A stretch of 64,000 nucleotides of DNA from Nepenthes gracilis (lineage: Eukaryota > Streptophyta > Magnoliopsida > Caryophyllales > Nepenthaceae), in NCBI GenBank assembly GCA_033239525.1, contig BSYO01000003.1:5016001-5080000 (forward strand), given 5' to 3'. The notes under the pieces were generated by a model. The model was not told the origin of the DNA. It ran no database searches and saw nothing but the letters and a program-made list of their open reading frames with translations. Positions within the stretch are counted from its first letter, which is position 1. Each line of letters opens with the position of its first letter. The position numbers and the translations under genes were made by a program. This document shows, piece by piece, positions 1 to 64,000 of this stretch.

Positions 1-851
1 TGAGTTTTGAATAGTTGTGTAAGATATTTAATTGTGTAAAAATAAATATAACCTAAATTTTGATTATTTGTTCATTTATAGGTAAGACTTTATCTGCCTT
101 CGGTTTATAAGAAATAATATGATTTGAGAATATTTTTATAGTGTATTAGTTAGAATAAGAAACTTAATTATCAATTTAAAATTATGTATGATTGTTATGA
201 AAATCTTTTGATATTGCATTTAAAATTTGATCATATTCCTTTTCGTATAGTTTTAACATAAATTATATATTTAATTATACAAATTATATGCCAAATTAAG
301 TAATTAATTTATTTTTACTTTTATTTTTACTAACCCTATTTAAATTAGCATGTTTGAGCACTTGCAGGTAAAGAATGTCATCAGAAAATCAAAGTAACGA
401 TGTAGACTCAGGATGTGAATATTTTGATATTATACAGTTATCTTAAACAGGTAACCTTAGGAGATTTATTTTCATTCCGATTTACTGGTCTTATAATTGA
501 TTTAGTTATTACAATGTATTGTCGGTAATATAGTTAGATTTTAATTTTCTTTTTAGTAGTTCATATGAGTACTATGATTTTGTATAAATATATCTCATTA
601 CGCATATTTCGATGTTATAATATAGTCGGTATTCGGAGTTATTTTTGGATATGACATTTTGGGTTCTATGATATGATTGTCGACATATAATTTTATGGTC
701 ACATCTGGCAAGTAGAAACTTTTATGATTTTAAAAATATTAATAGTCCAACTTTGAGTCTTGAAATATAATAAAGTAAGGTATTAATTAAATTAATTAAT
801 TAATAGTCGATTAATCTCGTTAATTATTTGGAACTAATAGGGGACGTGACA
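1..851. mobile_element. Probable 3' part of a solo LTR (left edge)
   Basis: This AT-rich stretch has no gene. It ends in GGGACGTGACA, much like the end GGGACGTCACA of the well-defined solo LTR at 7341-9173. It also resembles the 3' halves of the large LTRs near 57-64 kb in its 'ggtgag/ttttg' and 'tgtcgacat' style blocks. The other end and the matching target-site duplication lie outside the window, so this is inference from the terminal motif only. Confidence 0.35.
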
Positions 852-1444
852 GCCAAAATGCATACAAATTTGGCAATAATGTTTAGGATTTTTATTATAT
901 GTGATTTTTTATTTTTTTAACACATACAATTTAAGGATGATAAAAATAGTTTGAATTAATAGTTTGATACAATTAGATATGAATTGATCAATTTTGGGTA
1001 AAATATAATTTTTTTTTTTTCGAGTCTGGATTGCATTTAGGCTTAGACCAATTTGAATATAATATACCACGTACAAAAAATAATATATCAACACTAACCT
1101 AATTACAACATAAATTTAAGCTCTATGTTTTATTTTGCTTTATATTTTGTATATTATGGTTTTATAGGTTATATACTTGCTTTGGATCTCAACAAACATA
1201 AAGATTTAAAATTTTTTATAAGTTTAAGATTTATAATATTTATATCCTCATTTGATTATTATAAATATTTTATAAAATTTTATATGAGTTAAATTACGTT
1301 TAATGATTTACGATATCTCTCTCGTATATTCAAAAATTAAAAGGATTACGGATTAAGATTTAACTAACACCAGATCATTTTCAGTGTCGGATCGGATGTA
1401 CTAGTTATTTGAACAATGGAGCTGAGAAGACAGGGTTATCACCT
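852..1444. other. AT-rich upstream region of CCB4, no gene seen
   Basis: This is the spacer between the LTR-like end and the CCB4 start codon. It contains only AT-rich sequence and short ORFs without recognisable content. The CCB4 promoter and 5' UTR must lie here. An in-frame upstream ATG at 1409 would add 12 residues to the protein, but it lacks the usual start MEA-SLL of this family. Confidence 0.5.
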
Positions 1445-4255
1445 ATGGAAGCGGGAAGCCTTTTGCGTCCCGGTTGGTGTATTCCCAAACTCTCTCTCCG
1501 TCGTCCTCTTCCTGCTTTCCCGCTCCTGGCTAGGCCCTCTTTAAGTAACTCGCAGGTGCTTCTCTCTCTCTCTCTCCCCCTCCCTCTGTTATAAATGGAA
1601 GTGCGGGGTTAAGAAGTGAAATTTTCTGTAGAAGGCCGAAGGGTACAGAGGGCCAAAGCCAAAGAGAAACTTGGTGGCCGATTGGGTCTATTCAAATGAC
1701 GACACCGTTCGGATTTTGCCGACATATGTCGGCGGTTTCTCTCTCTTAGCTGTTCTCCTAAATCGTGCTGTTTTCGGCATTGCTCCGGTTGCCGATGCCG
1801 GCAGGTTGCTATCGCTGAAATCTCGCGGCAGTTTGTCTCTCCATCAATTCGATCTCATCTGAATTACAAGCTGTGATCTCATTTTGCTATTTGCATTTCA
1901 TGAATGTGGCTGTTAGGTTAGACATTTATGTTAAAGCAGTGGGAGGAAAAAGGCAGTTACAGTGCCTAATGGTGTTGATTAGGATACAACAAGCGTCCCT
2001 TGGCATTTACGCCAAGGGAACGTTTGGGCTACTATTCCTTTCGTGCTTGGCACTACACGATCCCAGAAAAGATAAAGATAAGGCAAAACATCTCGGAAAT
2101 GATCCGCCTCTGGGGAAAAAAAAAAAAAAGCCCTTCATTGGCCAAGAAATTTTGCATAGAATGACAAAAATTTGACTTCCAATACAAAAAAAAAAAAAAA
2201 ACTCAAGTTAAACGCCCCATGGTAATTCGACTCTGAAAATAGGCAAAATTAATCACCATGGTGATTTTGCAAGGTTGGGTTGTACTCGTGCTGCGTAGAC
2301 GAAGAGTGGTTAACTGGACTTTAAGTTTCTTTTAACAAACTAAAGAATAAAGAAAGATGGAGGGAATATGAACATACATCAAAGGTAGATAAAGTGCTAT
2401 AAATTGCTCAAATTAAACTACTACAGAATCATAAAGTTGCTGGAAACATAAAGTACTGGAATGTAAATGGTCTGGAAAGATAAATAGCGTCTGGAATGCG
2501 AAGGAGCTGGGAAAAGTAAAGAGCAATAAAGTAAATGATTTTACATTTTCTTTGGCATCAATTTCGAATGAAGAATGTAGTTTACAAACGATATCTGACT
2601 AATTTATATGCTTGGTATTGACTGTTAGTACTAAATTTTAGTTATATTGTAGCTAAAGGAACACAATGTCTGTAGTTTCAAATCTGAGCATAAAAAGTTG
2701 TACTTCTGAAGAGTGAGTTCATTAATGGAGCACACACCTATAAACTTTGCCATTTTACCACTCTTTCTCTTCTTTATTTTGTAAAATCCACCATATATTT
2801 GTCAAAGATAAGAATTGAATTAAAAAGTTCATGGACTTGAAGTGAAATTGAAAAGAATAAGTCTGAATTGTCGTTCTCGATGATGGTCGTAATAGGAGAG
2901 ATAAGCAAATTGAAACTGATAGCACTTTGCTTGTAGCAGTCACACATATTCAAGCTATTCTCTCAACTTCTGACTATTTCCTCTCCATGTCTCCTTGTTC
3001 TCCTTGCTTCTGTCTTCATGCTTTGAGTGAAAGATGATGTGGCAGATTAGAGTTGAGATCAACTTTTTTGGGTGAAATATCGCCATCAAAGTCTGAAAAT
3101 TGTTTTTACACATGTAGCCTATGAGGTGGGACAGAAGAATCTTTCAGCCCAACTCAATCCTTCAATTAAAAAGATCACCTGTTAGATGAGCTTTGTGTAG
3201 GTGGAGATATCAGGCGATCATGCTAACTCAATCCATTGGCTAGGCACCAACTTTTACATTAAGAATCCTTCCTAGCCAGGTAATGCACCTACATAATATA
3301 TACAAAAATATATAAATGATCCAGCTAGGAAAACAGATCACCTAGCCTTGCCAATTGTATAATTATTTGAAGTTAGCCACACTAGTGACATTGTAACCAA
3401 AATTGACAAAACAAGTGTCAACAATTGGACTTAAAACTTATACGTGAGTTTTTAGTTAATTTTTTCAAGTATTGTGCCTTATGTTTGTAAGAAAAAATCT
3501 ATTAGGCTTCTGAGTTTTATGCTGTGGATTGTTTGCTGTTTGGAGTGGTCCTGTATGATTATTTAGTGTGATGTTATATTAAATGTTAAGAGGTTCTAAG
3601 GAATATTTAATTTTAAGTGTTTGTTCTGTGTTTAGTTTGTTGAAATGTTCCCCTCACTAATATGGAGTGGTCCTATATATATATATGGAAAATACTTGCT
3701 TTGGCAGCTCACAATCAAGGGCAGATCTATTAACTCTTGGCTTGGCTGTTACCAATACTCTAACTGGTCTTGTATGGCTGTCAATCAGACCAAAGTCCAT
3801 AACTATGGTTAGGGCTTCATTTCTATTTATAGCAGTCACCCTCCTGTCCCCGCATTTCCATGTTGTTGCCTCCTTTTTTTTTTTTCAATGTGGTTGAATT
3901 TATGCACAATTAAGTAGAAATGTTAAATCGCAGGTAGATCCTCAAGGTGTGGAGTGTCAGAGAGTGTCTCCCTACCTCCCTGATTCTGCTGCTTCTGAGT
4001 TGGAATGGTACAATACTTTCTGTCATATCTGCAATTGTTCTGAAATTACTTCATTTTGTGATTTTGTTATTCGCATGTCATACGCAAGTACTTTCCTTAC
4101 TGCACTTGGTGAACAATAAAATATGATCAATAGTCATATACCCCACAGCAACATGTAGATCTTTGAATGAAATTGGAACCATGCTAGGCTTTTCAAAGCG
4201 TTCTCCTTCCCTCTCTCTCTGTCACCCCCTCACAAAAAAAAAAAAAAAATAAAAT

Positions 4256-4300
<45 letters not shown>

Positions 4301-5868
4301 CAAGAATTGAGACTTCTAAAATGTTAGTTATATTTACCATTTTTCTTCAGGAATTTCTTTTGATACTGATCTACATAAATCATCAAGGCTGTATTAGTTT
4401 GGTGGTGATTGGATGACCAGTCGTTTATTTTTTTGCTGTTAACAGGTTTTGGGAATCTCTGTCAGCTGTGACATGCTGCAGGTCCTTGGTTGTTGTTTAT
4501 GATAACAATTGTATACTTCAAATTGGCGTGGCAGCTGAATCATCGAAATGTGGTGAAGCTGAAGCTGTGGATGTGGCTAAATTAATTCAAGGGTCACTCT
4601 ATCAAGGCATTATGAATTCAGGAGCACGTAAGCTAACTTCACTAAACTGACTGATGTTCTGGTGTAGGAAATAACAAATAGACATTTTATCGAACAATTG
4701 ATACCAAAACAATTGTCTATTCTGACTTGTGTCAGAGAGCTACTTGACCAATCTTTCGCTATACCCTGGCAAGTCTGAACTGCCTTTTTTGCCTGCAAAT
4801 GCACAGGTACAGTTTCATTCTCTCTTAAGTACGTAAAGGATCCCTTGATCCCGTATTTTATGTAGTGCAGTTCTTTTAAGTCTGTACATCCTATGTATAA
4901 CTACCGGGGTTTTCATCTATCCGCGGTTCTCACGGCAATTTTTTTGGAACTTTATGTGAAGGAAATGGACCTCACCTTTCTTGTATTTACTAGGAAGGGA
5001 TTTTGTTATGTGAGACCTATATGATCTTTGTTAAGCTGCAGCACCCTCTTGTATGAAGAGAGACTACTCTTACTACAAGTTTACTATAATTTTTTAAAAA
5101 CATGATGTGGTACTTGTTGAGTGTTTTCTTTTTTTTTGCGTGAGTGCGTGCGTGCGTGTGTGTGTGTGTGTGTGCTGGGCCTATGTGATAGACATCTCAA
5201 CGTCCTTTACAGCATATTTGGCAATGGGGACTGATTGCTTGCATGAAATGGTTAATAGGGCTTCAGCTCCATTGCCGGTCGGATGCAAGAGGAGGGTAAA
5301 CCATAGAAAAATGAAGAGTCAAAATGCATGCCAACTCAATCTGGATCACAGTACCTAACAAAGTGGCTGTGCTACTCTGGCTTGGGTAAGAGTTCTCAAT
5401 ACCAGGATGATTTTGGGCATTGGACCTGACCAATCTTAATTGATTTTGATGGATTTTTCATTAATGAATATTCTGGATGCTATACCCATCCAAGCACCAC
5501 TATTTCTTGTCGGTGATTTAAGCTGGAGAGTTGAAGTAATTATATTTTGATACTCATTTCCTAGATGACCTAGCAATCATTGTGTCACAGCCATGCTTTT
5601 TGTTGTTTTCTGAAAGGAGGCTAAGGAGTTATGTCAGTTTTCTATTACCCTTTGAAGTTTACACTGATTTCTAAGCATGGGAAATTCGATCTTGCTTGGA
5701 TTTCATATTGAAATCTTTGTTCTAATAATCAGAGTTAGGGGAGTAGAAAGAGAAATGAAAAAGGTGATATTGCCAACCTCTGTTCTAAATCCCTGGCTGA
5801 GAAATGAAAATCGCTTTGGGAACAGCACAATTCAAACTTTTCCCATCCTCATGAAGTAATAGTAGTGT

Positions 5869-5902
<34 letters not shown>

Positions 5903-6929
5903 CATGAATCTTTATTGAAATAAGCGTCTATGTAACCTAAAGAAACTCCTTGATTTTGATTATATTTTCAGAAAAGGAATTGGTGCCTAAAAGCACTTTG
6001 ATTATCTCCTCAATCTGCTATAAACCAGTGGACTTGCAGTTAGGTTTTGAACTTGGAAATGGTGCTTTCATTTATTCAAAATATTGTAAGTATTCATGTT
6101 TCGCCAATAGGTGTATTGTATAGAGGATACTTTAGTATAAAATCGGAATTTAGCATGGATTTGTCAAAGTTTTTTTGTATATGTCAGTGCCATGAGAAAC
6201 AGATTGTTCTGGTTTGTTTGAAGTCTGAGATCACTAATGTGCCTCTATTGCCCATCCTTTTAGTATCACCTTCACCACCATCTTCTGTCTGTTCCTACGT
6301 CTTTTTTCCACTTAGAACAACTTGTCTGCTTTGTTGCATAGCTCGTCTCTTGTACTTTTTGTGGAAGGTTTTCCTCTTCAGGTTATATATAGGACTGCCC
6401 ATATCCTCTAATTTACCGAAATCTTGGTGAACTGTGGATTCAGCAGGCAGTCATCTTGCAGTCGCTGGAGGCAAAGGAATTTTGATCATAGCTGGCGACA
6501 CAGTAAGGGGCTTCATTTCTATAGACCAGGTATTCTTTCATGGTCTTCAGACTCACTGCTCGATGAAAATGATTCGGCAACTGGCATCGACGAGTTAGAC
6601 TTTCACTTTCGGCTTTACTTTCAAGTCACTGGTAAATGCAGAAAAAATCATTCAATTTGGTTGAAAAAAATGGAAAGTGAACAAATATATCCATATGCAC
6701 TTCAGCAGAAAAAAATAAAAACCTTGTTCACGGACCCATGTTCTTCTGTGCTTGAACCTTCTTTTCGTGATCATAAGATCGGTTTCATACCATCAACCTC
6801 CTGCTACTTAATTTTGCTCATGAATTGCAGGCATGGATATCATTAATCGGAGACAAGTTGGATGTTACTCTGTCAAAGTTGGTGCCAGAAGAGGGCAGAG
6901 ATAAGAGGTTTAAACTTGAAAGTCCATGA
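1445..6929 (+). CDS. CCB4: CCB4, cofactor assembly of complex C subunit B (chloroplast), exon 7 frameshifted
   Basis: CCB4 is a thylakoid membrane factor that, with CCB1-3, attaches haem ci to cytochrome b6. Eight exons fit GT-AG rules and phase: 1445-1555, 1632-1804, 3708-3807, 3934-4007, 4446-4627, 4736-4806, 6447-6529 and 6831-6929. Exon 1 encodes an Arg/Ser/Leu-rich start typical of a transit peptide. Exons 2-3 give the membrane part, with VADWVYSNDD and then SRADLLTLGLAVTN and WLSIRPKSI. Exons 5-8 give the stromal domain, with AVILQ and AWISLIGDKLD. Exon 7 is 83 nt, but the duplicate at 50056-50139 has 84: one G of the GGAGG run is missing here near 6471. Translation therefore hits TGA a few codons later, losing the last ~60 residues. 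This is either a recent null allele or a sequencing error. The family assignment comes from remembered Arabidopsis CCB4 motifs. Confidence 0.85.
1805..3707 (+). other. CCB4 intron 2 (1.9 kb), no other gene
   Basis: This large intron holds no supported gene. It contains poly-A runs at about 2116 and 2186. There is a hairpin around 1995-2018 (CCCTTGGC paired with GCCAAGGG) and a perfect 16-bp palindrome AATCACCATGGTGATT near 2250. The acceptor TTTGGCAG at 3707 is used because it joins the frame into SSQSRADLL. Confidence 0.6.
4259..4297. repeat. (AT)n microsatellite in CCB4 intron 4
   Basis: About 19 perfect AT units follow a poly-A tract. The equivalent site in copy 2 (around 47900) has only the poly-A tract, so the AT run expanded in copy 1 or was lost in copy 2. 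Confidence 0.95.
5144..5174. repeat. (GT)n microsatellite in CCB4 intron 6
   Basis: A GCGT run grades into a pure GT run. Copy 2 has a shorter equivalent at about 48765-48789. Confidence 0.9.
5870..5902. repeat. (GA)n microsatellite in CCB4 intron 6
   Basis: This is an AG run with one interruption. It is shorter in the duplicate at about 49482-49497. Confidence 0.9.
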
Positions 6930-7340
6930 AGTTTTGCCGTTTGCTTACTGTATGTCTACGCTGTCTCCATTGAAGAAGGTTACTTACTCTCGTTTCTTCA
7001 CGTAACGTGCAATGTGATACCTTTTTATATAATGCCTCTCAAACTTATAATTTTGTTATTTTTAATCTTTTGTTTAAACATGAATTCTATTTTGTGGAAA
7101 AACTTAACTAATTTTTTTTTTTAAAATCCACAGTAATTTGTAGATTTTTTAATAAATATTTAAAATATATTGTAGAAATTTTATTTAATGAATTTGTAGA
7201 AAATTATATATATATTGTTTTTAAATAGATCTCAAAACTTGAGCTTACAATCTTAACTAAAATAATCTAAAGTTTGAATTATGTCGGATTAAATGTGTGA
7301 GGTTTAAAACTAACCGATGTCCATCCCTCTTATTATATAG

Positions 7341-9173
7341 TGTGGGGTCCCAGTCCTAAATTATATTGACATTGAGGAGGTAATTAAGTACTCGTATCAA
7401 ATTAGGCTTAATGTATATGCGGGAAAATAAGTTCCCAGGAGCAAATTGAGGAATCGATGATGTGGCCTGCTGGGCGCCTGCTAGGCACTCGAGCGCCGGC
7501 AGGCATGCGCCAGAACCATTAGCGCTGCGCCAGAGTGCGCTCGAGGGCAAGGGTGGCAGAGCGTGCGCACCTGTTGCTCGCCCGAATGTCACTTGAGCGC
7601 TAGCCTGATATAAAATCATGCGATGGTTTTCTTTCTCCCATTTCCGCCCGACTTTTTGAGATAAAGAGAAAGAGAGCCGAAGGAGGAAGAGAGAGAAGGA
7701 AGGTTTCAAGGCTACCGAGTTTGTTTCCGCCCAAGAGCTAATTAGGAAGGTGATAGATTGGGTTAAGGCAAGTGCACTCCCACCTTTTTCTCTCGTTTTT
7801 ATACACTTTTGTTTCGTTTTTTTCGGGTATATTCGTTCCGATCCGCGAATAAGCTTGTATTTTATGTTACGCATGACCTTAGTATGCAAATACTTCAATT
7901 TAATATCCGATTTACAAGATTTGTGTGGTTTTTTTGCACTTTGGAACCCTAACCCACCGCCCTCTTTGAAATGACCCGATTTCTTGTCACTTTTGCATGA
8001 TTTAGCTTTAATTATGGGTTACCCATTTCTTGAAAGTGAAGTATTGTCAACATTGGCATCCGATTTAATGATTTTGGGCATTAATTGTTCTAACGAAACC
8101 CTAAACCCGTGCCCTAAGTTTTTAGCCCTCTAAATTGGGGTTTTTGTTTAATTTGGCTTAAGATAATTAAAATTCTAAGTGTTGGACGTGATGGTTTTGT
8201 AATTTGTTTGTATGAATTATGAAAATGCTAATTTTATGTGTCCGGAAATTATGATTGAATTGTTTATGAAGGAAATTATGACCTTGTCTACAGGGATTGT
8301 ATGTAGATGGCTTGCCTCTGTATGTAGATGGCTCGCCTTTGGGTCATGAATAGGAGGAGATGGATTTTGATTATATAGAAGCAAAGAAAATCTAGGTTAC
8401 AATCAACTACTTCTTAGTCAATAAATCCTACTGGCTCAAGTTTTTAACTAAAAATAAGTTTTTAATATAATTTAATCAGATAAGAAATCAGGAATAAAAT
8501 ATGGGAATTGAATGGTTTTATGAAAGTTTAACATTTCATGCATGCTTTGGAAATTAGTCATTGTCATTTCTTTCTGTACATAGTTATATATATATGTATT
8601 GTTATGTTTTGTATATAAATAACATGTTCTTAATTGTTTTTGTACCTTACTGTGCCTTAGCTCACCCCTTGTTGTTTTTATAAATTCCCAGATGGACAGT
8701 ACGAGTTTTTGCTCGACGATCAGGATTAAAGGATTAATGTTAATTTGAGGGTTGGAAGTGTTATATGATGGTTTTTGGATGTATCTTTTGTTATTTTGGT
8801 ACAATTATTCTTTTGGGATAGGAATGATGTATATGTATAATTTTTTTGTATTGTAAGTTAGTAGGCCCATGTTTAGTTGAATGGAGTATTTCTTTGGATT
8901 TTTGTATATTTTGTAGATCTTGTGATGAGATCAGAGGGCATTAGCGGCATCTCTCTGTTCTGACAAGGTGTTTAAAGACCCAATGTTGGAGTCACGAAAT
9001 ATTGTGGTGATTTTGGATCTTGTGTGGTGATTGTGTGTTGTTAGATGATATTTTGTCTTTTTTGGGATTGGATTTTTATTGTTGAGCAGGATTTGTACAG
9101 GTTTTGTATTAGCCCAATGTCTGTATTACAACTAAAATTTTGTCAGTTTTCGATTTATTTATGGGACGTCACA
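7341..9173. mobile_element. Solo LTR with 5-bp TSD (TATAG)
   Basis: The 1833-bp element starts TGTGGGGTCC and ends GGGACGTCACA. It is flanked on both sides by TATAG (7336-7340 and 9174-9178). No primer-binding site, polypurine tract or coding region is present, so it is a solo LTR left by LTR-LTR recombination. It lies about 400 bp downstream of the CCB4 stop. The 5' part is GC-rich, followed by a GA-rich leader. The same insertion, truncated, is in copy 2 at 50954, so it predates the segmental duplication. Confidence 0.85.
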
Positions 9174-9178
9174 TATAG

Positions 9179-10930
9179 TCTATGATATTTTAAAATATCT
9201 TGATGAATACAATAATAATTAGAACGTATGAAATGGGCAATTGTGCCTAATATTATTGTATTGACACATCATCAGAATTATTTCATTTATGGTTTTGAAA
9301 ATTATATCATATAATGAAAGTAATATATTATTTTAGAATTTATTTAATTATTTAATGTTATATGCTATTTAGATATATCCTACAATTTATTTTTTCTGTT
9401 AATCAGTGTTACAAATATCAACGTGATGTGACTCTTGGTTGATTTTGCTACGTCCATTTTGGAAGCTGAAATAAGTAAATGGACTTTGTACAATTTTAGC
9501 TGGGCTATGCTTCCAAATCTTTTTGGAAAAGTATAATATTGATGAGTATAGTTATCTCTAATTCAAGATGAAGGTTCATTAAGAAATTGACTCAGAATTG
9601 AATAATGTTCTAGTCAGTTTATATAATCTAAAATGGATAGATGAGTTTATTGGTTTTGTTAAGATAGTCTATTTCTTATGCATTAAAGATACCTATTTTA
9701 ACTGACCAAAGTAAATAACTTTCTTTTTTTTATCAAGATAGCTCAATAGATTTGGTTATTAGTTAGGTATCATCGGTCGAGCGGTATTCTCTTATCTATC
9801 TGGATGGTTTCATGGGCGGTTGTTAGAGAGATTAACTGCCCCTTAACTATATATAACCTTTTTACTTAGGAGGGAAGGGGGGATGAATAACGAAAAAGGA
9901 TAAGTCAAATAAATGTATTTTTCTTCTGGCAATATATTAAAAGCAAGCAAGTAATAATTCTAAGACGCTTTACTTTAAACATATTATTTCTCTCACATGA
10001 AGATGCATTTCATCAAGTACACTTCTCTAAAACCTTTCATATAAGTATTAGTATTCTTATATTGCATTCTCGTTTTCTTTTTCAAAAAAGAAAGATAATT
10101 GACTTGAGAGTAAAAGGATAAATCGGAGAGTAAGTATCGTCAATCCTTTAACTTTTTATTTATTGTGTTGCATGGGATATAGATTCTAAGTATACGGAGA
10201 TCGAATTCACTTCAAATCGGTCAAATGAGATGAAGTAGCTTTTGGCTCCCTAATCCGTATAGTAAATCAGATTTAAAGATGTATCAAATATATATTATTA
10301 GAAAATATATTTTAATATTTATTTATTATTTATATTTAGAATTTTATTCTAATATCAAATTTATATTTTGTGCCAATTATTACATAAAATTTCAAAACGT
10401 CTTTTTATTTTTAAACTTTTGTATTTATAAAATTTTGACATTATCTATATATACATTAAAATATGTTTCATTGATTAATCAATTAATTATATAAAATAAA
10501 ATTTATATCAAAAATAAATTAACATTAGAATAAAAAAGATAAAAATGCAAAGAAGTTAAAGTATCTACATTGACTTTTTTTTAGTACAGGGAAAAAAGAA
10601 AAGTAAATGTTGCGTGTTGGAATTTCAGTTGTTGTACTGATTAGGGACCCTTCCAATCTTCTGTTTTGGGTCGATCTAAATCGGGTCCAATCTCCATCGT
10701 TGATAACTTGGGACCTGCACAATACAAATCACAAACAAAAGGTCAGAGGTCAACAGGGGGCTATCCCCCGTTGACACTCCGATATTCAAATTAGAAATCT
10801 TCTACAATAAATGGAGGAATGCACGTTTAAAGGTAAACACGGCGGAAATGCAAAGATGCAGCGATGAGGGGAGTGTGTGAGAGGGATGTATTTGGAGGCT
10901 TGAGCTCAATGAATGCCCCCGGCAGAGTGG
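9179..10930. other. AT-rich unique stretch, no gene seen
   Basis: This region of copy 1 is absent from copy 2. It is AT-rich up to about 10.6 kb and then becomes GC-rich (CAACAGGGGGCTATCCCCCG near 10750) as the minisatellite-bearing element begins. ORFs here are short and low-complexity. I see no gene. Confidence 0.5.
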
Positions 10931-10931
10931 T

Positions 10932-11242
10932 GGCTTAGAGGTGCGTCCAACAGAGTGGAGGTTTAGAAGCGCGTCCGACAGAGGGGCGGCTTAGAAGTGC
11001 ACCCGACGGAGGGGCGGCTTAGAAGTGCACCCGACGGAGGGGTGGCTTAGAGGTGTGCCTGCGGAGGGGGGTTTAGAGGTACGCCCAACAAAGGGGTGGT
11101 TTAGAGGTGCGCCCACGGAGGGTGACTTTGAGGTACGTGCTCGGTAGAGGGGCGACTTAGAGGTGCGCCTGCGGAGGGTGGCTCTGAGGTGCGTTCGGCG
11201 GAGGAGTGGCCTAGAGGTACGCCCGGTAGTGGGGTGGCTTAG
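10932..11242. repeat. GC-rich minisatellite A, about 28-bp unit, ~12 copies
   Basis: Degenerate tandem units are built on GGCTTAGAGGTGCGCCCGAC followed by a GGAGGGG spacer, with a period of about 26-30 bp. The period is not a multiple of three and both strands stay open by composition only, so I do not read it as coding. It lies directly before a second array with a different unit. Confidence 0.85.
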
Positions 11243-11360
11243 GAGAGAAGGACTAAACAGCATAGAAGGGTTAACATTCAGGTTACCTGACTGGAGGGCT
11301 GACTCCTGAGCAGTGAGCTCCTAACTCCGGGTCGGAAAGACTCGTGACTCTGGTATGGAG

Positions 11361-11876
11361 GGTTGAGAGCCTCTGGACGGGAGGAGAGTTGATGGCTTCT
11401 GGACGGGAGGATGGCCTAGGGCCTTCGGATGTGAGGAGGGCTGAGAGCCTTCGGGTTGGAGGAGGTTTGATGGTCTCCAGACAGGAGAAGGGCCAAGAGC
11501 CTCCAAGCCGACGGAGGGCTAACAGCCTCCAAATGGGAGGACAGCTAAGAGCCTTTGGACGCGAGGAGGGTTGAGGGCCTCCTGGCTAGAATAGGTTTGA
11601 CGGCCTCCTGGCTGGCGGAGAGCTGATGGTGTCTGGATTGGAGGAGGGTTGAGAGCCTCCCGGTGGCGGAAGGCCGATGGCCTCTGGACTGGAGGAGGGT
11701 TGAGAGCCCCCTGGCAGTGGAAGGCCGCTAACCTCCGAACGGGAGAAGGGTTGAGAGCCTCTTGCGGGAAGGCCGTTGGCCTCCGAATTGGAGGAGGGCT
11801 GATAGTCTCCTAGCAGCGGAAGGTCGCTGGCTTTGAGAGCCTCCTGGCGGGAAGAGGGCTGATGACCTCCTAACCG
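11361..11876. repeat. GC-rich minisatellite B, about 26-bp unit, ~20 copies
   Basis: Degenerate tandem units contain GTTGAGAGCCTCCGGACG and GGAGGAGG, with a period of 25-27 bp. Two sub-variants tend to alternate: GTTGAGAGCC with GGAGGAGG, and GCCGATGGCC with GCGGAAG. This suggests a higher-order unit of about 52 bp. Arrays A and B probably belong to one GC-rich element spanning about 10.7-12.14 kb, whose ends I cannot fix. Confidence 0.85.
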
Positions 11877-12179
11877 CTATCTTACTCTCGTTGGAGATTG
11901 ACTAGTGACGGCTACGCCATTCTCTGTGCCATTCGGAGCCTTATGGAGCTTCTTCAAGCTTCTCCCACTTGTCGAGCCAGTCCTTCAAAGTTTGAGGGTG
12001 CTTGCTTTTGTAGTGAAATTTATAGATACATCGCTACTCCAAAAGTAATGTGGGACTTTTACTTTAAAAGAATTATGTTAGATTGTGGGCTACTACAAGG
12101 TCTGACCCATTGGACCCATGGTTACTGGACTCATCAGTAAAAATAATATAAGATAAAATAACGCCATATTTTTGTAAAA

Positions 12180-15100
12180 TCTGATATTGAGATCCTATTA
12201 ATGTTTAAAAAATAGACAATATCCATTGGTGGAAAACTTCATTTTTGTTTGGGTGTTTTCTGATGTCTATTAATTTTTACTAGTATGTCAGTTATTTGAT
12301 TGTCCTTTTTTGGAATTTATTTTATTTTATATTCCTAGTTACTCCTAAGATAGTATTACAATTTGTAATTAGGCCTCTATTTAGGTTCTTCTTCTTAGCA
12401 CAGTTGTTTAGTTTTTAAACTACTGTACTTGAGTCAATTTCGATAATTACTTTGTGTAATCCTTTACTCCATACATCTATGAGAGCGTGTCAAATTGTCA
12501 ATATTTTTGTTTTAAGAATATCCATTCTTTTCAACCAATCAAAATATTTAAACACTTATTAAGTCTTGTCATTTCTACCTATTTTTCCAAAGCCTACTCT
12601 TCAATCTATGTCAATGCTAACATTTGCATTTATCGTGATTCATCCGGCTCTTGAAAAATTTATCTATTAATCCTGTTTATAGGGTTCTAGTATAGTTATA
12701 AGAAAAGATGAGTACTTTGAATATTAGAAGTAAATAAGCGGATTGATTTCTTAAGCTTAGGTGATAAATTCTAATCTTTCTCAAAAATAGATTTATTATG
12801 CCAAACCCATAAAAGCTAAATTATTGTAAGGAAAAGATACTCGAGTGAGGGTTTGAGAGTATATACCTGGGTCATATTCAGCTTGCAATATGGCTCATCA
12901 AATCTACTTGACTCTTTGATAGTATTTGACAATGTGCTTAGAAGTTTCTAAAAGTTTATATAGGTTGTAAGCAGGTGATGATGTCACATTCATTCTAAAT
13001 CTGTAAGTATTTGTAAGTAATTTATCTCTCAACATAAGCCAAATGAAGGTTTTGAATTTTAGTGGTGCTTTAATTTTTCATATATTAGTTGACATTGCAT
13101 TTATGGCAATTGGCTGATTTTGAAGGAGATTATGAGTCTTTTTAGTCTTTTATTTTTCGGATGTTATGTCCCAAATTTATTTATCTTTATTACCTGAATG
13201 TTTTAGGACATAAGTCCTCTATAATTTGTTGAGGCCTTCCTCATTGAGTTTGCCTTTTGATATATCCCATTTTTATTTCTCACTCGACTGCTAGTAATTT
13301 GCTACTTTGCGTTTTAGTGCTTTAGTTGGTATTGAGTCGTGTATGAAGTTTAGCAATGGGCCAACACTGAGTCATTTGTCTGTCCAAAATCTAATCTTTC
13401 ATATTCAATATTTCATATGGTTCTTTTGTGGGTTAAACCTCGTCACGATAATGGTGTCAAGTGGAGGAATCATTTTGATTTTTATTTTTGCTTCAAGAAA
13501 GTTAAAATTTTTTCAAATGTTTTGCTATAAATATTTGAGCTGATAATTTGTTGGAGCCACAACAAAACTCCCACCACACATTTCCCAGAATGGCTAAGTT
13601 GTTATTATATGTTTTCCTAAGACCGCCACTTACTTTCAAGGTATATACCTTTTTCCAATTAACATGGTGAACTTTATGATTTTCTCAAGGAAAATTTCTA
13701 TTAATATGATCGAATTTTTTACATGTGCTATTGGGTAAGATGTGCACTTGCATCATAAAATAAGGAATGTGTGAGTCACAGTTCGAATGAGAGTTGCTCT
13801 TCTTGCAATATATATATATGTCACGTTGTCCAATTGTGGAGGCTTTTTTGGACTCTTTCAATGATTATTTTATAATGAATCTCATTAGTGCAACAGTGAA
13901 TCATTCGGGTACCCAAATAGGTTTCATGGTTTCCAACCAACTTGAATCGACATAAAACTTGAAACTCACAAGTGACGCTTGTAGAGACACATAAGGACAC
14001 GAAGATTTGGCATTTGTTTGTATTGCTGGTTTGCCTAGCGGCTTGAGAGAAGCGATTAAGCAATCTCAAAAATATTGGTGAGATGATTTTTGGTAGCTTT
14101 AGCAAATAAAATGAAGTCATCCGTGAAAATAAGGTGCAAGATGGTTGGTCCCAATCTACAAGCTTTAATCGATTTTTACTTTCTTTCTAAAACATTTTTG
14201 TTGATGAGGTGAGAGACATTCAATACAAAGAGAAAAAAGGTAGGGTGAGAGGGATCCTTTGTCTGATGCCATAGGTTAGTTTGAAATTGTTAGTAAATTC
14301 TCCGTTTCAAAGCATTGTAAATGTGGACATGATGATACACTCCATATTAAGTCTCACAAGAGAGTTAAGAAAGTTGAGTGTGAAGAGTGTGTCATGGATA
14401 AACTTCCATCTAATTTTGTCAGAAGCCTTAGTAAAGTTGATATTTAGGGCCATTACAACATGTCTCCCTTTGGCTTTTCCCATAGTATGTAGCATTTCTT
14501 GTACTATCAGAATGTTATCACGACCCTTTCTTGATTATTTTGTAAATCATGTTATATAATGCAATAGGCCTAAATTGGTAAAAGTTTTCGGTCCCTCCAC
14601 CTTGGGTATGAAACCCGCATGGTATGATTTCCATCTTTAGGGATTGACCATCTCAAAAAGCTTCAATTGCGATTTTGTAAAGGTCCTCCTTCATTAATTC
14701 CCATGCATTTTGGAAGAACAGGCATGGAATTTGTCAAGTCCAAGAGCTTTGAGAAGTTTCATTGAGAACAAAGATTACTTAATATCCTCGAACTTGGGGT
14801 GTCTTTAAGATGCTTGTCGAGAATTATGCTTCTAGGCCAAAGGTGGGGGAGGCTTTCGTTGAGAGAGGGATTCAGGTTTGAGAAGATAATTTTAAAATAG
14901 TTAATTACCCATTCCTTGATCATATCTTTGTCGTAAGTCCAATCTCCATTATCAATATTAAGAGCGGCAATTCTATTATGATGCCTCTTGTTTATAGTAG
15001 TTTAAAGAAGAGTTTGGTAATTCTCTTTCCCATGGCGAACCAATTGAGTATTGATTTCTAGAACAGGTAAACTTTCTCACAACCAAGGATCACCTGATAA

Positions 15101-17780
15101 TGTTAGATGAGTTTTTCTTGAAGCTCTTTTAGTTAGACTGAGTCATCCTGAGACTTGCCATCCTAAACTCCCGTGAAGTGATTGGCCAAATTTCTTTTTT
15201 CCTTAAAGATATTATCAAAATTTTTCCTATTCTAAAATTTTTTTTTAAAGATTGTTTATTTTTTATAGTCTCAGGCGATTCTTTCCAAATCTTCTCGATA
15301 AGCTCATTATAGTTGGGATGGCTACACTATATAGCCTCAAATCTAAAAGTCTTTGCGTGCCTAGGAGGTAGGGCAAGGCCATTTGTGTAGAGGCAAATAG
15401 GATAATTGTTAGATGAGATTCTATTGTGGTTAGTGACTATGACCATTTAAAATTTAGCTTTGCAATAATCATTGGTGATGACTCTATTAAGTCTTCTTTT
15501 TTTATTGAGATAGGATACTACCATATATTCCACCATGTATATTCTAGTTTTCTATAACTAATATCTTTTAGTTTATATTTCTTGAGCTAATTCTGAAATT
15601 GAAAACATTTATTAAGATTGATTGCTTTCCTATTTTGCTTTTATTTAATGGTAAGGATGTTATTGAAATTTTCAATCATGCACCGAGGAAGTTGAAGGGT
15701 GGATGTTAGATTTGAGAGCTTCAACCACATAACTTTCCTATCGCTTTATAGAGGGCAAGTATAGATGACAGTGCGTGGCTGTCATGTACTCTGTTATCCT
15801 CTTTGATAAGAGCGTAAATCAAATACTTGTGAATCTTAAGAATCTTAATTGTTATTAGGTCTTTGATCTATAGGAGCTAGTTTCCTCTTAAGAAGTCTCG
15901 GGCTTCACTAATAGCAAATCCATTCATGCCTGTCTTCCTAATCACTTTTGTTACCATTTTACCACTGATACGTGATTCTAAAATTATAATAATTTTATAT
16001 TTTTGGCTGATTCTAATGTCATCAATCTCATTGTAAAATTCCTTTCTAACCGCCTCATAGTAATTCTATGCAATATTTGCATTAACATGTTGTACTTCCT
16101 GAAAACGTATTTGTTCCTATATTCTCATCATGCTAGTATCTTAAACTGTTTTATTTTCGGCTACCATGTGGCATAGCTTAGGGGGTGACTCAAATGCTAC
16201 TCTAAATTTCTTAGGATTGTGATTTGAAAGCAAGTGAAGGAAGGGTTAAAGGATTTCAGCATGAGACTAAGCCTTCTTAGTGATAGGTTTTATGGTGTCC
16301 GTGGGTGGATTAGGTTTGGTTATAGCGAGGTGTTGGTTGGGATAGTGGCCTGATTTTTCCTAGCTTTGATTTCAGGTGATATTTTTGGTGTCGAAGATGT
16401 CATGGAGAGCTAATGATTTCGAGCTGTTGTTCCTGGTATTGACTCCGGTTGAGAATCCTTCCTTAGGCTTCTTTTTTCATTTAAGTTTTACTATCATATC
16501 TATTTCAGTTGGTCTGACCTTAAATATAAAGTTCATCTGTGTATTGGTTGGTTGTGTTTTGTGTGTGATTATGCTGGTGTTGCATTTAACTCTCTCCACC
16601 CGGTAGATTTGTTTTTTATATTTATTTGGTAATTTGTGTTCATATCGTATGATTACCTTTTGTCTAACACTAAGAATTTGGAGTCGATATTTCTACCCTC
16701 TTCTCCTACACTGTGACGTAAATTATTCGCTTTCCTAATTATTCTTCTAGCTCTCATGGGGGCATGAAGCTAGGGGCCAAATGTCTATTCTTCAAATGGC
16801 CTCATAATAGATTCATTGCAACTATTCTATATATTCTTTTTCATAACTTTCTCAATTCTTTAGATAGTAAATTGACAATTGTTGGAATCATATCCCACCC
16901 ATCATAGCTAAAACAAATATGGGGGAGACCCTCATATTCAATATTCAACACCACTACTTCTAGCTCATATTGAGGTAGAAAAGGTTTGTTGAGGTTAATA
17001 TTTACAGTTGTCATAATAAATCTTCCTCTATTAGCCAAATATGTATTTATATCAACTATGATTGGTTGCCCAATCAGTTTGCCTATAGCCCAAAGGATAT
17101 GTTTTTTGAAACAATAGATAGGAGGTTTGGAAGTTGAACTTATATCACAACTGATTGGATCAACTTTTTTGAGGTTCCTAATTTAGGGGTCCATGGTTTA
17201 ATAGTTAAGTAATATTAGAAAATCATCAAAGGTCCCTTAGTAAGGACCTTAACATAATCCTCTTATTTGTTAAATCTTATTAAAAAGTAATTGAAGTTTG
17301 TATCCATCACCTTGAACCTCCCTTTCGGGTTGCATAGGCTAGGGATTCGGTCATAAAGGGTTTTGTACCCTAAGGGGCATCCTAGTAGTCTGACAATCAA
17401 ATATTGTTTCAATATTTGACTAACTTAGATTTTAGTCTTTTAGATAGAGTAATTAGAGACCATTTATTTGAGAAATCAACCGCAGTGTTGTGATCCTTAG
17501 CTATATTATTTTTCATTTTGTGGACAATCTCCGATTGGTTTTATCTCATACTTGTCATTACGTCTCTAAATGACTATTACTTTTTGAATGGATAATCGAT
17601 CTGTGGCGTCATCTTCTGCCAACAGTGGTGCCTTGAGTTTGGTTGTCCTAGCCTCCGAAGCCCATCCTAGATGTTTGGCTAAGTGGGGATACACAGGGCT
17701 CTAGGTTTTTTCTTTTAGAGTGGATGACTGTCGACAGTGATACTAGCAACTGAAAGATCTTTTGATATTAATTCCATTGC
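12180..17780 (-). mobile_element. Degenerate L1-type LINE, near full length, minus strand
   Basis: Reading right to left gives the usual order of a plant L1. The ORF1 start lies near 17600. The DUF4283 region and zinc-knuckle part are at 16841-17300, with GRFIMTTVNINLNKP and EYEGLPHICF. The endonuclease start is near 15.9-16.0 kb, clearer in copy 2 as IILEPRING. Reverse transcriptase is at 14307-14495, with ALNINFTKASDKIRWKFI matching the family's K-YDRV-W block. Frameshifts and stops occur throughout, so it is inactive. The 3' end is near 12180. It is shared with copy 2, so it is older than the duplication. Confidence 0.8.
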
Positions 17781-17802
17781 TTAGGGGGAGGGGGATTAAG
17801 GG

Positions 17803-18023
17803 ATGGTCGAGGGGCCAGTGCCCGCGTCAAGATGCAAGACAAGGCTTGCACCGCATTGCACACGGCCGTTTGGATCAAATCCAATGATTGAGGACGCTGT
17901 TTTGTTTTTTTTTTTTTTGAAAATTTTAAAAAAATCTTCAACCATTAGATTTTATTCAAACGGCCGAGAACCATGCGACGCAAGTTTTATGTCGTGTTAG
18001 TGCGGTGTAGGGCCTCTCGTCTA
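17803..18023. mobile_element. 221-bp MITE with 8-bp TSD
   Basis: The element is flanked by perfect ATTAAGGG copies (17795-17802 and 18024-18031). Its ends are imperfect inverted repeats around CGAGGGGCC and GGGCCTCTCG. A longer inner pair, CGGCCGTTTG with its complement CAAACGGCCG, surrounds a T-rich centre. The 8-bp TSD and small size fit a hAT-type non-autonomous element. The superfamily is inference. Confidence 0.7.
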
Positions 18024-18031
18024 ATTAAGGG

Positions 18032-18616
18032 TGGGGTGCCTTTGATGGAGGGGTAGCAAGAGGTTCTCAAACCCTAGCATTGGGAATTTTTTATTTATAT
18101 TGACTTTTCGTTTGCTTGCTCTCTTTTTATGGCTTTTTCTTGTTAGTGTATATTTATAGGAGTTTTATTCTACCCTTGAAAAAAAATAAATTTTATTATT
18201 CATTTAATTATTAGATTTTATCTTTGTGATATAATAAAGTAAAGATAAAGTAATGTATTAAATAACATTTTAATTTTAATTACTTTTATAATGATCTTAA
18301 TTAATAAGAGAATAAAAACTATAATAATCATGTTTGAGGAGGCATCTGTAAATACAGGAAAAATTTAAATATTGCAACAAAAAAATGGAAAAAAATAAAA
18401 TATGAAATGTAACTAAATCCTATTCATACGATGCAATTTCGAGGTTAGCTTTTTAAAATTTTATCAATTGAAAAATTATGAAAAATTTGAGAAAAAATAA
18501 GGCTATATAAAGTTTAATAATATTAATTAAAAATAAAAAAATAGGGGAGGCAAATAAATACCATTAATCTCATATTTGAAATAGGCACGAAATTAGCTAA
18601 GGAAATATTTAAGTAT
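18032..18616. other. AT-rich spacer, no gene seen
   Basis: This is A/T-rich sequence between the MITE and the next solo LTR. No coding signal or repeat boundary was recognised. Confidence 0.6.
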
Positions 18617-19699
18617 TGATGGGTGCACCAATAATGGGTTGGCCCAAAGAAAGATCAACGGAAGCTTGAGAAGGCAAATCAACATTTTGACGGCCAAGTA
18701 AGAAGACGGGCCTGGAACTGGAAAGTCCAAGACGGTCAGCCACCGGCGTTGACCGCCTTGCGGCCAACTTCACACAGACGGTCAACTTAATGTTGACCGG
18801 CACTGATTGGGCCTTTTTAGAGGCTTTTCTTCTGTGCTGATGGGCCTATTCCATTCTCCCACACCCCATCAGTTGATCGCTGACTATTCTCCCTTCGTTC
18901 TCCACGAAGGCGGCCAACACGCTGACGGTCAACTCAGACGTTGACCGTCTACGCCCTATACATTGGGCCCAAATGACGCCTCTCTACAGTAATGGGCCTG
19001 CTCCGTTTGGGCCCACCACTCATTAGACGGCCAACCGCGATCCTCCAAGGATATTCAACGATCTCAATTTACACCAGAAAGGATATTGACAAGATTGACG
19101 CCCTTCAAATAAGGAAGGCGCCAGATCTTCCTGATTCCTTGCCCGCCAAGGTAACCCAACGGCCATGTACTGTAAAGGAAGGACGTTAGTTTGGAAAGCT
19201 GTTGGCCTCCTCAGAAGGAAAGGATCACGCCCACCTTGGCAACTGGCATCTACTTCAGAAGGCAAGCCAGCCAAGGTAGAGACAGGAGGGATCACGCCTT
19301 CCAAAGAAGGATGGTCACTCTCCGAGCCATAAAATAAACCATAGAATCCTCATTCTGGGGACGTCGGCATTCACTCACACAGAAAACCTAAGTGTTCTGA
19401 GAAACAAGTTCTGGTTCCCTGCAGCCAAACTCTCAAATACAATTAAACTCTAAGGCAACGAACGAGTCTCTACAGCCGTTCTCTGCCTTCACACCATCCA
19501 GATACGAGAAATGCCCTGCGTTTCTCTGACATCTGAAACAAAACACTCTCTTCCCCTCTCCCATTGCTCTCACGCATCTTCAGTTTCTTCCCTTGAAGAC
19601 TGTTTTACTGACTTGAGCGTCGGAGTATTTTCGGTGGGATTACATCCCACCGTTAACGCTGACCTCTTGTTTATTTTAGTGGTGTGTAGGTACGCACCA
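18617..19699. mobile_element. Solo LTR with perfect TSD (AGTAT) and palindromic W-box pairs
   Basis: The 1083-bp element starts TGATGGGTGCACC and ends GTACGCACCA. AGTAT lies directly outside at 18612-18616 and 19700-19704. A TATA-like CATAAAATAAA is near 19329. In the U3 part, inverted pairs of TTGACC (the WRKY W-box core) occur at 18779-18799 and 18924-18949. The second is a 10-bp perfect stem, GACGGTCAAC against GTTGACCGTC. No internal region remains. A palindrome GGTGGGATTACATCCCACC lies near 19636. Confidence 0.8.
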
Positions 19700-19757
19700 A
19701 GTATAATCTGTTCGAATCTATTCGAAGTCGGATCTAGGTACGCATCAAGTATAATCT
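19688..19757. repeat. 48-bp direct duplication across the LTR 3' junction
   Basis: The block AGGTACGCACCAAGTATAAT at 19688 recurs as AGGTACGCATCAAGTATAAT at 19736. It spans both the last bases of the solo LTR and its flank, so it formed after the insertion. Confidence 0.8.
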
Positions 19758-20060
19758 TTGAAATAATATTCTAAAAAGGTTACAGTTATATATATTCTCC
19801 GTCAATTTATCAAAAAATCAATTTAAAATCTATATATTATTTTATAGGATTTGTGTTCTTTTTTTTTTTTTTTTTTTTGAAAAAATCAATAAATAAAAAT
19901 CGACTTACGTTTTGTACGGCAAGTCAACAGAGATGCAAAAGATGAATAACAACGTTATAACAACGGCCAAGTCCACGGGTTAACCGCATATCCCCCGTTA
20001 GCAGGCTAACGGGCTACCCCCCAATTTCTGACAAACGACCGCCCTTGTCCTCACCCTATA
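19758..20060. other. Spacer with poly-T tract, no gene seen
   Basis: This holds AT-rich sequence, a T run of about 22 bases near 19860 and a short GC-rich stretch before the chromovirus. The last five bases, CTATA, are the likely target site of that element. Confidence 0.6.
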
Positions 20061-20522
20061 TGTTGCGTTCGTTCCTCTTTGCAACTGAGGACTCTGCTGT
20101 TCTGCACCAAAATCCATAAGCATAACACAAATGAAGGAAGGGGAGTTCAGCCGAAAGGGATAGAGGGAAAACCAGAGGGAACAGGGAGAAGGGAAGAGAG
20201 GTAGAAGAGGAAGTGTCACGGAAGATTCGAGAGAGAAAGAGATAAATGATATTCTGATTACTTTCCAAATGGCTGGCATCCACTATAACCACACAGCATT
20301 CGAGAACAGAACGAAACAAAGCTAAACAGACAAATGAGGGTGGGCACGTGCAACCGTATAAGTATGTGTATGAGTGTGTATATTTGTGTATATGCTGTAT
20401 AGTCAATCTATGGTTAAACAAAGTCGTGGAAACGTCTCGGTGGTTGAATGGATCAGGAACTTCTCCTCAATTTCGGTTGATGGGCGGTGGCGTTTAGGTT
20501 ATCAGCAATAAGGCCCGTAACA
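20061..20522 (-). repeat. Chromovirus 3' LTR
   Basis: This 462-bp LTR runs TG to CA. The purine-rich tract for plus-strand priming lies next to it at 20523-20540 (minus strand GATGGGGCGGG). Confidence 0.9.
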
Positions 20523-23500
20523 TTACCCGCCCCATCAAACACAACCTTGTCCTCAATGTTGAAGGTGGGAAACTTTTTGAGGAAAGCGGGCGTTGGCTCC
20601 CAGGTGGCATCGGCTGATGGTTGGAATTGCCATTGCACCAAAAATTGAGGGACGGATACATCATGTTGTAAGACCTTATGGAACCCGAGAATCTGTGAGG
20701 GAAATAAGATGGGTTGGGACCCCAGCGCTTCAGGAGGGAGCATAGCGGATGGCTGCTGCGTGTGGTCATGACATTTCTTCAACAGCGATACATGGAAAAC
20801 GTTGTGGATGCATGAAGACTTAGGCAGTTGCAGACGATAGGCAACCTGGCCGATGCGGGCTGTGATGTGGAAGGGCCCATAATAGTGTTTGGCAAGCTTA
20901 TTCGAGCGCCGATGTGCCACCGTGGTTTGACGGTAGGGTTGGAGTTTAATGAAAACTCAATCCCCCACTTGGAACTCTTTATCGGTCCGGTGGTTATCCA
21001 CTTTCGTCTTCATGCGCTGCTGTGCGCGCTGCAGGTTCTGTTTGAGATGGGCTAGTATCCGGTCAAGTTGAGAAAGCAGCTCATCAACTGCGGCAATCAG
21101 GGAGGTTCCCTGGACGTAGTTTGATAGGCCAGGGGGGCGCGACCATAAACAGCCTCGAACGGACTCATTTTAGTGGAGGAGTGCCACGTTGTGTTGTAAC
21201 TCCATTCTGCTCAGGGTAGAAAAGTCGCCCAGGATGAAGGGTTTTCAGTTGCTAAACAACGTAAGTAATCCTCCAAACACCGGTTGACAACTTCGATTTG
21301 TCCGTCAGTTTGCGGGTGGTATGAACTGCTATGGGACAGAGTGGTTCCCTGCAATTTGAATAACTCTCGCCAGAATTTACTCATAAAAGGGGATCCCGGT
21401 CACAAATAATGGCAGTTGGGAACCCATGTAGCCGGCAGATTTCCTTAATGAAGACCGCTGCCAATTCCTCAACACTAAAGTGAGAGTTGAGGGCAGAGAA
21501 GTGGGCATATTTGGACAGACAATCAACCACGACGAAGATAACGGTTTTACCACCCGAAACGGGCAAATGAGTAATGAAATCCATTGAGATGGAGTCCCAT
21601 ATTTTTTCGGGAATGGGTAGGGGTTGCAAGGCGCCTTGGGCGCACAATGGAGTGGTTTTACCTGTTGGCACACAGTGCAGCGGGAGATATAATCCCGAAC
21701 ATTCCGACGCATGTGAGGCCAATAGAAATTGGTGGAGATGCGAATGAAAGTACGATGGACTCTGGCGTGGCCCCCGATTGGTGAGTTATGGTATTCATGA
21801 AGAATTAAATCTGTCAAAGCAGATTCAAGGGGCACCATGACTCTGTTTTTGTAGAAGATCAAACCGTCCCTGACGGTATGATGTTCAAGGTCCCCCGGTT
21901 GACGTTGAATGGAAGTTATGAGGTTGGCTGAAGGTTCATGCTTGCGATAGAAACTGCGGAGGGCAACAAGTATAGCCAGGACGGGTTTGGAGACCGCACA
22001 CATGGAATGGTAAAAAACTGTAGGGAGTCGGGATAGGGCATCGGCAGAGCTGTTCTCCTTGCCTGGACGGTACGTGATGTCAAAATCGTAGCCCAGTAAT
22101 TTGATGAGCCACTTTTGCTGTTTCGGAGTGTGTATAGTTTGGTTTAGCAGCGCCTTTAGAGGTTGGTGATCTGTAAGAATGGTGAACTTGGCGCCTAAGA
22201 GGTACTGCCGCCATTTTTTTATAGCTTCGGTGATGGCATAGAGTTCCCGGATGTAAGTGGATGCAGCTTGCATATGGGGACAGAGCTGGCGACTGAAGAG
22301 TGCGATGATGTGGCCAACTTGCGTTAGGATGGCGCCAATAACCTCTCCTGATGAATCAGTTTGCACCATGAATGGCTGAGAAAAATCTGGCAATGCCAGC
22401 ACCGGAGTGGAGATGAGGGCAGTCTTAAGGGACTGGAACGATGCAGCATCCTCAGGGGTCCATATAAAAGCCCCTTTTCGTAACAGCTTAGTAAGTGGAG
22501 CAGAAATTTGAGCATAACAGGCTACAAATCGCCGGTAATACCCGGCCAATCCGAGGAACCCACGCAGCTGTCTGATATTGGTCGGGGCTGGTCAATTTTG
22601 GACAGTTTCAATCTTAGCTAGATCGACAACCACACCACTCGCTGACACAATGTGGCCGAGATAAGTCATGGAGGTGCGCCCAAACTCACATTTAGAAAGC
22701 TTGACATAGAAGGAATGGTCCTTCAAGATCTGTAGTGTGCTGGCCAAATGCTGGCAGTGTAGCTCCCAAGAGGAGCTGTAGATTAGTATGTCATCAAAGA
22801 AGACCAAGACGAATTTGGGAAGGACCGGTCGAAAGAGAGAATTCATCTCGGCTTGAAATGTAGACGGGGCGTTGGAAAGGCCGAAAGGCATAACCAAAAA
22901 CTCATAGTGACCATCATGTGTCCGAAATGCAGTTTTATGAATATCATCAAATGCATCCTCACTGGGTGGTACTGCCCGTAAGTCCAAATTTTGGAAAACA
23001 CTCTAGCCCCATGTAATTCATCAAATAATTCCTCCACAGTAGGTATGGGGAACCGATCTTTGATAGTGAGTGCGTTAAGGGCTCGGTAATCGACAAAAAA
23101 TCTCCAGCTGTCATCCTTTTTCTTAACCAGTAAAACTGGAGAAGAAAAATGACTAGTGCTAGGCCGAATGATACCCTCGTCCAGCATGACTTTGATGAGG
23201 ATCTCCATCTCAGGTTTTTAGAAATGAGGATAACGGCAGGGTCTAACAATAACGGGCAGGGTATGGGGTTTCAAGGGGATTTGATGATCTGTGGAACGTG
23301 TGGGAGGCAGCCCTCTGGGAATTGTAAAAACGTTAGTATACGTTGATAGGATGTGGTGGAGATTTGTAGCGATTTGTTGGGGACATTTGGGGGTAAGTGG
23401 AGGAAAAAACAAGAACCCGGATTGGCCTCCGGTGAAGGTTCCGGTACCTTTAGGATAGAGAGTTGGAAGTAGGATGCTACCGGGACAGTGAAGTCTCCTC

Positions 23501-24970
23501 CTCACTTGACCGAGGGTTATAGGGCCACCAAAGCCGATGGCATGCCGGGTAGAGTGAGTTGTTTGCCCCCATAATCAAATCGCATCCACAGTGCTTGATA
23601 ATCGAAGAGCACAGGCCCAATTGAGGCCAACCATTAGACACCGAAAACAATATCAATTATAAATCGGGCAATAGATATAGATCAATACCGAAAGTAGCCT
23701 TGGCAGAGCGACCGGGACCTTGTGCAGCCCTTCACACTCGGGGACTCCCCATTGCCCACTGTGACATTGAGATGGTGGGAGGGTTCGATGGGTAGTCCGA
23801 GATATTTAGCCACACGTGTCTGTAGGAAATTGTGGGTGGATCCGCTATCAACTAGAATTACCATCGAGTGGCCCTGGATGTGCCCTTGCAACCGTAAGGT
23901 GGTGGCTGCAGAGATACCCTCCAGGTCATGGAGAGAAATGGTTGGTGGAGGATCATGTTGAGGTGGTAGAGGTTCGGGGTCCTGGGTTTGTTTTGCCAAA
24001 TCCTAAGGTGCGTCAGAGTCCACTTCCAAACTGGAAGCACCAGACAGAGTAACCCCATCCTCTTCAGCAACCATGCATAAAAATTGCAGGGGTTTACAAC
24101 GGTGTCCTGGAGTAAATTTCTCATCGCAGTTGAAGCATAACCCACGGCTACGGCGAGAAGCCATTTCAGTCGGGGTCAATTTTCTTATTGGCAGAGGAGG
24201 TGGAGAGGTTTTAGCCACGGTGGATACCGGGTTACCAGAGGATTTGGAGAAGACAGGCCGGTTAACACTCGTTCTGGTAACATGGAGTTTTTCCTCTACC
24301 AGTTTTGCTATACCAATGGTGTCTGGCAGAGTGGCTGGTTTCAACAAAAATAGCTCCCGTCGAATATCGTCTCGGAGGTTCGAGATGAAGCAATTTAATA
24401 GATTAGATGTGGACAAACTCCGGTGTTCGTAGACAAATGACGGAACTTCCTATACCGGGCAAATCATTGGGATCTGCCGGAGCTTGTACAGAGTGGCTTC
24501 GTGGTTCATGTAAGATGATGGTCCAAAGTGGAGTTCCAGATCTCTGGCAAAGATCTCCCAAGAAAGCAACTGGCGCGTCGTGTGCATCCAGTGGTACCAT
24601 TGAAGGGCCACTCCCATCATATAGAAGGCAACAATTGTTAGTTTTTGCTCAGGAGGGGTGCCGTGGTACAAGAAAAGCCTCTCAATCTGGAACAACCACC
24701 CGATGGCATTGTCACCAGTAAAAAAGGGGATCTCCATCTTGGACAAACGGATTTGGGAAGAGATTTGTGTTTCCGGTGGCGTTGTGAGTACCATGGGTAG
24801 GGTTTGGTTCGAGGTGTGAGAGAGAACAGGTCGGGGTTGTGAAGGAGGTCGGGGTAGGTAACAATGGCGCATTTGAAGCTAACAGGGTATGTAGTTCCAG
24901 TCGAGCTAGGGTCTGGCGTATCTCAGTAACAGATTGCTGGACATCTGTGAAGGACTGCTGGAAATGGTCG
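20453..24970 (-). pseudogene. Chromovirus gag-pol polyprotein, frameshifted
   Basis: Domains in minus-strand order: gag core at 24450-24872 (FFTGDNAIGWLFQIE). Zinc knuckle near 24090-24170 (CFNCDEKFTPGHRC). Aspartic protease near 23830-23900 (LVDSGSTHNFL). RT at 22592-23208, with VDYRALNALTIKDRFPIP and an FFDDILIYS catalytic box. RNase H near 22000-22420, with TDSSG and LTDHQPLKALL. Integrase at 21377-21990, with the HHCC finger ending CTVCQQVK and core DFITHLPVSGG. A chromodomain-like FLVQWQFQPSADATWE near 20620. The C-terminus is NIEDKV. At least four frame changes and an in-frame stop between protease and RT (PHF then TAA) make it non-functional. Confidence 0.88.
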
Positions 24971-25103
24971 GTGACGCTCGCGATGTTGTCGAAACGGTCA
25001 GAATGCTATTGAACCGTACTGGCTATTCTTGCCAGTTCCTGTGTGAGGCTGGCGATGGACTCCTCTAAGGACCGATACCTGGTTGTCATGCCTTCCGCCA
25101 TTT

Positions 25104-25124
25104 CTCTCAAAGAAAGCACTAGAA
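25104..25124 (-). other. Chromovirus primer-binding region
   Basis: Directly inside the 5' LTR the minus strand reads TTCTAGTGCTTTCTTTGAGAG. It shares GTGCTYTCRTTGAGAG with the same position of the gene-capturing element (32570-32589 and 36594-36613). The tRNA is not identified. Confidence 0.55.
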
Positions 25125-25604
25125 TGTTGCGTTCGTTCCTCTCTGCAACTGAGGACTCTGCTGTTTTGCACCAAAATCCACAAGCATAACACAAACGAGG
25201 GGAAGGGGAGTTCAGGCGAAAGGGATAGAGGGAAAACTAGAGGGAACAGGGAGAAAGGAGGAGAGGTAGAAGAGGAAGTGTAAGGGAGGATTTGAGAGAG
25301 AAAGAGAGAAATGATATTCTGATTACTTTCCAAATGGCTGGCATCCACTATAACCGCACAGCATTCGAGAACAGAACGAAACAACGCTAAATAGACAAAT
25401 GAGGGTGGGCACGTGCAACCGTATAAGTATGTGTATGAGTGTGTATACGTATGTGTATGAGTGTGTATATTTGTGTATATGCTATATAGTCAATCCATGG
25501 TTAAACGAAATCGTGGAAACGTCTTGATGGTTGAATGGATCGGAAACTTCTCCTCAATTTCGGCTGATGGGAGGTGGCGTTTATCAGCAATAAGGCCCGT
25601 AACA
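25125..25604 (-). repeat. Chromovirus 5' LTR
   Basis: This 480-bp LTR carries an internal GTGTATGAGTGTGTATA-type short tandem repeat near 25425-25470, one unit longer than in the other LTR. Confidence 0.9.
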
Positions 25605-27860
25605 CTATGCTACTTTGCAGGTGTGATGCGATGTGAGCAGCGTTTTAATTTTTTCATGCTTCATCTGTAAATCGCCATTAACAAATCCACCATAATGGGC
25701 ACGCCATTAACAATTTCCCCAACTTTCCATAAAAGATGAAGAAAATTAATTGAGCCAAGCCAAGTTCATATACCCTACTTCAAAGTATATACAGATTTCT
25801 AGGGTTTTCCTTTCGTTCGGAGAAACACTGAATTGATAAGGAATGCCAGCTCGTAAGTCCAAGCCGGAGAAGCTCGATGCGGCCGCGAAGCAGCTGCGGC
25901 GAGACCCCTACGAGGTACTTGGTGTCTCTTGCAACTCAACGGATCAGGAAATCAAAACGGCTTATAGAAAATTGGCGCTCAAGTATACTTTCGACTACTT
26001 TTCCCCACTAAAATTTTGATTTATTTTCAGTTTTGCGTGTAGTTCTGTCGCTTTGATTTTGTGTTTTTGCTGCTTTGTTTTGGGTTTGAGTCACGGAGAT
26101 GGCATGTGTGTCACTTCCTTACTTGATTTTCAGAATTCATTCGAAGGGATATATTCAGCGTTAGAAGTTTTGGTGATTGCAATGAGTTGGACTCTACTCG
26201 TTTAAGCTTTACTATTTGAAGCTTGACAGTCAGAGAATGAAATGCTTCTATCGATTGGCGGATTTTTTTCTTGTTGAAGAACTGTCTTTCGATCCAGCCA
26301 TTAAGTTTGGCATGCTGATCGTACAATCAGCGAAAAAATTGTGGCGTAGGACTCCGAACATTAGTATTTTATCCTGCGGGGCAAAAAGAGACGCTTTTTT
26401 TTTTTTTTGGCGATGTTTCCCATGCTTTAGGCGAATAGGGTTTTTGTCCTCCAAGCCACCCTTAAATCTACTACTTACGCAATTATTAGATAAACCGAAT
26501 GTTTTTAATCCCATTTGATGACCAGATCTCGGAAAGATATATAGAAGGCAGCTGAATGCTCTCATCTATGTACACCATTTGAATAATGAGACGATGTTAT
26601 GTAGAAAATAGGACTTCTCGAGTTTTTTTGTGAAATTTTTCTGTAGCTACTCTAGGAAAGCCTTGTAAAGCTCATTTGGATGATTATCAAGTCAATAGCA
26701 GATATAGAATGGCTGCCAGTCATTCAGGAACTTGCCATTGGAATAGGACTACCACCTTGCTATCATAATAGTTATGCTAAGTAGTGATATTATTATAAGA
26801 GGTGGTTATTGTTTGATCAAACTTTGACTGTTATTTTTTTCTTTTTATCTACAGTGGAGGCCATTAATAGTGTTCATTGATCATTATCTTCTCCTAAAGC
26901 CAACCTGTGTCTTGTTTTGTTACATTGACACGCACAACTTGTTGGTACTAGGATTTCTTTAAAGGTGGAATTTTAAAGAATTAGTTAGCTTAGGTGTTAT
27001 ATGTTTAGATGGTGAACTTTGGCAGAACGTGAAAGTTGTTTCATGAGTTCAAATCATGGAAGTATTATCGTTTCAAGGCAGGAATAAGGTTGCAAATATT
27101 TGACCTCTTAGAACCTACAATATCGGAGCTTAATGTACTGGGTTGTCAATTCTTTTAGGTGTTTATATTTTTATGTTCTATCAGATATGGGGTGAGCTAA
27201 TCATTTAACCGTATTTATATTGTCTGCTTCTGACATCATAATTTATGGTTGAAACTTTCGTTTGTTTCACGGTGGATTGCATTGTGATACATTTCATATG
27301 GGTTAAGATTTCTCATAAAGATGAGTTACCTCTAAAACTGTTATTGTAGTAAATTAACAGTTCCTCCAACTAAGTAGCATCCTAAGTAATTGTAACTTAT
27401 TTCTGTAATGGTAAAGATGATAATGATGGTTAATGATTTAAAAACAATTGTCATTGATGTTATTAAGTATTGGTTTGTGCTATAATTGTATCATATTCAG
27501 GTATCATCTTGACAAGAATGCAAATGATTCTAAGGCAGCTAATTTGTTTAAGGAAGTAACATTCTCCTACAGCACATTGTCTGATCCTGGGAAAAGGTGC
27601 CAATATGACACAGCTGGTTTTGAGGTGCGCAAATACCAGTGCTCCACAGTTGATATTAAGGCTGAGCAATGTCCTTTCACTGTGTCTAATTATTGCCTGG
27701 ACAGTTTGAAAGGGTTTTCCAGTTATATTCATATGTTTGGCTGCTTCATATTTCCCCTTCTATTTTTCCATCTTACGAGGGGAGCCATATGCTGCTCACA
27801 TTATATCTGAAGGGGAGCTGTTTGGCTCCCCTCCCTTCCTATTTTTCTTAATAAATTTAA

Positions 27861-27887
27861 TTAATGGGATTCAAGAGAATCCCATTA
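27861..27887. other. Perfect 11-bp stem, 4-nt loop hairpin in ARL1 intron 2
   Basis: TAATGGGATTC and GAATCCCATTA flank AAGA. A second, weaker inverted pair (GGGGAGC with GCTCCCC) lies just upstream at about 27779-27832. It may be a MITE remnant. No TSD was seen. Confidence 0.6.
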
Positions 27888-28584
27888 TATGAATATGGAG
27901 GCAGCCATCTCTCTATTGATGGGGCAATTAATGGGATAATAATGAGGCATTAAGTTTTCTTTCATCTCTTGTATAGCTAACATCTAACTAATAAAATTTC
28001 TTAAATGATAATGACTGTGATCTTTTGTCACTTGCCTTAAGATTGGTTTAGGGCTAAATATGCTGACGTCGTGCTTTGCTTAAGCTGTTGAATCAGAAAG
28101 ACAAGAGCTGGAGCTAGATCTTTCAAGTTTGGGAGCTGTGAATACTATGTTTGCAGCAATATTTAGGTAAACTCATCGGGTTTATTTTATTTTTATTTTT
28201 ATTTTATGTGTTTTCATCCTATACTTCTGTTTACTTGTAGTTGTTATACTGAGAAACTCATGAGCGCTATCCACGGAATTATGACTTTTGGTCCTGTTCC
28301 GTTTTTCCTCATCAAAGTAAACTTGGTGTTCCTATCAAGACCACCGTATCAGCAACTGTGTTGGAGGAGGCATTGAATGGCATGGTACAAATTTGTCCAC
28401 TTCCATTGGGTCAACCTTTGTCTGGAAAGGTGAATTTTACTTATTTCTTGTTTGTCATTTTTACTGTTTTCTTGCTAAATGCAGAATTTAATAAAAATGA
28501 TAGAGCGGAGCAGAAAATAGCAAATAAAACAAGACAACAGTGGGGAGATGAAATCAGCAAACAAAACAGAACAAAGTAGATAAT

Positions 28585-28939
28585 TGATACGATCTCCATG
28601 GTGGCGCCGGCGTCGATGACAGGAAATCCAACGGAAGGGGAGATCAGCGGAGGCAACGGCGTGCTGAACAGGAGAATTAGGGTGAGGGATCAAGGAAGAG
28701 GGCCACAGACGCGAGAGAGAGAGAGAAGAACAGACAAGAGAGAGAATCGGAAGAAAGATAGAGCGAGAGAGAGAAGAGACGAAACTGATTTTTTTTTCCT
28801 TTCCATTCATTCGTGCGTATCATTACATATAACGGGGTAATGGGGAACGGTAACAGAAAAGAACGGAGAACGGGGTAACGGGGAACGATAAGCAATTAAC
28901 AGCAAAACGGAAAACGGAAAACGGGAAACGGGCGTAACA
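28585..28939 (-). repeat. Capture-element LTR 1 (3' LTR)
   Basis: 355 bp. It contains a GA-rich block and a cluster of AACGGGG-type short repeats near its minus-strand start (28832-28935). A TATATG motif lies near 28830 on the plus strand. Confidence 0.88.
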
Positions 28940-28990
28940 TTGCTCCGTGCATCAAAAGAACCTTGTCCTCAAGGTTAGATACAAAAATAA
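28940..28990 (-). other. Remnant of chromovirus pol 3' end, internal copy 1
   Basis: The minus strand encodes SNLEDKVLLMHGA and then meets TGTTACGCCC of the LTR. The intact chromovirus at 20523-20570 has NIEDKVVFDGAGN in the same place before TGTTACGGGC. This suggests common descent of the 3' ends. Confidence 0.65.
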
Positions 28991-29069
28991 AATTCTAAAG
29001 CTCCACGATCCAGCGCAACGCAATATTTCCCCGGGTCCCATTGTCGTCTGCATTTGTCGTAGCTCCCTC

Positions 29070-29165
29070 TGATTTCTCGGTATATGACTCGGCCATCTGA
29101 TGAGTGTAAGAAAACAAAGCCTCGGGAAGCTCCCATGGCAATTTTAAGCCTTAAATTCCGTGGTA
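29070..29165 (-). pseudogene. Captured protein-kinase fragment (RLCK type), copy 1
   Basis: NLRLKIAMGASRGFVFLHSS followed by VIYREI matches the RLCK-VII block in which LRLKIA-GA-GL-FLH precedes the catalytic loop VIYRDFK. The usual VIYRD has E for D, and homology stops before the catalytic Asn. The fragment is about 32 residues and continues in frame from the membrane-protein part. It cannot be an active kinase. Confidence 0.7.
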
Positions 29166-30510
29166 GTAGCTGAGCAACAGAGACGATGACCAGCCCAATA
29201 TAGATCCAACGGGTATAATCGCGTAATCTCGGACAGTAGGTCTTACCGATGACACTGAAGGTACTCCGGACAAAGTTGCAGCCGACAAGGTTGATCATGA
29301 GCGGAGTATAATGGTATAGGCCGTAGCTGATATTAACGGCCGAGATCATCTGGTTGTAGATCGACGGTGTGAGTCTGCCGGTTGTGGTACAAATATTAGA
29401 GGCAGAAACCTGGCAGACAAAGTTCTTCCAAGCCTCAGATGCATTATTGAAGTCCACTTCACCGGATGCACGTTTGCGATTTGAGAGATCTGCGTAAAAG
29501 GGGTTGCAGAGGACGTGCACTAACGGACCCGACTGATTGTAATATACCGGAAGAGAACTGAGAGGGTAATTGACATTCGAGACGTTGACGATCACGGTGT
29601 CAATCAAACTGATGATTTCTTGAGTAACATCTTTCGATCTTAACAGGATTTCTTGAGCTGTTGCGTTGTCGACGCATGGAAGTATGTCGTCCAAAGCAGT
29701 ATGTGCCGGGTTCTGAACCCACTCTTCCATGGCAACACAGGTGTCTCCGACCACATTGTGAAGAAGAAGAAAAACACCACATAAAATGAATGTTCCGCAA
29801 CTAGAAGCCAACCGAGGATCACCAAAAAGTACACAAGACATTGCACTCCGAAAACAGAAAGCAAAAATCCGATAAATGCAAGGGAAAGCATTACGGCAGC
29901 CACAACAACGCGAGCAGTTCTCACAATGTTGAGGGCTCTCTGTATTTTCTTTGAATTATCATGGGTTTTGACAGCAAGAGTATTTGCAGAAGTATTTATT
30001 TTCAACTGAATATCATTGATTTTAGTTTTGGCATCTGCAGGCAGAGAAAACTGATCCACACCGATGTTTTTAGCTGCTGCAAGATATCCTGACACGCTGT
30101 TAAGTTTGTTGACGGTCTCATCTGCCTGACTCACAACATAATCAAGCGTATTTGTTGTACTGGTATGAAACTTCCCCTGACCCGTATACAGGACAATGCA
30201 TCCAATGATTGCGGCAATGGTAAATAGCATGAGGAAAATGAGAGAGAGCGCGTAGCAGGTTCGAGAATAACCATAGGGCTCCCTTCTACAGCAGCAGAAA
30301 CATAGGTAGATGAAGCACAAAGTCTGCCCGAAAATCACAAACCAAGCTGCCGCAACGACGAAAAATGGGGCAGCTGTGAATCCGACAGAAACCCAGTAAT
30401 GGTCATTGCTGATATTCCAACCACCTCTGTAGTGTTTAACCCCATCAGTTGGGTCTCTCCTGTTGGTTCTGTCTTCAGCCAAAATCAAAGACGAGTTATC
30501 TACGATTTCA
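29166..30510 (-). pseudogene. Captured multi-pass membrane protein cDNA (At2g12400-like), copy 1
   Basis: The protein matches a plant plasma-membrane family with no clear molecular function. It starts near SLILAEDRTNRRDPTDG, then GGWNISNDHYWVSV. Four hydrophobic segments follow: AAPFFVVAAAWFVIFG, LIFLMLFTIAAIIGCIVLY, VVVAAVMLSLAFIGFLL and YFLVILGWLLVAG. Next comes an extracellular-type loop with DTCVAMEEWVQNP, Cys residues and Asn glycosylation sites. It stops inside the last helix (YIGLVIVSVA), where the kinase piece begins. No introns are visible, as expected for capture from mRNA. A one-base deletion near 29797 breaks the frame, and another lies near 30611. Copy 2 is not broken at these sites. 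Confidence 0.75.
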
Positions 30511-31900
30511 GCAACCGCCTCCTCCTCACAAATCGGCGATAAAACACCGCTACAATCGTCGCCATTAATAACTTTCATTCTTTTAGCAGCAGGCGCTGGA
30601 ATTTGGGTCAAAAGGAGTCGTCTCCACTGTTGATATCAGCATTAGGATTAAACCCCAGTACTACATCTCTCTGGGCAATTGCTGGATTTTCAGTCCTATT
30701 TATACTGCATTGTTGCACTCCTCCCTGATCAGGAAACTGCTTAATTAGGGGCTGATGTCCAGGCCCTTGCATCTCAAGAATTGGCAATGAATCAAGGATC
30801 AGTTCTGGACCTGAAATCAGCACATGCCCATCTCGCGGTTTCTGACCAGACTCAGCATCCTCACCAAGAGGCTGACAGTGTTTGACCTCACCATCGAATG
30901 GTTGCAGAGCCTCAGAAACCCCTTTAAAGTCTTGAGGTTGGGTCTTAGCTTCAAGAAGGTGTGCTGCATGGTAGTCCCAATCGGGTGGCGGCAATTCTCG
31001 GGCCTGGAGTTTAACTCTCAGATGTTTAACATCATGCTGGAGCTGTTCTATTCCTTAGGCCAAACATCAATTGCCTGAGATTTGGGATCCAAGAAAACAG
31101 TTCCATGTTTCGCCTCACCCCATCAGTTCCTTCAAAGATCATCATTATCTAACGAAGAAGTCCGAGGTACCCCCGGCAAGGCTAACATTGCTTGTCCCCT
31201 TCTCCACCAGCTGCGCAAGGACCACAGCCTCCCGAAGACATCCCGGGCTGGACCGGTGGCCTAGGGAATTAGCAATTTCCCTCACACGTTCGGGCTTACA
31301 CAATTTGGAACAGCAACTAGGCTTTTAGCCTCAACAAAAACACTTCCGTCTGTTGTAAGGAGATGCCTCTTAATTTGGTCGAGAATTGGATGCTTAAATT
31401 TCCATTCAAAATCGAATATTTTTGGCGATCAACTCCTGAGATGGTGGCCACTGGAAGATGGTGGTATATTGCTCTTCAAATCTCTCTCTCCTACTAATCG
31501 CACCGATACAACCCTCTAAGATTGCTTGTCCCTCCTCGGTTGGAAGATTTTGCATCAGAAACATGATTATGATGCATACGTGAACGGCATCATCTCTAAC
31601 ACAAAGGCATCTCGGCGAACGGCACAAATAAACAAAACAAAGCAATGCGGCAAGACAGAAGAATCTCGGCGTTAGCCGGTGAAATTTCGATTTTGCACAT
31701 GCGTGTGAAAATAACAAGGAATTTATGGAAGGAGATATGAACGCCGACCGCCATTGCCAATTCTTTCCACACGAGCGTGTCTGCTTCCATAAGAGTCCAA
31801 AGACGCTCTTCTCAGCGTGGAAGAACAGAGGAAATCACTTGACAGAGGTGCTTGAGCAGAATCGATTCTTTCACTGCTGTTGCTCATCATCTCCACCAAG
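30511..31900 (-). pseudogene. Unidentified captured or gag-derived block, copy 1
   Basis: This block lies between the gag-like start and the membrane-protein part. A readable piece at 30608-30994 contains PPPDWDYHAAHLLEAKTQPQ and is rich in Pro, Gln, Asp and Glu. Further upstream, fragments such as AILEGCIGAISRRERF are broken by many indels relative to copy 2. I do not recognise the source. It could be a third captured gene or diverged gag. Confidence 0.45.
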
Positions 31901-32569
31901 GCTACCAAGGCCCGACAATTTCTCGCCCAAATCAGCACTACCATAGTCCTTCGCAGTACAAGTGACAATTTTGTTCGAGGTGGAAGGCCAAGAATATGAT
32001 AAGACAGGATGGAAACAAAGCAGATTTTGGAATTGCTTGTGACACATGTGGATCTGGTTTCTCGATTCGAGTCGAGCTCTGGCAAATGCCTGAGGGAGGC
32101 TCGAAGCCCTTGATTTACAGGGGAACCACAACCACTGGTGAGTTTGAAATTAATGAGGGATTAACGAAGGGGAAAACGAAGACGGTGATGAAGTCGAATA
32201 CGACCGGGAAGTAGGACGATTATGTGGGGCACCGGTGGTACGAGAACACACCGTGGGCGCACTTCCGGTTGGTAAGGGTGACGATACGATTGATTGGGGT
32301 GGCCGGGTAGAGCGGGTGGAGGAGAAGTAGAAGAAATTACAGAGGTGAAGAGGTCACCGACCGTTCGTGGTCGCGCTCGAGTCGGAGGGAGGACTGGTTG
32401 GTGTCGGTGCGTGGCGAGCATATTTGTCACTGCTGAAGCCAAGGGCACGGTGGACAGTTGGGTGCCCAATCGGTCGACAGCGCTTCGGAGATCCTTCAGC
32501 GCACTGGCCCATTCGGCCATAGCCTCTTCGCGCGCAGCGAAAGCTCGTCCGTCGTTCGCCTCCGCCTTT
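31901..32569 (-). pseudogene. Gag-like N-terminal region, copy 1
   Basis: After the primer-binding region the minus strand encodes FGALVERKAE, then AEWASALKDLRSAVDRLGTQ. This is a charged, coil-prone start like the chromovirus gag start at about 25010-25110 (TTRYRSLEESIASLTQELA). A Pro/Ser-rich stretch follows. There is no zinc knuckle. Confidence 0.5.
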
Positions 32570-32589
32570 CTCTCAACGAGAGCACCAAA
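32570..32589 (-). other. Primer-binding region, internal copy 1
   Basis: The minus strand reads TTTGGTGCTCTCGTTGAGAG directly after the LTR end ATCGTATCA. TGG is the expected complement of a tRNA CCA end. The same sequence occurs at 36594-36613. Confidence 0.6.
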
Positions 32590-32940
32590 TGATACGATCT
32601 CCATGGTGGCGCCGGCGTCGATGACAGGAAATCCAACGGAAGGGGAGATCAGCGGAGGCAACGGCGTGCTGAACAGGAGAATTAGGGTGAGGGATCAAGG
32701 AAGAGGGCCACAGACGCGAGAGAGAGAGAGAAGAACAGACAAGAGAGAGAATCGGAAGAAAGATAGAGCGAGAGAGAGAAGAGACGAAACTGATTTTTCC
32801 TTCCCATTCATTCGTGCGTATCATTACATATAACGGGGTAATGGGGAACGGTAACAGAAAAGAACGGAGAACGGGGTAACGGGGAACGATAAGCAATTAA
32901 CAGCAAAACGGGAAACGGAAAACGGGAAACGGGCGTAACA
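32590..32940 (-). repeat. Capture-element LTR 2 (middle LTR)
   Basis: 351 bp. It serves as the 3' LTR of the right unit and the 5' LTR of the left unit. It matches LTR 1 almost base for base, with small indels. Confidence 0.88.
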
Positions 32941-33069
32941 TTGCTCCGTGCATCAAAAGAACCTTGTCCTCAAGGTTAGATACAAAAATAAAAATTCTAA
33001 AGCTCCACGATCCAGCGCAACGCAATATTTCCCCGGGTCCCATTGTCGTCTGCATTTGTCGTAGCTCCC

Positions 33070-34510
33070 TCTGATTTCTCGGTATATGACTCGGCCATCT
33101 GATGAGTGTAAGAAAACAAAGCCTCGGGAAGCTCCCATGGCAATTTTAAGCCTTAAATTCCGTGGTAGTAGCTGAGCAGCAGAGACGATGACCAGCCCAA
33201 TATAGATCCAACGGGTATAATCGCGTAATCTCGGACAGTAGGTCTTACCGATGACACTGAAGGTACTCCGGACAAAGTTGCAGCCGACAAGGTTGATCAT
33301 GAGCGGAGTATAATGGTATAGGCCGTAGCTGATATTAACGGCCGAGATCATCTGGTTGTAGATCGACGGTGTGAGTCTGCCGGTTGTGGTACAAATATTA
33401 GAGGCAGAAACCTGGCAGACAAAGTTCTTCCAAGCCTCAGATGCATTATTGAAGTCCACTTCACCGGATGCACGCTTGCGATTTGAGAGATCTGCGTAAA
33501 AGGGGTTGCAGAGGACGTGCACTAACGGACCCGACTGATTGTAATATACCGAAGAGAACTGAGAGGGTAATTGACATTCGAGACGTTGACGATCACGGTG
33601 TCAATCAAACTGATGATTTCTTGAGTAACATCTTTCGATCTTAACAGGATTTCTTGAGCTGTTGCGTTGTCGACGCATGGAAGTATGTCGTCCAAAGCAG
33701 TATGTGCCGTGGGTTCTGAACCCACTCTTCCATGGCAACACAGGTGTCTCCGACCACATTGTGAAGAAGAAGAAAAACACCACATAAAATGAATGTTCCG
33801 GCAACTAGAAGCCAACCGAGGATCACCAAAAAGTACACAAGACATTGCACTCCGAAAACAGAAAGCAAAAATCCGATAAATGCAAGGGAAAGCATTACGG
33901 CAGCCACAACAACGCGAGCAGTTCTCACAATGTTGAGGGCTCTCTGTATTTTCTTTGAATTATCATGGGTTTTGACAGCAAGAGTATTTGCAGAAGTATT
34001 TATTTTCAACTGAATATCATTGATTTTAGTTTTGGCATCTGCAGGCAGAGAAAACTGATCCACACCGATGTTTTTAGCTGCTGCAAGATATCCTGACACG
34101 CTGTTAAGCTTGTTGACGGTCTCATCTGCCTGACTCACAACATAATCAAGTGTATTTGTTGTACTGGTATGAAACTTCCCCTGACCCGTATACAGGACAA
34201 TGCATCCAATGATTGCAGCAATGGTAAATAGCATGAGGAAAATGAGAGAGAGCGCGTAGCAGGTTCGAGAATAACCATAGGGCTCCCTTCTACAGCAGCA
34301 GAAACATAGGTAGATGAAGCACAAAGTCTGCCCGAAAATCACAAACCAAGCTGCCGCAACGACGAAAAATGGGGCAGCTGTGAATCCGACAGAAACCCAG
34401 TAATGGTCATTGCTGATATTCCAACCACCTCTGTAGTGTTTAACCCCATCAGTTGGGTCTCTCCTGTTGGTTCTGTCTTCAGCCAAAATCAAAGACGAGT
34501 TATCTACGAT
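33070..34510 (-). pseudogene. Captured membrane protein-kinase fusion, copy 2
   Basis: This is the same structure as 29070-30510: the membrane-protein family part at about 33166-34510, then the kinase fragment at about 33070-33165, joined at VIVSAAQLLPRNLRLKIAMG. An open frame of 549 codons (33641-35290) runs through the unidentified block and most of the membrane part. It breaks at a two-base insertion near 33705, and a one-base deletion near 33550 follows. These breaks differ from those of copy 1, so the two copies share an ancestor with one continuous frame and decayed separately. Confidence 0.75.
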
Positions 34511-35860
34511 TTCAGCAACCGCCTCCTCCCTCGTCGACGATAAAACACCGCTACAATCGTCGCCATTAATAACTTTCATTCTTTTAGCAGCAGGCGCTGG
34601 AATTTGGGTCAAAAGGGAGTCGTCTCCACTGTTGATATCAGCATTAGGATTAAACCCCAGTACTACATCTCTCTGGGCAATTGCTGGATTTTCAGTCCTA
34701 TTTATACTGCATTGTTGCACTCCTCCCTGATCAGGAAACTGCTTAATTAGGGGCTGATGTCCAGGCCCTTGCATCTCAAGAATTGGCAATGAATCAAGGA
34801 TCAGTTCTGGACCTGAAATCAGCACATGCCCATCTCGCGGTTTCTGACCAGACTCAGCATCCTCACCAAGAGGCTGACAGTGTTTGACCTCACCATCGAA
34901 TGGTTGCAGAGCCTCAGAAACCCCTTTAAAGTCTTGAGGTTGGGTCTTAGCTTCAAGAAGGTGTGCTGCATGGTAGTCCCAATCGGGTGGCGGCAATTCT
35001 CGGGCCTGGAGTTTAACTCTCAGATGTTTAACATCATGCTGGAGCTGTTGCAGTTCCTTAGGCCAAACATCAATTGCCTGAGATTTGGGATCCAAGAAAA
35101 CAGTTCCATGTTTCGCCTCACCCCCATCAGTTCCTTCAGTATCATCATTATCTAACGAAGAAGTCTGAGGTACCCTGGCAAGGCTAACATTGCTTGTCCC
35201 CTTTCTCCACCAGGGCCATGCGCAGACCACAGCCTCCCGGAAGACATCCTGGTTGGACCGGTGGCCTAGGGAATTAGCAATTTCCCTCACACGTTACGGG
35301 CTTACACAATTTGGGAACAGCAACTAGGCTTTTAGCCTCAACAAAAACACTTCCGTCTCGTTGTAAGGAGATGCTCTCTAATTTGGTCGAGAATTGGATG
35401 CTTAAATTTCCATTCAAAATCGTGAATATTTTTGGCGATCAACTCCCGAGATGGTGGCCACTGGAAGATGGTGGTATATTGCTCTTCAAATCTCTCTCCC
35501 TACTAACTCGCACCGATACAACCCTCTCGGGTACTTGCTTGCTCCCCGGCCGTTGGAAGATTTTTGCGGCCGTTGCGATTATGATGCATAAATAACGGCA
35601 TCATCTCGTAAACACAAAGGCATCTCGGCAGAACGGCAATAGCTCAACAAAACAAGCAATGCGGCAAGATAAGAATCTCAAATAGCTAGCCGCTGAAATT
35701 TCGATTTTGCACATGCGTGTGAAAATAACAAGGAATTTATGGGAAGGAGATATGAACGCCGAATCGCCATTGCCAATTCTTTCCACACGAGCGTGGGTTC
35801 GTTCCATAAGAGTCCAAAGACGCTCTTCTCAAGCGTGGAAGAACAGAGGAGAAATCACTG
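34511..35860 (-). pseudogene. Unidentified block, copy 2, open for about 260 codons
   Basis: From an ATG at 35290 the frame stays open into the membrane-protein part. It contains DVFREAVVCAWPWWRKG, HGTVFLDPKSQ, PKELQQLQHDVKHLRVKLQ and KRMKVINGDD. The region is hydrophilic and partly coil-prone, with no signal peptide. I do not recognise the family. The fusion to the membrane protein is in frame. Confidence 0.5.
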
Positions 35861-36593
35861 GACGAGGTGCTTGAGCAGAATCGATTCTTTCAGCTGTTGC
35901 GCCTCATCATCTCCACCAAGGCTACCAAGGCCCGACAATTTCTCAGCCAAATCAGCACTACCATAGTCCTTCGCAGGTACAAGTGACAGAATTTGTTCTG
36001 AGGTGGAAGGCCGAAGAATATGATAAGACAGGATGGAAACAGAAGCAGATTTTGGAATTGCTTGTGACACATGTGGATCTGGTTTCTCGATTCGAGTCAG
36101 AGTCGGCAAATGCTCAGTGAGGGAGGCTCGAAGCCCTTCAGTTGTGGGAACCACAACTGCTGGTGAGTTTGAAATTAATGAGGGATTAACGAAGGGGGAA
36201 AACGAAGACGGTGATGAAGTCGAATACGACTGGGAAGTAGGGACGATTATGTGGGGCACTGGTGGTACAGAACACACCGTGGGCGCAATTTCCGGTTGGT
36301 AAGGGTGACGATACGATTCGATTGGGGTGACTGGTAGAGCGGGTGGAGGAGAAGTAGAAGAAATTACAGGAGGTGAAGAGGTCACTGACCGTTCAGTGTC
36401 GCGCTCGAGTCGGAGGAGTGACTGGTTGGTGTCGGTGCGTGGCGAGCATATTTGTCTTTGCTGGGCCGAAGCCATGGTGGATGGGTTGGGTGCCCAATCG
36501 GGTCGCAAGGGCGGAGATCCTTCAATGGCACCGCCCATTCGGCCATAGCCTCTTCGCGCGCAGCGAAGCTCGTCTGTCGTTCGCTCCGCCTTT
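35861..36593 (-). pseudogene. Gag-like N-terminal region, copy 2
   Basis: The content matches 31901-32569, with FGALVERKAE and a Pro/Ser-rich run such as SSTSPPPALP. Several indels separate the copies here, more than in the membrane-protein part. Confidence 0.5.
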
Positions 36594-36613
36594 CTCTCAA
36601 CGAGAGCACCAAA

Positions 36614-36961
36614 TGATACGATCTCCATGGTGGCGCCGGCGTCGATGACAGAAATCCAACGGAAGGGGAGATCGGGCGGAGGCAACGGGCGTGCCGAACA
36701 GAGAATTAGGGTGAGGGATCAAGGAAGAGGGCCACGACGCGAGAGAGAGAGAGAAGAGCATAAGAGAGAGAATCGGAAGAAAGATAGAGCGAGAGAGAGA
36801 AGAGATTTAAATGATTTTTCCTTCCCATTCATTCGTGCGTATCATTACATATAACGGGGTAATGGGGAACGGTAACAGAAAAGAACGGAGAACGGGGTAA
36901 CGGGGAACGATAAGCAATTAACAGCAAAACGGGAAACGGAAAACGGGAAACGGGCGTAACA
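36614..36961 (-). repeat. Capture-element LTR 3 (5' LTR)
   Basis: 348 bp. It is the most diverged of the three LTRs in the GA-rich block, with several small deletions between 36650 and 36800. Confidence 0.88.
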
Positions 36962-37859
36962 ATAATAAAATTAAATAGATAACAAAAATCATTACTAAAC
37001 CGATATTATTCTGAATTCTTCCATGAAGATGAAGGGGTAAACTTCTGAAGCATTTATTTAGAGGTCATCTGGACTATAACCTCTTGACATTTTTCATTTT
37101 TGTTATGCCTCATTTGGATCTTAAATTTTTCTTACAGGTTGAGAAGCATTGTGCCCACTTTTATTCTGTTACAATAACAGAAGAGGAAGCAAGGGATGGG
37201 CTTGGGTGCCGTGTACAATCATCCGAGAAAAGTAAATGTAAGGTTTGTGTGAAATGGCAAAATTCTGTACTTGGTTTCGGGGAAACAGTTTCTGTTTACA
37301 TATCTTCTCCAAGTAATTTTTTTCAAACGTGATGGAGTTCCTTTCTCTTCCTCCTCTCTTTTTTATCTGTTTCGGGAGGGTTTTTTCTTGAATTAGGATG
37401 GGATTATGTAATGGTCAATTTATTACCAATTTTGTGACTGTTGGAGCTTCACCCATGTGTTCATGCGGCTTGTCCTTGGTAGTGCTCTGCATTAAGTGTG
37501 ATGGCTTGTGTATTAATGTTAGCTAGAGTGTGAAAATTCACACTTGCATGCAGCTGCACCATAGTACTGCAGTGAAGATGTATTCCCAGATCATAAGAGC
37601 TTCAAAGATCTCTTTTAGTCTTGTATATGACTTTAATGTCATTGAAATTAACTGTGAAATGTGTCAATATTACTCAGTAACTCTGTTATATGGTTGTGTG
37701 AAGAGAGATTCATTTCTTTTTTCGTCAATGGGCTTAGAAGTTAGTCATTTTGTTTCTGCTTAGTTCTCTAGTGTGTATATTTTGTATTAGACTGCTTATA
37801 TACTTTATAAGTCAAAGGAAAAGAATTTACCAACACCAAGATGACATCATGGAGGTGTC

Positions 37860-39940
37860 ACCCAAAATAAGAATGCATTTCACTAATCATACAATCTCAA
37901 AATAAACCACAAAATTATCCCCATCAATCTTAGCTAGAAAGAAACCACCAAAAAAGTATGGATAAACAACTCAAGACACCCAATGACAACAAATAGAAGA
38001 GTTCCACTACAAATAGCAAGCGTTTACCACCCCTTGTCTTTTTGATAATTTACACGTCTTTGCAGCCTCTTGGATTCTCTCTCTTTATTACCACCTTTTG
38101 CAACTTTATCTTACCCTTTTACTCATTCAATTCCTGCAATCTCCTATTTTCATTAGCTTATCCTTTGACCCATGAGATAAACCAAAAAGTTTGAAACAAA
38201 GGATTTCTTTAAGGCATACACCTAAAACTGTCCTTTGAATTTCCACCAGGTCATTGGATGATAATCATCAAAATTGATCTTGTTAATCTTGGAAAACTTT
38301 TCATGAGCTAAGGTACAATATTTTCCAGAAATGGGACAAAAGTATGTTATTTATTGAAACATCCTAAGGATCCAGCCTCCCCCCCAAGAAAACTCATCCT
38401 TCTTGTCTGAATCAGCCAAAACAGCAGCTGAGTTCCCAACCATAGCAGAAGAGCAAACTGTCTCAGAAGCCCCCACCTAAAAAGAAGAGGTAGAATTGTG
38501 CACAAAACCAGCTAGTGTGCTTTGAATTAGAGCCCATCGTTACTGTTGAAGGCACTTTCACCATCAAAACCACTGTTGTAATCCTCCTCAAAATCAGGTC
38601 CTTGTCGCCATCCACTTTATGAATAGAAAACAATAAATTATTAGAACTTACCTTGATAGCGTCATTCACCCTTGAGTTAGAACTTCAAGTTTGCAAGAGA
38701 ATATTATTAAGGGCTTAGCATCACTGACAGGCTTAGCTTCATTATAAAAACAACCGTGCAAGAGGATATTACTTAGGGCTTAGCATCACTGACAGCCTTA
38801 GTTTCATCATTAAAAACAACCTCAGGAGGAGTTGATTCCTCAAGAACCTAGCATTCCATCCATCTGCATAAAAAAAGTGACCTTGCAAGAGGATATTTTT
38901 AAGGGCCTAGCATCATTAACAGCCTTAGTTTCATCATTAAAAAACAACCTGAGAAGGAGTTGATTCCTCAAAGACCTAGCATTCCATCCATCTGCACCAA
39001 CGAGGGTCTGATCACGGACAGGCCCAGCTTCATTAAGCCCCAAAGAATTTGAAGAACAGTCCTTTCACAAGACCTTATCTGCCCAACCAACCAGGACAAT
39101 TAGCAAAATATTCAACTAATCCTCACACCCTTCCATGCACAAGCACATCCATTCTTCACTGTAACCTTAGATGAGATCCTATTTGTGGTCAAAGCCTCAT
39201 CTTGCACAGAGCAGCCAGGAAGAGAATGACTACCACCAATTATAATGCTCTTCTCACTGTCCTTAACCTTGATTTTATCAGTGCTATCATTTCCCTAAAA
39301 TCTATTGAAAATGCTTATCCAAACACCATCCAATCTTGGTGAAAGAGCTCTTGTCCTTCAATCCTGATTTCACAGAAAACAACTCTCTGGTGAAATAATG
39401 CGAACTGTCAAAACCCATAGAGAAATTAGCTAAGACATCTCAGATCCACCAAGCAGCTTCCAGTTCTACCCAAGTGACGATCTCATTTCTCTCTCTCTCT
39501 CTCTCCAAAAAACCACCGCATCCTCTTCTGCAATCCATTCATGACAGAGAGCAAATAGCCTTCCTTCAATCTTCAAAGATATGTTCACTTGCAACATGAT
39601 TCAAAACGAGGAGTGAATCCATATAGGAGAAAAAGATAAGTAGGTGGATTGGGTGGGAGAGGGAAAAGTGAAGGGAGTATGGTAAGACTCATATGAATAC
39701 AGTCACTGAAAAGGGGAAAAGTGATAGAAAGATATAACAGACAGCTGAAGGAAAGGAAAGAAGGGAGAGGCCAAAATCTAGAGAAGAGAGAGGTGAGGGC
39801 TGAGAGGGAACCCTAGAGTGATAGTTCGGCGAAAATTAAGATAATCTTGCTGATAGATAGATTATATACTTCACGTCCTCAACTGGTAGTCTTTTTCCCT
39901 TCTAGTGAAGCATTTGAGATCAATGCACCAATGTGATACT
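37860..39940 (-). mobile_element. Degenerate TE sequence in ARL1 intron 5
   Basis: No gene is intact. The minus strand gives scraps such as DSSHYFTRELFS and HEWIAEEDAVVFW. They resemble ORF1 of plant retroelements but are broken by stops. The assignment is weak. The region may include more than one element. Confidence 0.35.
38690..39003. repeat. About 120-bp tandem repeat, 2.5 copies
   Basis: Units at about 38758-38880 and 38883-39000 share CAAGAGGATATT, CATCATTAAAAACAACCT and CTAGCATTCCATCCATCTGC. A partial unit at 38690-38757 shares the first half. Confidence 0.8.
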
Positions 39941-40099
39941 TTGAGGGACAATATCACTAACGTTGTATTTGGTTGCAGGAATTAGGGTGGAATGGAATTC
40001 CTATTCTCGTGAGAATAGAAATTTCCCCATTTGGTTAGTGGTAGGATGGGAATAACAATTCCCACATATTATTATTATTATTATTATTTTATTATCATT

Positions 40100-41400
40100 T
40101 GTTGGGTCCCAATATAGGGCCCATGAAACACGGCCCAAAGGAAGGCCTAAAACGCGCCCATGGACCGAGAGGACAGACTGGCCCAAGAGGCCCAAAAGCC
40201 CAAGTGGCGACAAAAGTCCGAGAAGCCCATTTAACCAAAAGGAGCTCGAGGACGCCGCAAGGGAACTGACGTCATCAAGGAAACTCGAGAAACATCCGAG
40301 AACCCTAGCCCCACAAATCCGAGGACTTGGAGAAGGACCAGAGGACCTTCTAACAGACGAGGACAGCCTTGGCGTTTCCACACAAGAAGTCAAAATGACC
40401 GAGCGTGCCAGCTTAGATGACTCGCCATTACCCAAAAGCACGCGCTGTCATGGAAAGACCAGCGACTCCTAACACGCCGTATCGCATTGCAGATCACGCC
40501 GTATACGCAGAGCGTGCGTCCCTGTCACGCCATACCCGCAGGATTGGTGACAGGTGTCCTTGTCATGCCGTGCCTGCAGAATTGGTGGCAGGTGTCCCTG
40601 ACACGCCAGTGCCACGTGTCCACTTGCCAACGGTATAATTTTCCCCCCATACATACTTTCCTTCAGGTCCCAGATTAATCCGAGAGGTCAGCAAAGGCCT
40701 AAGGACTCTGCACAAGGGACCAAAGATCGTTCAGTCATTAAGAGAGCAGTTAGCGTCCGAGAGCTGTCTCCCTCAACGAGTCCGCGTACTCACAAAGGGA
40801 CGAGACGCGTCGCTTAAGGACAAGGACCTTTTGGCACACGGCCGCGAGCGCCAGCTAAGCAACTTTGCTATTACCAAGGAGCACGCAACAATTGCAAATC
40901 GCCACCTCCATAGCGCATAATGACGCTCAGAGCACGCCTTGTCACCTCAAGACTGACAATGAGGGTTTGCACAGCTGACATAGTCAGCAGGGCAGGTGGA
41001 CAGCTTTCCAGCCATACACTAGCTGCCACGTGGACTACCCTTAAAGAACATTCTTCCACTATAAATACCTAGCACAGACTCTAAACAAAGGGCTTTTCTC
41101 CTTCTTCCGGGACTATTCTCCTCTTTCAAGGCGAGAAGGAAAAGGTTCTTGAGATCAAAAACGGAGGGAGCTTTCAAGGGAGAGAGTCTAGGAAGAGAAA
41201 TGGAAGATACTCTCATAAAACTTGTATTTGTAACACTTCTACCCAAAGTGAAGCATTTTCAAAGGCCCAGAACTTCGTGGTTTTTCCTCCTCATTCAAGG
41301 GGAGGTTTTCCTCGTAAAACCCGGTGTTTTTTTCTCCCTCTTTGCATCTCTACACCCTCAAATACTTGTGTTGCACCGGACTCCGAAATCTGGAACGCAA

Positions 41401-41402
<2 letters not shown>
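40100..41402 (+). mobile_element. Solo LTR inserted in an (ATT)n tract
   Basis: The 1303-bp element starts TGTTGGGTCCC and ends GGAACGCAACA. The flanks TCATT and TTATT give a TSD with one mismatch in a simple repeat. A TATA box, CTATAAATA at 41059-41067, fits plus-strand transcription. A 38-bp unit with CGCAGGATTGGTGACAGG repeats about twice at 40531-40612. No internal coding region is present. Confidence 0.7.
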
Positions 41403-41431
<29 letters not shown>

Positions 41432-41612
41432 TATTAGGTATTATTATTATTATTATTATTACATATTATTATTATTATTATTTTGTTTTATTATTATTAT
41501 TAGATATTATTATTACATATTATTATTATTATTATTTCATATCATTACATATTATTATTATTATTAGGTATTATTATTACTATTATCATTATTATTATTA
41601 TTACTATTCTCA
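41403..41612. repeat. Expanded (ATT)n microsatellite
   Basis: About 200 bp of ATT/TTA units with few interruptions lie on the right side of the LTR. Only about 30 bp lie on the left (40069-40099). The tract makes long but meaningless open frames of Tyr/Ile/Leu. Confidence 0.95.
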
Positions 41613-43834
41613 CATTATTCTTCATACTATTCTACAAACCAAATAATGGAATACTAATTCCCATCTTATTCTATTCTAACAACCAAATATAAGAATAACA
41701 ATTCTAACTCTATTCTCATCCTTTTCTATTCCCTGGAATAACTATTCTATTCCCACATTATTCTATTCCAACAACCAAACGTACCGTAAGGGAATTATAT
41801 TGAGATGCATTACTCTGAGGCTGACTGAGCATCATTTGCCCACATGGTCATTATGGTATGATCTAGATTCAATCCTCATACAATAACTGAAAATTGTAGA
41901 GCAAATAAGGTGATTTTCCTAAATTTTACTGGTTTGTTTTTTCTAGTTGGTGTCCATTTGCAAATTTGACTACCAAAACCATCTTGCAAAAATGACACTA
42001 TGTATAAAGCCCCCTAGAATTGATTTTTCTGGTCCTCATCTGGCCATTTCTCTGCATTTCTGGCCTCCTTGTTTTCTTCTAAGGCTGTTTTCTTCTCTGC
42101 TTAAATGCCTTAAAAATTCATGTGGTAGTTCCTCACTGATGCCTGTGTGTGGATTATTTTTGTAAATTTGTCGCTTTTAACAAGATAGTTAATCCCACTT
42201 AGTGGGATTTAAGGCTTGTTGATTGCCACTTTTAATACTACCGACAGAGCATGCTATTACTTCTTACTGACAGGCCCCCTTTTGGGCAGTTATTGTATTT
42301 TGACCAGGAGGATAATGGTGGTTTAAGTCTTACACTACAGGTATTTGACGCTCTCCTCTAAATTATATTCTCATTAGGATGATTTGACAAAATTTGAGGA
42401 AAAACATTTAGTCCCTTCGACGCTGGTTCATTGGAAATCCTTTTTCAGCATAATTGGCATTGTAAATTGTTGATGGCTATTATTTTTTCAATCTCCTTGT
42501 CCAAGACACTTGATTCTGCCTTCTTTTTGACACAGGAAGACAGTGCCAAAACATGGAAGGTCACATTTGCTGGTATGTATTTTCTGGGTTTCCCTACTTA
42601 TTGATTGGATCACTCTGCTCTCTCGGTGAGCTGTTTATTGATGTTTGCAGTCGCACATTTAGAACCCATATTATTGCATACACTAATTGGTTTTGACTAT
42701 TCTGCAGACAGCAGCTGCCAAGGATCCAGATGCTGCCTTCTTTAAAATGCTGGATTGGTTTCAGCCATGTGAGATAACGGAGCTAAAAGCTGGTGTCCAT
42801 TTCTTTGCTGTTTATGGTCAGTTATTTGGCTCCTAAGCGTGTCTGTTGTGGTGGTTTCATTTCCTTTTCCTTGTTGCTAAACTATTTTATAAGCTCTTGC
42901 TTGGACCTTACTGCCATTTTCTATTACTGGCTTGTGCAATAATAGGTGACAATTTTTTCAGAAGTGCAAGCTACATTATGGAAGCCCTTTGCACTTCATC
43001 TTTTGCAAAAGAAAAGGACGAACTTAGAGCTGTGGAAGCACAGATTTTAAGCAAAAGGATAGAACTATCAAAATTTGGAAGTGAATACAGAGAGGTTTGA
43101 GCTTTTAAACATCTGCAGTGCTTTGGCTATTTCACTTTGTAGTATGGATGAAAATATCGGCAAATATATATTGATATCGGGAGACCCTGATACTGATATT
43201 TCCCAATATCTTGAAACTATGGTTTCATAAAGGATATGTTGACAATATGTATCAATCAATTTATTTTTTTGGCTCTTGGAAGCTTATGTATTAATTATAC
43301 CTAAATTATCTATGAAACTTAATTTCACATTTTTGTTGGGTATAAAGAATGCATAAGTCAAAAGTTTTGTGGCATTTTTTGATAATTTAGAAAGATTTTA
43401 AGATTAATTTTAAAAATATTGACTATGACTCCTTAAATAGATACATAGATGATTAAAAGGTGATCAAATTTAATATATAACTTACTTTCGATGTCGCAGT
43501 AAGAAATTTTTTGGCACCTACGATATTTAATATTGATATATATTATCTAATATGACTAACTGATACTTTGTCTTAAATATTTAATCTATTTTCTCACCTT
43601 CTGCATTATTGGTAGGTCCTGGCTCAATTTAGGGCAATGACCAGTAGATTTGAACAAGAAATGCTAGTGGTGAGTTTGAAGTTACACGCTTGATGAAAAT
43701 GCTGCCTGCCTCCATAACTCCGGCATTTGTGCTCTTCTCAACTGGGTGCTGGTACTGCAGATTGATGGACTACTGAAACAACGAAATGAAGCTCATGCCT
43801 CATATTCAGTGGCTCAGCAAATGAAATGAAATAC

Positions 43835-44092
43835 AAGTAAAAGCAAGAGGGCTTCTGCTAAGGAGCCGAAGGAAGATGACAAGGCCAAGGATAAGAAGCC
43901 TACAATGGATAGGCGTAAACAGAAGAAATGGTATTATCTCCGCCAAAAGTTGACTCAAAGAAATGCTTGCTAAATAAGGTGAGAATTGTGAGCGATAATT
44001 TTCTTTGTTAATTAAGAGGTGAATGCTTGCGCACGATAAGATTGTTCAATTGTTATCTGAAGCCATTGAATTCAAATAACAGAAATAAGCTC
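43835..44092 (+). repeat. Inverted-repeat arm 1: ARL1 3' end
   Basis: The last ~45 codons of the ARL1-like gene and about 120 bp of 3' sequence are repeated in reverse at 46306-46563. The 2.2-kb spacer contains the peroxidase gene. Confidence 0.9.
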
Positions 44093-44099
44093 TATAATG

Positions 44100-45001
44100 C
44101 AAGTATAAAAAGACCATATCCATCTATCCTGTTCGATACCTCTTGATGTGGGACCTTCATTTTAGCTGCCCTTTTATTATTTATTTCTTTAGCAGTTGTG
44201 CCTTATAAAATTGCACAATTTTTCTCTCTCATTTTTATTCTCCTGTAGCAGGTTGATATTGATATAGCAGAGGGTCATGATATTAGCAAGTGCAAGATGG
44301 CAATTCCAATCATTAGGCTATTTTGTTGTCGTCGATTCCATGCCGAGAAATGATGGCCTTGCTGCTCTCTCCCATGTAAAGGTTTATCCGTTATTGCAAA
44401 ATTCTTTATTTATTTTTGTTTTCATTTATGCTATTTATCATATCCTCAAGAACAGCAGCTGTTGACTTGGAATAGTTAATTAATGAAGCTCAATTAATCA
44501 AATAGTATTGAAGTTGTGTATATGCTGTGGTTCGGAACTTGAAATTTGAATGACTGCTCAGAAATATATCAAATAATTGGCCTAAGATGTAAAATTTTTA
44601 AGACATTCTTTAAAGCATGCATGGATAAACCGTTGTTAATGCATGGCATTGAAGTCATAAAAGCATTTGCATGGAGAGCAGATGACTAATTATTTAAACC
44701 ATAGCACAGTAGGGATAATTTTCGATACTATATAGAATCTCATAAATTAGATTTGGTGGTTGTTATAAACAATTTGTAAACCTATTTAAAATTAATGAAT
44801 GAGCGTGTCATAGTTGACGTGAACACCACACGATCACTGCAACATTATGATCATGATCTTCTCCTTCGCTAATCAACATGGCAGACTATTTGACTTTTCA
44901 TGCACTGATTGAACAACTCACGTAAATTCAAATCAATCACCATAATTTATCAGCATTTTTGTTCTGTGTGAGTCATGTTTCAGCTCTTGATTGTACTAAT
45001 A
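44100..45001. other. Spacer downstream of ARL1-like gene, no gene seen
   Basis: This is AT-rich sequence containing the 3' flanks of ARL1 (plus) and the peroxidase (minus). A 62-codon open frame at 44277-44465 has no recognisable content. Confidence 0.5.
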
Positions 45002-45985
45002 CTAATTGAATTGATCGCATCTGTGTCGCACTTCCCCTTGCCTTCCTGTCTTGATCTTGTAAATGCTCACCTTCTCCATGGCTCGAGCAAAATCATCAAA
45101 GAATGCAGTCTCATTAGCCGCGTACAGATCAACGAAAGGCTGTGTCCTTGGATCCTCCGCCATGGCTTGATCGGTCGCCAACAGCCCCAATCCTCTCTGC
45201 AAATTCTTGTAGTACATGTTGTCAAATTTGCCCGGTGTCATCACGTCATTGAATGCTGCAATTGTTGGATCGTTGGAGTAATTCATGCACAGCTTCTGCA
45301 ATCCTTTTGCATAGATAGGGTTAATTGTCGGATCAGTTGCAGATTTTTTGCTAAAATTGAAGATCCGCTTGCTGAATTCACTACAGTGAGAGAATCCGAT
45401 GGTGTGGGCCCCAACCAGAGCTACCATCTCCCGCACGCCAAATCCTTTCAATTTGAAATGCTCTATGACTTCTGTGACTGTCATGTTGGGGAAAGCTAAG
45501 TTGCCAGCGACTCGGGAGGCGAGGGAGACCAGTCCATCCTTCCGGCCAAGAAGGACCTGGTAGAATGGTCCGCCAGCCATTTTGATCAAGTTTCGGGTAG
45601 AGATGGTAAGAATGTCAGTGCAGGAGACAACACCGGGGCACTCAAGCTCGAGTGCAATCTTCGCACGGGTGACAAGGTCAAAGGCATCACCCGGAAGGGA
45701 GAGGTTGATGTCAGCATCCCGCTCAGCCTTGTTGAAGGCATTGGATGTGATGAGAATGGAACCATCGCAGCCGCCAACCATGCAGTCATGGAAGAAGACA
45801 CGGAGGACAGCAGCGGCGGTGGTGGGGGAGGCCGTCTGCTTGGCAGTGATGATCTGGCACACGATTTCATGGAAGCGAGGGCACGATTTTTCATAGTGGT
45901 TTAGGCTCAGCTTTGATTCTGTAGGGATGACAAGGAAAATGGTGGCAGAGAGGAGGAGGAGGAGATGGAGAGATGATGCTGCCAT
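45002..45985 (-). CDS. Class III peroxidase (PER31/PER41-like), intronless
   Basis: This is a secreted haem peroxidase that oxidises phenolic substrates with H2O2 in the cell wall or apoplast. The frame of 327 residues is complete. Residues 1-24 form a signal peptide (MAASSLHLLLLLSATIFLVI). The mature start is KLSLNHYEKSCPRF. The distal haem site is RVFFHDC, with catalytic Arg and His. The proximal His lies in VALVGAHTIGFSHC, where the family usually has Ser for the second Val. The calcium-site loop reads GGCDGS instead of the common xGCDAS. The AFNKAERDADINLSLPGDAFD block is typical of the PER31/41 subgroup, to which intronless members belong. An in-frame ATG at 46057 would add 24 residues before the signal peptide, so 45985 is preferred. 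It is the only gene in the window without a visible defect. Confidence 0.92.
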   Translation of the reverse strand: MAASSLHLLLLLSATIFLVIPTESKLSLNHYEKSCPRFHEIVCQIITAKQTASPTTAAAVLRVFFHDCMVGGCDGSILITSNAFNKAERDADINLSLPGDAFDLVTRAKIALELECPGVVSCTDILTISTRNLIKMAGGPFYQVLLGRKDGLVSLASRVAGNLAFPNMTVTEVIEHFKLKGFGVREMVALVGAHTIGFSHCSEFSKRIFNFSKKSATDPTINPIYAKGLQKLCMNYSNDPTIAAFNDVMTPGKFDNMYYKNLQRGLGLLATDQAMAEDPRTQPFVDLYAANETAFFDDFARAMEKVSIYKIKTGRQGEVRHRCDQFN

Positions 45986-46305
45986 TAATGCTTCTGGTGA
46001 GAAAGAGAGCGAAGAGGACAAGGACAAGAAGGAGGAAGACGTTGGTGTTCTGATCAAAAGTATTGCCCAAATGAGGGGATTACCTCTAGGGAGAAGGGGG
46101 AGGGGGAGCTCTTCGTAACATTAGGAGGAGATAATAGAGGAAAATGATTTGTGGAAGGGAGAAATAAGTGAAGAGGAAATGGCATGTTTACTATTTTGAC
46201 TAGGAGATCAAATTTGGGTGGCGTGTTCCTAAAATAGGGTGGAGAAGTTAGTGGTGGTTAGCTTTTCTTGAGTCGTGTTTACAAATTGTTTGTAACAAAA
46301 AACAA

Positions 46306-46563
46306 ATCTTATTTATGTTATTTGAATTCAATGGCTATATATAACAATTGAACAATCTTATCGTGAGTAAGGATTCATCTCTTAATTAACAAAGAAAATT
46401 ATCACTCACAATTCTCACCTTATTTAGCAAAACTTTTCTTTGATTCAACTTTTGACAGAGATAATACCATTTCTTCTGTTTAGGTTTATCCATTGTAGGC
46501 TTCTTATCCCTGGCCTAGTCATCCTCCTCCGGCTCCTTAGCAGAAGCCCTCTTGCTTTTACTT
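46306..46563 (-). pseudogene. Inverted-repeat arm 2: ARL1 3'-end fragment
   Basis: In reverse orientation this matches 43835-44092, including KSKRASAKEP and KKPTMDK. It has its own in-frame TAG (where arm 1 has AAG) and small indels. It lies upstream of the peroxidase, within 330 bp of its start codon, so it may include part of the peroxidase promoter. Confidence 0.85.
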
Positions 46564-47736
46564 AAGTTTATCAAGAGGTTTTCTTGAAGTGTTAACTCAA
46601 ATTAAAACAATAATAATAATAACATTAAGCCTCATTTGGTTTGGCTTAAAATTGAGAATGAAAATTAAAATTTTAGGCTTAATTGTAACTTTACTTAAGA
46701 GAAATTAAGATTTGATACGTCCGAAGGATTCAATTGTTGTACGGATAATGAGATCCAAATTTTATCCGTCGGGCTTAAAGTCGCTTCGATTTCTGTACGT
46801 CTTTAATCTGAATCCTGAGTAACACAAAATACAGTCAAAGGATTGGTGGAACTCACTCTTCAATATATCTTTCGACACTTAAGTCAATATATTTCTTAAA
46901 ATAGATGAAAGATAGAGGATGCAAGATGAGTATGTTTTTAGTTTGAGGGTTTGTGCTCTTATAAAGGCATCTTGATTTGAGAGAGAGTGTGCGCTCTTGG
47001 TATCTTAATTTGTGTTATTCGTTGTCTAAAATGGTGATCTATTTTCCCTGTTAGAAATGAGGGGTTTTTATAGAGGGTAGGGGGACGGTTAACTCCTCTT
47101 GTCAACCGTTTAGGAAACTGTCGGATGAATAAAATTTAATCTAGACTGCAATTCAACCAACGCCTGAGGCCATTATTTTGATATAAGAATAGAAAACCAT
47201 CCCAGCTGTTAGGTAGGTTCCGGCTCCATCACAAGATCAAACCGTTTAAGGCCGTCGGACGTATCTACTGAAATGCGCCGCATCGATGGTTTGGGCCGTT
47301 GAAATTTGTGCATTGACTTAGAGTTACTTTGGGTTGATTTTCTCGGGCCATCGAATTTTTTATCCATCCATCGAATATATTATCCATCAAGATTAATTCA
47401 TGAAAATTAAAAAATAGAATAAAATAATTATGATTATATGACTGATAATTATCCATCAATTAAATATGATAACATCTAATAAGGCGATACATATTGGATA
47501 ATATTTTTTGATTATTTAGGACATATAGAAGCTGACTGCCCATAAATTTATTTTTCTAAAAATTAGACAATTATTATTTAATACTTAAAAATTAATATTA
47601 TAATAATAGTATTGTTATATGTATCTATAAAATATAATTTATATCAAAAAATAACATTTTTAAAATTATATCAAGTTAATTTTATGCATTCAAAAATTTA
47701 AAATTGATACAGGACTTTCCTTATAGTACTTGTGTG
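46564..47736. other. AT-rich spacer with a 14-bp inverted pair, no gene seen
   Basis: GATACGTCCGAAGG at 46714-46727 matches in inverted form CCGTCGGACGTATC at 47252-47265 with one mismatch. It could mark a 552-bp MITE or LTR-like unit, but no TSD was recognised. The rest is AT-rich up to the duplication junction at about 47737. Confidence 0.4.
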
Positions 47737-48078
47737 TCATACACGAGTACTTTCCTTACTGTACTTGGTGAACAATAAAATAAGATCAATAGTCAGATAC
47801 CTTACAGCGACATGTAACTCTTTGAATGAAATTGGAACCATGTTAGGCTTTTCAGGGCATTCTCCTTCCCTCTCTCTGTCACCCCCTTCAGCCCCTCCAA
47901 AAAAAAAAAAAAAAATTCTATCTTTGCCAAGAATTGAGACTTCTAAAATGTAAGTTATATTTACCATTTTTCTTCAGGAATTTCTTTTGATACTGTTAGG
48001 CATAAATCATCAAGGCTGTATTAGTTTGGTGGTGATTCGATGACCCGTCGTTGTTTTTTTTTTTTTTCCTGTTAACAG

Positions 48079-50543
48079 GTTTTGAGAATCTCCGTCAGCT
48101 GTGACATGCTGCAGGTCCTTGGTTGTTGTTTGTGATAACAATTGTATACTTCAAATTGGCATGGCAGCTGAATCATCCAAATGTGGTGAAGCTGAAGCTG
48201 TGGATGTTGCTAAATTAATTGAAGGGTCACTTTATCAAGGCATTATGAATTCAGGAGCACGTAAGCTAACTTCACTAAACTGACTGATGTTCTGGTGTAG
48301 GAAATAACAAATAGACATGTTATTGAACAATTGATACCGAAACAATTGTCTATTCTGACTTGTGTCAGAGAGCTACTTGGCCAATCATTTGCTCTACCCT
48401 GGCAAGTCTGAATTTTTTGCCTGCAAATACACAGGTACAGTTTCTATTCTCTCTTAAGTACATAAAAGATCCCTTGATCCCGTATTTTACGTAGTGCAGT
48501 TCTTTAAAGTCTGTACATCCTATGTATAACTACTGGGGTTTGCATCTATCTGCGGTTCATGTGGCAGAATTTTTTGGAACTTTATGTGAAGGACGTGGAT
48601 CTCACGTTTCTTGTATTTACTAGGAAGGGATTTTGTTACATGAGACCTATATGATATTTGTTAAGCTGCAGCATCCTCTTTTATGAAGAAAAAGACTACT
48701 CTTACTACAAGTTTACTATAATTTTTTAAAAACATGATGTGGTACTTGTTGAGTGGTTTCCTTTATGTGTGTGTGTGTGTGTGTGTGTGCTGGGCCTACG
48801 CGATAGGCATCTCAATGTCCTTTTCAGCATATTTGGCAGTGGGGACTGATTGCTCGCATGAAATGGTTAATAGGGCTTCAGCTCCATTGCCGGTTGGATG
48901 CAAGAGGAGGGTAAACCATAGAAAAATGAAGAGTCAAAATGCATGCCAACTATATCTGGATCACTGTACCTAACAAAGTGGCTGTGCTACTCTGGCTTGG
49001 GCAAGAGTGCTCAATACCAGGATGATTTTGGGGATTGGACCTGACCAATCTTAATTGATTTTGATGGATTTTTCATTAGTGAACATTCTGGATGCTGTAC
49101 GCATCCAAGCACCACTATTTCTTGTCGGTGATTTAAGCTGGAGAGTTTAAGTAATTATATTTTGATACTCATTTCCTGGATGACCTAGCAATCATTGTAT
49201 CACAGCTATGCTTTGTGTTGTTTTCTGAAAGGAGGCTAAGGAGTTATGTCAGTTTTCTATTACTCTTTGAAGTTTACACTGATTTCAAAGCATGGGAAAT
49301 TTGGTCTTGCTTGGATTTCATACTGAAATCTTTGTTCTAATAGTCAGAGTTAGGGGAGTAGAAAGAGAAATGAAAAAGGTGATATTGCCAACCTCTATCT
49401 AAATCCCTGGCTGAGAAATGGAAATGGCTTTGGAACAGCACAATTCAAACTTTTCCCATCCTAATGAAGTAATAGTAGTGTAGAGAGAGAGAGAGAGCAC
49501 ACATCTTTATTGAAATAAGTGTCTATGTAACCTAAAAATACTCCTTGATTTTGATTATATTTTTAGAAAAGGAATTGGTGCCTAAAAGCACTTTGATTAT
49601 TTCATCATAAAGTACCAATTTGGTATTAACCGGCTGAGTTGCAGTTAGGTTTTGAACTTGGAAATGGTGCTTTCATCCATTCAAAATATTGTTAGTAAGT
49701 ATTCATGGTTTCGCCAATAGGTGTATTGTATAGAGGATACTTTAGTATAAAATCGAAATTTAGCATGGATTTGTCCAAGTTTTTTTTGTATATGTCAGTG
49801 CCATGAGAAACAGATTGCTCTGCTTTGTTTGAACTCCGAGATCACTAATGTGCCTCTATTGCCCATCCTTTTAGTATCACCTTCACTACCTTCTGTCTGT
49901 TCCTACGTCTTCTTTTCACATGGAACAACTTGTCTGCTTTGTCCAATAGCTCGTCTCTTTGTCCTTTTTGTGGAAAGTTTTCCTCTTCAGGTTATATATA
50001 GGACTGCCCATATCCTCTAATTTACCGAAATCTTGATGAACTGTGGATTCAACAGACAGTCATCTTGCAGCCGCTAGGAGGCAAAGGAATTTTGATCATA
50101 GGTGGTGACACAGTAAGGAGCTTCACTACTACAGACCAGGTATTCTTTCATGGTCTTCAGACTCACTGCTCCATGAAAATGATTCAGCAATTGGCATCGA
50201 TGAGTTAGACTTTTACTTTCGGCTTTACATTCAAGTCACTGGTAAATGCAGAAAAAACCATACAGATTGGTTGGAAAAAAAGAAAGTGAACAAAGATATC
50301 CATCTGCACTTCATCATAAAAAAAAAAAAAAAAAACCCTGTTCTCGGGCCCATGTTCTTCTGTGCTTGAACCTTTTTTTCGTGATCATAAGATTGGCTTC
50401 ATATCATCAACTTCCTGCTACTTAATTTTGCTAAAGAATTGTAGGCATGGATATCATTAAGAGGAGACAAGTTGGATGCTACTCTGTCAAAGTTGGAGGC
50501 AGAAGAGGGCAGAGATAAGAGGTTTAAACTTGAAAGTCCATGA
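48079..50543 (+). pseudogene. CCB4 copy, 5'-truncated (exons 5-8 only)
   Basis: Exon equivalents are 48079-48260, 48369-48434, 50056-50139 and 50445-50543. Exons 1-4 are absent because the duplication starts in intron 4. Exon 5 has TGA where copy 1 has TGG (second Trp of WFW). Exon 6 lacks five bases (CTGCC), which shifts the frame. Exon 7 is intact at 84 nt and encodes TVILQPLGGKGILIIGGDT. Exon 8 ends in the same SP-stop. It cannot make CCB4. Confidence 0.9.
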
Positions 50544-50953
50544 AGCTCTGCCGTCTGCTTACTGTATGTCTACGCTGTCTCCATTGAAGAAGGTTGCTTA
50601 TTCTCGTTTCTTCACGTAACATGCAATGTGATCCCTTTTTATATAATGCCTCTCAAACTTATAATTTTGTTATTTTTAATCTTTTGTTTAAACATGAATT
50701 CTTTTTTGTGGAAAAAAATTAACTAATTTTTTTAAAAAATCCACAGTAATTTGTAGATTTTCTAATAAATATTTAAAATATATTGTAGAAATTTTATTTA
50801 ATGAATTTGTAGAAAATTATATATATATATTTTCTAAATAAATCTCAAAACTTGAGCTTACAATCTTAATTAAAATAATCTAAAGTTTGAATTATGTTGG
50901 ATTAAATGCGTGAGGTTTAAAACTAACCGATGTCCACCCCTCTTATTCTATAG

Positions 50954-52935
50954 TGTGAGGCCCCGGGTCTCGAATTATTGACATTGAGGAGGTAATTAAG
51001 TGTTTATATCAAATTAGGCTTAATGTATATGTGGGAAAATAGGTTCCGGGAGCAAATTGGGGAATCGATGATGTGCCTGCCGGGCGCTCGAGCGCCGGCA
51101 GGCAAGTGCCAAAACCAGTAGTGCCGTGCTAGAGTGCGCTTGAGCGTAGGGGTGGTTGAGCGTGCGCGCCCATTGCTTGCCTGACTATCATTTGAGTGCC
51201 AGTCTGATGTAAAATCATGTGCCGGTTTTCTTTCTACCATTTTTGCCCGACTTTTTGAGATAGAGAAAGAGAAACCAAAGGAGAAAGAGAGAGAGGGAAG
51301 GTTTCGAGGCTCCCGAGTCTGTTTCCGCCAAAAAACTAGTTAGGAATGTGATAGATCGGGTCGAAATAAATATCCTCTCACTTTTTTCTCTCATTTTTAT
51401 GCATGTTTGTTTCATTTTTTTGGGTATCCTCGTTTTCGATATTTGAATAGGTTTGTATTTTATTTTACCCTTGACCTTAGCATGCAAATATTTTAATTTC
51501 ATGTCCGATTTGTAAGATTTGTGCGGTTTTTTGCACTCTGGGACCCCTAACTGCGGCCCTCTTTGAAATGACCCGATATCTTGTAACTTTTGCATGATTT
51601 AGCTTTAATTATGAGTTACCGATGTCTTGAAAGTGAAGTATTGTCAATATTGGCATCCGATTTAACGATTTTGGGCGTTAATTGTTCTAACGAAACCCTA
51701 ACCCTACGCCGCGAAGTTTTATCCCTCTAAATTGAGGTTTTTGCTTAATTTGGCTTAAAGTAATTAAGATTCTAAGTGTTGAACGTGATGGTTTTGCAAT
51801 TTGTTTGCATGAATTATAAAAATGCTAATTTTATGTGTTCGGAAATTATGATTGAATTGTTTATGAAAGAATTCGTGATTGGAAGCTTTAATTTTGAGCT
51901 TGGCTTAAATTGGTAAGAATTTTTAAGCTTCAAGTTATGTTATTCATGAGATGAAAATATATGATTCATGAACAAAGATAAGAAGGGGGGATATTCTACA
52001 ATTAAGCTATGGGTTTCGGCTATGGGCTACGGCTATGAACCGTTCTCCTAGAGTGAACTATGAAATTTTGTTTTTAATAGTAGAATTTTCAAAGAAAATA
52101 AGAAGTTAAAAATTTTGATATAGGATGTTCATCAGATAGTATATTTCGGCATGTCTTAATATATTATAGTGGAAGAGCGTTGTTTATTTTGTGCTGCTTG
52201 CGGCTATGGTCCCGTCTATTAGAATTGTATGTAGATGGCCCGCCTCTCGATCATGAATAAGAGGAGATGGATTTTGATTGTCTAGAAGTAAATATAATCC
52301 AGGTTACGATCGACTACTTCTTAGTTAGTAAGGCCTACTGGCCCAGGTCTCCAACTAAGAATAAGTTATCAATATAATTTGATCAGATAAGAAATTAGGG
52401 ATGAAATAAAGGAATTAAATGGCTTTATGAAAGTTTAACCTTTCTTGCATGTTTTGGAAATTAGTCATTGTCATTTTTTTCTGCACATATTCATATGTGT
52501 GTATCATTATATTTTGAATATGAATTGCACGTTCTTAATTGTTTTTGTGCCTTACTAAGTTTTAGCTCAACCTTTTCCGTTTTTATAAACCCCTAGATGG
52601 ACAGCTTGAGTTCTTGCCCGACGAGCAAGATTAAAGGATTAATATTAGTTTGAGGGCTGGAAGTGTTATATGATGGATGTTTCTTTTGTTATTTTGGTAA
52701 AGTTATTATCCTTTTGGGGCAGAAATGATGTATATGTATAATGTTTTTGTTTTGTAAGTTAGTAGGCCAATGTTTAGATGAATAGAGTATTCCTTTGGAT
52801 TTTTGGTATACTTTGCAGGTCTTGTAATGAGATTATAGGACATTAGCGGCATTTCTCTGTTTTGACAAGATATCTAGAGACCTAATGTTGGAGTCATGAA
52901 ATATTGTGGTGATTTTGGATCCTGTGTGATGATTG
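50954..52935. mobile_element. Truncated copy of the 7341-9173 solo LTR
   Basis: It starts TGTGAGGCCC after the same flank (CTATAG) as copy 1, but stops near 52935 in the equivalent of 9030. Beyond it lies LINE sequence equivalent to 12170. It holds a ~370-bp internal piece (51.87-52.24 kb) lost from copy 1. Confidence 0.8.
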
Positions 52936-55900
52936 TATGTTGTTGAATTCATGAAATAGCATCTATATTGAGATCCTATTAATGTTTAAAAAATGGACAC
53001 TATCCATTGGTGGAAAACTTCATTTTTGTTTGGTTGTTTTCCGATGTCTTTTAATTTTTACTAGTATGTCAATTACTTGATTGTTTTTTTTTTTTTTTTG
53101 GATATATGTTATGTTATATTCCTAGTTTTTCCTAAGATAGTTTTACAATTTGTAATTAGGCCTTTATTTAGGTTCTTCTTCTTAGCATAGTTGTTTAGCT
53201 TTTAAACTACCGTATTTGAGTTAGTTTTGATAATTACTTTGTATAATCCTTAACTCCACATATTTATGAGAGCGTGTCATATTGTCAATATTTCTGTCTT
53301 GAGAATATCTATTCTTCTCAACCAACTAGAATGCTTAAACACCCATTAAGTATTGTCATTTCTACCTATTCCTCCAAAGCCTACTCTTCAATCTATATTA
53401 ATGCTAACATTTGCATTTATCTTGATTCATCCAACTCTTGAAAAATTTATTTATTAATCTTGTTTATAGGGTTCTAGTATAGTTATAAGAGGAGGTGAGT
53501 ACTTTAAAGACTAGAAGTCAATAAGCGGATTAATTTCTTAAACTTGGGTGATAAATTCTAATCTTTCCCAAAAATAGATTCACTATGCCAAACTCATAAA
53601 AGCTAAATTATTACAAGGAAAAGATACTTGGGTGAGGGTTTTAGAGTATATACTTGGGTCACATTCGACTTACAGTATGGCCCGCTAAATCTCCTTGATT
53701 CTTTGATAGTCTCTGATGATGGGCTTGGAAGTTTTTGAAAGTTCATATAAGTTGCAAACAAGTGATGAAGTATTTGTAAGTAATTTATCCCTTAATATAA
53801 GCCAAATGAAGGTTTTAAATTTTGGTGGGGCTTTAATTTTTCAGATATTAGTTGACATTGCATCTGTGATAATTGATTGATCTTGAAGCAGATTATAAGT
53901 TTGTTTAGTCTCGTATTTTTGGATGTTATATCCCAAATTTATTTATCTTCATTACCTGAATGTTTTAGGATATGAGTTCCTCGAAACCAGTTGAGGCATT
54001 TCTCATTGAGTTTGCCTTTTAATATATTCCATTTTTGTTCCACACCCGACCGCTAGTAATTTGCCACTCTGCATTTCAGTGTTGTAGTTGGTATTGACTT
54101 GTGTATGAAGTTCAGTAAAGGGCCAACGCTGAGTCATTTGCCTGTCCAAAATCTAATCTTCTGTTCATGTTCAATAATCCATATGGTTCCTTTGCAGATT
54201 AAATCTATTGTCATGAAAATGGTGTCAAGTGGAGGAAGCATTTTTATTTTTTTTTTTCAAAAAGTTAAAATTTTTAGATGTTTGGCCATAAATATCTGAG
54301 CTCATAATTTGTTGGAGCCACAACACAACTCCCACCACACATTTTCTATAATGGCTAAGTTGTTATTATATGTCTTCCTAAGACTTCCATCTACTTTCTA
54401 GGCACATACCTCTTCCCAATTAACCTAGTAAACTTTATGATTTTTTAAAAGAAAATTTCTATTAATTTGATCAAATTTCTTATAGTTCTATTGGGTAGGA
54501 TGTGCACTTGCATCATAAAATAGGGATTGCCTAAGTCATAGTTTGAATGAGAGTTGTTCTTCCTGTAATATATATATGTCTCGTTGTCCAATTGAGTAGG
54601 CATTTTGGGAAAACTTCAATGATTGTTTGGTTGTTTTCCAACCTCTTTTAATTTTTAATGAACCAAATATGTTTCATGGTTTCGAACCAGTAGGAATCGA
54701 CATAAAGCTTGAAGCTCAAAGGCAACGCTTTTTCACATAAGGATAGTTTTGGGATTTGTTCATTCTTTGGTTTGTCCCTTGGTAAATATTAAGTTTCATA
54801 TTGGTTTGATTTTTAATAACTTTAGTAAATAAAATGAAGTCATCCGTGAAAATAAGGTAAAAGATGGCTGGTCCAAATTTGCAAGCTTTAATCGATTTTC
54901 ACTTTTTTTGACTTGAAGCTCAAAACTGAGAGGCACTTTCAATACACATAAAGATAGGGAGGATTTGGGATTTGTCTCGTCATTCTAGTTTTTGTTAGTA
55001 ATGACTTGGTTTCAAAGCATTGTAAATGCGGGCATGATGATATACATTGGTGAGCTGATTTTTGATTAAGAAAGTTAATTGTGAAATAAAATGAAGTCAT
55101 CCGTGAAAATAAGGTAAAAGATGGCTGGTCGATTTTAGAAGCTTTACATACACTTCTCCTTTTGGCTTTTTTTTTTAAAAATATTTTTATTTCTTGACTG
55201 AGGTCATAACCCTTTCTTGATTATTTTGTAAATCATGTTATATAATGCAATAGGTAGGGGTGAAAGGGGGTCCCCTTGTCTAATGTCGTAGGATCTTTAG
55301 TTTCTCGAAATTTTAGTTATTTTGTAAAACATTAATTCTCATTTTTGGAAGCATTGTAAATTGAGAAGTTTCATTGAGCATGATGATATACACCACGTTA
55401 AGTCTCACAAGATGATTAAGAAAGTTAATTGTGAAGAACGTGTCACGGATAAACTTCCATCTAATTTTGTTAGAAGCCGTAGTAAGGTCGATTTTTAGAG
55501 CCATTACAACATTTCTTCTTTTGGCTTTTCCCATAGTATGTAGTATTTCTTGTACTATCAGAATGTTATCATAACCCTTTCTTGATTATTTTGTAAATCA
55601 TGTTATATAATGCAATAGGCCTAAATTGGTAGAAGTTTTCAGGTCCCTCGACCTTGGGTATGGAACCAGCATGGTCTGATTTCCATCTTTAGGGACTATC
55701 TCAGAAAAATTTAGTTGCGATTTTGTAAAGGTCCTCCTTCATTAATTCTCATGCATTTTGGAAGAACAGGCATGGAATTCGTCGGGTCTAGGAGCCTTGA
55801 GAAGTTTCATTGAGTACAAAGATTACTTAATATCCTCCAAACTTGGGGTCCCTTTAAGATGCTTGTCAAGAGTTATATTCCTGGGCCAAAGGTGGGGGAG

Positions 55901-57468
55901 GCTTTCGTTGAGAGTGGGATTCGGGTTTGAGATGATATTTTTAAAATAGTTCATTACCTCTTTCTTGATCATATCCTTGTCGTAAGTCCAATCTCCACTG
56001 TTGATATTAAGAGCAGTAATTCTATTATGATGCCTCTTGTTTATAATAGTTTAAAGAAGCGTTTTGTAATTCTCTCTCCCATGGCGAACCAATTGAGTCC
56101 CGATTTCTAGAACTAGTAAACCTTCTCACAATCAAGGATCACCCGATAGTGTTAGATGAGTTTTTCTTAAAGCTCTTTTAATTAGACTAAATCAACCCAA
56201 GACTTGCCATCCTAAACTCCCCCAAAGCGATTGGCCAAATTTTTTTTTCCTTAAAGATATTATCAAATTTTTTTCTATTTCAAATTTTTTTCTTAAAGAT
56301 TGTTTATTTTCTATAGTTTCAAGTGCGCCTTTCCAAATCTTCTCGATGAGCTCATTATAGTTGGGATGGCTAAACTAGATAGCCTCAAATCTAAAAGTCT
56401 TTGTGTGCCTAGAAGGTAGGGCAGGCCATTTGTGTAGAGGCAAATGAGATAATGGTTAGATGAGATTCTATTATGGTTAGTGATTATGATCGTTTGAAAT
56501 TTAGCTTTTCAATAGTAATTGGTGATGGCTCTGTCAAGTCCTATTTTTTTTTATTGAGATAAGATACCGCCCCATGTTCCACCTTGTATATTATGGTTTT
56601 CTATAGCCAATATCTTTCAGGTTATAGTCCTTGAGCTAATTCTGAAATTGAAAACATTTATTAAGATTGATTGCTTTTCTACTTTTCTTTTATTCAATGG
56701 TAAGGATGTCACTGAAATTCTAATCATACACCAAGGACGTCAAAGGGTGGATGCTAGATTTGAAAGTTTCACCCACATAACTTTCCTATTGCTCTATAGG
56801 GGGCTAGCGTAGATGACAGTGAGTAGCCGTCCTGTGTCCCCGTTATCCTGTTTGATAAAAGTGTAAATCAAATATTTGTGATTCTCAAGAATCTTAATCT
56901 TTATTAAGTCTTTGATCTATAGGAGCCACTTGCCTCTTAAGAAGTCTTGGGCTTCACTAATAGCAAATCCATTCATGCCTGTTTTCCTAATTGCTTTTGC
57001 CGCCATTTTACCATTGATACGTGGTTCTAAAATTATAATAACTTTATATTTTTTTGCTAATTCTGATGTCTTCAAACTCATTGTGAAATTTCTTTTTAGC
57101 CGCCCCATTGAAATTCTACGCAATGATTTGCATTAATATGTTGTGTTTCCTAAAAGTGTATCCGTTCCTATATTCTTATCGTGCTAGTATCTTAAATCAT
57201 TTTATTTTTAGCTAGTATGTGGCATAGCTTAGGGGGTGACTCAAATGCTACTCTAGATTTCTTAGGATTGTGATTTGAAAGCAAGTGAAGGAAGGGTAAG
57301 GGTTAAAGACTTCAGTCTGAGGCTAAGCCTGCTTAGTGATAGGTTTTAAGGTGTCCGTGGGTGGGTTAGGTTTGGTTATAGCAAGGTGTTGGTTGGGATA
57401 GTGGCCTGATTTTTCCTAGCTTCAATTTGGGGTGGTTTTTTTTGGTGTTGAATATGTCATGGAGAGCT

Positions 57469-60400
57469 TGTAATACTCTAAATTTTTGTTCAAATTAATT
57501 TAATATTAATTATAATTTTAGGTAAATTAGGCATGATAAAATTAATTAAATATTAAAAAATTTGGGGAGGATATTTGGATCAGTTGGGTTGGCACCCGGG
57601 GTGCGCCCGTGTTGTCGTCCAAATATTAATTCTGATTTTGGAATAAAAGAAAATTAAAATGGAATATATATAATAATAATATTATTATTATTATTATTAA
57701 AAAAGAAAAAAAAATGCAGATAAGGATGAAGGGGATCGGGGAGAGAGGGAGAAAGAGGAGAGAGAGAGGGTTAGGGTTTTGGGTGGTGGAGGAGAAAGAA
57801 GAGAGGGTGAAGAGGGAGGAAGGCGACCGTTCGACAACAACCAACGACGACGATGAGCAGCAAGGGTGACATTGTGCCGGTGGTTGCCGAAGGCTGGAAA
57901 GTTTGTCCAATGGCGGTGATTCCTGAAGAGAGGTCGAGAAGGCTAGTGGTGGTTGTCGGCGGTGGCGGCGTGCAGTGGTGCAACGGTAGTCGGCGACGGC
58001 CAATGGTGAATCGCCTGTGACCGGCGACGACCGTGGTCGAGCAGCAGAGTGGCAGAAGCTGCGAGAGAGAGAGGACGACGGCCCTGAGAGAGAGTCACGG
58101 CGGCGGCGTAAGCGCCCGGTGCAGCGAGTGACGCCGAGGAGGGTCAACGACGGCAGTGGCAACACGACAGTGACCGATGACAGCCGTGGTGATAGCGGCT
58201 TATGGCAGAAGCCGCGCAGAGAGGAGAGAATACGACTGAGGTGCGGGCAGCGCGCACGGAGGAGAGAGAAAGGGTGCCATTTGGGCATTTCGGGACATTC
58301 TTTTTTCAGATTGCAAAGTATGGAGTTCAGACAAATATCTGTAAACCCCCTCTTTGGTCTAATTTAATATCTGAATTATTTTATATACTATTTAAAATTT
58401 TTATTAAAATACATGTAATTTTATCTGTCCGATTTATTTAATTTGGACATTCATGCATAATTTATTGGCTAATTTGGATGTCTTTGAATATGGGTTTCAT
58501 GATTTTAGAAATTTATTATTTTTCTGAAAGCCCAAAAAATTTATTAGACTCGATGTATATGTGTAACAAAAAAAATACATGAAATTTACATTGGTCGTGC
58601 ATTTTCACATGCACGTGCCGGGTTGTGGTCACTATATTTGAATTTAAATTATTGGATTCTGGCCAACTTCCGACGGGGAGATTATTTTGTTATTTATAAA
58701 TTTCTTTCCGTCGGCAGGAAAGGTTTGGAGTAGTGACCCTTCCCATTTGGATAATTTGACTTGACCTTAGAATATATTCGGACATCCTAATATATCTGAC
58801 AAACTTGAGGAATGCACCCAAAGTTGCAGGTGGCAAAACATAGTGAGTAACCTTATCTATGGGTATACAGTACATGGATTTTGGTCTAAGGTTACCGGAA
58901 TTATGTGTAACCATTTCTCAAGCTAGTCTTTAAATAATTAGAATATATATTTAGTGCATAATTTATATTTTTGTATTAATTGGTATTTAACTTTGATTTG
59001 GATATGGATTTTTGGACTTGGGCTTGAGATTCACCGATTTTTGCCTAAAATTGGGCTTGGTATGTCTCGTACAAATAATTTTGATTATATATTTTGATCC
59101 GGACCTTTGTAATATCTGTCGCGATACTATTTTGGTTTTTGCGCACGCTATTTGATTATCCGACTATCGAATTCTATCCCAAATCACAAGCTGATCGGGC
59201 CTTGGATTTGGATTTGGACTCAGACTTGGATTCGGACACGGATCGACATCGACTTTGGAATTGGTCCGGATCACCTCTGTTTTGATTATATATATATTTA
59301 TATATATATACGTTCCGACGATGACTATTTTTAAAATTTGGACATTTGTTTGGATTTGAATATTTGTTTTGAGTACGAGACTAACGTTGGATTTTGAAAT
59401 TTAAATTTTGAATTTTGGTTGAATTTGTCTTATCGCAATTTGGATTTATTTCTGAAATTTGATTGGATTTTCATCCATTGACCTTTCATCTGATTTATTA
59501 GACTCTTTTTGACTAAATATGATACTTGTTGGATATTAGATTCATTTTTCTGTTTTGTCCCTTCAAAGTAGAAGGTTCGGATGCATTGCAGGAGTTAGGA
59601 CATGATCTGTCAGCCATTCGTCTGATTCGGTGAGTTTTGATTCTATTATTATTTAATTTGGCAATTGATGCGATTGTATTATGTAATTGGTCAAGTACAG
59701 GGCTATAATTACATTTCAAAAATAATTTCAATATTATACTATGTATGATCATAAAAGTTGGTTTAATTATTACCTCCCTTACGATAATTGTAGAGCATGT
59801 CGTATTTATATTATCCGGATAGTTGTTCGATGAGGTCCTGTGTGGATTTTAGTTTATCGATTTCTGTTTATTTGGATTGTCATATCCGGAGTTTTAGGAC
59901 TTAGAATTAATTGGTTAAATTTCTTTGAAATTGTAGAGTCCCACATTGGATGAAGAGGTGAACGAAGCGTGCCTTATTATAAGGGCGTGGATACCTCTCC
60001 CTTGAAGACGCTTTTTGGGGCGGTGGATTCCGTTTGTCAGGAATAAAACCGTACGGGCTGCGTGATGGCCTGGGATGCCGTGAAGTTCCACCAGCCCAAA
60101 GCGGACAATATCGTCATGTGGATGGGCCGAGGACGTTACAAATAGTATCAGAGCCAGGATCCGATCCGGTGTGCCAGCGTGGACGCTGGATCCCCAAGGG
60201 AGATGGACTGTAGAGTCCCACATCGGATGGGGAGGTGAATGAAGCGTGCCTTATTATAAGGGCGTAGATACCTCTCCCTTAAGACGCGTTTTGGGGGCGG
60301 TGGATTCCGTCTTCCAGGAACAAAACCGTGCGGGCTGCGTGATGGCCTGGGACGCCGTGAAGTTCCCAAGCCCAAAGTAGATAATATCGTCATGCGGATG

Positions 60401-60482
60401 CACCGGAAACGTTACAAAAATTTTAAATCGTAGAAATTATAATTGATTATTTAATCAACCTGCTTGGTCCGGATTCATGACC
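57469..60482. mobile_element. Large solo LTR (about 3.0 kb) with TSD GAGCT and nested TRIM
   Basis: It starts TGTAATACTC and ends ATGACC. GAGCT lies on both sides (57464-57468, 60483-60487), and copy 1 has a single GAGCT at the empty site (about 16400). Size and start resemble Tekay/Del-type chromovirus LTRs (inference). An internal GC-rich, GA-rich zone at 57.7-58.3 kb gives long open frames on both strands that I regard as non-coding. Without the TRIM it is about 2.5 kb, like the relative at 61167-63731. Confidence 0.72.
59932..60416 (+). mobile_element. Complete TRIM retrotransposon
   Basis: This is a terminal-repeat retrotransposon in miniature. The 5' LTR is 59932-60140 and the 3' LTR 60209-60416; both run TGTAGAGTCCCACAT to ACGTTACA. 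The primer-binding site at 60143-60154 reads TAGTATCAGAGC, one base off the initiator-Met complement TGGTATCAGAGC. The internal part is 68 bp and ends in the purine-rich CAAGGGAGATGGAC. Flanks GAAAT and AAAAT give a near-perfect TSD. The TCCCACATCGG motif is common in plant TRIMs. It encodes nothing and is nested in the large LTR. Confidence 0.9.
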
Positions 60483-61166
60483 GAGCTAATATTTTCGAGC
60501 TGTTGTTCCTAGTATTGACTCTGGTTGAGAATCCTTCCTTAGGCTTCTTTTCTCATTTAAATTTTATTATCATATCTATTTCAATTGGTTTGACCTTAAA
60601 TATAAGGTTTATTTGTGTATTGGCTGATTGCGTTTTGTGTGTGACCGTGCTAATGTTGCTCTTTACTTTTTCTACCTGGTAGACTTATTTTTTATATTTA
60701 TTTCGTAATTTGTTTTCATATCATATGATTGCCTTTTGTCTAGCATTAAGAATTTTGAGCTGATGTTCCAACTTTCTTCTCCGATATTGTGATATAAATT
60801 ATTCGGCTTCCTAATTGTTCTTCTAGCACTCGTGGGGGCATGAAGGAAAGGGCCAAATATCTATTCTTCAAGTGGCCTCATAATAGATTCATTGGAACAA
60901 TCCTGCACCTTCTTTTTCATGACTTCCTCATTCTTTAGATATTAAATTGACAATTGTTGGAATCATGCCCCACCTACCATAGCTAAAACAAATATGGGGG
61001 AGACCCTTATATTCAATATTCAACACCACTACTTCCTACTCATATAGCGGTAGAAGAGATTTGTTGAGATTAATATTTACAATTATCATAGAAAATCTTC
61101 CATTATCAGCCAAATATTTATTTATATCAACCATGATTGGTTGCCCAATCAGTTTGCCTATAACCC

Positions 61167-63837
61167 TATAATATTTTGAATTTTCGTTCATAATAATTTA
61201 ATATTAATTATAATTTTGGATAATTTGAACTTGACAAAATTAATTAAATATTGAAAAATTTTGGGAGGATGTTTGAATCGGTTAGGTTGACACTTGAGGT
61301 GCGCCCGTATTATTACCCAAATATTGATTCAGATTTTAAAATTAAAAAAATTAAAATAGAATATATATATATTATTAAAAACAAAAAAAAAGAGAAAAAA
61401 AGGATAACCAGTGATCGGATGAAGGTTCGGGGAGAGAGAAAGCGGAAGGGGAGAAAAGAGGAGAGAGAGGGAGGTCGGTGCGACTGCTGCCGCCGTCATC
61501 GTTGGAGGTCCAGATGCCAGAAGAGGAAGCCGGCGAAGCTCTCTTCGTGATGCTACCCTGCATTTCATGCTCCAGTGTGTGTAGAGAGAGTAATTGGGAG
61601 CTGAAGCCGAAACGGCCGTCGTCCGTTTGCCATCATTTTTGGAAGAAATCAGTTAAATCAAGGTAAGTAAATCTTTCCATTCTCCTTGTGGAGGTTGATT
61701 TTGGGATTGCATGTGTTGATTTTGTGGAGATCGGTTAGAATTTGATGAGTTTTGTGAAATAGGCGCGGTGGAGAGAGGATAGCTGTCGTCGATTAGCTGC
61801 GCCACCGTCTGCTACTGTCCGTCGCCATTTGCCGTTGAGTCTGCTGCCTCTGTGCACATTGTCGTTGCCCGTACCGAAGCCAGAGCCATCATCGGCGATC
61901 GTGGAGTGGGAGAGGCAGAAGCGCACGAGAGAGAGAGGAAAGGAGGATAGAGAAAGGGCCGCAGGATGGCAGAGAGAGAAAGTACCAATTCGGGCACTTC
62001 GGGACCTCATTTCTTCAGATCTATTAAGTATGAAATCCAGACAAGTATTTGTAAACCTCATCTTTAGTTTGATTTAATATCTGAAATATTTTAGATATTA
62101 TTTAAAATTTTTACTAACATACATGTAATTTTATCTGCCCGATCTGTTTAGTTTAGACACACATGTGTAGTTTGTTGGCTAATTTAGATATTTTTGTACT
62201 GAATTTTATGATTTTGGAAGATTTAATATTTTTCTAAAAGTTTGAATAATTTATTGGAAACCGTATATATTTATATCAATATCTGTATACGAAAATGTGC
62301 ACAAAAATTGTATAGGCCATGCAGTCACATGCATGTGTTGGGTTGCAGTCACTATATTTGGACTTAAAAATTGGATACTCTGGCTAGCTCCCGACAGGGA
62401 GATTTATTTGAAAATTCTTTTTCGCCAGTTGAAAAGGTTTGGCGTAGTGACCATTCTCATTTAGATAATTTAACTTGACCTTAGAATATATTCGAACATC
62501 CTAATATATCCGACAAACTTGAGGTGAAGAATGCACTCAAAGCCGCAAGTGGCAAAATATAGTAAGCAACCTTATCTATGAGTACACAGTACATGGATTT
62601 TGGCCTAAGATTATCGGGATTATGTGTAACCCTTCCTCAAACTAGTCTTTAAATAATCAGAACTCAGATTTGGTACATAATCGTATTTTTGCATTGATTG
62701 GTATTGGACTTTGATTTGGATATGAATTTTTAAACTTGGATTTAAAATTCGTCGATTTTATCTATAATTGGGTTTGGTATGTCTCGTACAAATAATTTTG
62801 ATTATATATTTTGATCCGAACCTTTAGAATAATTATTGTGACGCTGCTTCAATTTCTGCGCACGCTATTGGATTATTCGGCTATCGGATTCTGTCCCAAA
62901 TCACAAGTTGATCGGGCCTTAGATTTGGATTTGGACTCAGACTCGGACTTGAATTTAGACTCATATCGACATCGGCTTTGGAATTGCTCTGCATTATCTC
63001 TGTTTTGATTATATATATATATATAAATATTTATATAAGTGTATATATACGTTCCGACACGGACTATTTTCAGAATTTGGACATTTGTTTGGATTTGGAT
63101 ATTTGATTTGAGTACGAGATTACTCTTGAATTTTGAAATTTGGACCTTGGATTTCAGTTGGATTTGTCTTACCAGCAACTTGAATTTATTGTATAATTTA
63201 ATTGGATTTTCATCCATTTGACATTTTCTCTATTTTATTAGACTTATTTTGTCTAAATATAATACCTGTTGGGCAATTGGCTTACGTTTCTGTTTTTGTC
63301 CCTTTAGAGTAGAAGGCTCTGATGCATTATGGGAGTTAGGATATGACCTTCAACCATTCTTCTGATTCAGTGAGTTTTGGTTCCATTATGATTTAATTTG
63401 GCAATTGATGCGATTGTATTATGGAATTGGTTGGGTATAGGCCTATGATTACATTTCGAAAATAATTGGATATTATGCTATGTATGATCAAAATTTTTGA
63501 GTCGGATGGTTACCTCTATTACGATGATTGTAGAACAGATCGTATTTATTTGGTTTGGATGGTTATCCGATGAGGTTCTGTGTGAATTTAATTTCATTAA
63601 GTTGTATATTTTAATTTATCATACCTGAATTTTTGGGCTTAATATTATTTGTTTAATATTATTTGAGATTTTAAATTTTAAAAATTATAATTAATTATTT
63701 AAATTGACCTACTTGGTTCAAATTCGTGACAAAAATGGTATTAAAGAGAAGTCATAAGGAGAGGTACTTTGGGTTATTTTGGATAAATAATTGGCTGAAT
63801 ATTTGGGTATAATAAGTATTACCTTTGGTTGATAATA
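61167..63837 (+). mobile_element. Related large LTR plus a stub of internal sequence
   Basis: It starts TATAATATTTTGAATTTTCG, aligning to the start of 57469 with TG mutated to TA. The LTR ends GTGACA at 63731, followed by AAAATGGTATTAAAGAG, a decayed initiator-Met primer-binding site. About 105 bp of further internal sequence precede the return to LINE sequence. So this is a truncated 5' LTR end of a longer element, not a solo LTR. Flanks (AACCC and AAAAT) do not match, and about 310 bp of host LINE (17088-17397 in copy 1) are missing at the site. Confidence 0.65.
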
Positions 63838-64000
63838 GAAAATATTGTTTCAATATTTGACTCACTTAGATTTTAGTCTTTCGATAGAGTAATTAGAGAC
63901 CGCTTACCTGAGAAATCAACCGCACTGTTGCGATCCTTAGCTATATATTTTTTCCAATTTGGGGACAATCTCCAGTTGGTTTTATCCCTTACTTGTCCCC

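Follow-up and report, generated by a model that had tools for sequence, protein, structure and literature searches.

An LTR retrotransposon with host-gene cargo in place of pol, and its relatives, in the genome of Nepenthes gracilis

Results

Structure of the insertion

The window analysed here, a stretch of 64,000 nucleotides of Nepenthes gracilis DNA, holds a single minus-strand insertion in the order LTR-INT-LTR-INT-LTR (Table 1). The initial annotation had placed a gene-carrying element at exactly 28585-36961, with LTR ends, a primer-binding region and an NLEDKV end, all of which are present. Its reading as a Bs1-like capture is supported, and its structure is corrected here to a three-LTR tandem with two internal copies. 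On the minus strand all three LTRs read TGTTAC...GTATCA, and are thus direct terminal repeats with the TG...CA ends of LTR retrotransposons. The insertion is flanked on either side by the 5-bp sequence ATAAT, within the 4-6 bp usual for a target-site duplication (TSD), and empty sites of the kind that the annotation had proposed to look for were found in two tandem paralogues, each with a single ATAAT. The two internal copies lie ~4 kb apart and are 95% identical, with 186 substitutions and 76 gap columns between them; the substitutions are oddly distributed, 174 of the 186 falling in the first 2.1 kb.

Table 1. Features of the insertion, in the order of the element (minus strand).
Feature	Position in window	Strand	Basis
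Whole insertion, LTR-INT-LTR-INT-LTR	28585..36961	-	LTR positions, TSD, empty sites
TSD ATAAT, right	36962..36966	.	flank comparison and empty sites
LTR 1, 5' LTR of copy A	36614..36961	-	repeat comparison
Primer-binding site, copy A	36594..36611	-	16/18 nt match tRNA-Thr(AGT)
Family leader, copy A, gag-like by position only	36062..36613	-	comparison with relatives
Auxin response factor fragment, copy A (approximate limits)	35317..35463	-	PDB match E 3.5e-8 for same module in L018
Captured membrane-protein CDS, copy A	33173..34577	-	33306-34575 aligned to donor exons; remainder by protein homology
Receptor-like cytoplasmic kinase fragment, copy A	33057..33153	-	PDB matches RIPK/PBL2/BIK1, best E 2.2e-4, 38 residues
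NLEDKV 3' motif, copy A	32960..32977	-	sequence match
LTR 2, common to copies A and B	32590..32940	-	95.8% identity to LTR 1, 98.3% to LTR 3
Primer-binding site, copy B	32570..32587	-	16/18 nt match tRNA-Thr(AGT)
Captured membrane-protein CDS, copy B (approximate limits)	29171..30576	-	homology
Receptor-like cytoplasmic kinase fragment, copy B	29055..29151	-	sequence comparison
NLEDKV 3' motif, copy B	28959..28976	-	sequence match
LTR 3, 3' LTR of copy B	28585..28939	-	repeat comparison
TSD ATAAT, left	28580..28584	.	flank comparison and empty sites

Just inside the 5' LTR, as in LTR retrotransposons generally, is a primer-binding site that pairs with the 3' end of a tRNA; it matches tRNA-Thr(AGT) at 18/18 nt in 14 of 21 copies, both window copies included; the 64-kb window itself contains no tRNA genes. 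Since the primer fits tRNA-Thr and not tRNA-Met, which is described as the primer of most chromoviruses (PMC6317226), the elements are not filed as chromoviruses. The start that had been called gag-like corresponds to a leader that is indeed present, its likeness to gag being one of position: the leader-holding ORFs of the window and of a relative (L012) have no Pfam match, and none of 1790 word-sharing candidates among public proteins reached E <= 0.001. Before the 3' LTR, in the position of a polypurine tract, there is only a short purine-rich stretch. The 29-nt version of the 3' motif that is common in the family, from which the window's own NLEDKV motif differs, has 69 exact copies in the genome and none in the reversed control.

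Pfam scanning of five window ORFs recovered no protease, reverse transcriptase (RT), integrase or gag domain, in agreement with the initial annotation on the first three. Four domain hits in the window ORFs all lay below Pfam cut-offs and were not accepted; one of the four, named for a mouse retrovirus antigen (E 0.22), was taken as chance. In the sense ORFs of relatives (41/60 scanned), the 25 Pfam families listed, out of 32 matched, likewise included no gag or pol, so that the gag, protease, RT, RNase H and integrase of an autonomous element were not found in these scans. No autonomous partner with the window LTR was found in an LTR search in which 40 of 313 candidates were scored; the 19 LTR pairs measured span 2.8-4.3 kb, none of them of autonomous length.

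Host cargo and donor genes

In place of pol, the internal part holds host-gene pieces, as in Bs1-like elements: fragments of an auxin response factor (ARF) and of a receptor-like cytoplasmic kinase, and a near-complete membrane protein. The membrane-protein cargo starts and stops within the coding sequence and has other cargo fused to each end; the junctions displayed show no poly(A). A search for relatives of the module upstream of it returned N. gracilis in 13 of 13 hits. The kinase fragment, which other family members also carry, was captured earlier, and the cargo was assembled in at least two steps.

A source gene for the membrane protein, with introns as the annotation had anticipated, lies on C20 of the same genome. 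Eight of its exon blocks, 91-100% identical, are joined in the element and seven introns are cleanly absent, which bears out the description of the cargo as intron-free host coding sequence; of the window's cargo pieces, the membrane protein alone has its intron loss demonstrated by comparison with a gene. Because element positions 3657-3790, in the 3' part of the capture, have no counterpart in the C20 gene, the 3' end of which looks decayed, a sister copy may be the true donor. In the C20 gene the kinase piece does not adjoin the membrane-protein piece: the following 8.6 kb gave no match to the element stretch with the membrane-protein 3' end and the kinase piece. An older copy of the element (L042) retains part of exon 1, and the window lineage lacks exactly a 174-nt stretch that starts with GT and ends with AG.

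A second donor, a K+ transporter gene, is represented by six exon blocks, 96-99% identical, and its introns are absent wherever the fetched pieces show them. At this capture junction the parent-type element, the donor and the recombinant have a short C/T-rich stretch in common. Introns were checked for these two donors, and the other cargo is presumably of RNA origin too.

Copies elsewhere in the genome

As the annotation had foreseen, the LTR has other copies: at least 48 matches in at least 23 places, window included, among the 40 of 313 candidates scored. Twenty regions were fetched (C4:8380867 and C6:21985130, also places of LTR matches, are not among them); an LTR pair was found in 19, and 17 of these 19 have a perfect 5-bp TSD. 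L024, in which no LTR pair was found, is kept outside the element set. The 19 other LTR-bounded copies have their ends, tRNA-Thr primer site and leader in common and differ in the host genes of their middles, which include K+ transporter, Mg-chelatase H, MLO, FAM91, acetolactate synthase small subunit and others. At least 12 different cargo sets lie between related ends in one genome. Reading upstream from six of the 69 3'-motif sites gave host-gene sequence in all six, with no pol domain in the eight ORFs scanned. The L048 region showed no LTR repeat within the 6 kb fetched.

The cargo lies in sense orientation, often in its native frame. Sense ORFs matched 32 Pfam families at E 0.001 (41/60 scanned, the other 19 being left out of the Pfam alignment and P0131 out of the domain scan), and antisense ORFs matched two at E 0.01 (33/33 scanned; zf-DBF, 1.3e-5, and DUF7380, 0.0067). 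In L014, FAM91 and the acetolactate synthase small subunit are fused in one frame.

Joins between identified pieces were counted using every piece at or above the cut-off together with the leader, ARF, membrane protein and kinase; the leader of L016, for which the frame was tied, was left out. The same frame is kept in 19 of 26 joins and lost in 7. By join type (n=19), 12 are always in frame, five never and two mixed; against an expectation of one third, the one-sided binomial probability is 0.0074 with mixed types as failures and 0.0004 with them as successes, values that serve as a guide only because the joins are not independent in descent. With the ARF and kinase pieces excluded, along with the out-of-frame HSP90 join of L050, a narrower count put 9 of 13 join types in frame.

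AU tests rejected four of six groupings at 0.05, among them a leader clade of L025 with L026 (p 2.9e-9), despite the 96% identity of their LTRs; there was no rejection of L010+L021 for the LTR (p 0.49) or of L011+L012 for the leader (p 0.07). These p-values flatter the result, the groups having been picked after the data had been viewed. On these trees, leaders and LTRs are mosaics. LTR pairs (n=18) differ by 0.3-8% substitutions, for rough ages of 0.1-3 My given noisy reads and the rate quoted in PMC5664825; the trees and the age table do not include L019, in which the LTR is truncated.

Discussion

The window element very probably belongs to a clan of non-autonomous LTR retrotransposons that is mobilised in trans, picks up spliced host mRNAs through template switching and recombines onward. 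A related autonomous element would package the RNA, and during reverse transcription the polymerase would jump off the element RNA onto a host mRNA packaged alongside it, and then return. Such jumps would occur at short sequence identities, replacing part of the middle and keeping both ends, with further genes added in later rounds. Jumps between element RNAs would likewise shuffle LTRs, leaders and cargo, and cargo could be trimmed by splicing of the element's own RNA.

Pack-MULEs and Helitrons carry many different genes between conserved ends. The varied genes between conserved ends seen here would fit DNA-level capture in their style, or gap repair, by which genomic gene pieces were placed between the LTRs. 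However, the cargo lacks all seven introns of the aligned membrane-protein part and the visible introns of the K+ transporter gene, and what is recognised of it is almost all sense; capture from DNA is already contradicted for these two donors, and we consider it exceedingly unlikely overall. Retrocopies made by LINEs, landing inside an LTR element and then carried along, would also have lost their introns. This origin is very improbable nonetheless: the membrane-protein cargo has internal coding-sequence limits, fusions at both sides and no visible poly(A) at the junctions displayed, L014 joins different genes in one frame, the K+ transporter junction carries its short shared sequence, and independent landings would show no sense preference.

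The three-LTR form is most likely the product of unequal recombination between LTRs after insertion. It might instead be an artefact in which one element was counted twice, the assembly being reported as built from Oxford Nanopore reads (PMC12244726), which are noisy; the many small indels between the copies, concentrated in the 5' half, would suit this. The 186 substitutions and 76 gap columns that part the copies speak against it, as do matches to the L014 cargo that repeat at ~4-kb spacing on C24, so that tandem forms probably occur elsewhere too, and we regard an artefact as unlikely. The capture finding would be untouched even so.

The initial annotation had called such transduction rare, which does not hold: plant LTR elements capture genes not rarely, with 672 and 1343 LTR-captured genes given for rice and sorghum (PMC3726574) and 1398-3898 genes inside LTR elements in six plants (PMC5664825). 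In the available text, the rice and sorghum work is a genome census that describes no clan with common ends and serial captures, such as that of N. gracilis. Retroduplication of pepper NLR genes is reported to have left spliced mRNAs within LTR elements, of which ~72% lack gag/pol (PMC5664825); that account stresses particular gene families per species, whereas the N. gracilis clan carries many unrelated genes, stacked and shuffled. Bs1 of maize, in which pieces of three host genes are joined in a hybrid ORF (reviewed in PMC13317346), is likewise an LTR element with host-gene pieces, the likeness being one of kind and drawn from its description. Bs1 as described is one element type, in contrast to at least 12 cargo sets between related ends with visible intermediates. 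Pack-MULEs, too, carry varied host genes between conserved ends, but as DNA transposons they are reviewed as taking up genomic DNA (PMC13317346), whereas the N. gracilis cargo is spliced and sense. LTR capture of plant mRNAs is thus already known from Bs1, rice, sorghum and pepper; relative to these accounts, so far as they are available to us, what is new is serial, modular capture within one clan.

Uptake of host mRNA by LTR elements has so far been deduced for the most part from individual examples. In N. gracilis, a single genome offers donors, a recombinant and a parent-type element, an intermediate preceding splice-like trimming, and many cargo lineages, which allows direct tests of template-switching capture, of its order and of its frame preference. 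We put forward only tentatively, and with considerable doubt, that the clan is a standing gene-collecting system in which elements with one long leader-to-cargo frame are favoured, yielding multi-gene fusion proteins expressed by the host. A frame preference might arise, for example, if an open frame shields the RNA from decay or a leader-fusion protein aids packaging. Annotation is also affected, as such ORFs are listed publicly as N. gracilis genes under names including 'Transmembrane protein', 'magnesium chelatase' and 'glutathione transferase'.

Structure of the window insertion

The initial annotation had placed the element at 28585-36961, and these limits coincide with the outer ends of three LTRs in an LTR-INT-LTR-INT-LTR arrangement, where INT is an internal unit. 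The locus is part of contig C3 (window C3:5016001-5080000) in a genome of 752.5 Mb, assembled from Oxford Nanopore reads according to the available text of PMC12244726. The two internal units are 95% identical, and 174 of the 186 substitutions between them fall in the first 2.1 kb (the 5' half), with 12 in the remainder, a clustering that could reflect either gene conversion or nanopore read errors.

ATAAT is present at both flanks of the whole unit. Two sites without the element were found in the tandem paralogues L053 and L054 on C3 (flank identity 93-96%), which run uninterrupted through the insertion site with a single ATAAT each. The entire 8.4 kb is therefore one insertion locus, occupied only here among the three paralogues compared; the region has one more paralogue at C3:4935955 and an incomplete one at C3:4802498. 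Its tandem paralogues are found no more than ~250 kb away on C3, and the window itself contains a large tandem duplication. An ORF with a DnaJ domain adjoins the element, which lies antisense and just downstream; judged by eye, the insertion sits between exons, in an intron, of this host gene, which we take to be ARG1-like.

Coordinates of features, and cargo of clan copies from other fetched genome regions
Feature or copy	Position	Strand	Content or basis
Window LTRs	36961-36614, 32940-32590, 28939-28585	minus	element oriented on the minus strand
DnaJ-domain ORF	window 27442-28400 and 37139-37240		host gene
Tandem duplication	window 4076-17556 vs 47735-63997		blocks 75-89% identity
L009 cargo	2385-3656		eight blocks shared with C20 gene
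C20 gene, 3' end	L041 9171-9345		looks decayed or misassembled; annotated protein ends there
L014 cargo matches	C24:10017579-10030238		FAM91
L010, L049			K+ transporter
L012			Zein-binding + Ist1
L014			FAM91 + acetolactate synthase small subunit
L022			FAM91 + CCCH fingers
L017, L020			Mlo
L021			Mg-chelatase H
L023			kinase, sugar transporter, uroporphyrinogen decarboxylase
L025			NAD kinase
L027			DUF3741
L050			HSP90

Captured genes and intron loss

A domain scan of five window ORFs found no gag or pol domain, in line with the protease, RT and integrase noted as missing in the initial annotation. From the 5' LTR the order is leader, auxin response factor (ARF) fragment (E 3.5e-8, measured on the same module in the relative L018), a module without an assigned source gene, membrane protein, receptor-like cytoplasmic kinase (RLCK) piece and NLEDKV motif. 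The captured plant membrane protein matched 646 proteins at E <= 0.001 (best 120 of 646 listed) and lacks the signal peptide and C-terminal tail of the public proteins P0003 and P0004. The RLCK piece of 38 residues matches RIPK/PBL2/BIK1 (best E 2.2e-4). In the sister copy L009, the ARF piece, the membrane protein and the kinase piece are all spanned by a single open frame of 866 codons, which is interrupted in the window copies.

The intron-bearing donor that had been anticipated has a counterpart on C20, where a genome search with P0003 located a membrane-protein gene whose exon blocks are carried joined in the element. L009 matches this gene in eight blocks at 91-100% identity, adjacent in the element and separated in the gene by introns with gt...ag type borders, the longest >4 kb. 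The same eight blocks recur in L018, L043 and the two window copies, which with L009 makes five copies. For the end of the captured protein no match was found in the C20 gene or in the following 8.6 kb, and a sister gene may therefore be the true source.

The C12 copy L042 (INTERMEDIATE), with an LTR pair only 72% identical, has nine blocks, namely the eight plus part of exon 1, the last being shorter; its membrane-protein cargo starts within exon 1 and continues across the exon 1-exon 2 join. L042 also holds a 174-nt stretch, starting GTATGC and ending TTTCAG, that is missing with unambiguous borders from the window copies, L009, L018 and L043. Judging from these borders, the simplest reading would be a single splicing event in the RNA of the element itself in the window lineage, the chance of GT and AG ends being ~1 in 256.

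The donor comparison covers one further gene, a K+ transporter on C5, of which six exon blocks are joined in L010 at 96-99% identity (the pieces examined leave out 51 nt between blocks four and five). At its 5' junction, the donor has a short C/T-rich stretch in common with both the parent-type L050 and the recombinant L010, the kind of junction that a template switch would be expected to leave. The cargo was thus spliced for both donor genes.

Several lineages keep different RLCK parts ahead of the 3' end, which suggests that the RLCK was an old capture, partly replaced by later cargo. L018 has the same cargo as the window element, at 94% identity, but in the LTR and 5' leader the identity between the two is about 71%; the L018 LTR is closest to that of L026 (80%), then L025 (74%). 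The L025 and L026 LTRs share 96% identity, and a single clade for the leader was rejected (p 2.9e-9). Clade tests on LTR/leader groups, which were picked after the distances were seen, rejected 4/6 and did not reject 2/6.

Extent and diversity of the clan

Other LTR copies exist: the window LTR gave at least 48 matches in at least 23 places, window included (40 of 313 candidates scored). An LTR pair was present in 19 of 20 fetched regions, 17 of these 19 with a perfect 5-bp target-site duplication, and the primer site matched tRNA-Thr(AGT) over 18/18 nt in 14 of 21 copies. L042 and L043 (LTR pair 94%) are further copies with the window's cargo; LTRs of other types bound L049, whose pair measures 523 nt at 99.2% identity, and L050 (96%). 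The L014 cargo has four matches on C24 at ~4-kb spacing (match positions only), so tandem forms are probably not confined to the window, and this locus is probably another tandem array of the clan.

A cargo-blind sample was taken from sites of a 29-nt 3' motif, of which the genome holds 69 exact copies (0 in the reversed control). The ~770 nt upstream contained host sequence at all six of the 69 sites sampled (ADR1-type NLR, E 2.1e-55; RLCK at three; histidine kinase; Mg-chelatase H), and no pol domain was found in the 8 ORFs scanned there. The RLCK of one, L057, falls under Pfam's cut-off, yet matches L028 and L015 as DNA.

Sixteen elements contain 60 sense ORFs of >=100 codons (19,019 codons in total, longest 1073) against 33 antisense (4,285 codons, longest 317). 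Compared with Pfam, 41 of the 60 sense ORFs gave 32 families (cut-off 0.001), and the 33 antisense ORFs gave 2 families (cut-off 0.01). The frame is kept at 19 of 26 joins between neighbouring identified pieces; by join type it is always kept in 12 of 19, never in 5 and mixed in 2 (0.0074 to 0.0004 in a one-sided binomial test with one third expected). This preference is suggestive, because the joins are few and not independent in their descent, and the share of read errors is a matter of guesswork.

Comparison with known systems and proposed mechanism

The initial annotation called such transduction rare, which is too strong, as the kind is already known. In the available text of the sources, the classic gene-carrying LTR element is Bs1, which has three genes (PMC13317346); the LTR elements of rice contain 672 captured genes and those of sorghum 1343 (PMC3726574); and in pepper many NLRs are located inside mostly non-autonomous LTR elements and come from spliced mRNA (PMC5664825). 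The clan itself was not met in the literature searched, a search that did not include the N. gracilis genome paper. A chromovirus label was not adopted, because pol is absent and most chromoviruses use tRNA-Met (PMC6317226, available text), as against tRNA-Thr here.

Window-type elements are non-autonomous LTR elements, with LTR structure, target duplication, mosaics and several genes per element. We propose that such an element would transduce spliced mRNA, retroviral style, many times over: it would be mobilised in trans, acquire genes by template switching and at times have its own RNA spliced, and the three-LTR form would arise through unequal recombination.

At the protein level only, annotated N. 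gracilis proteins with the module that precedes the membrane protein also include AAA, TPP enzyme, ALE2/PA and GST domains. Open frames of clan modules have been deposited as ordinary N. gracilis genes (P0001, P0002, P0124, P0125, P0128 and P0130), of which P0001 and P0002 appear to map to the element copies L043 and L018.
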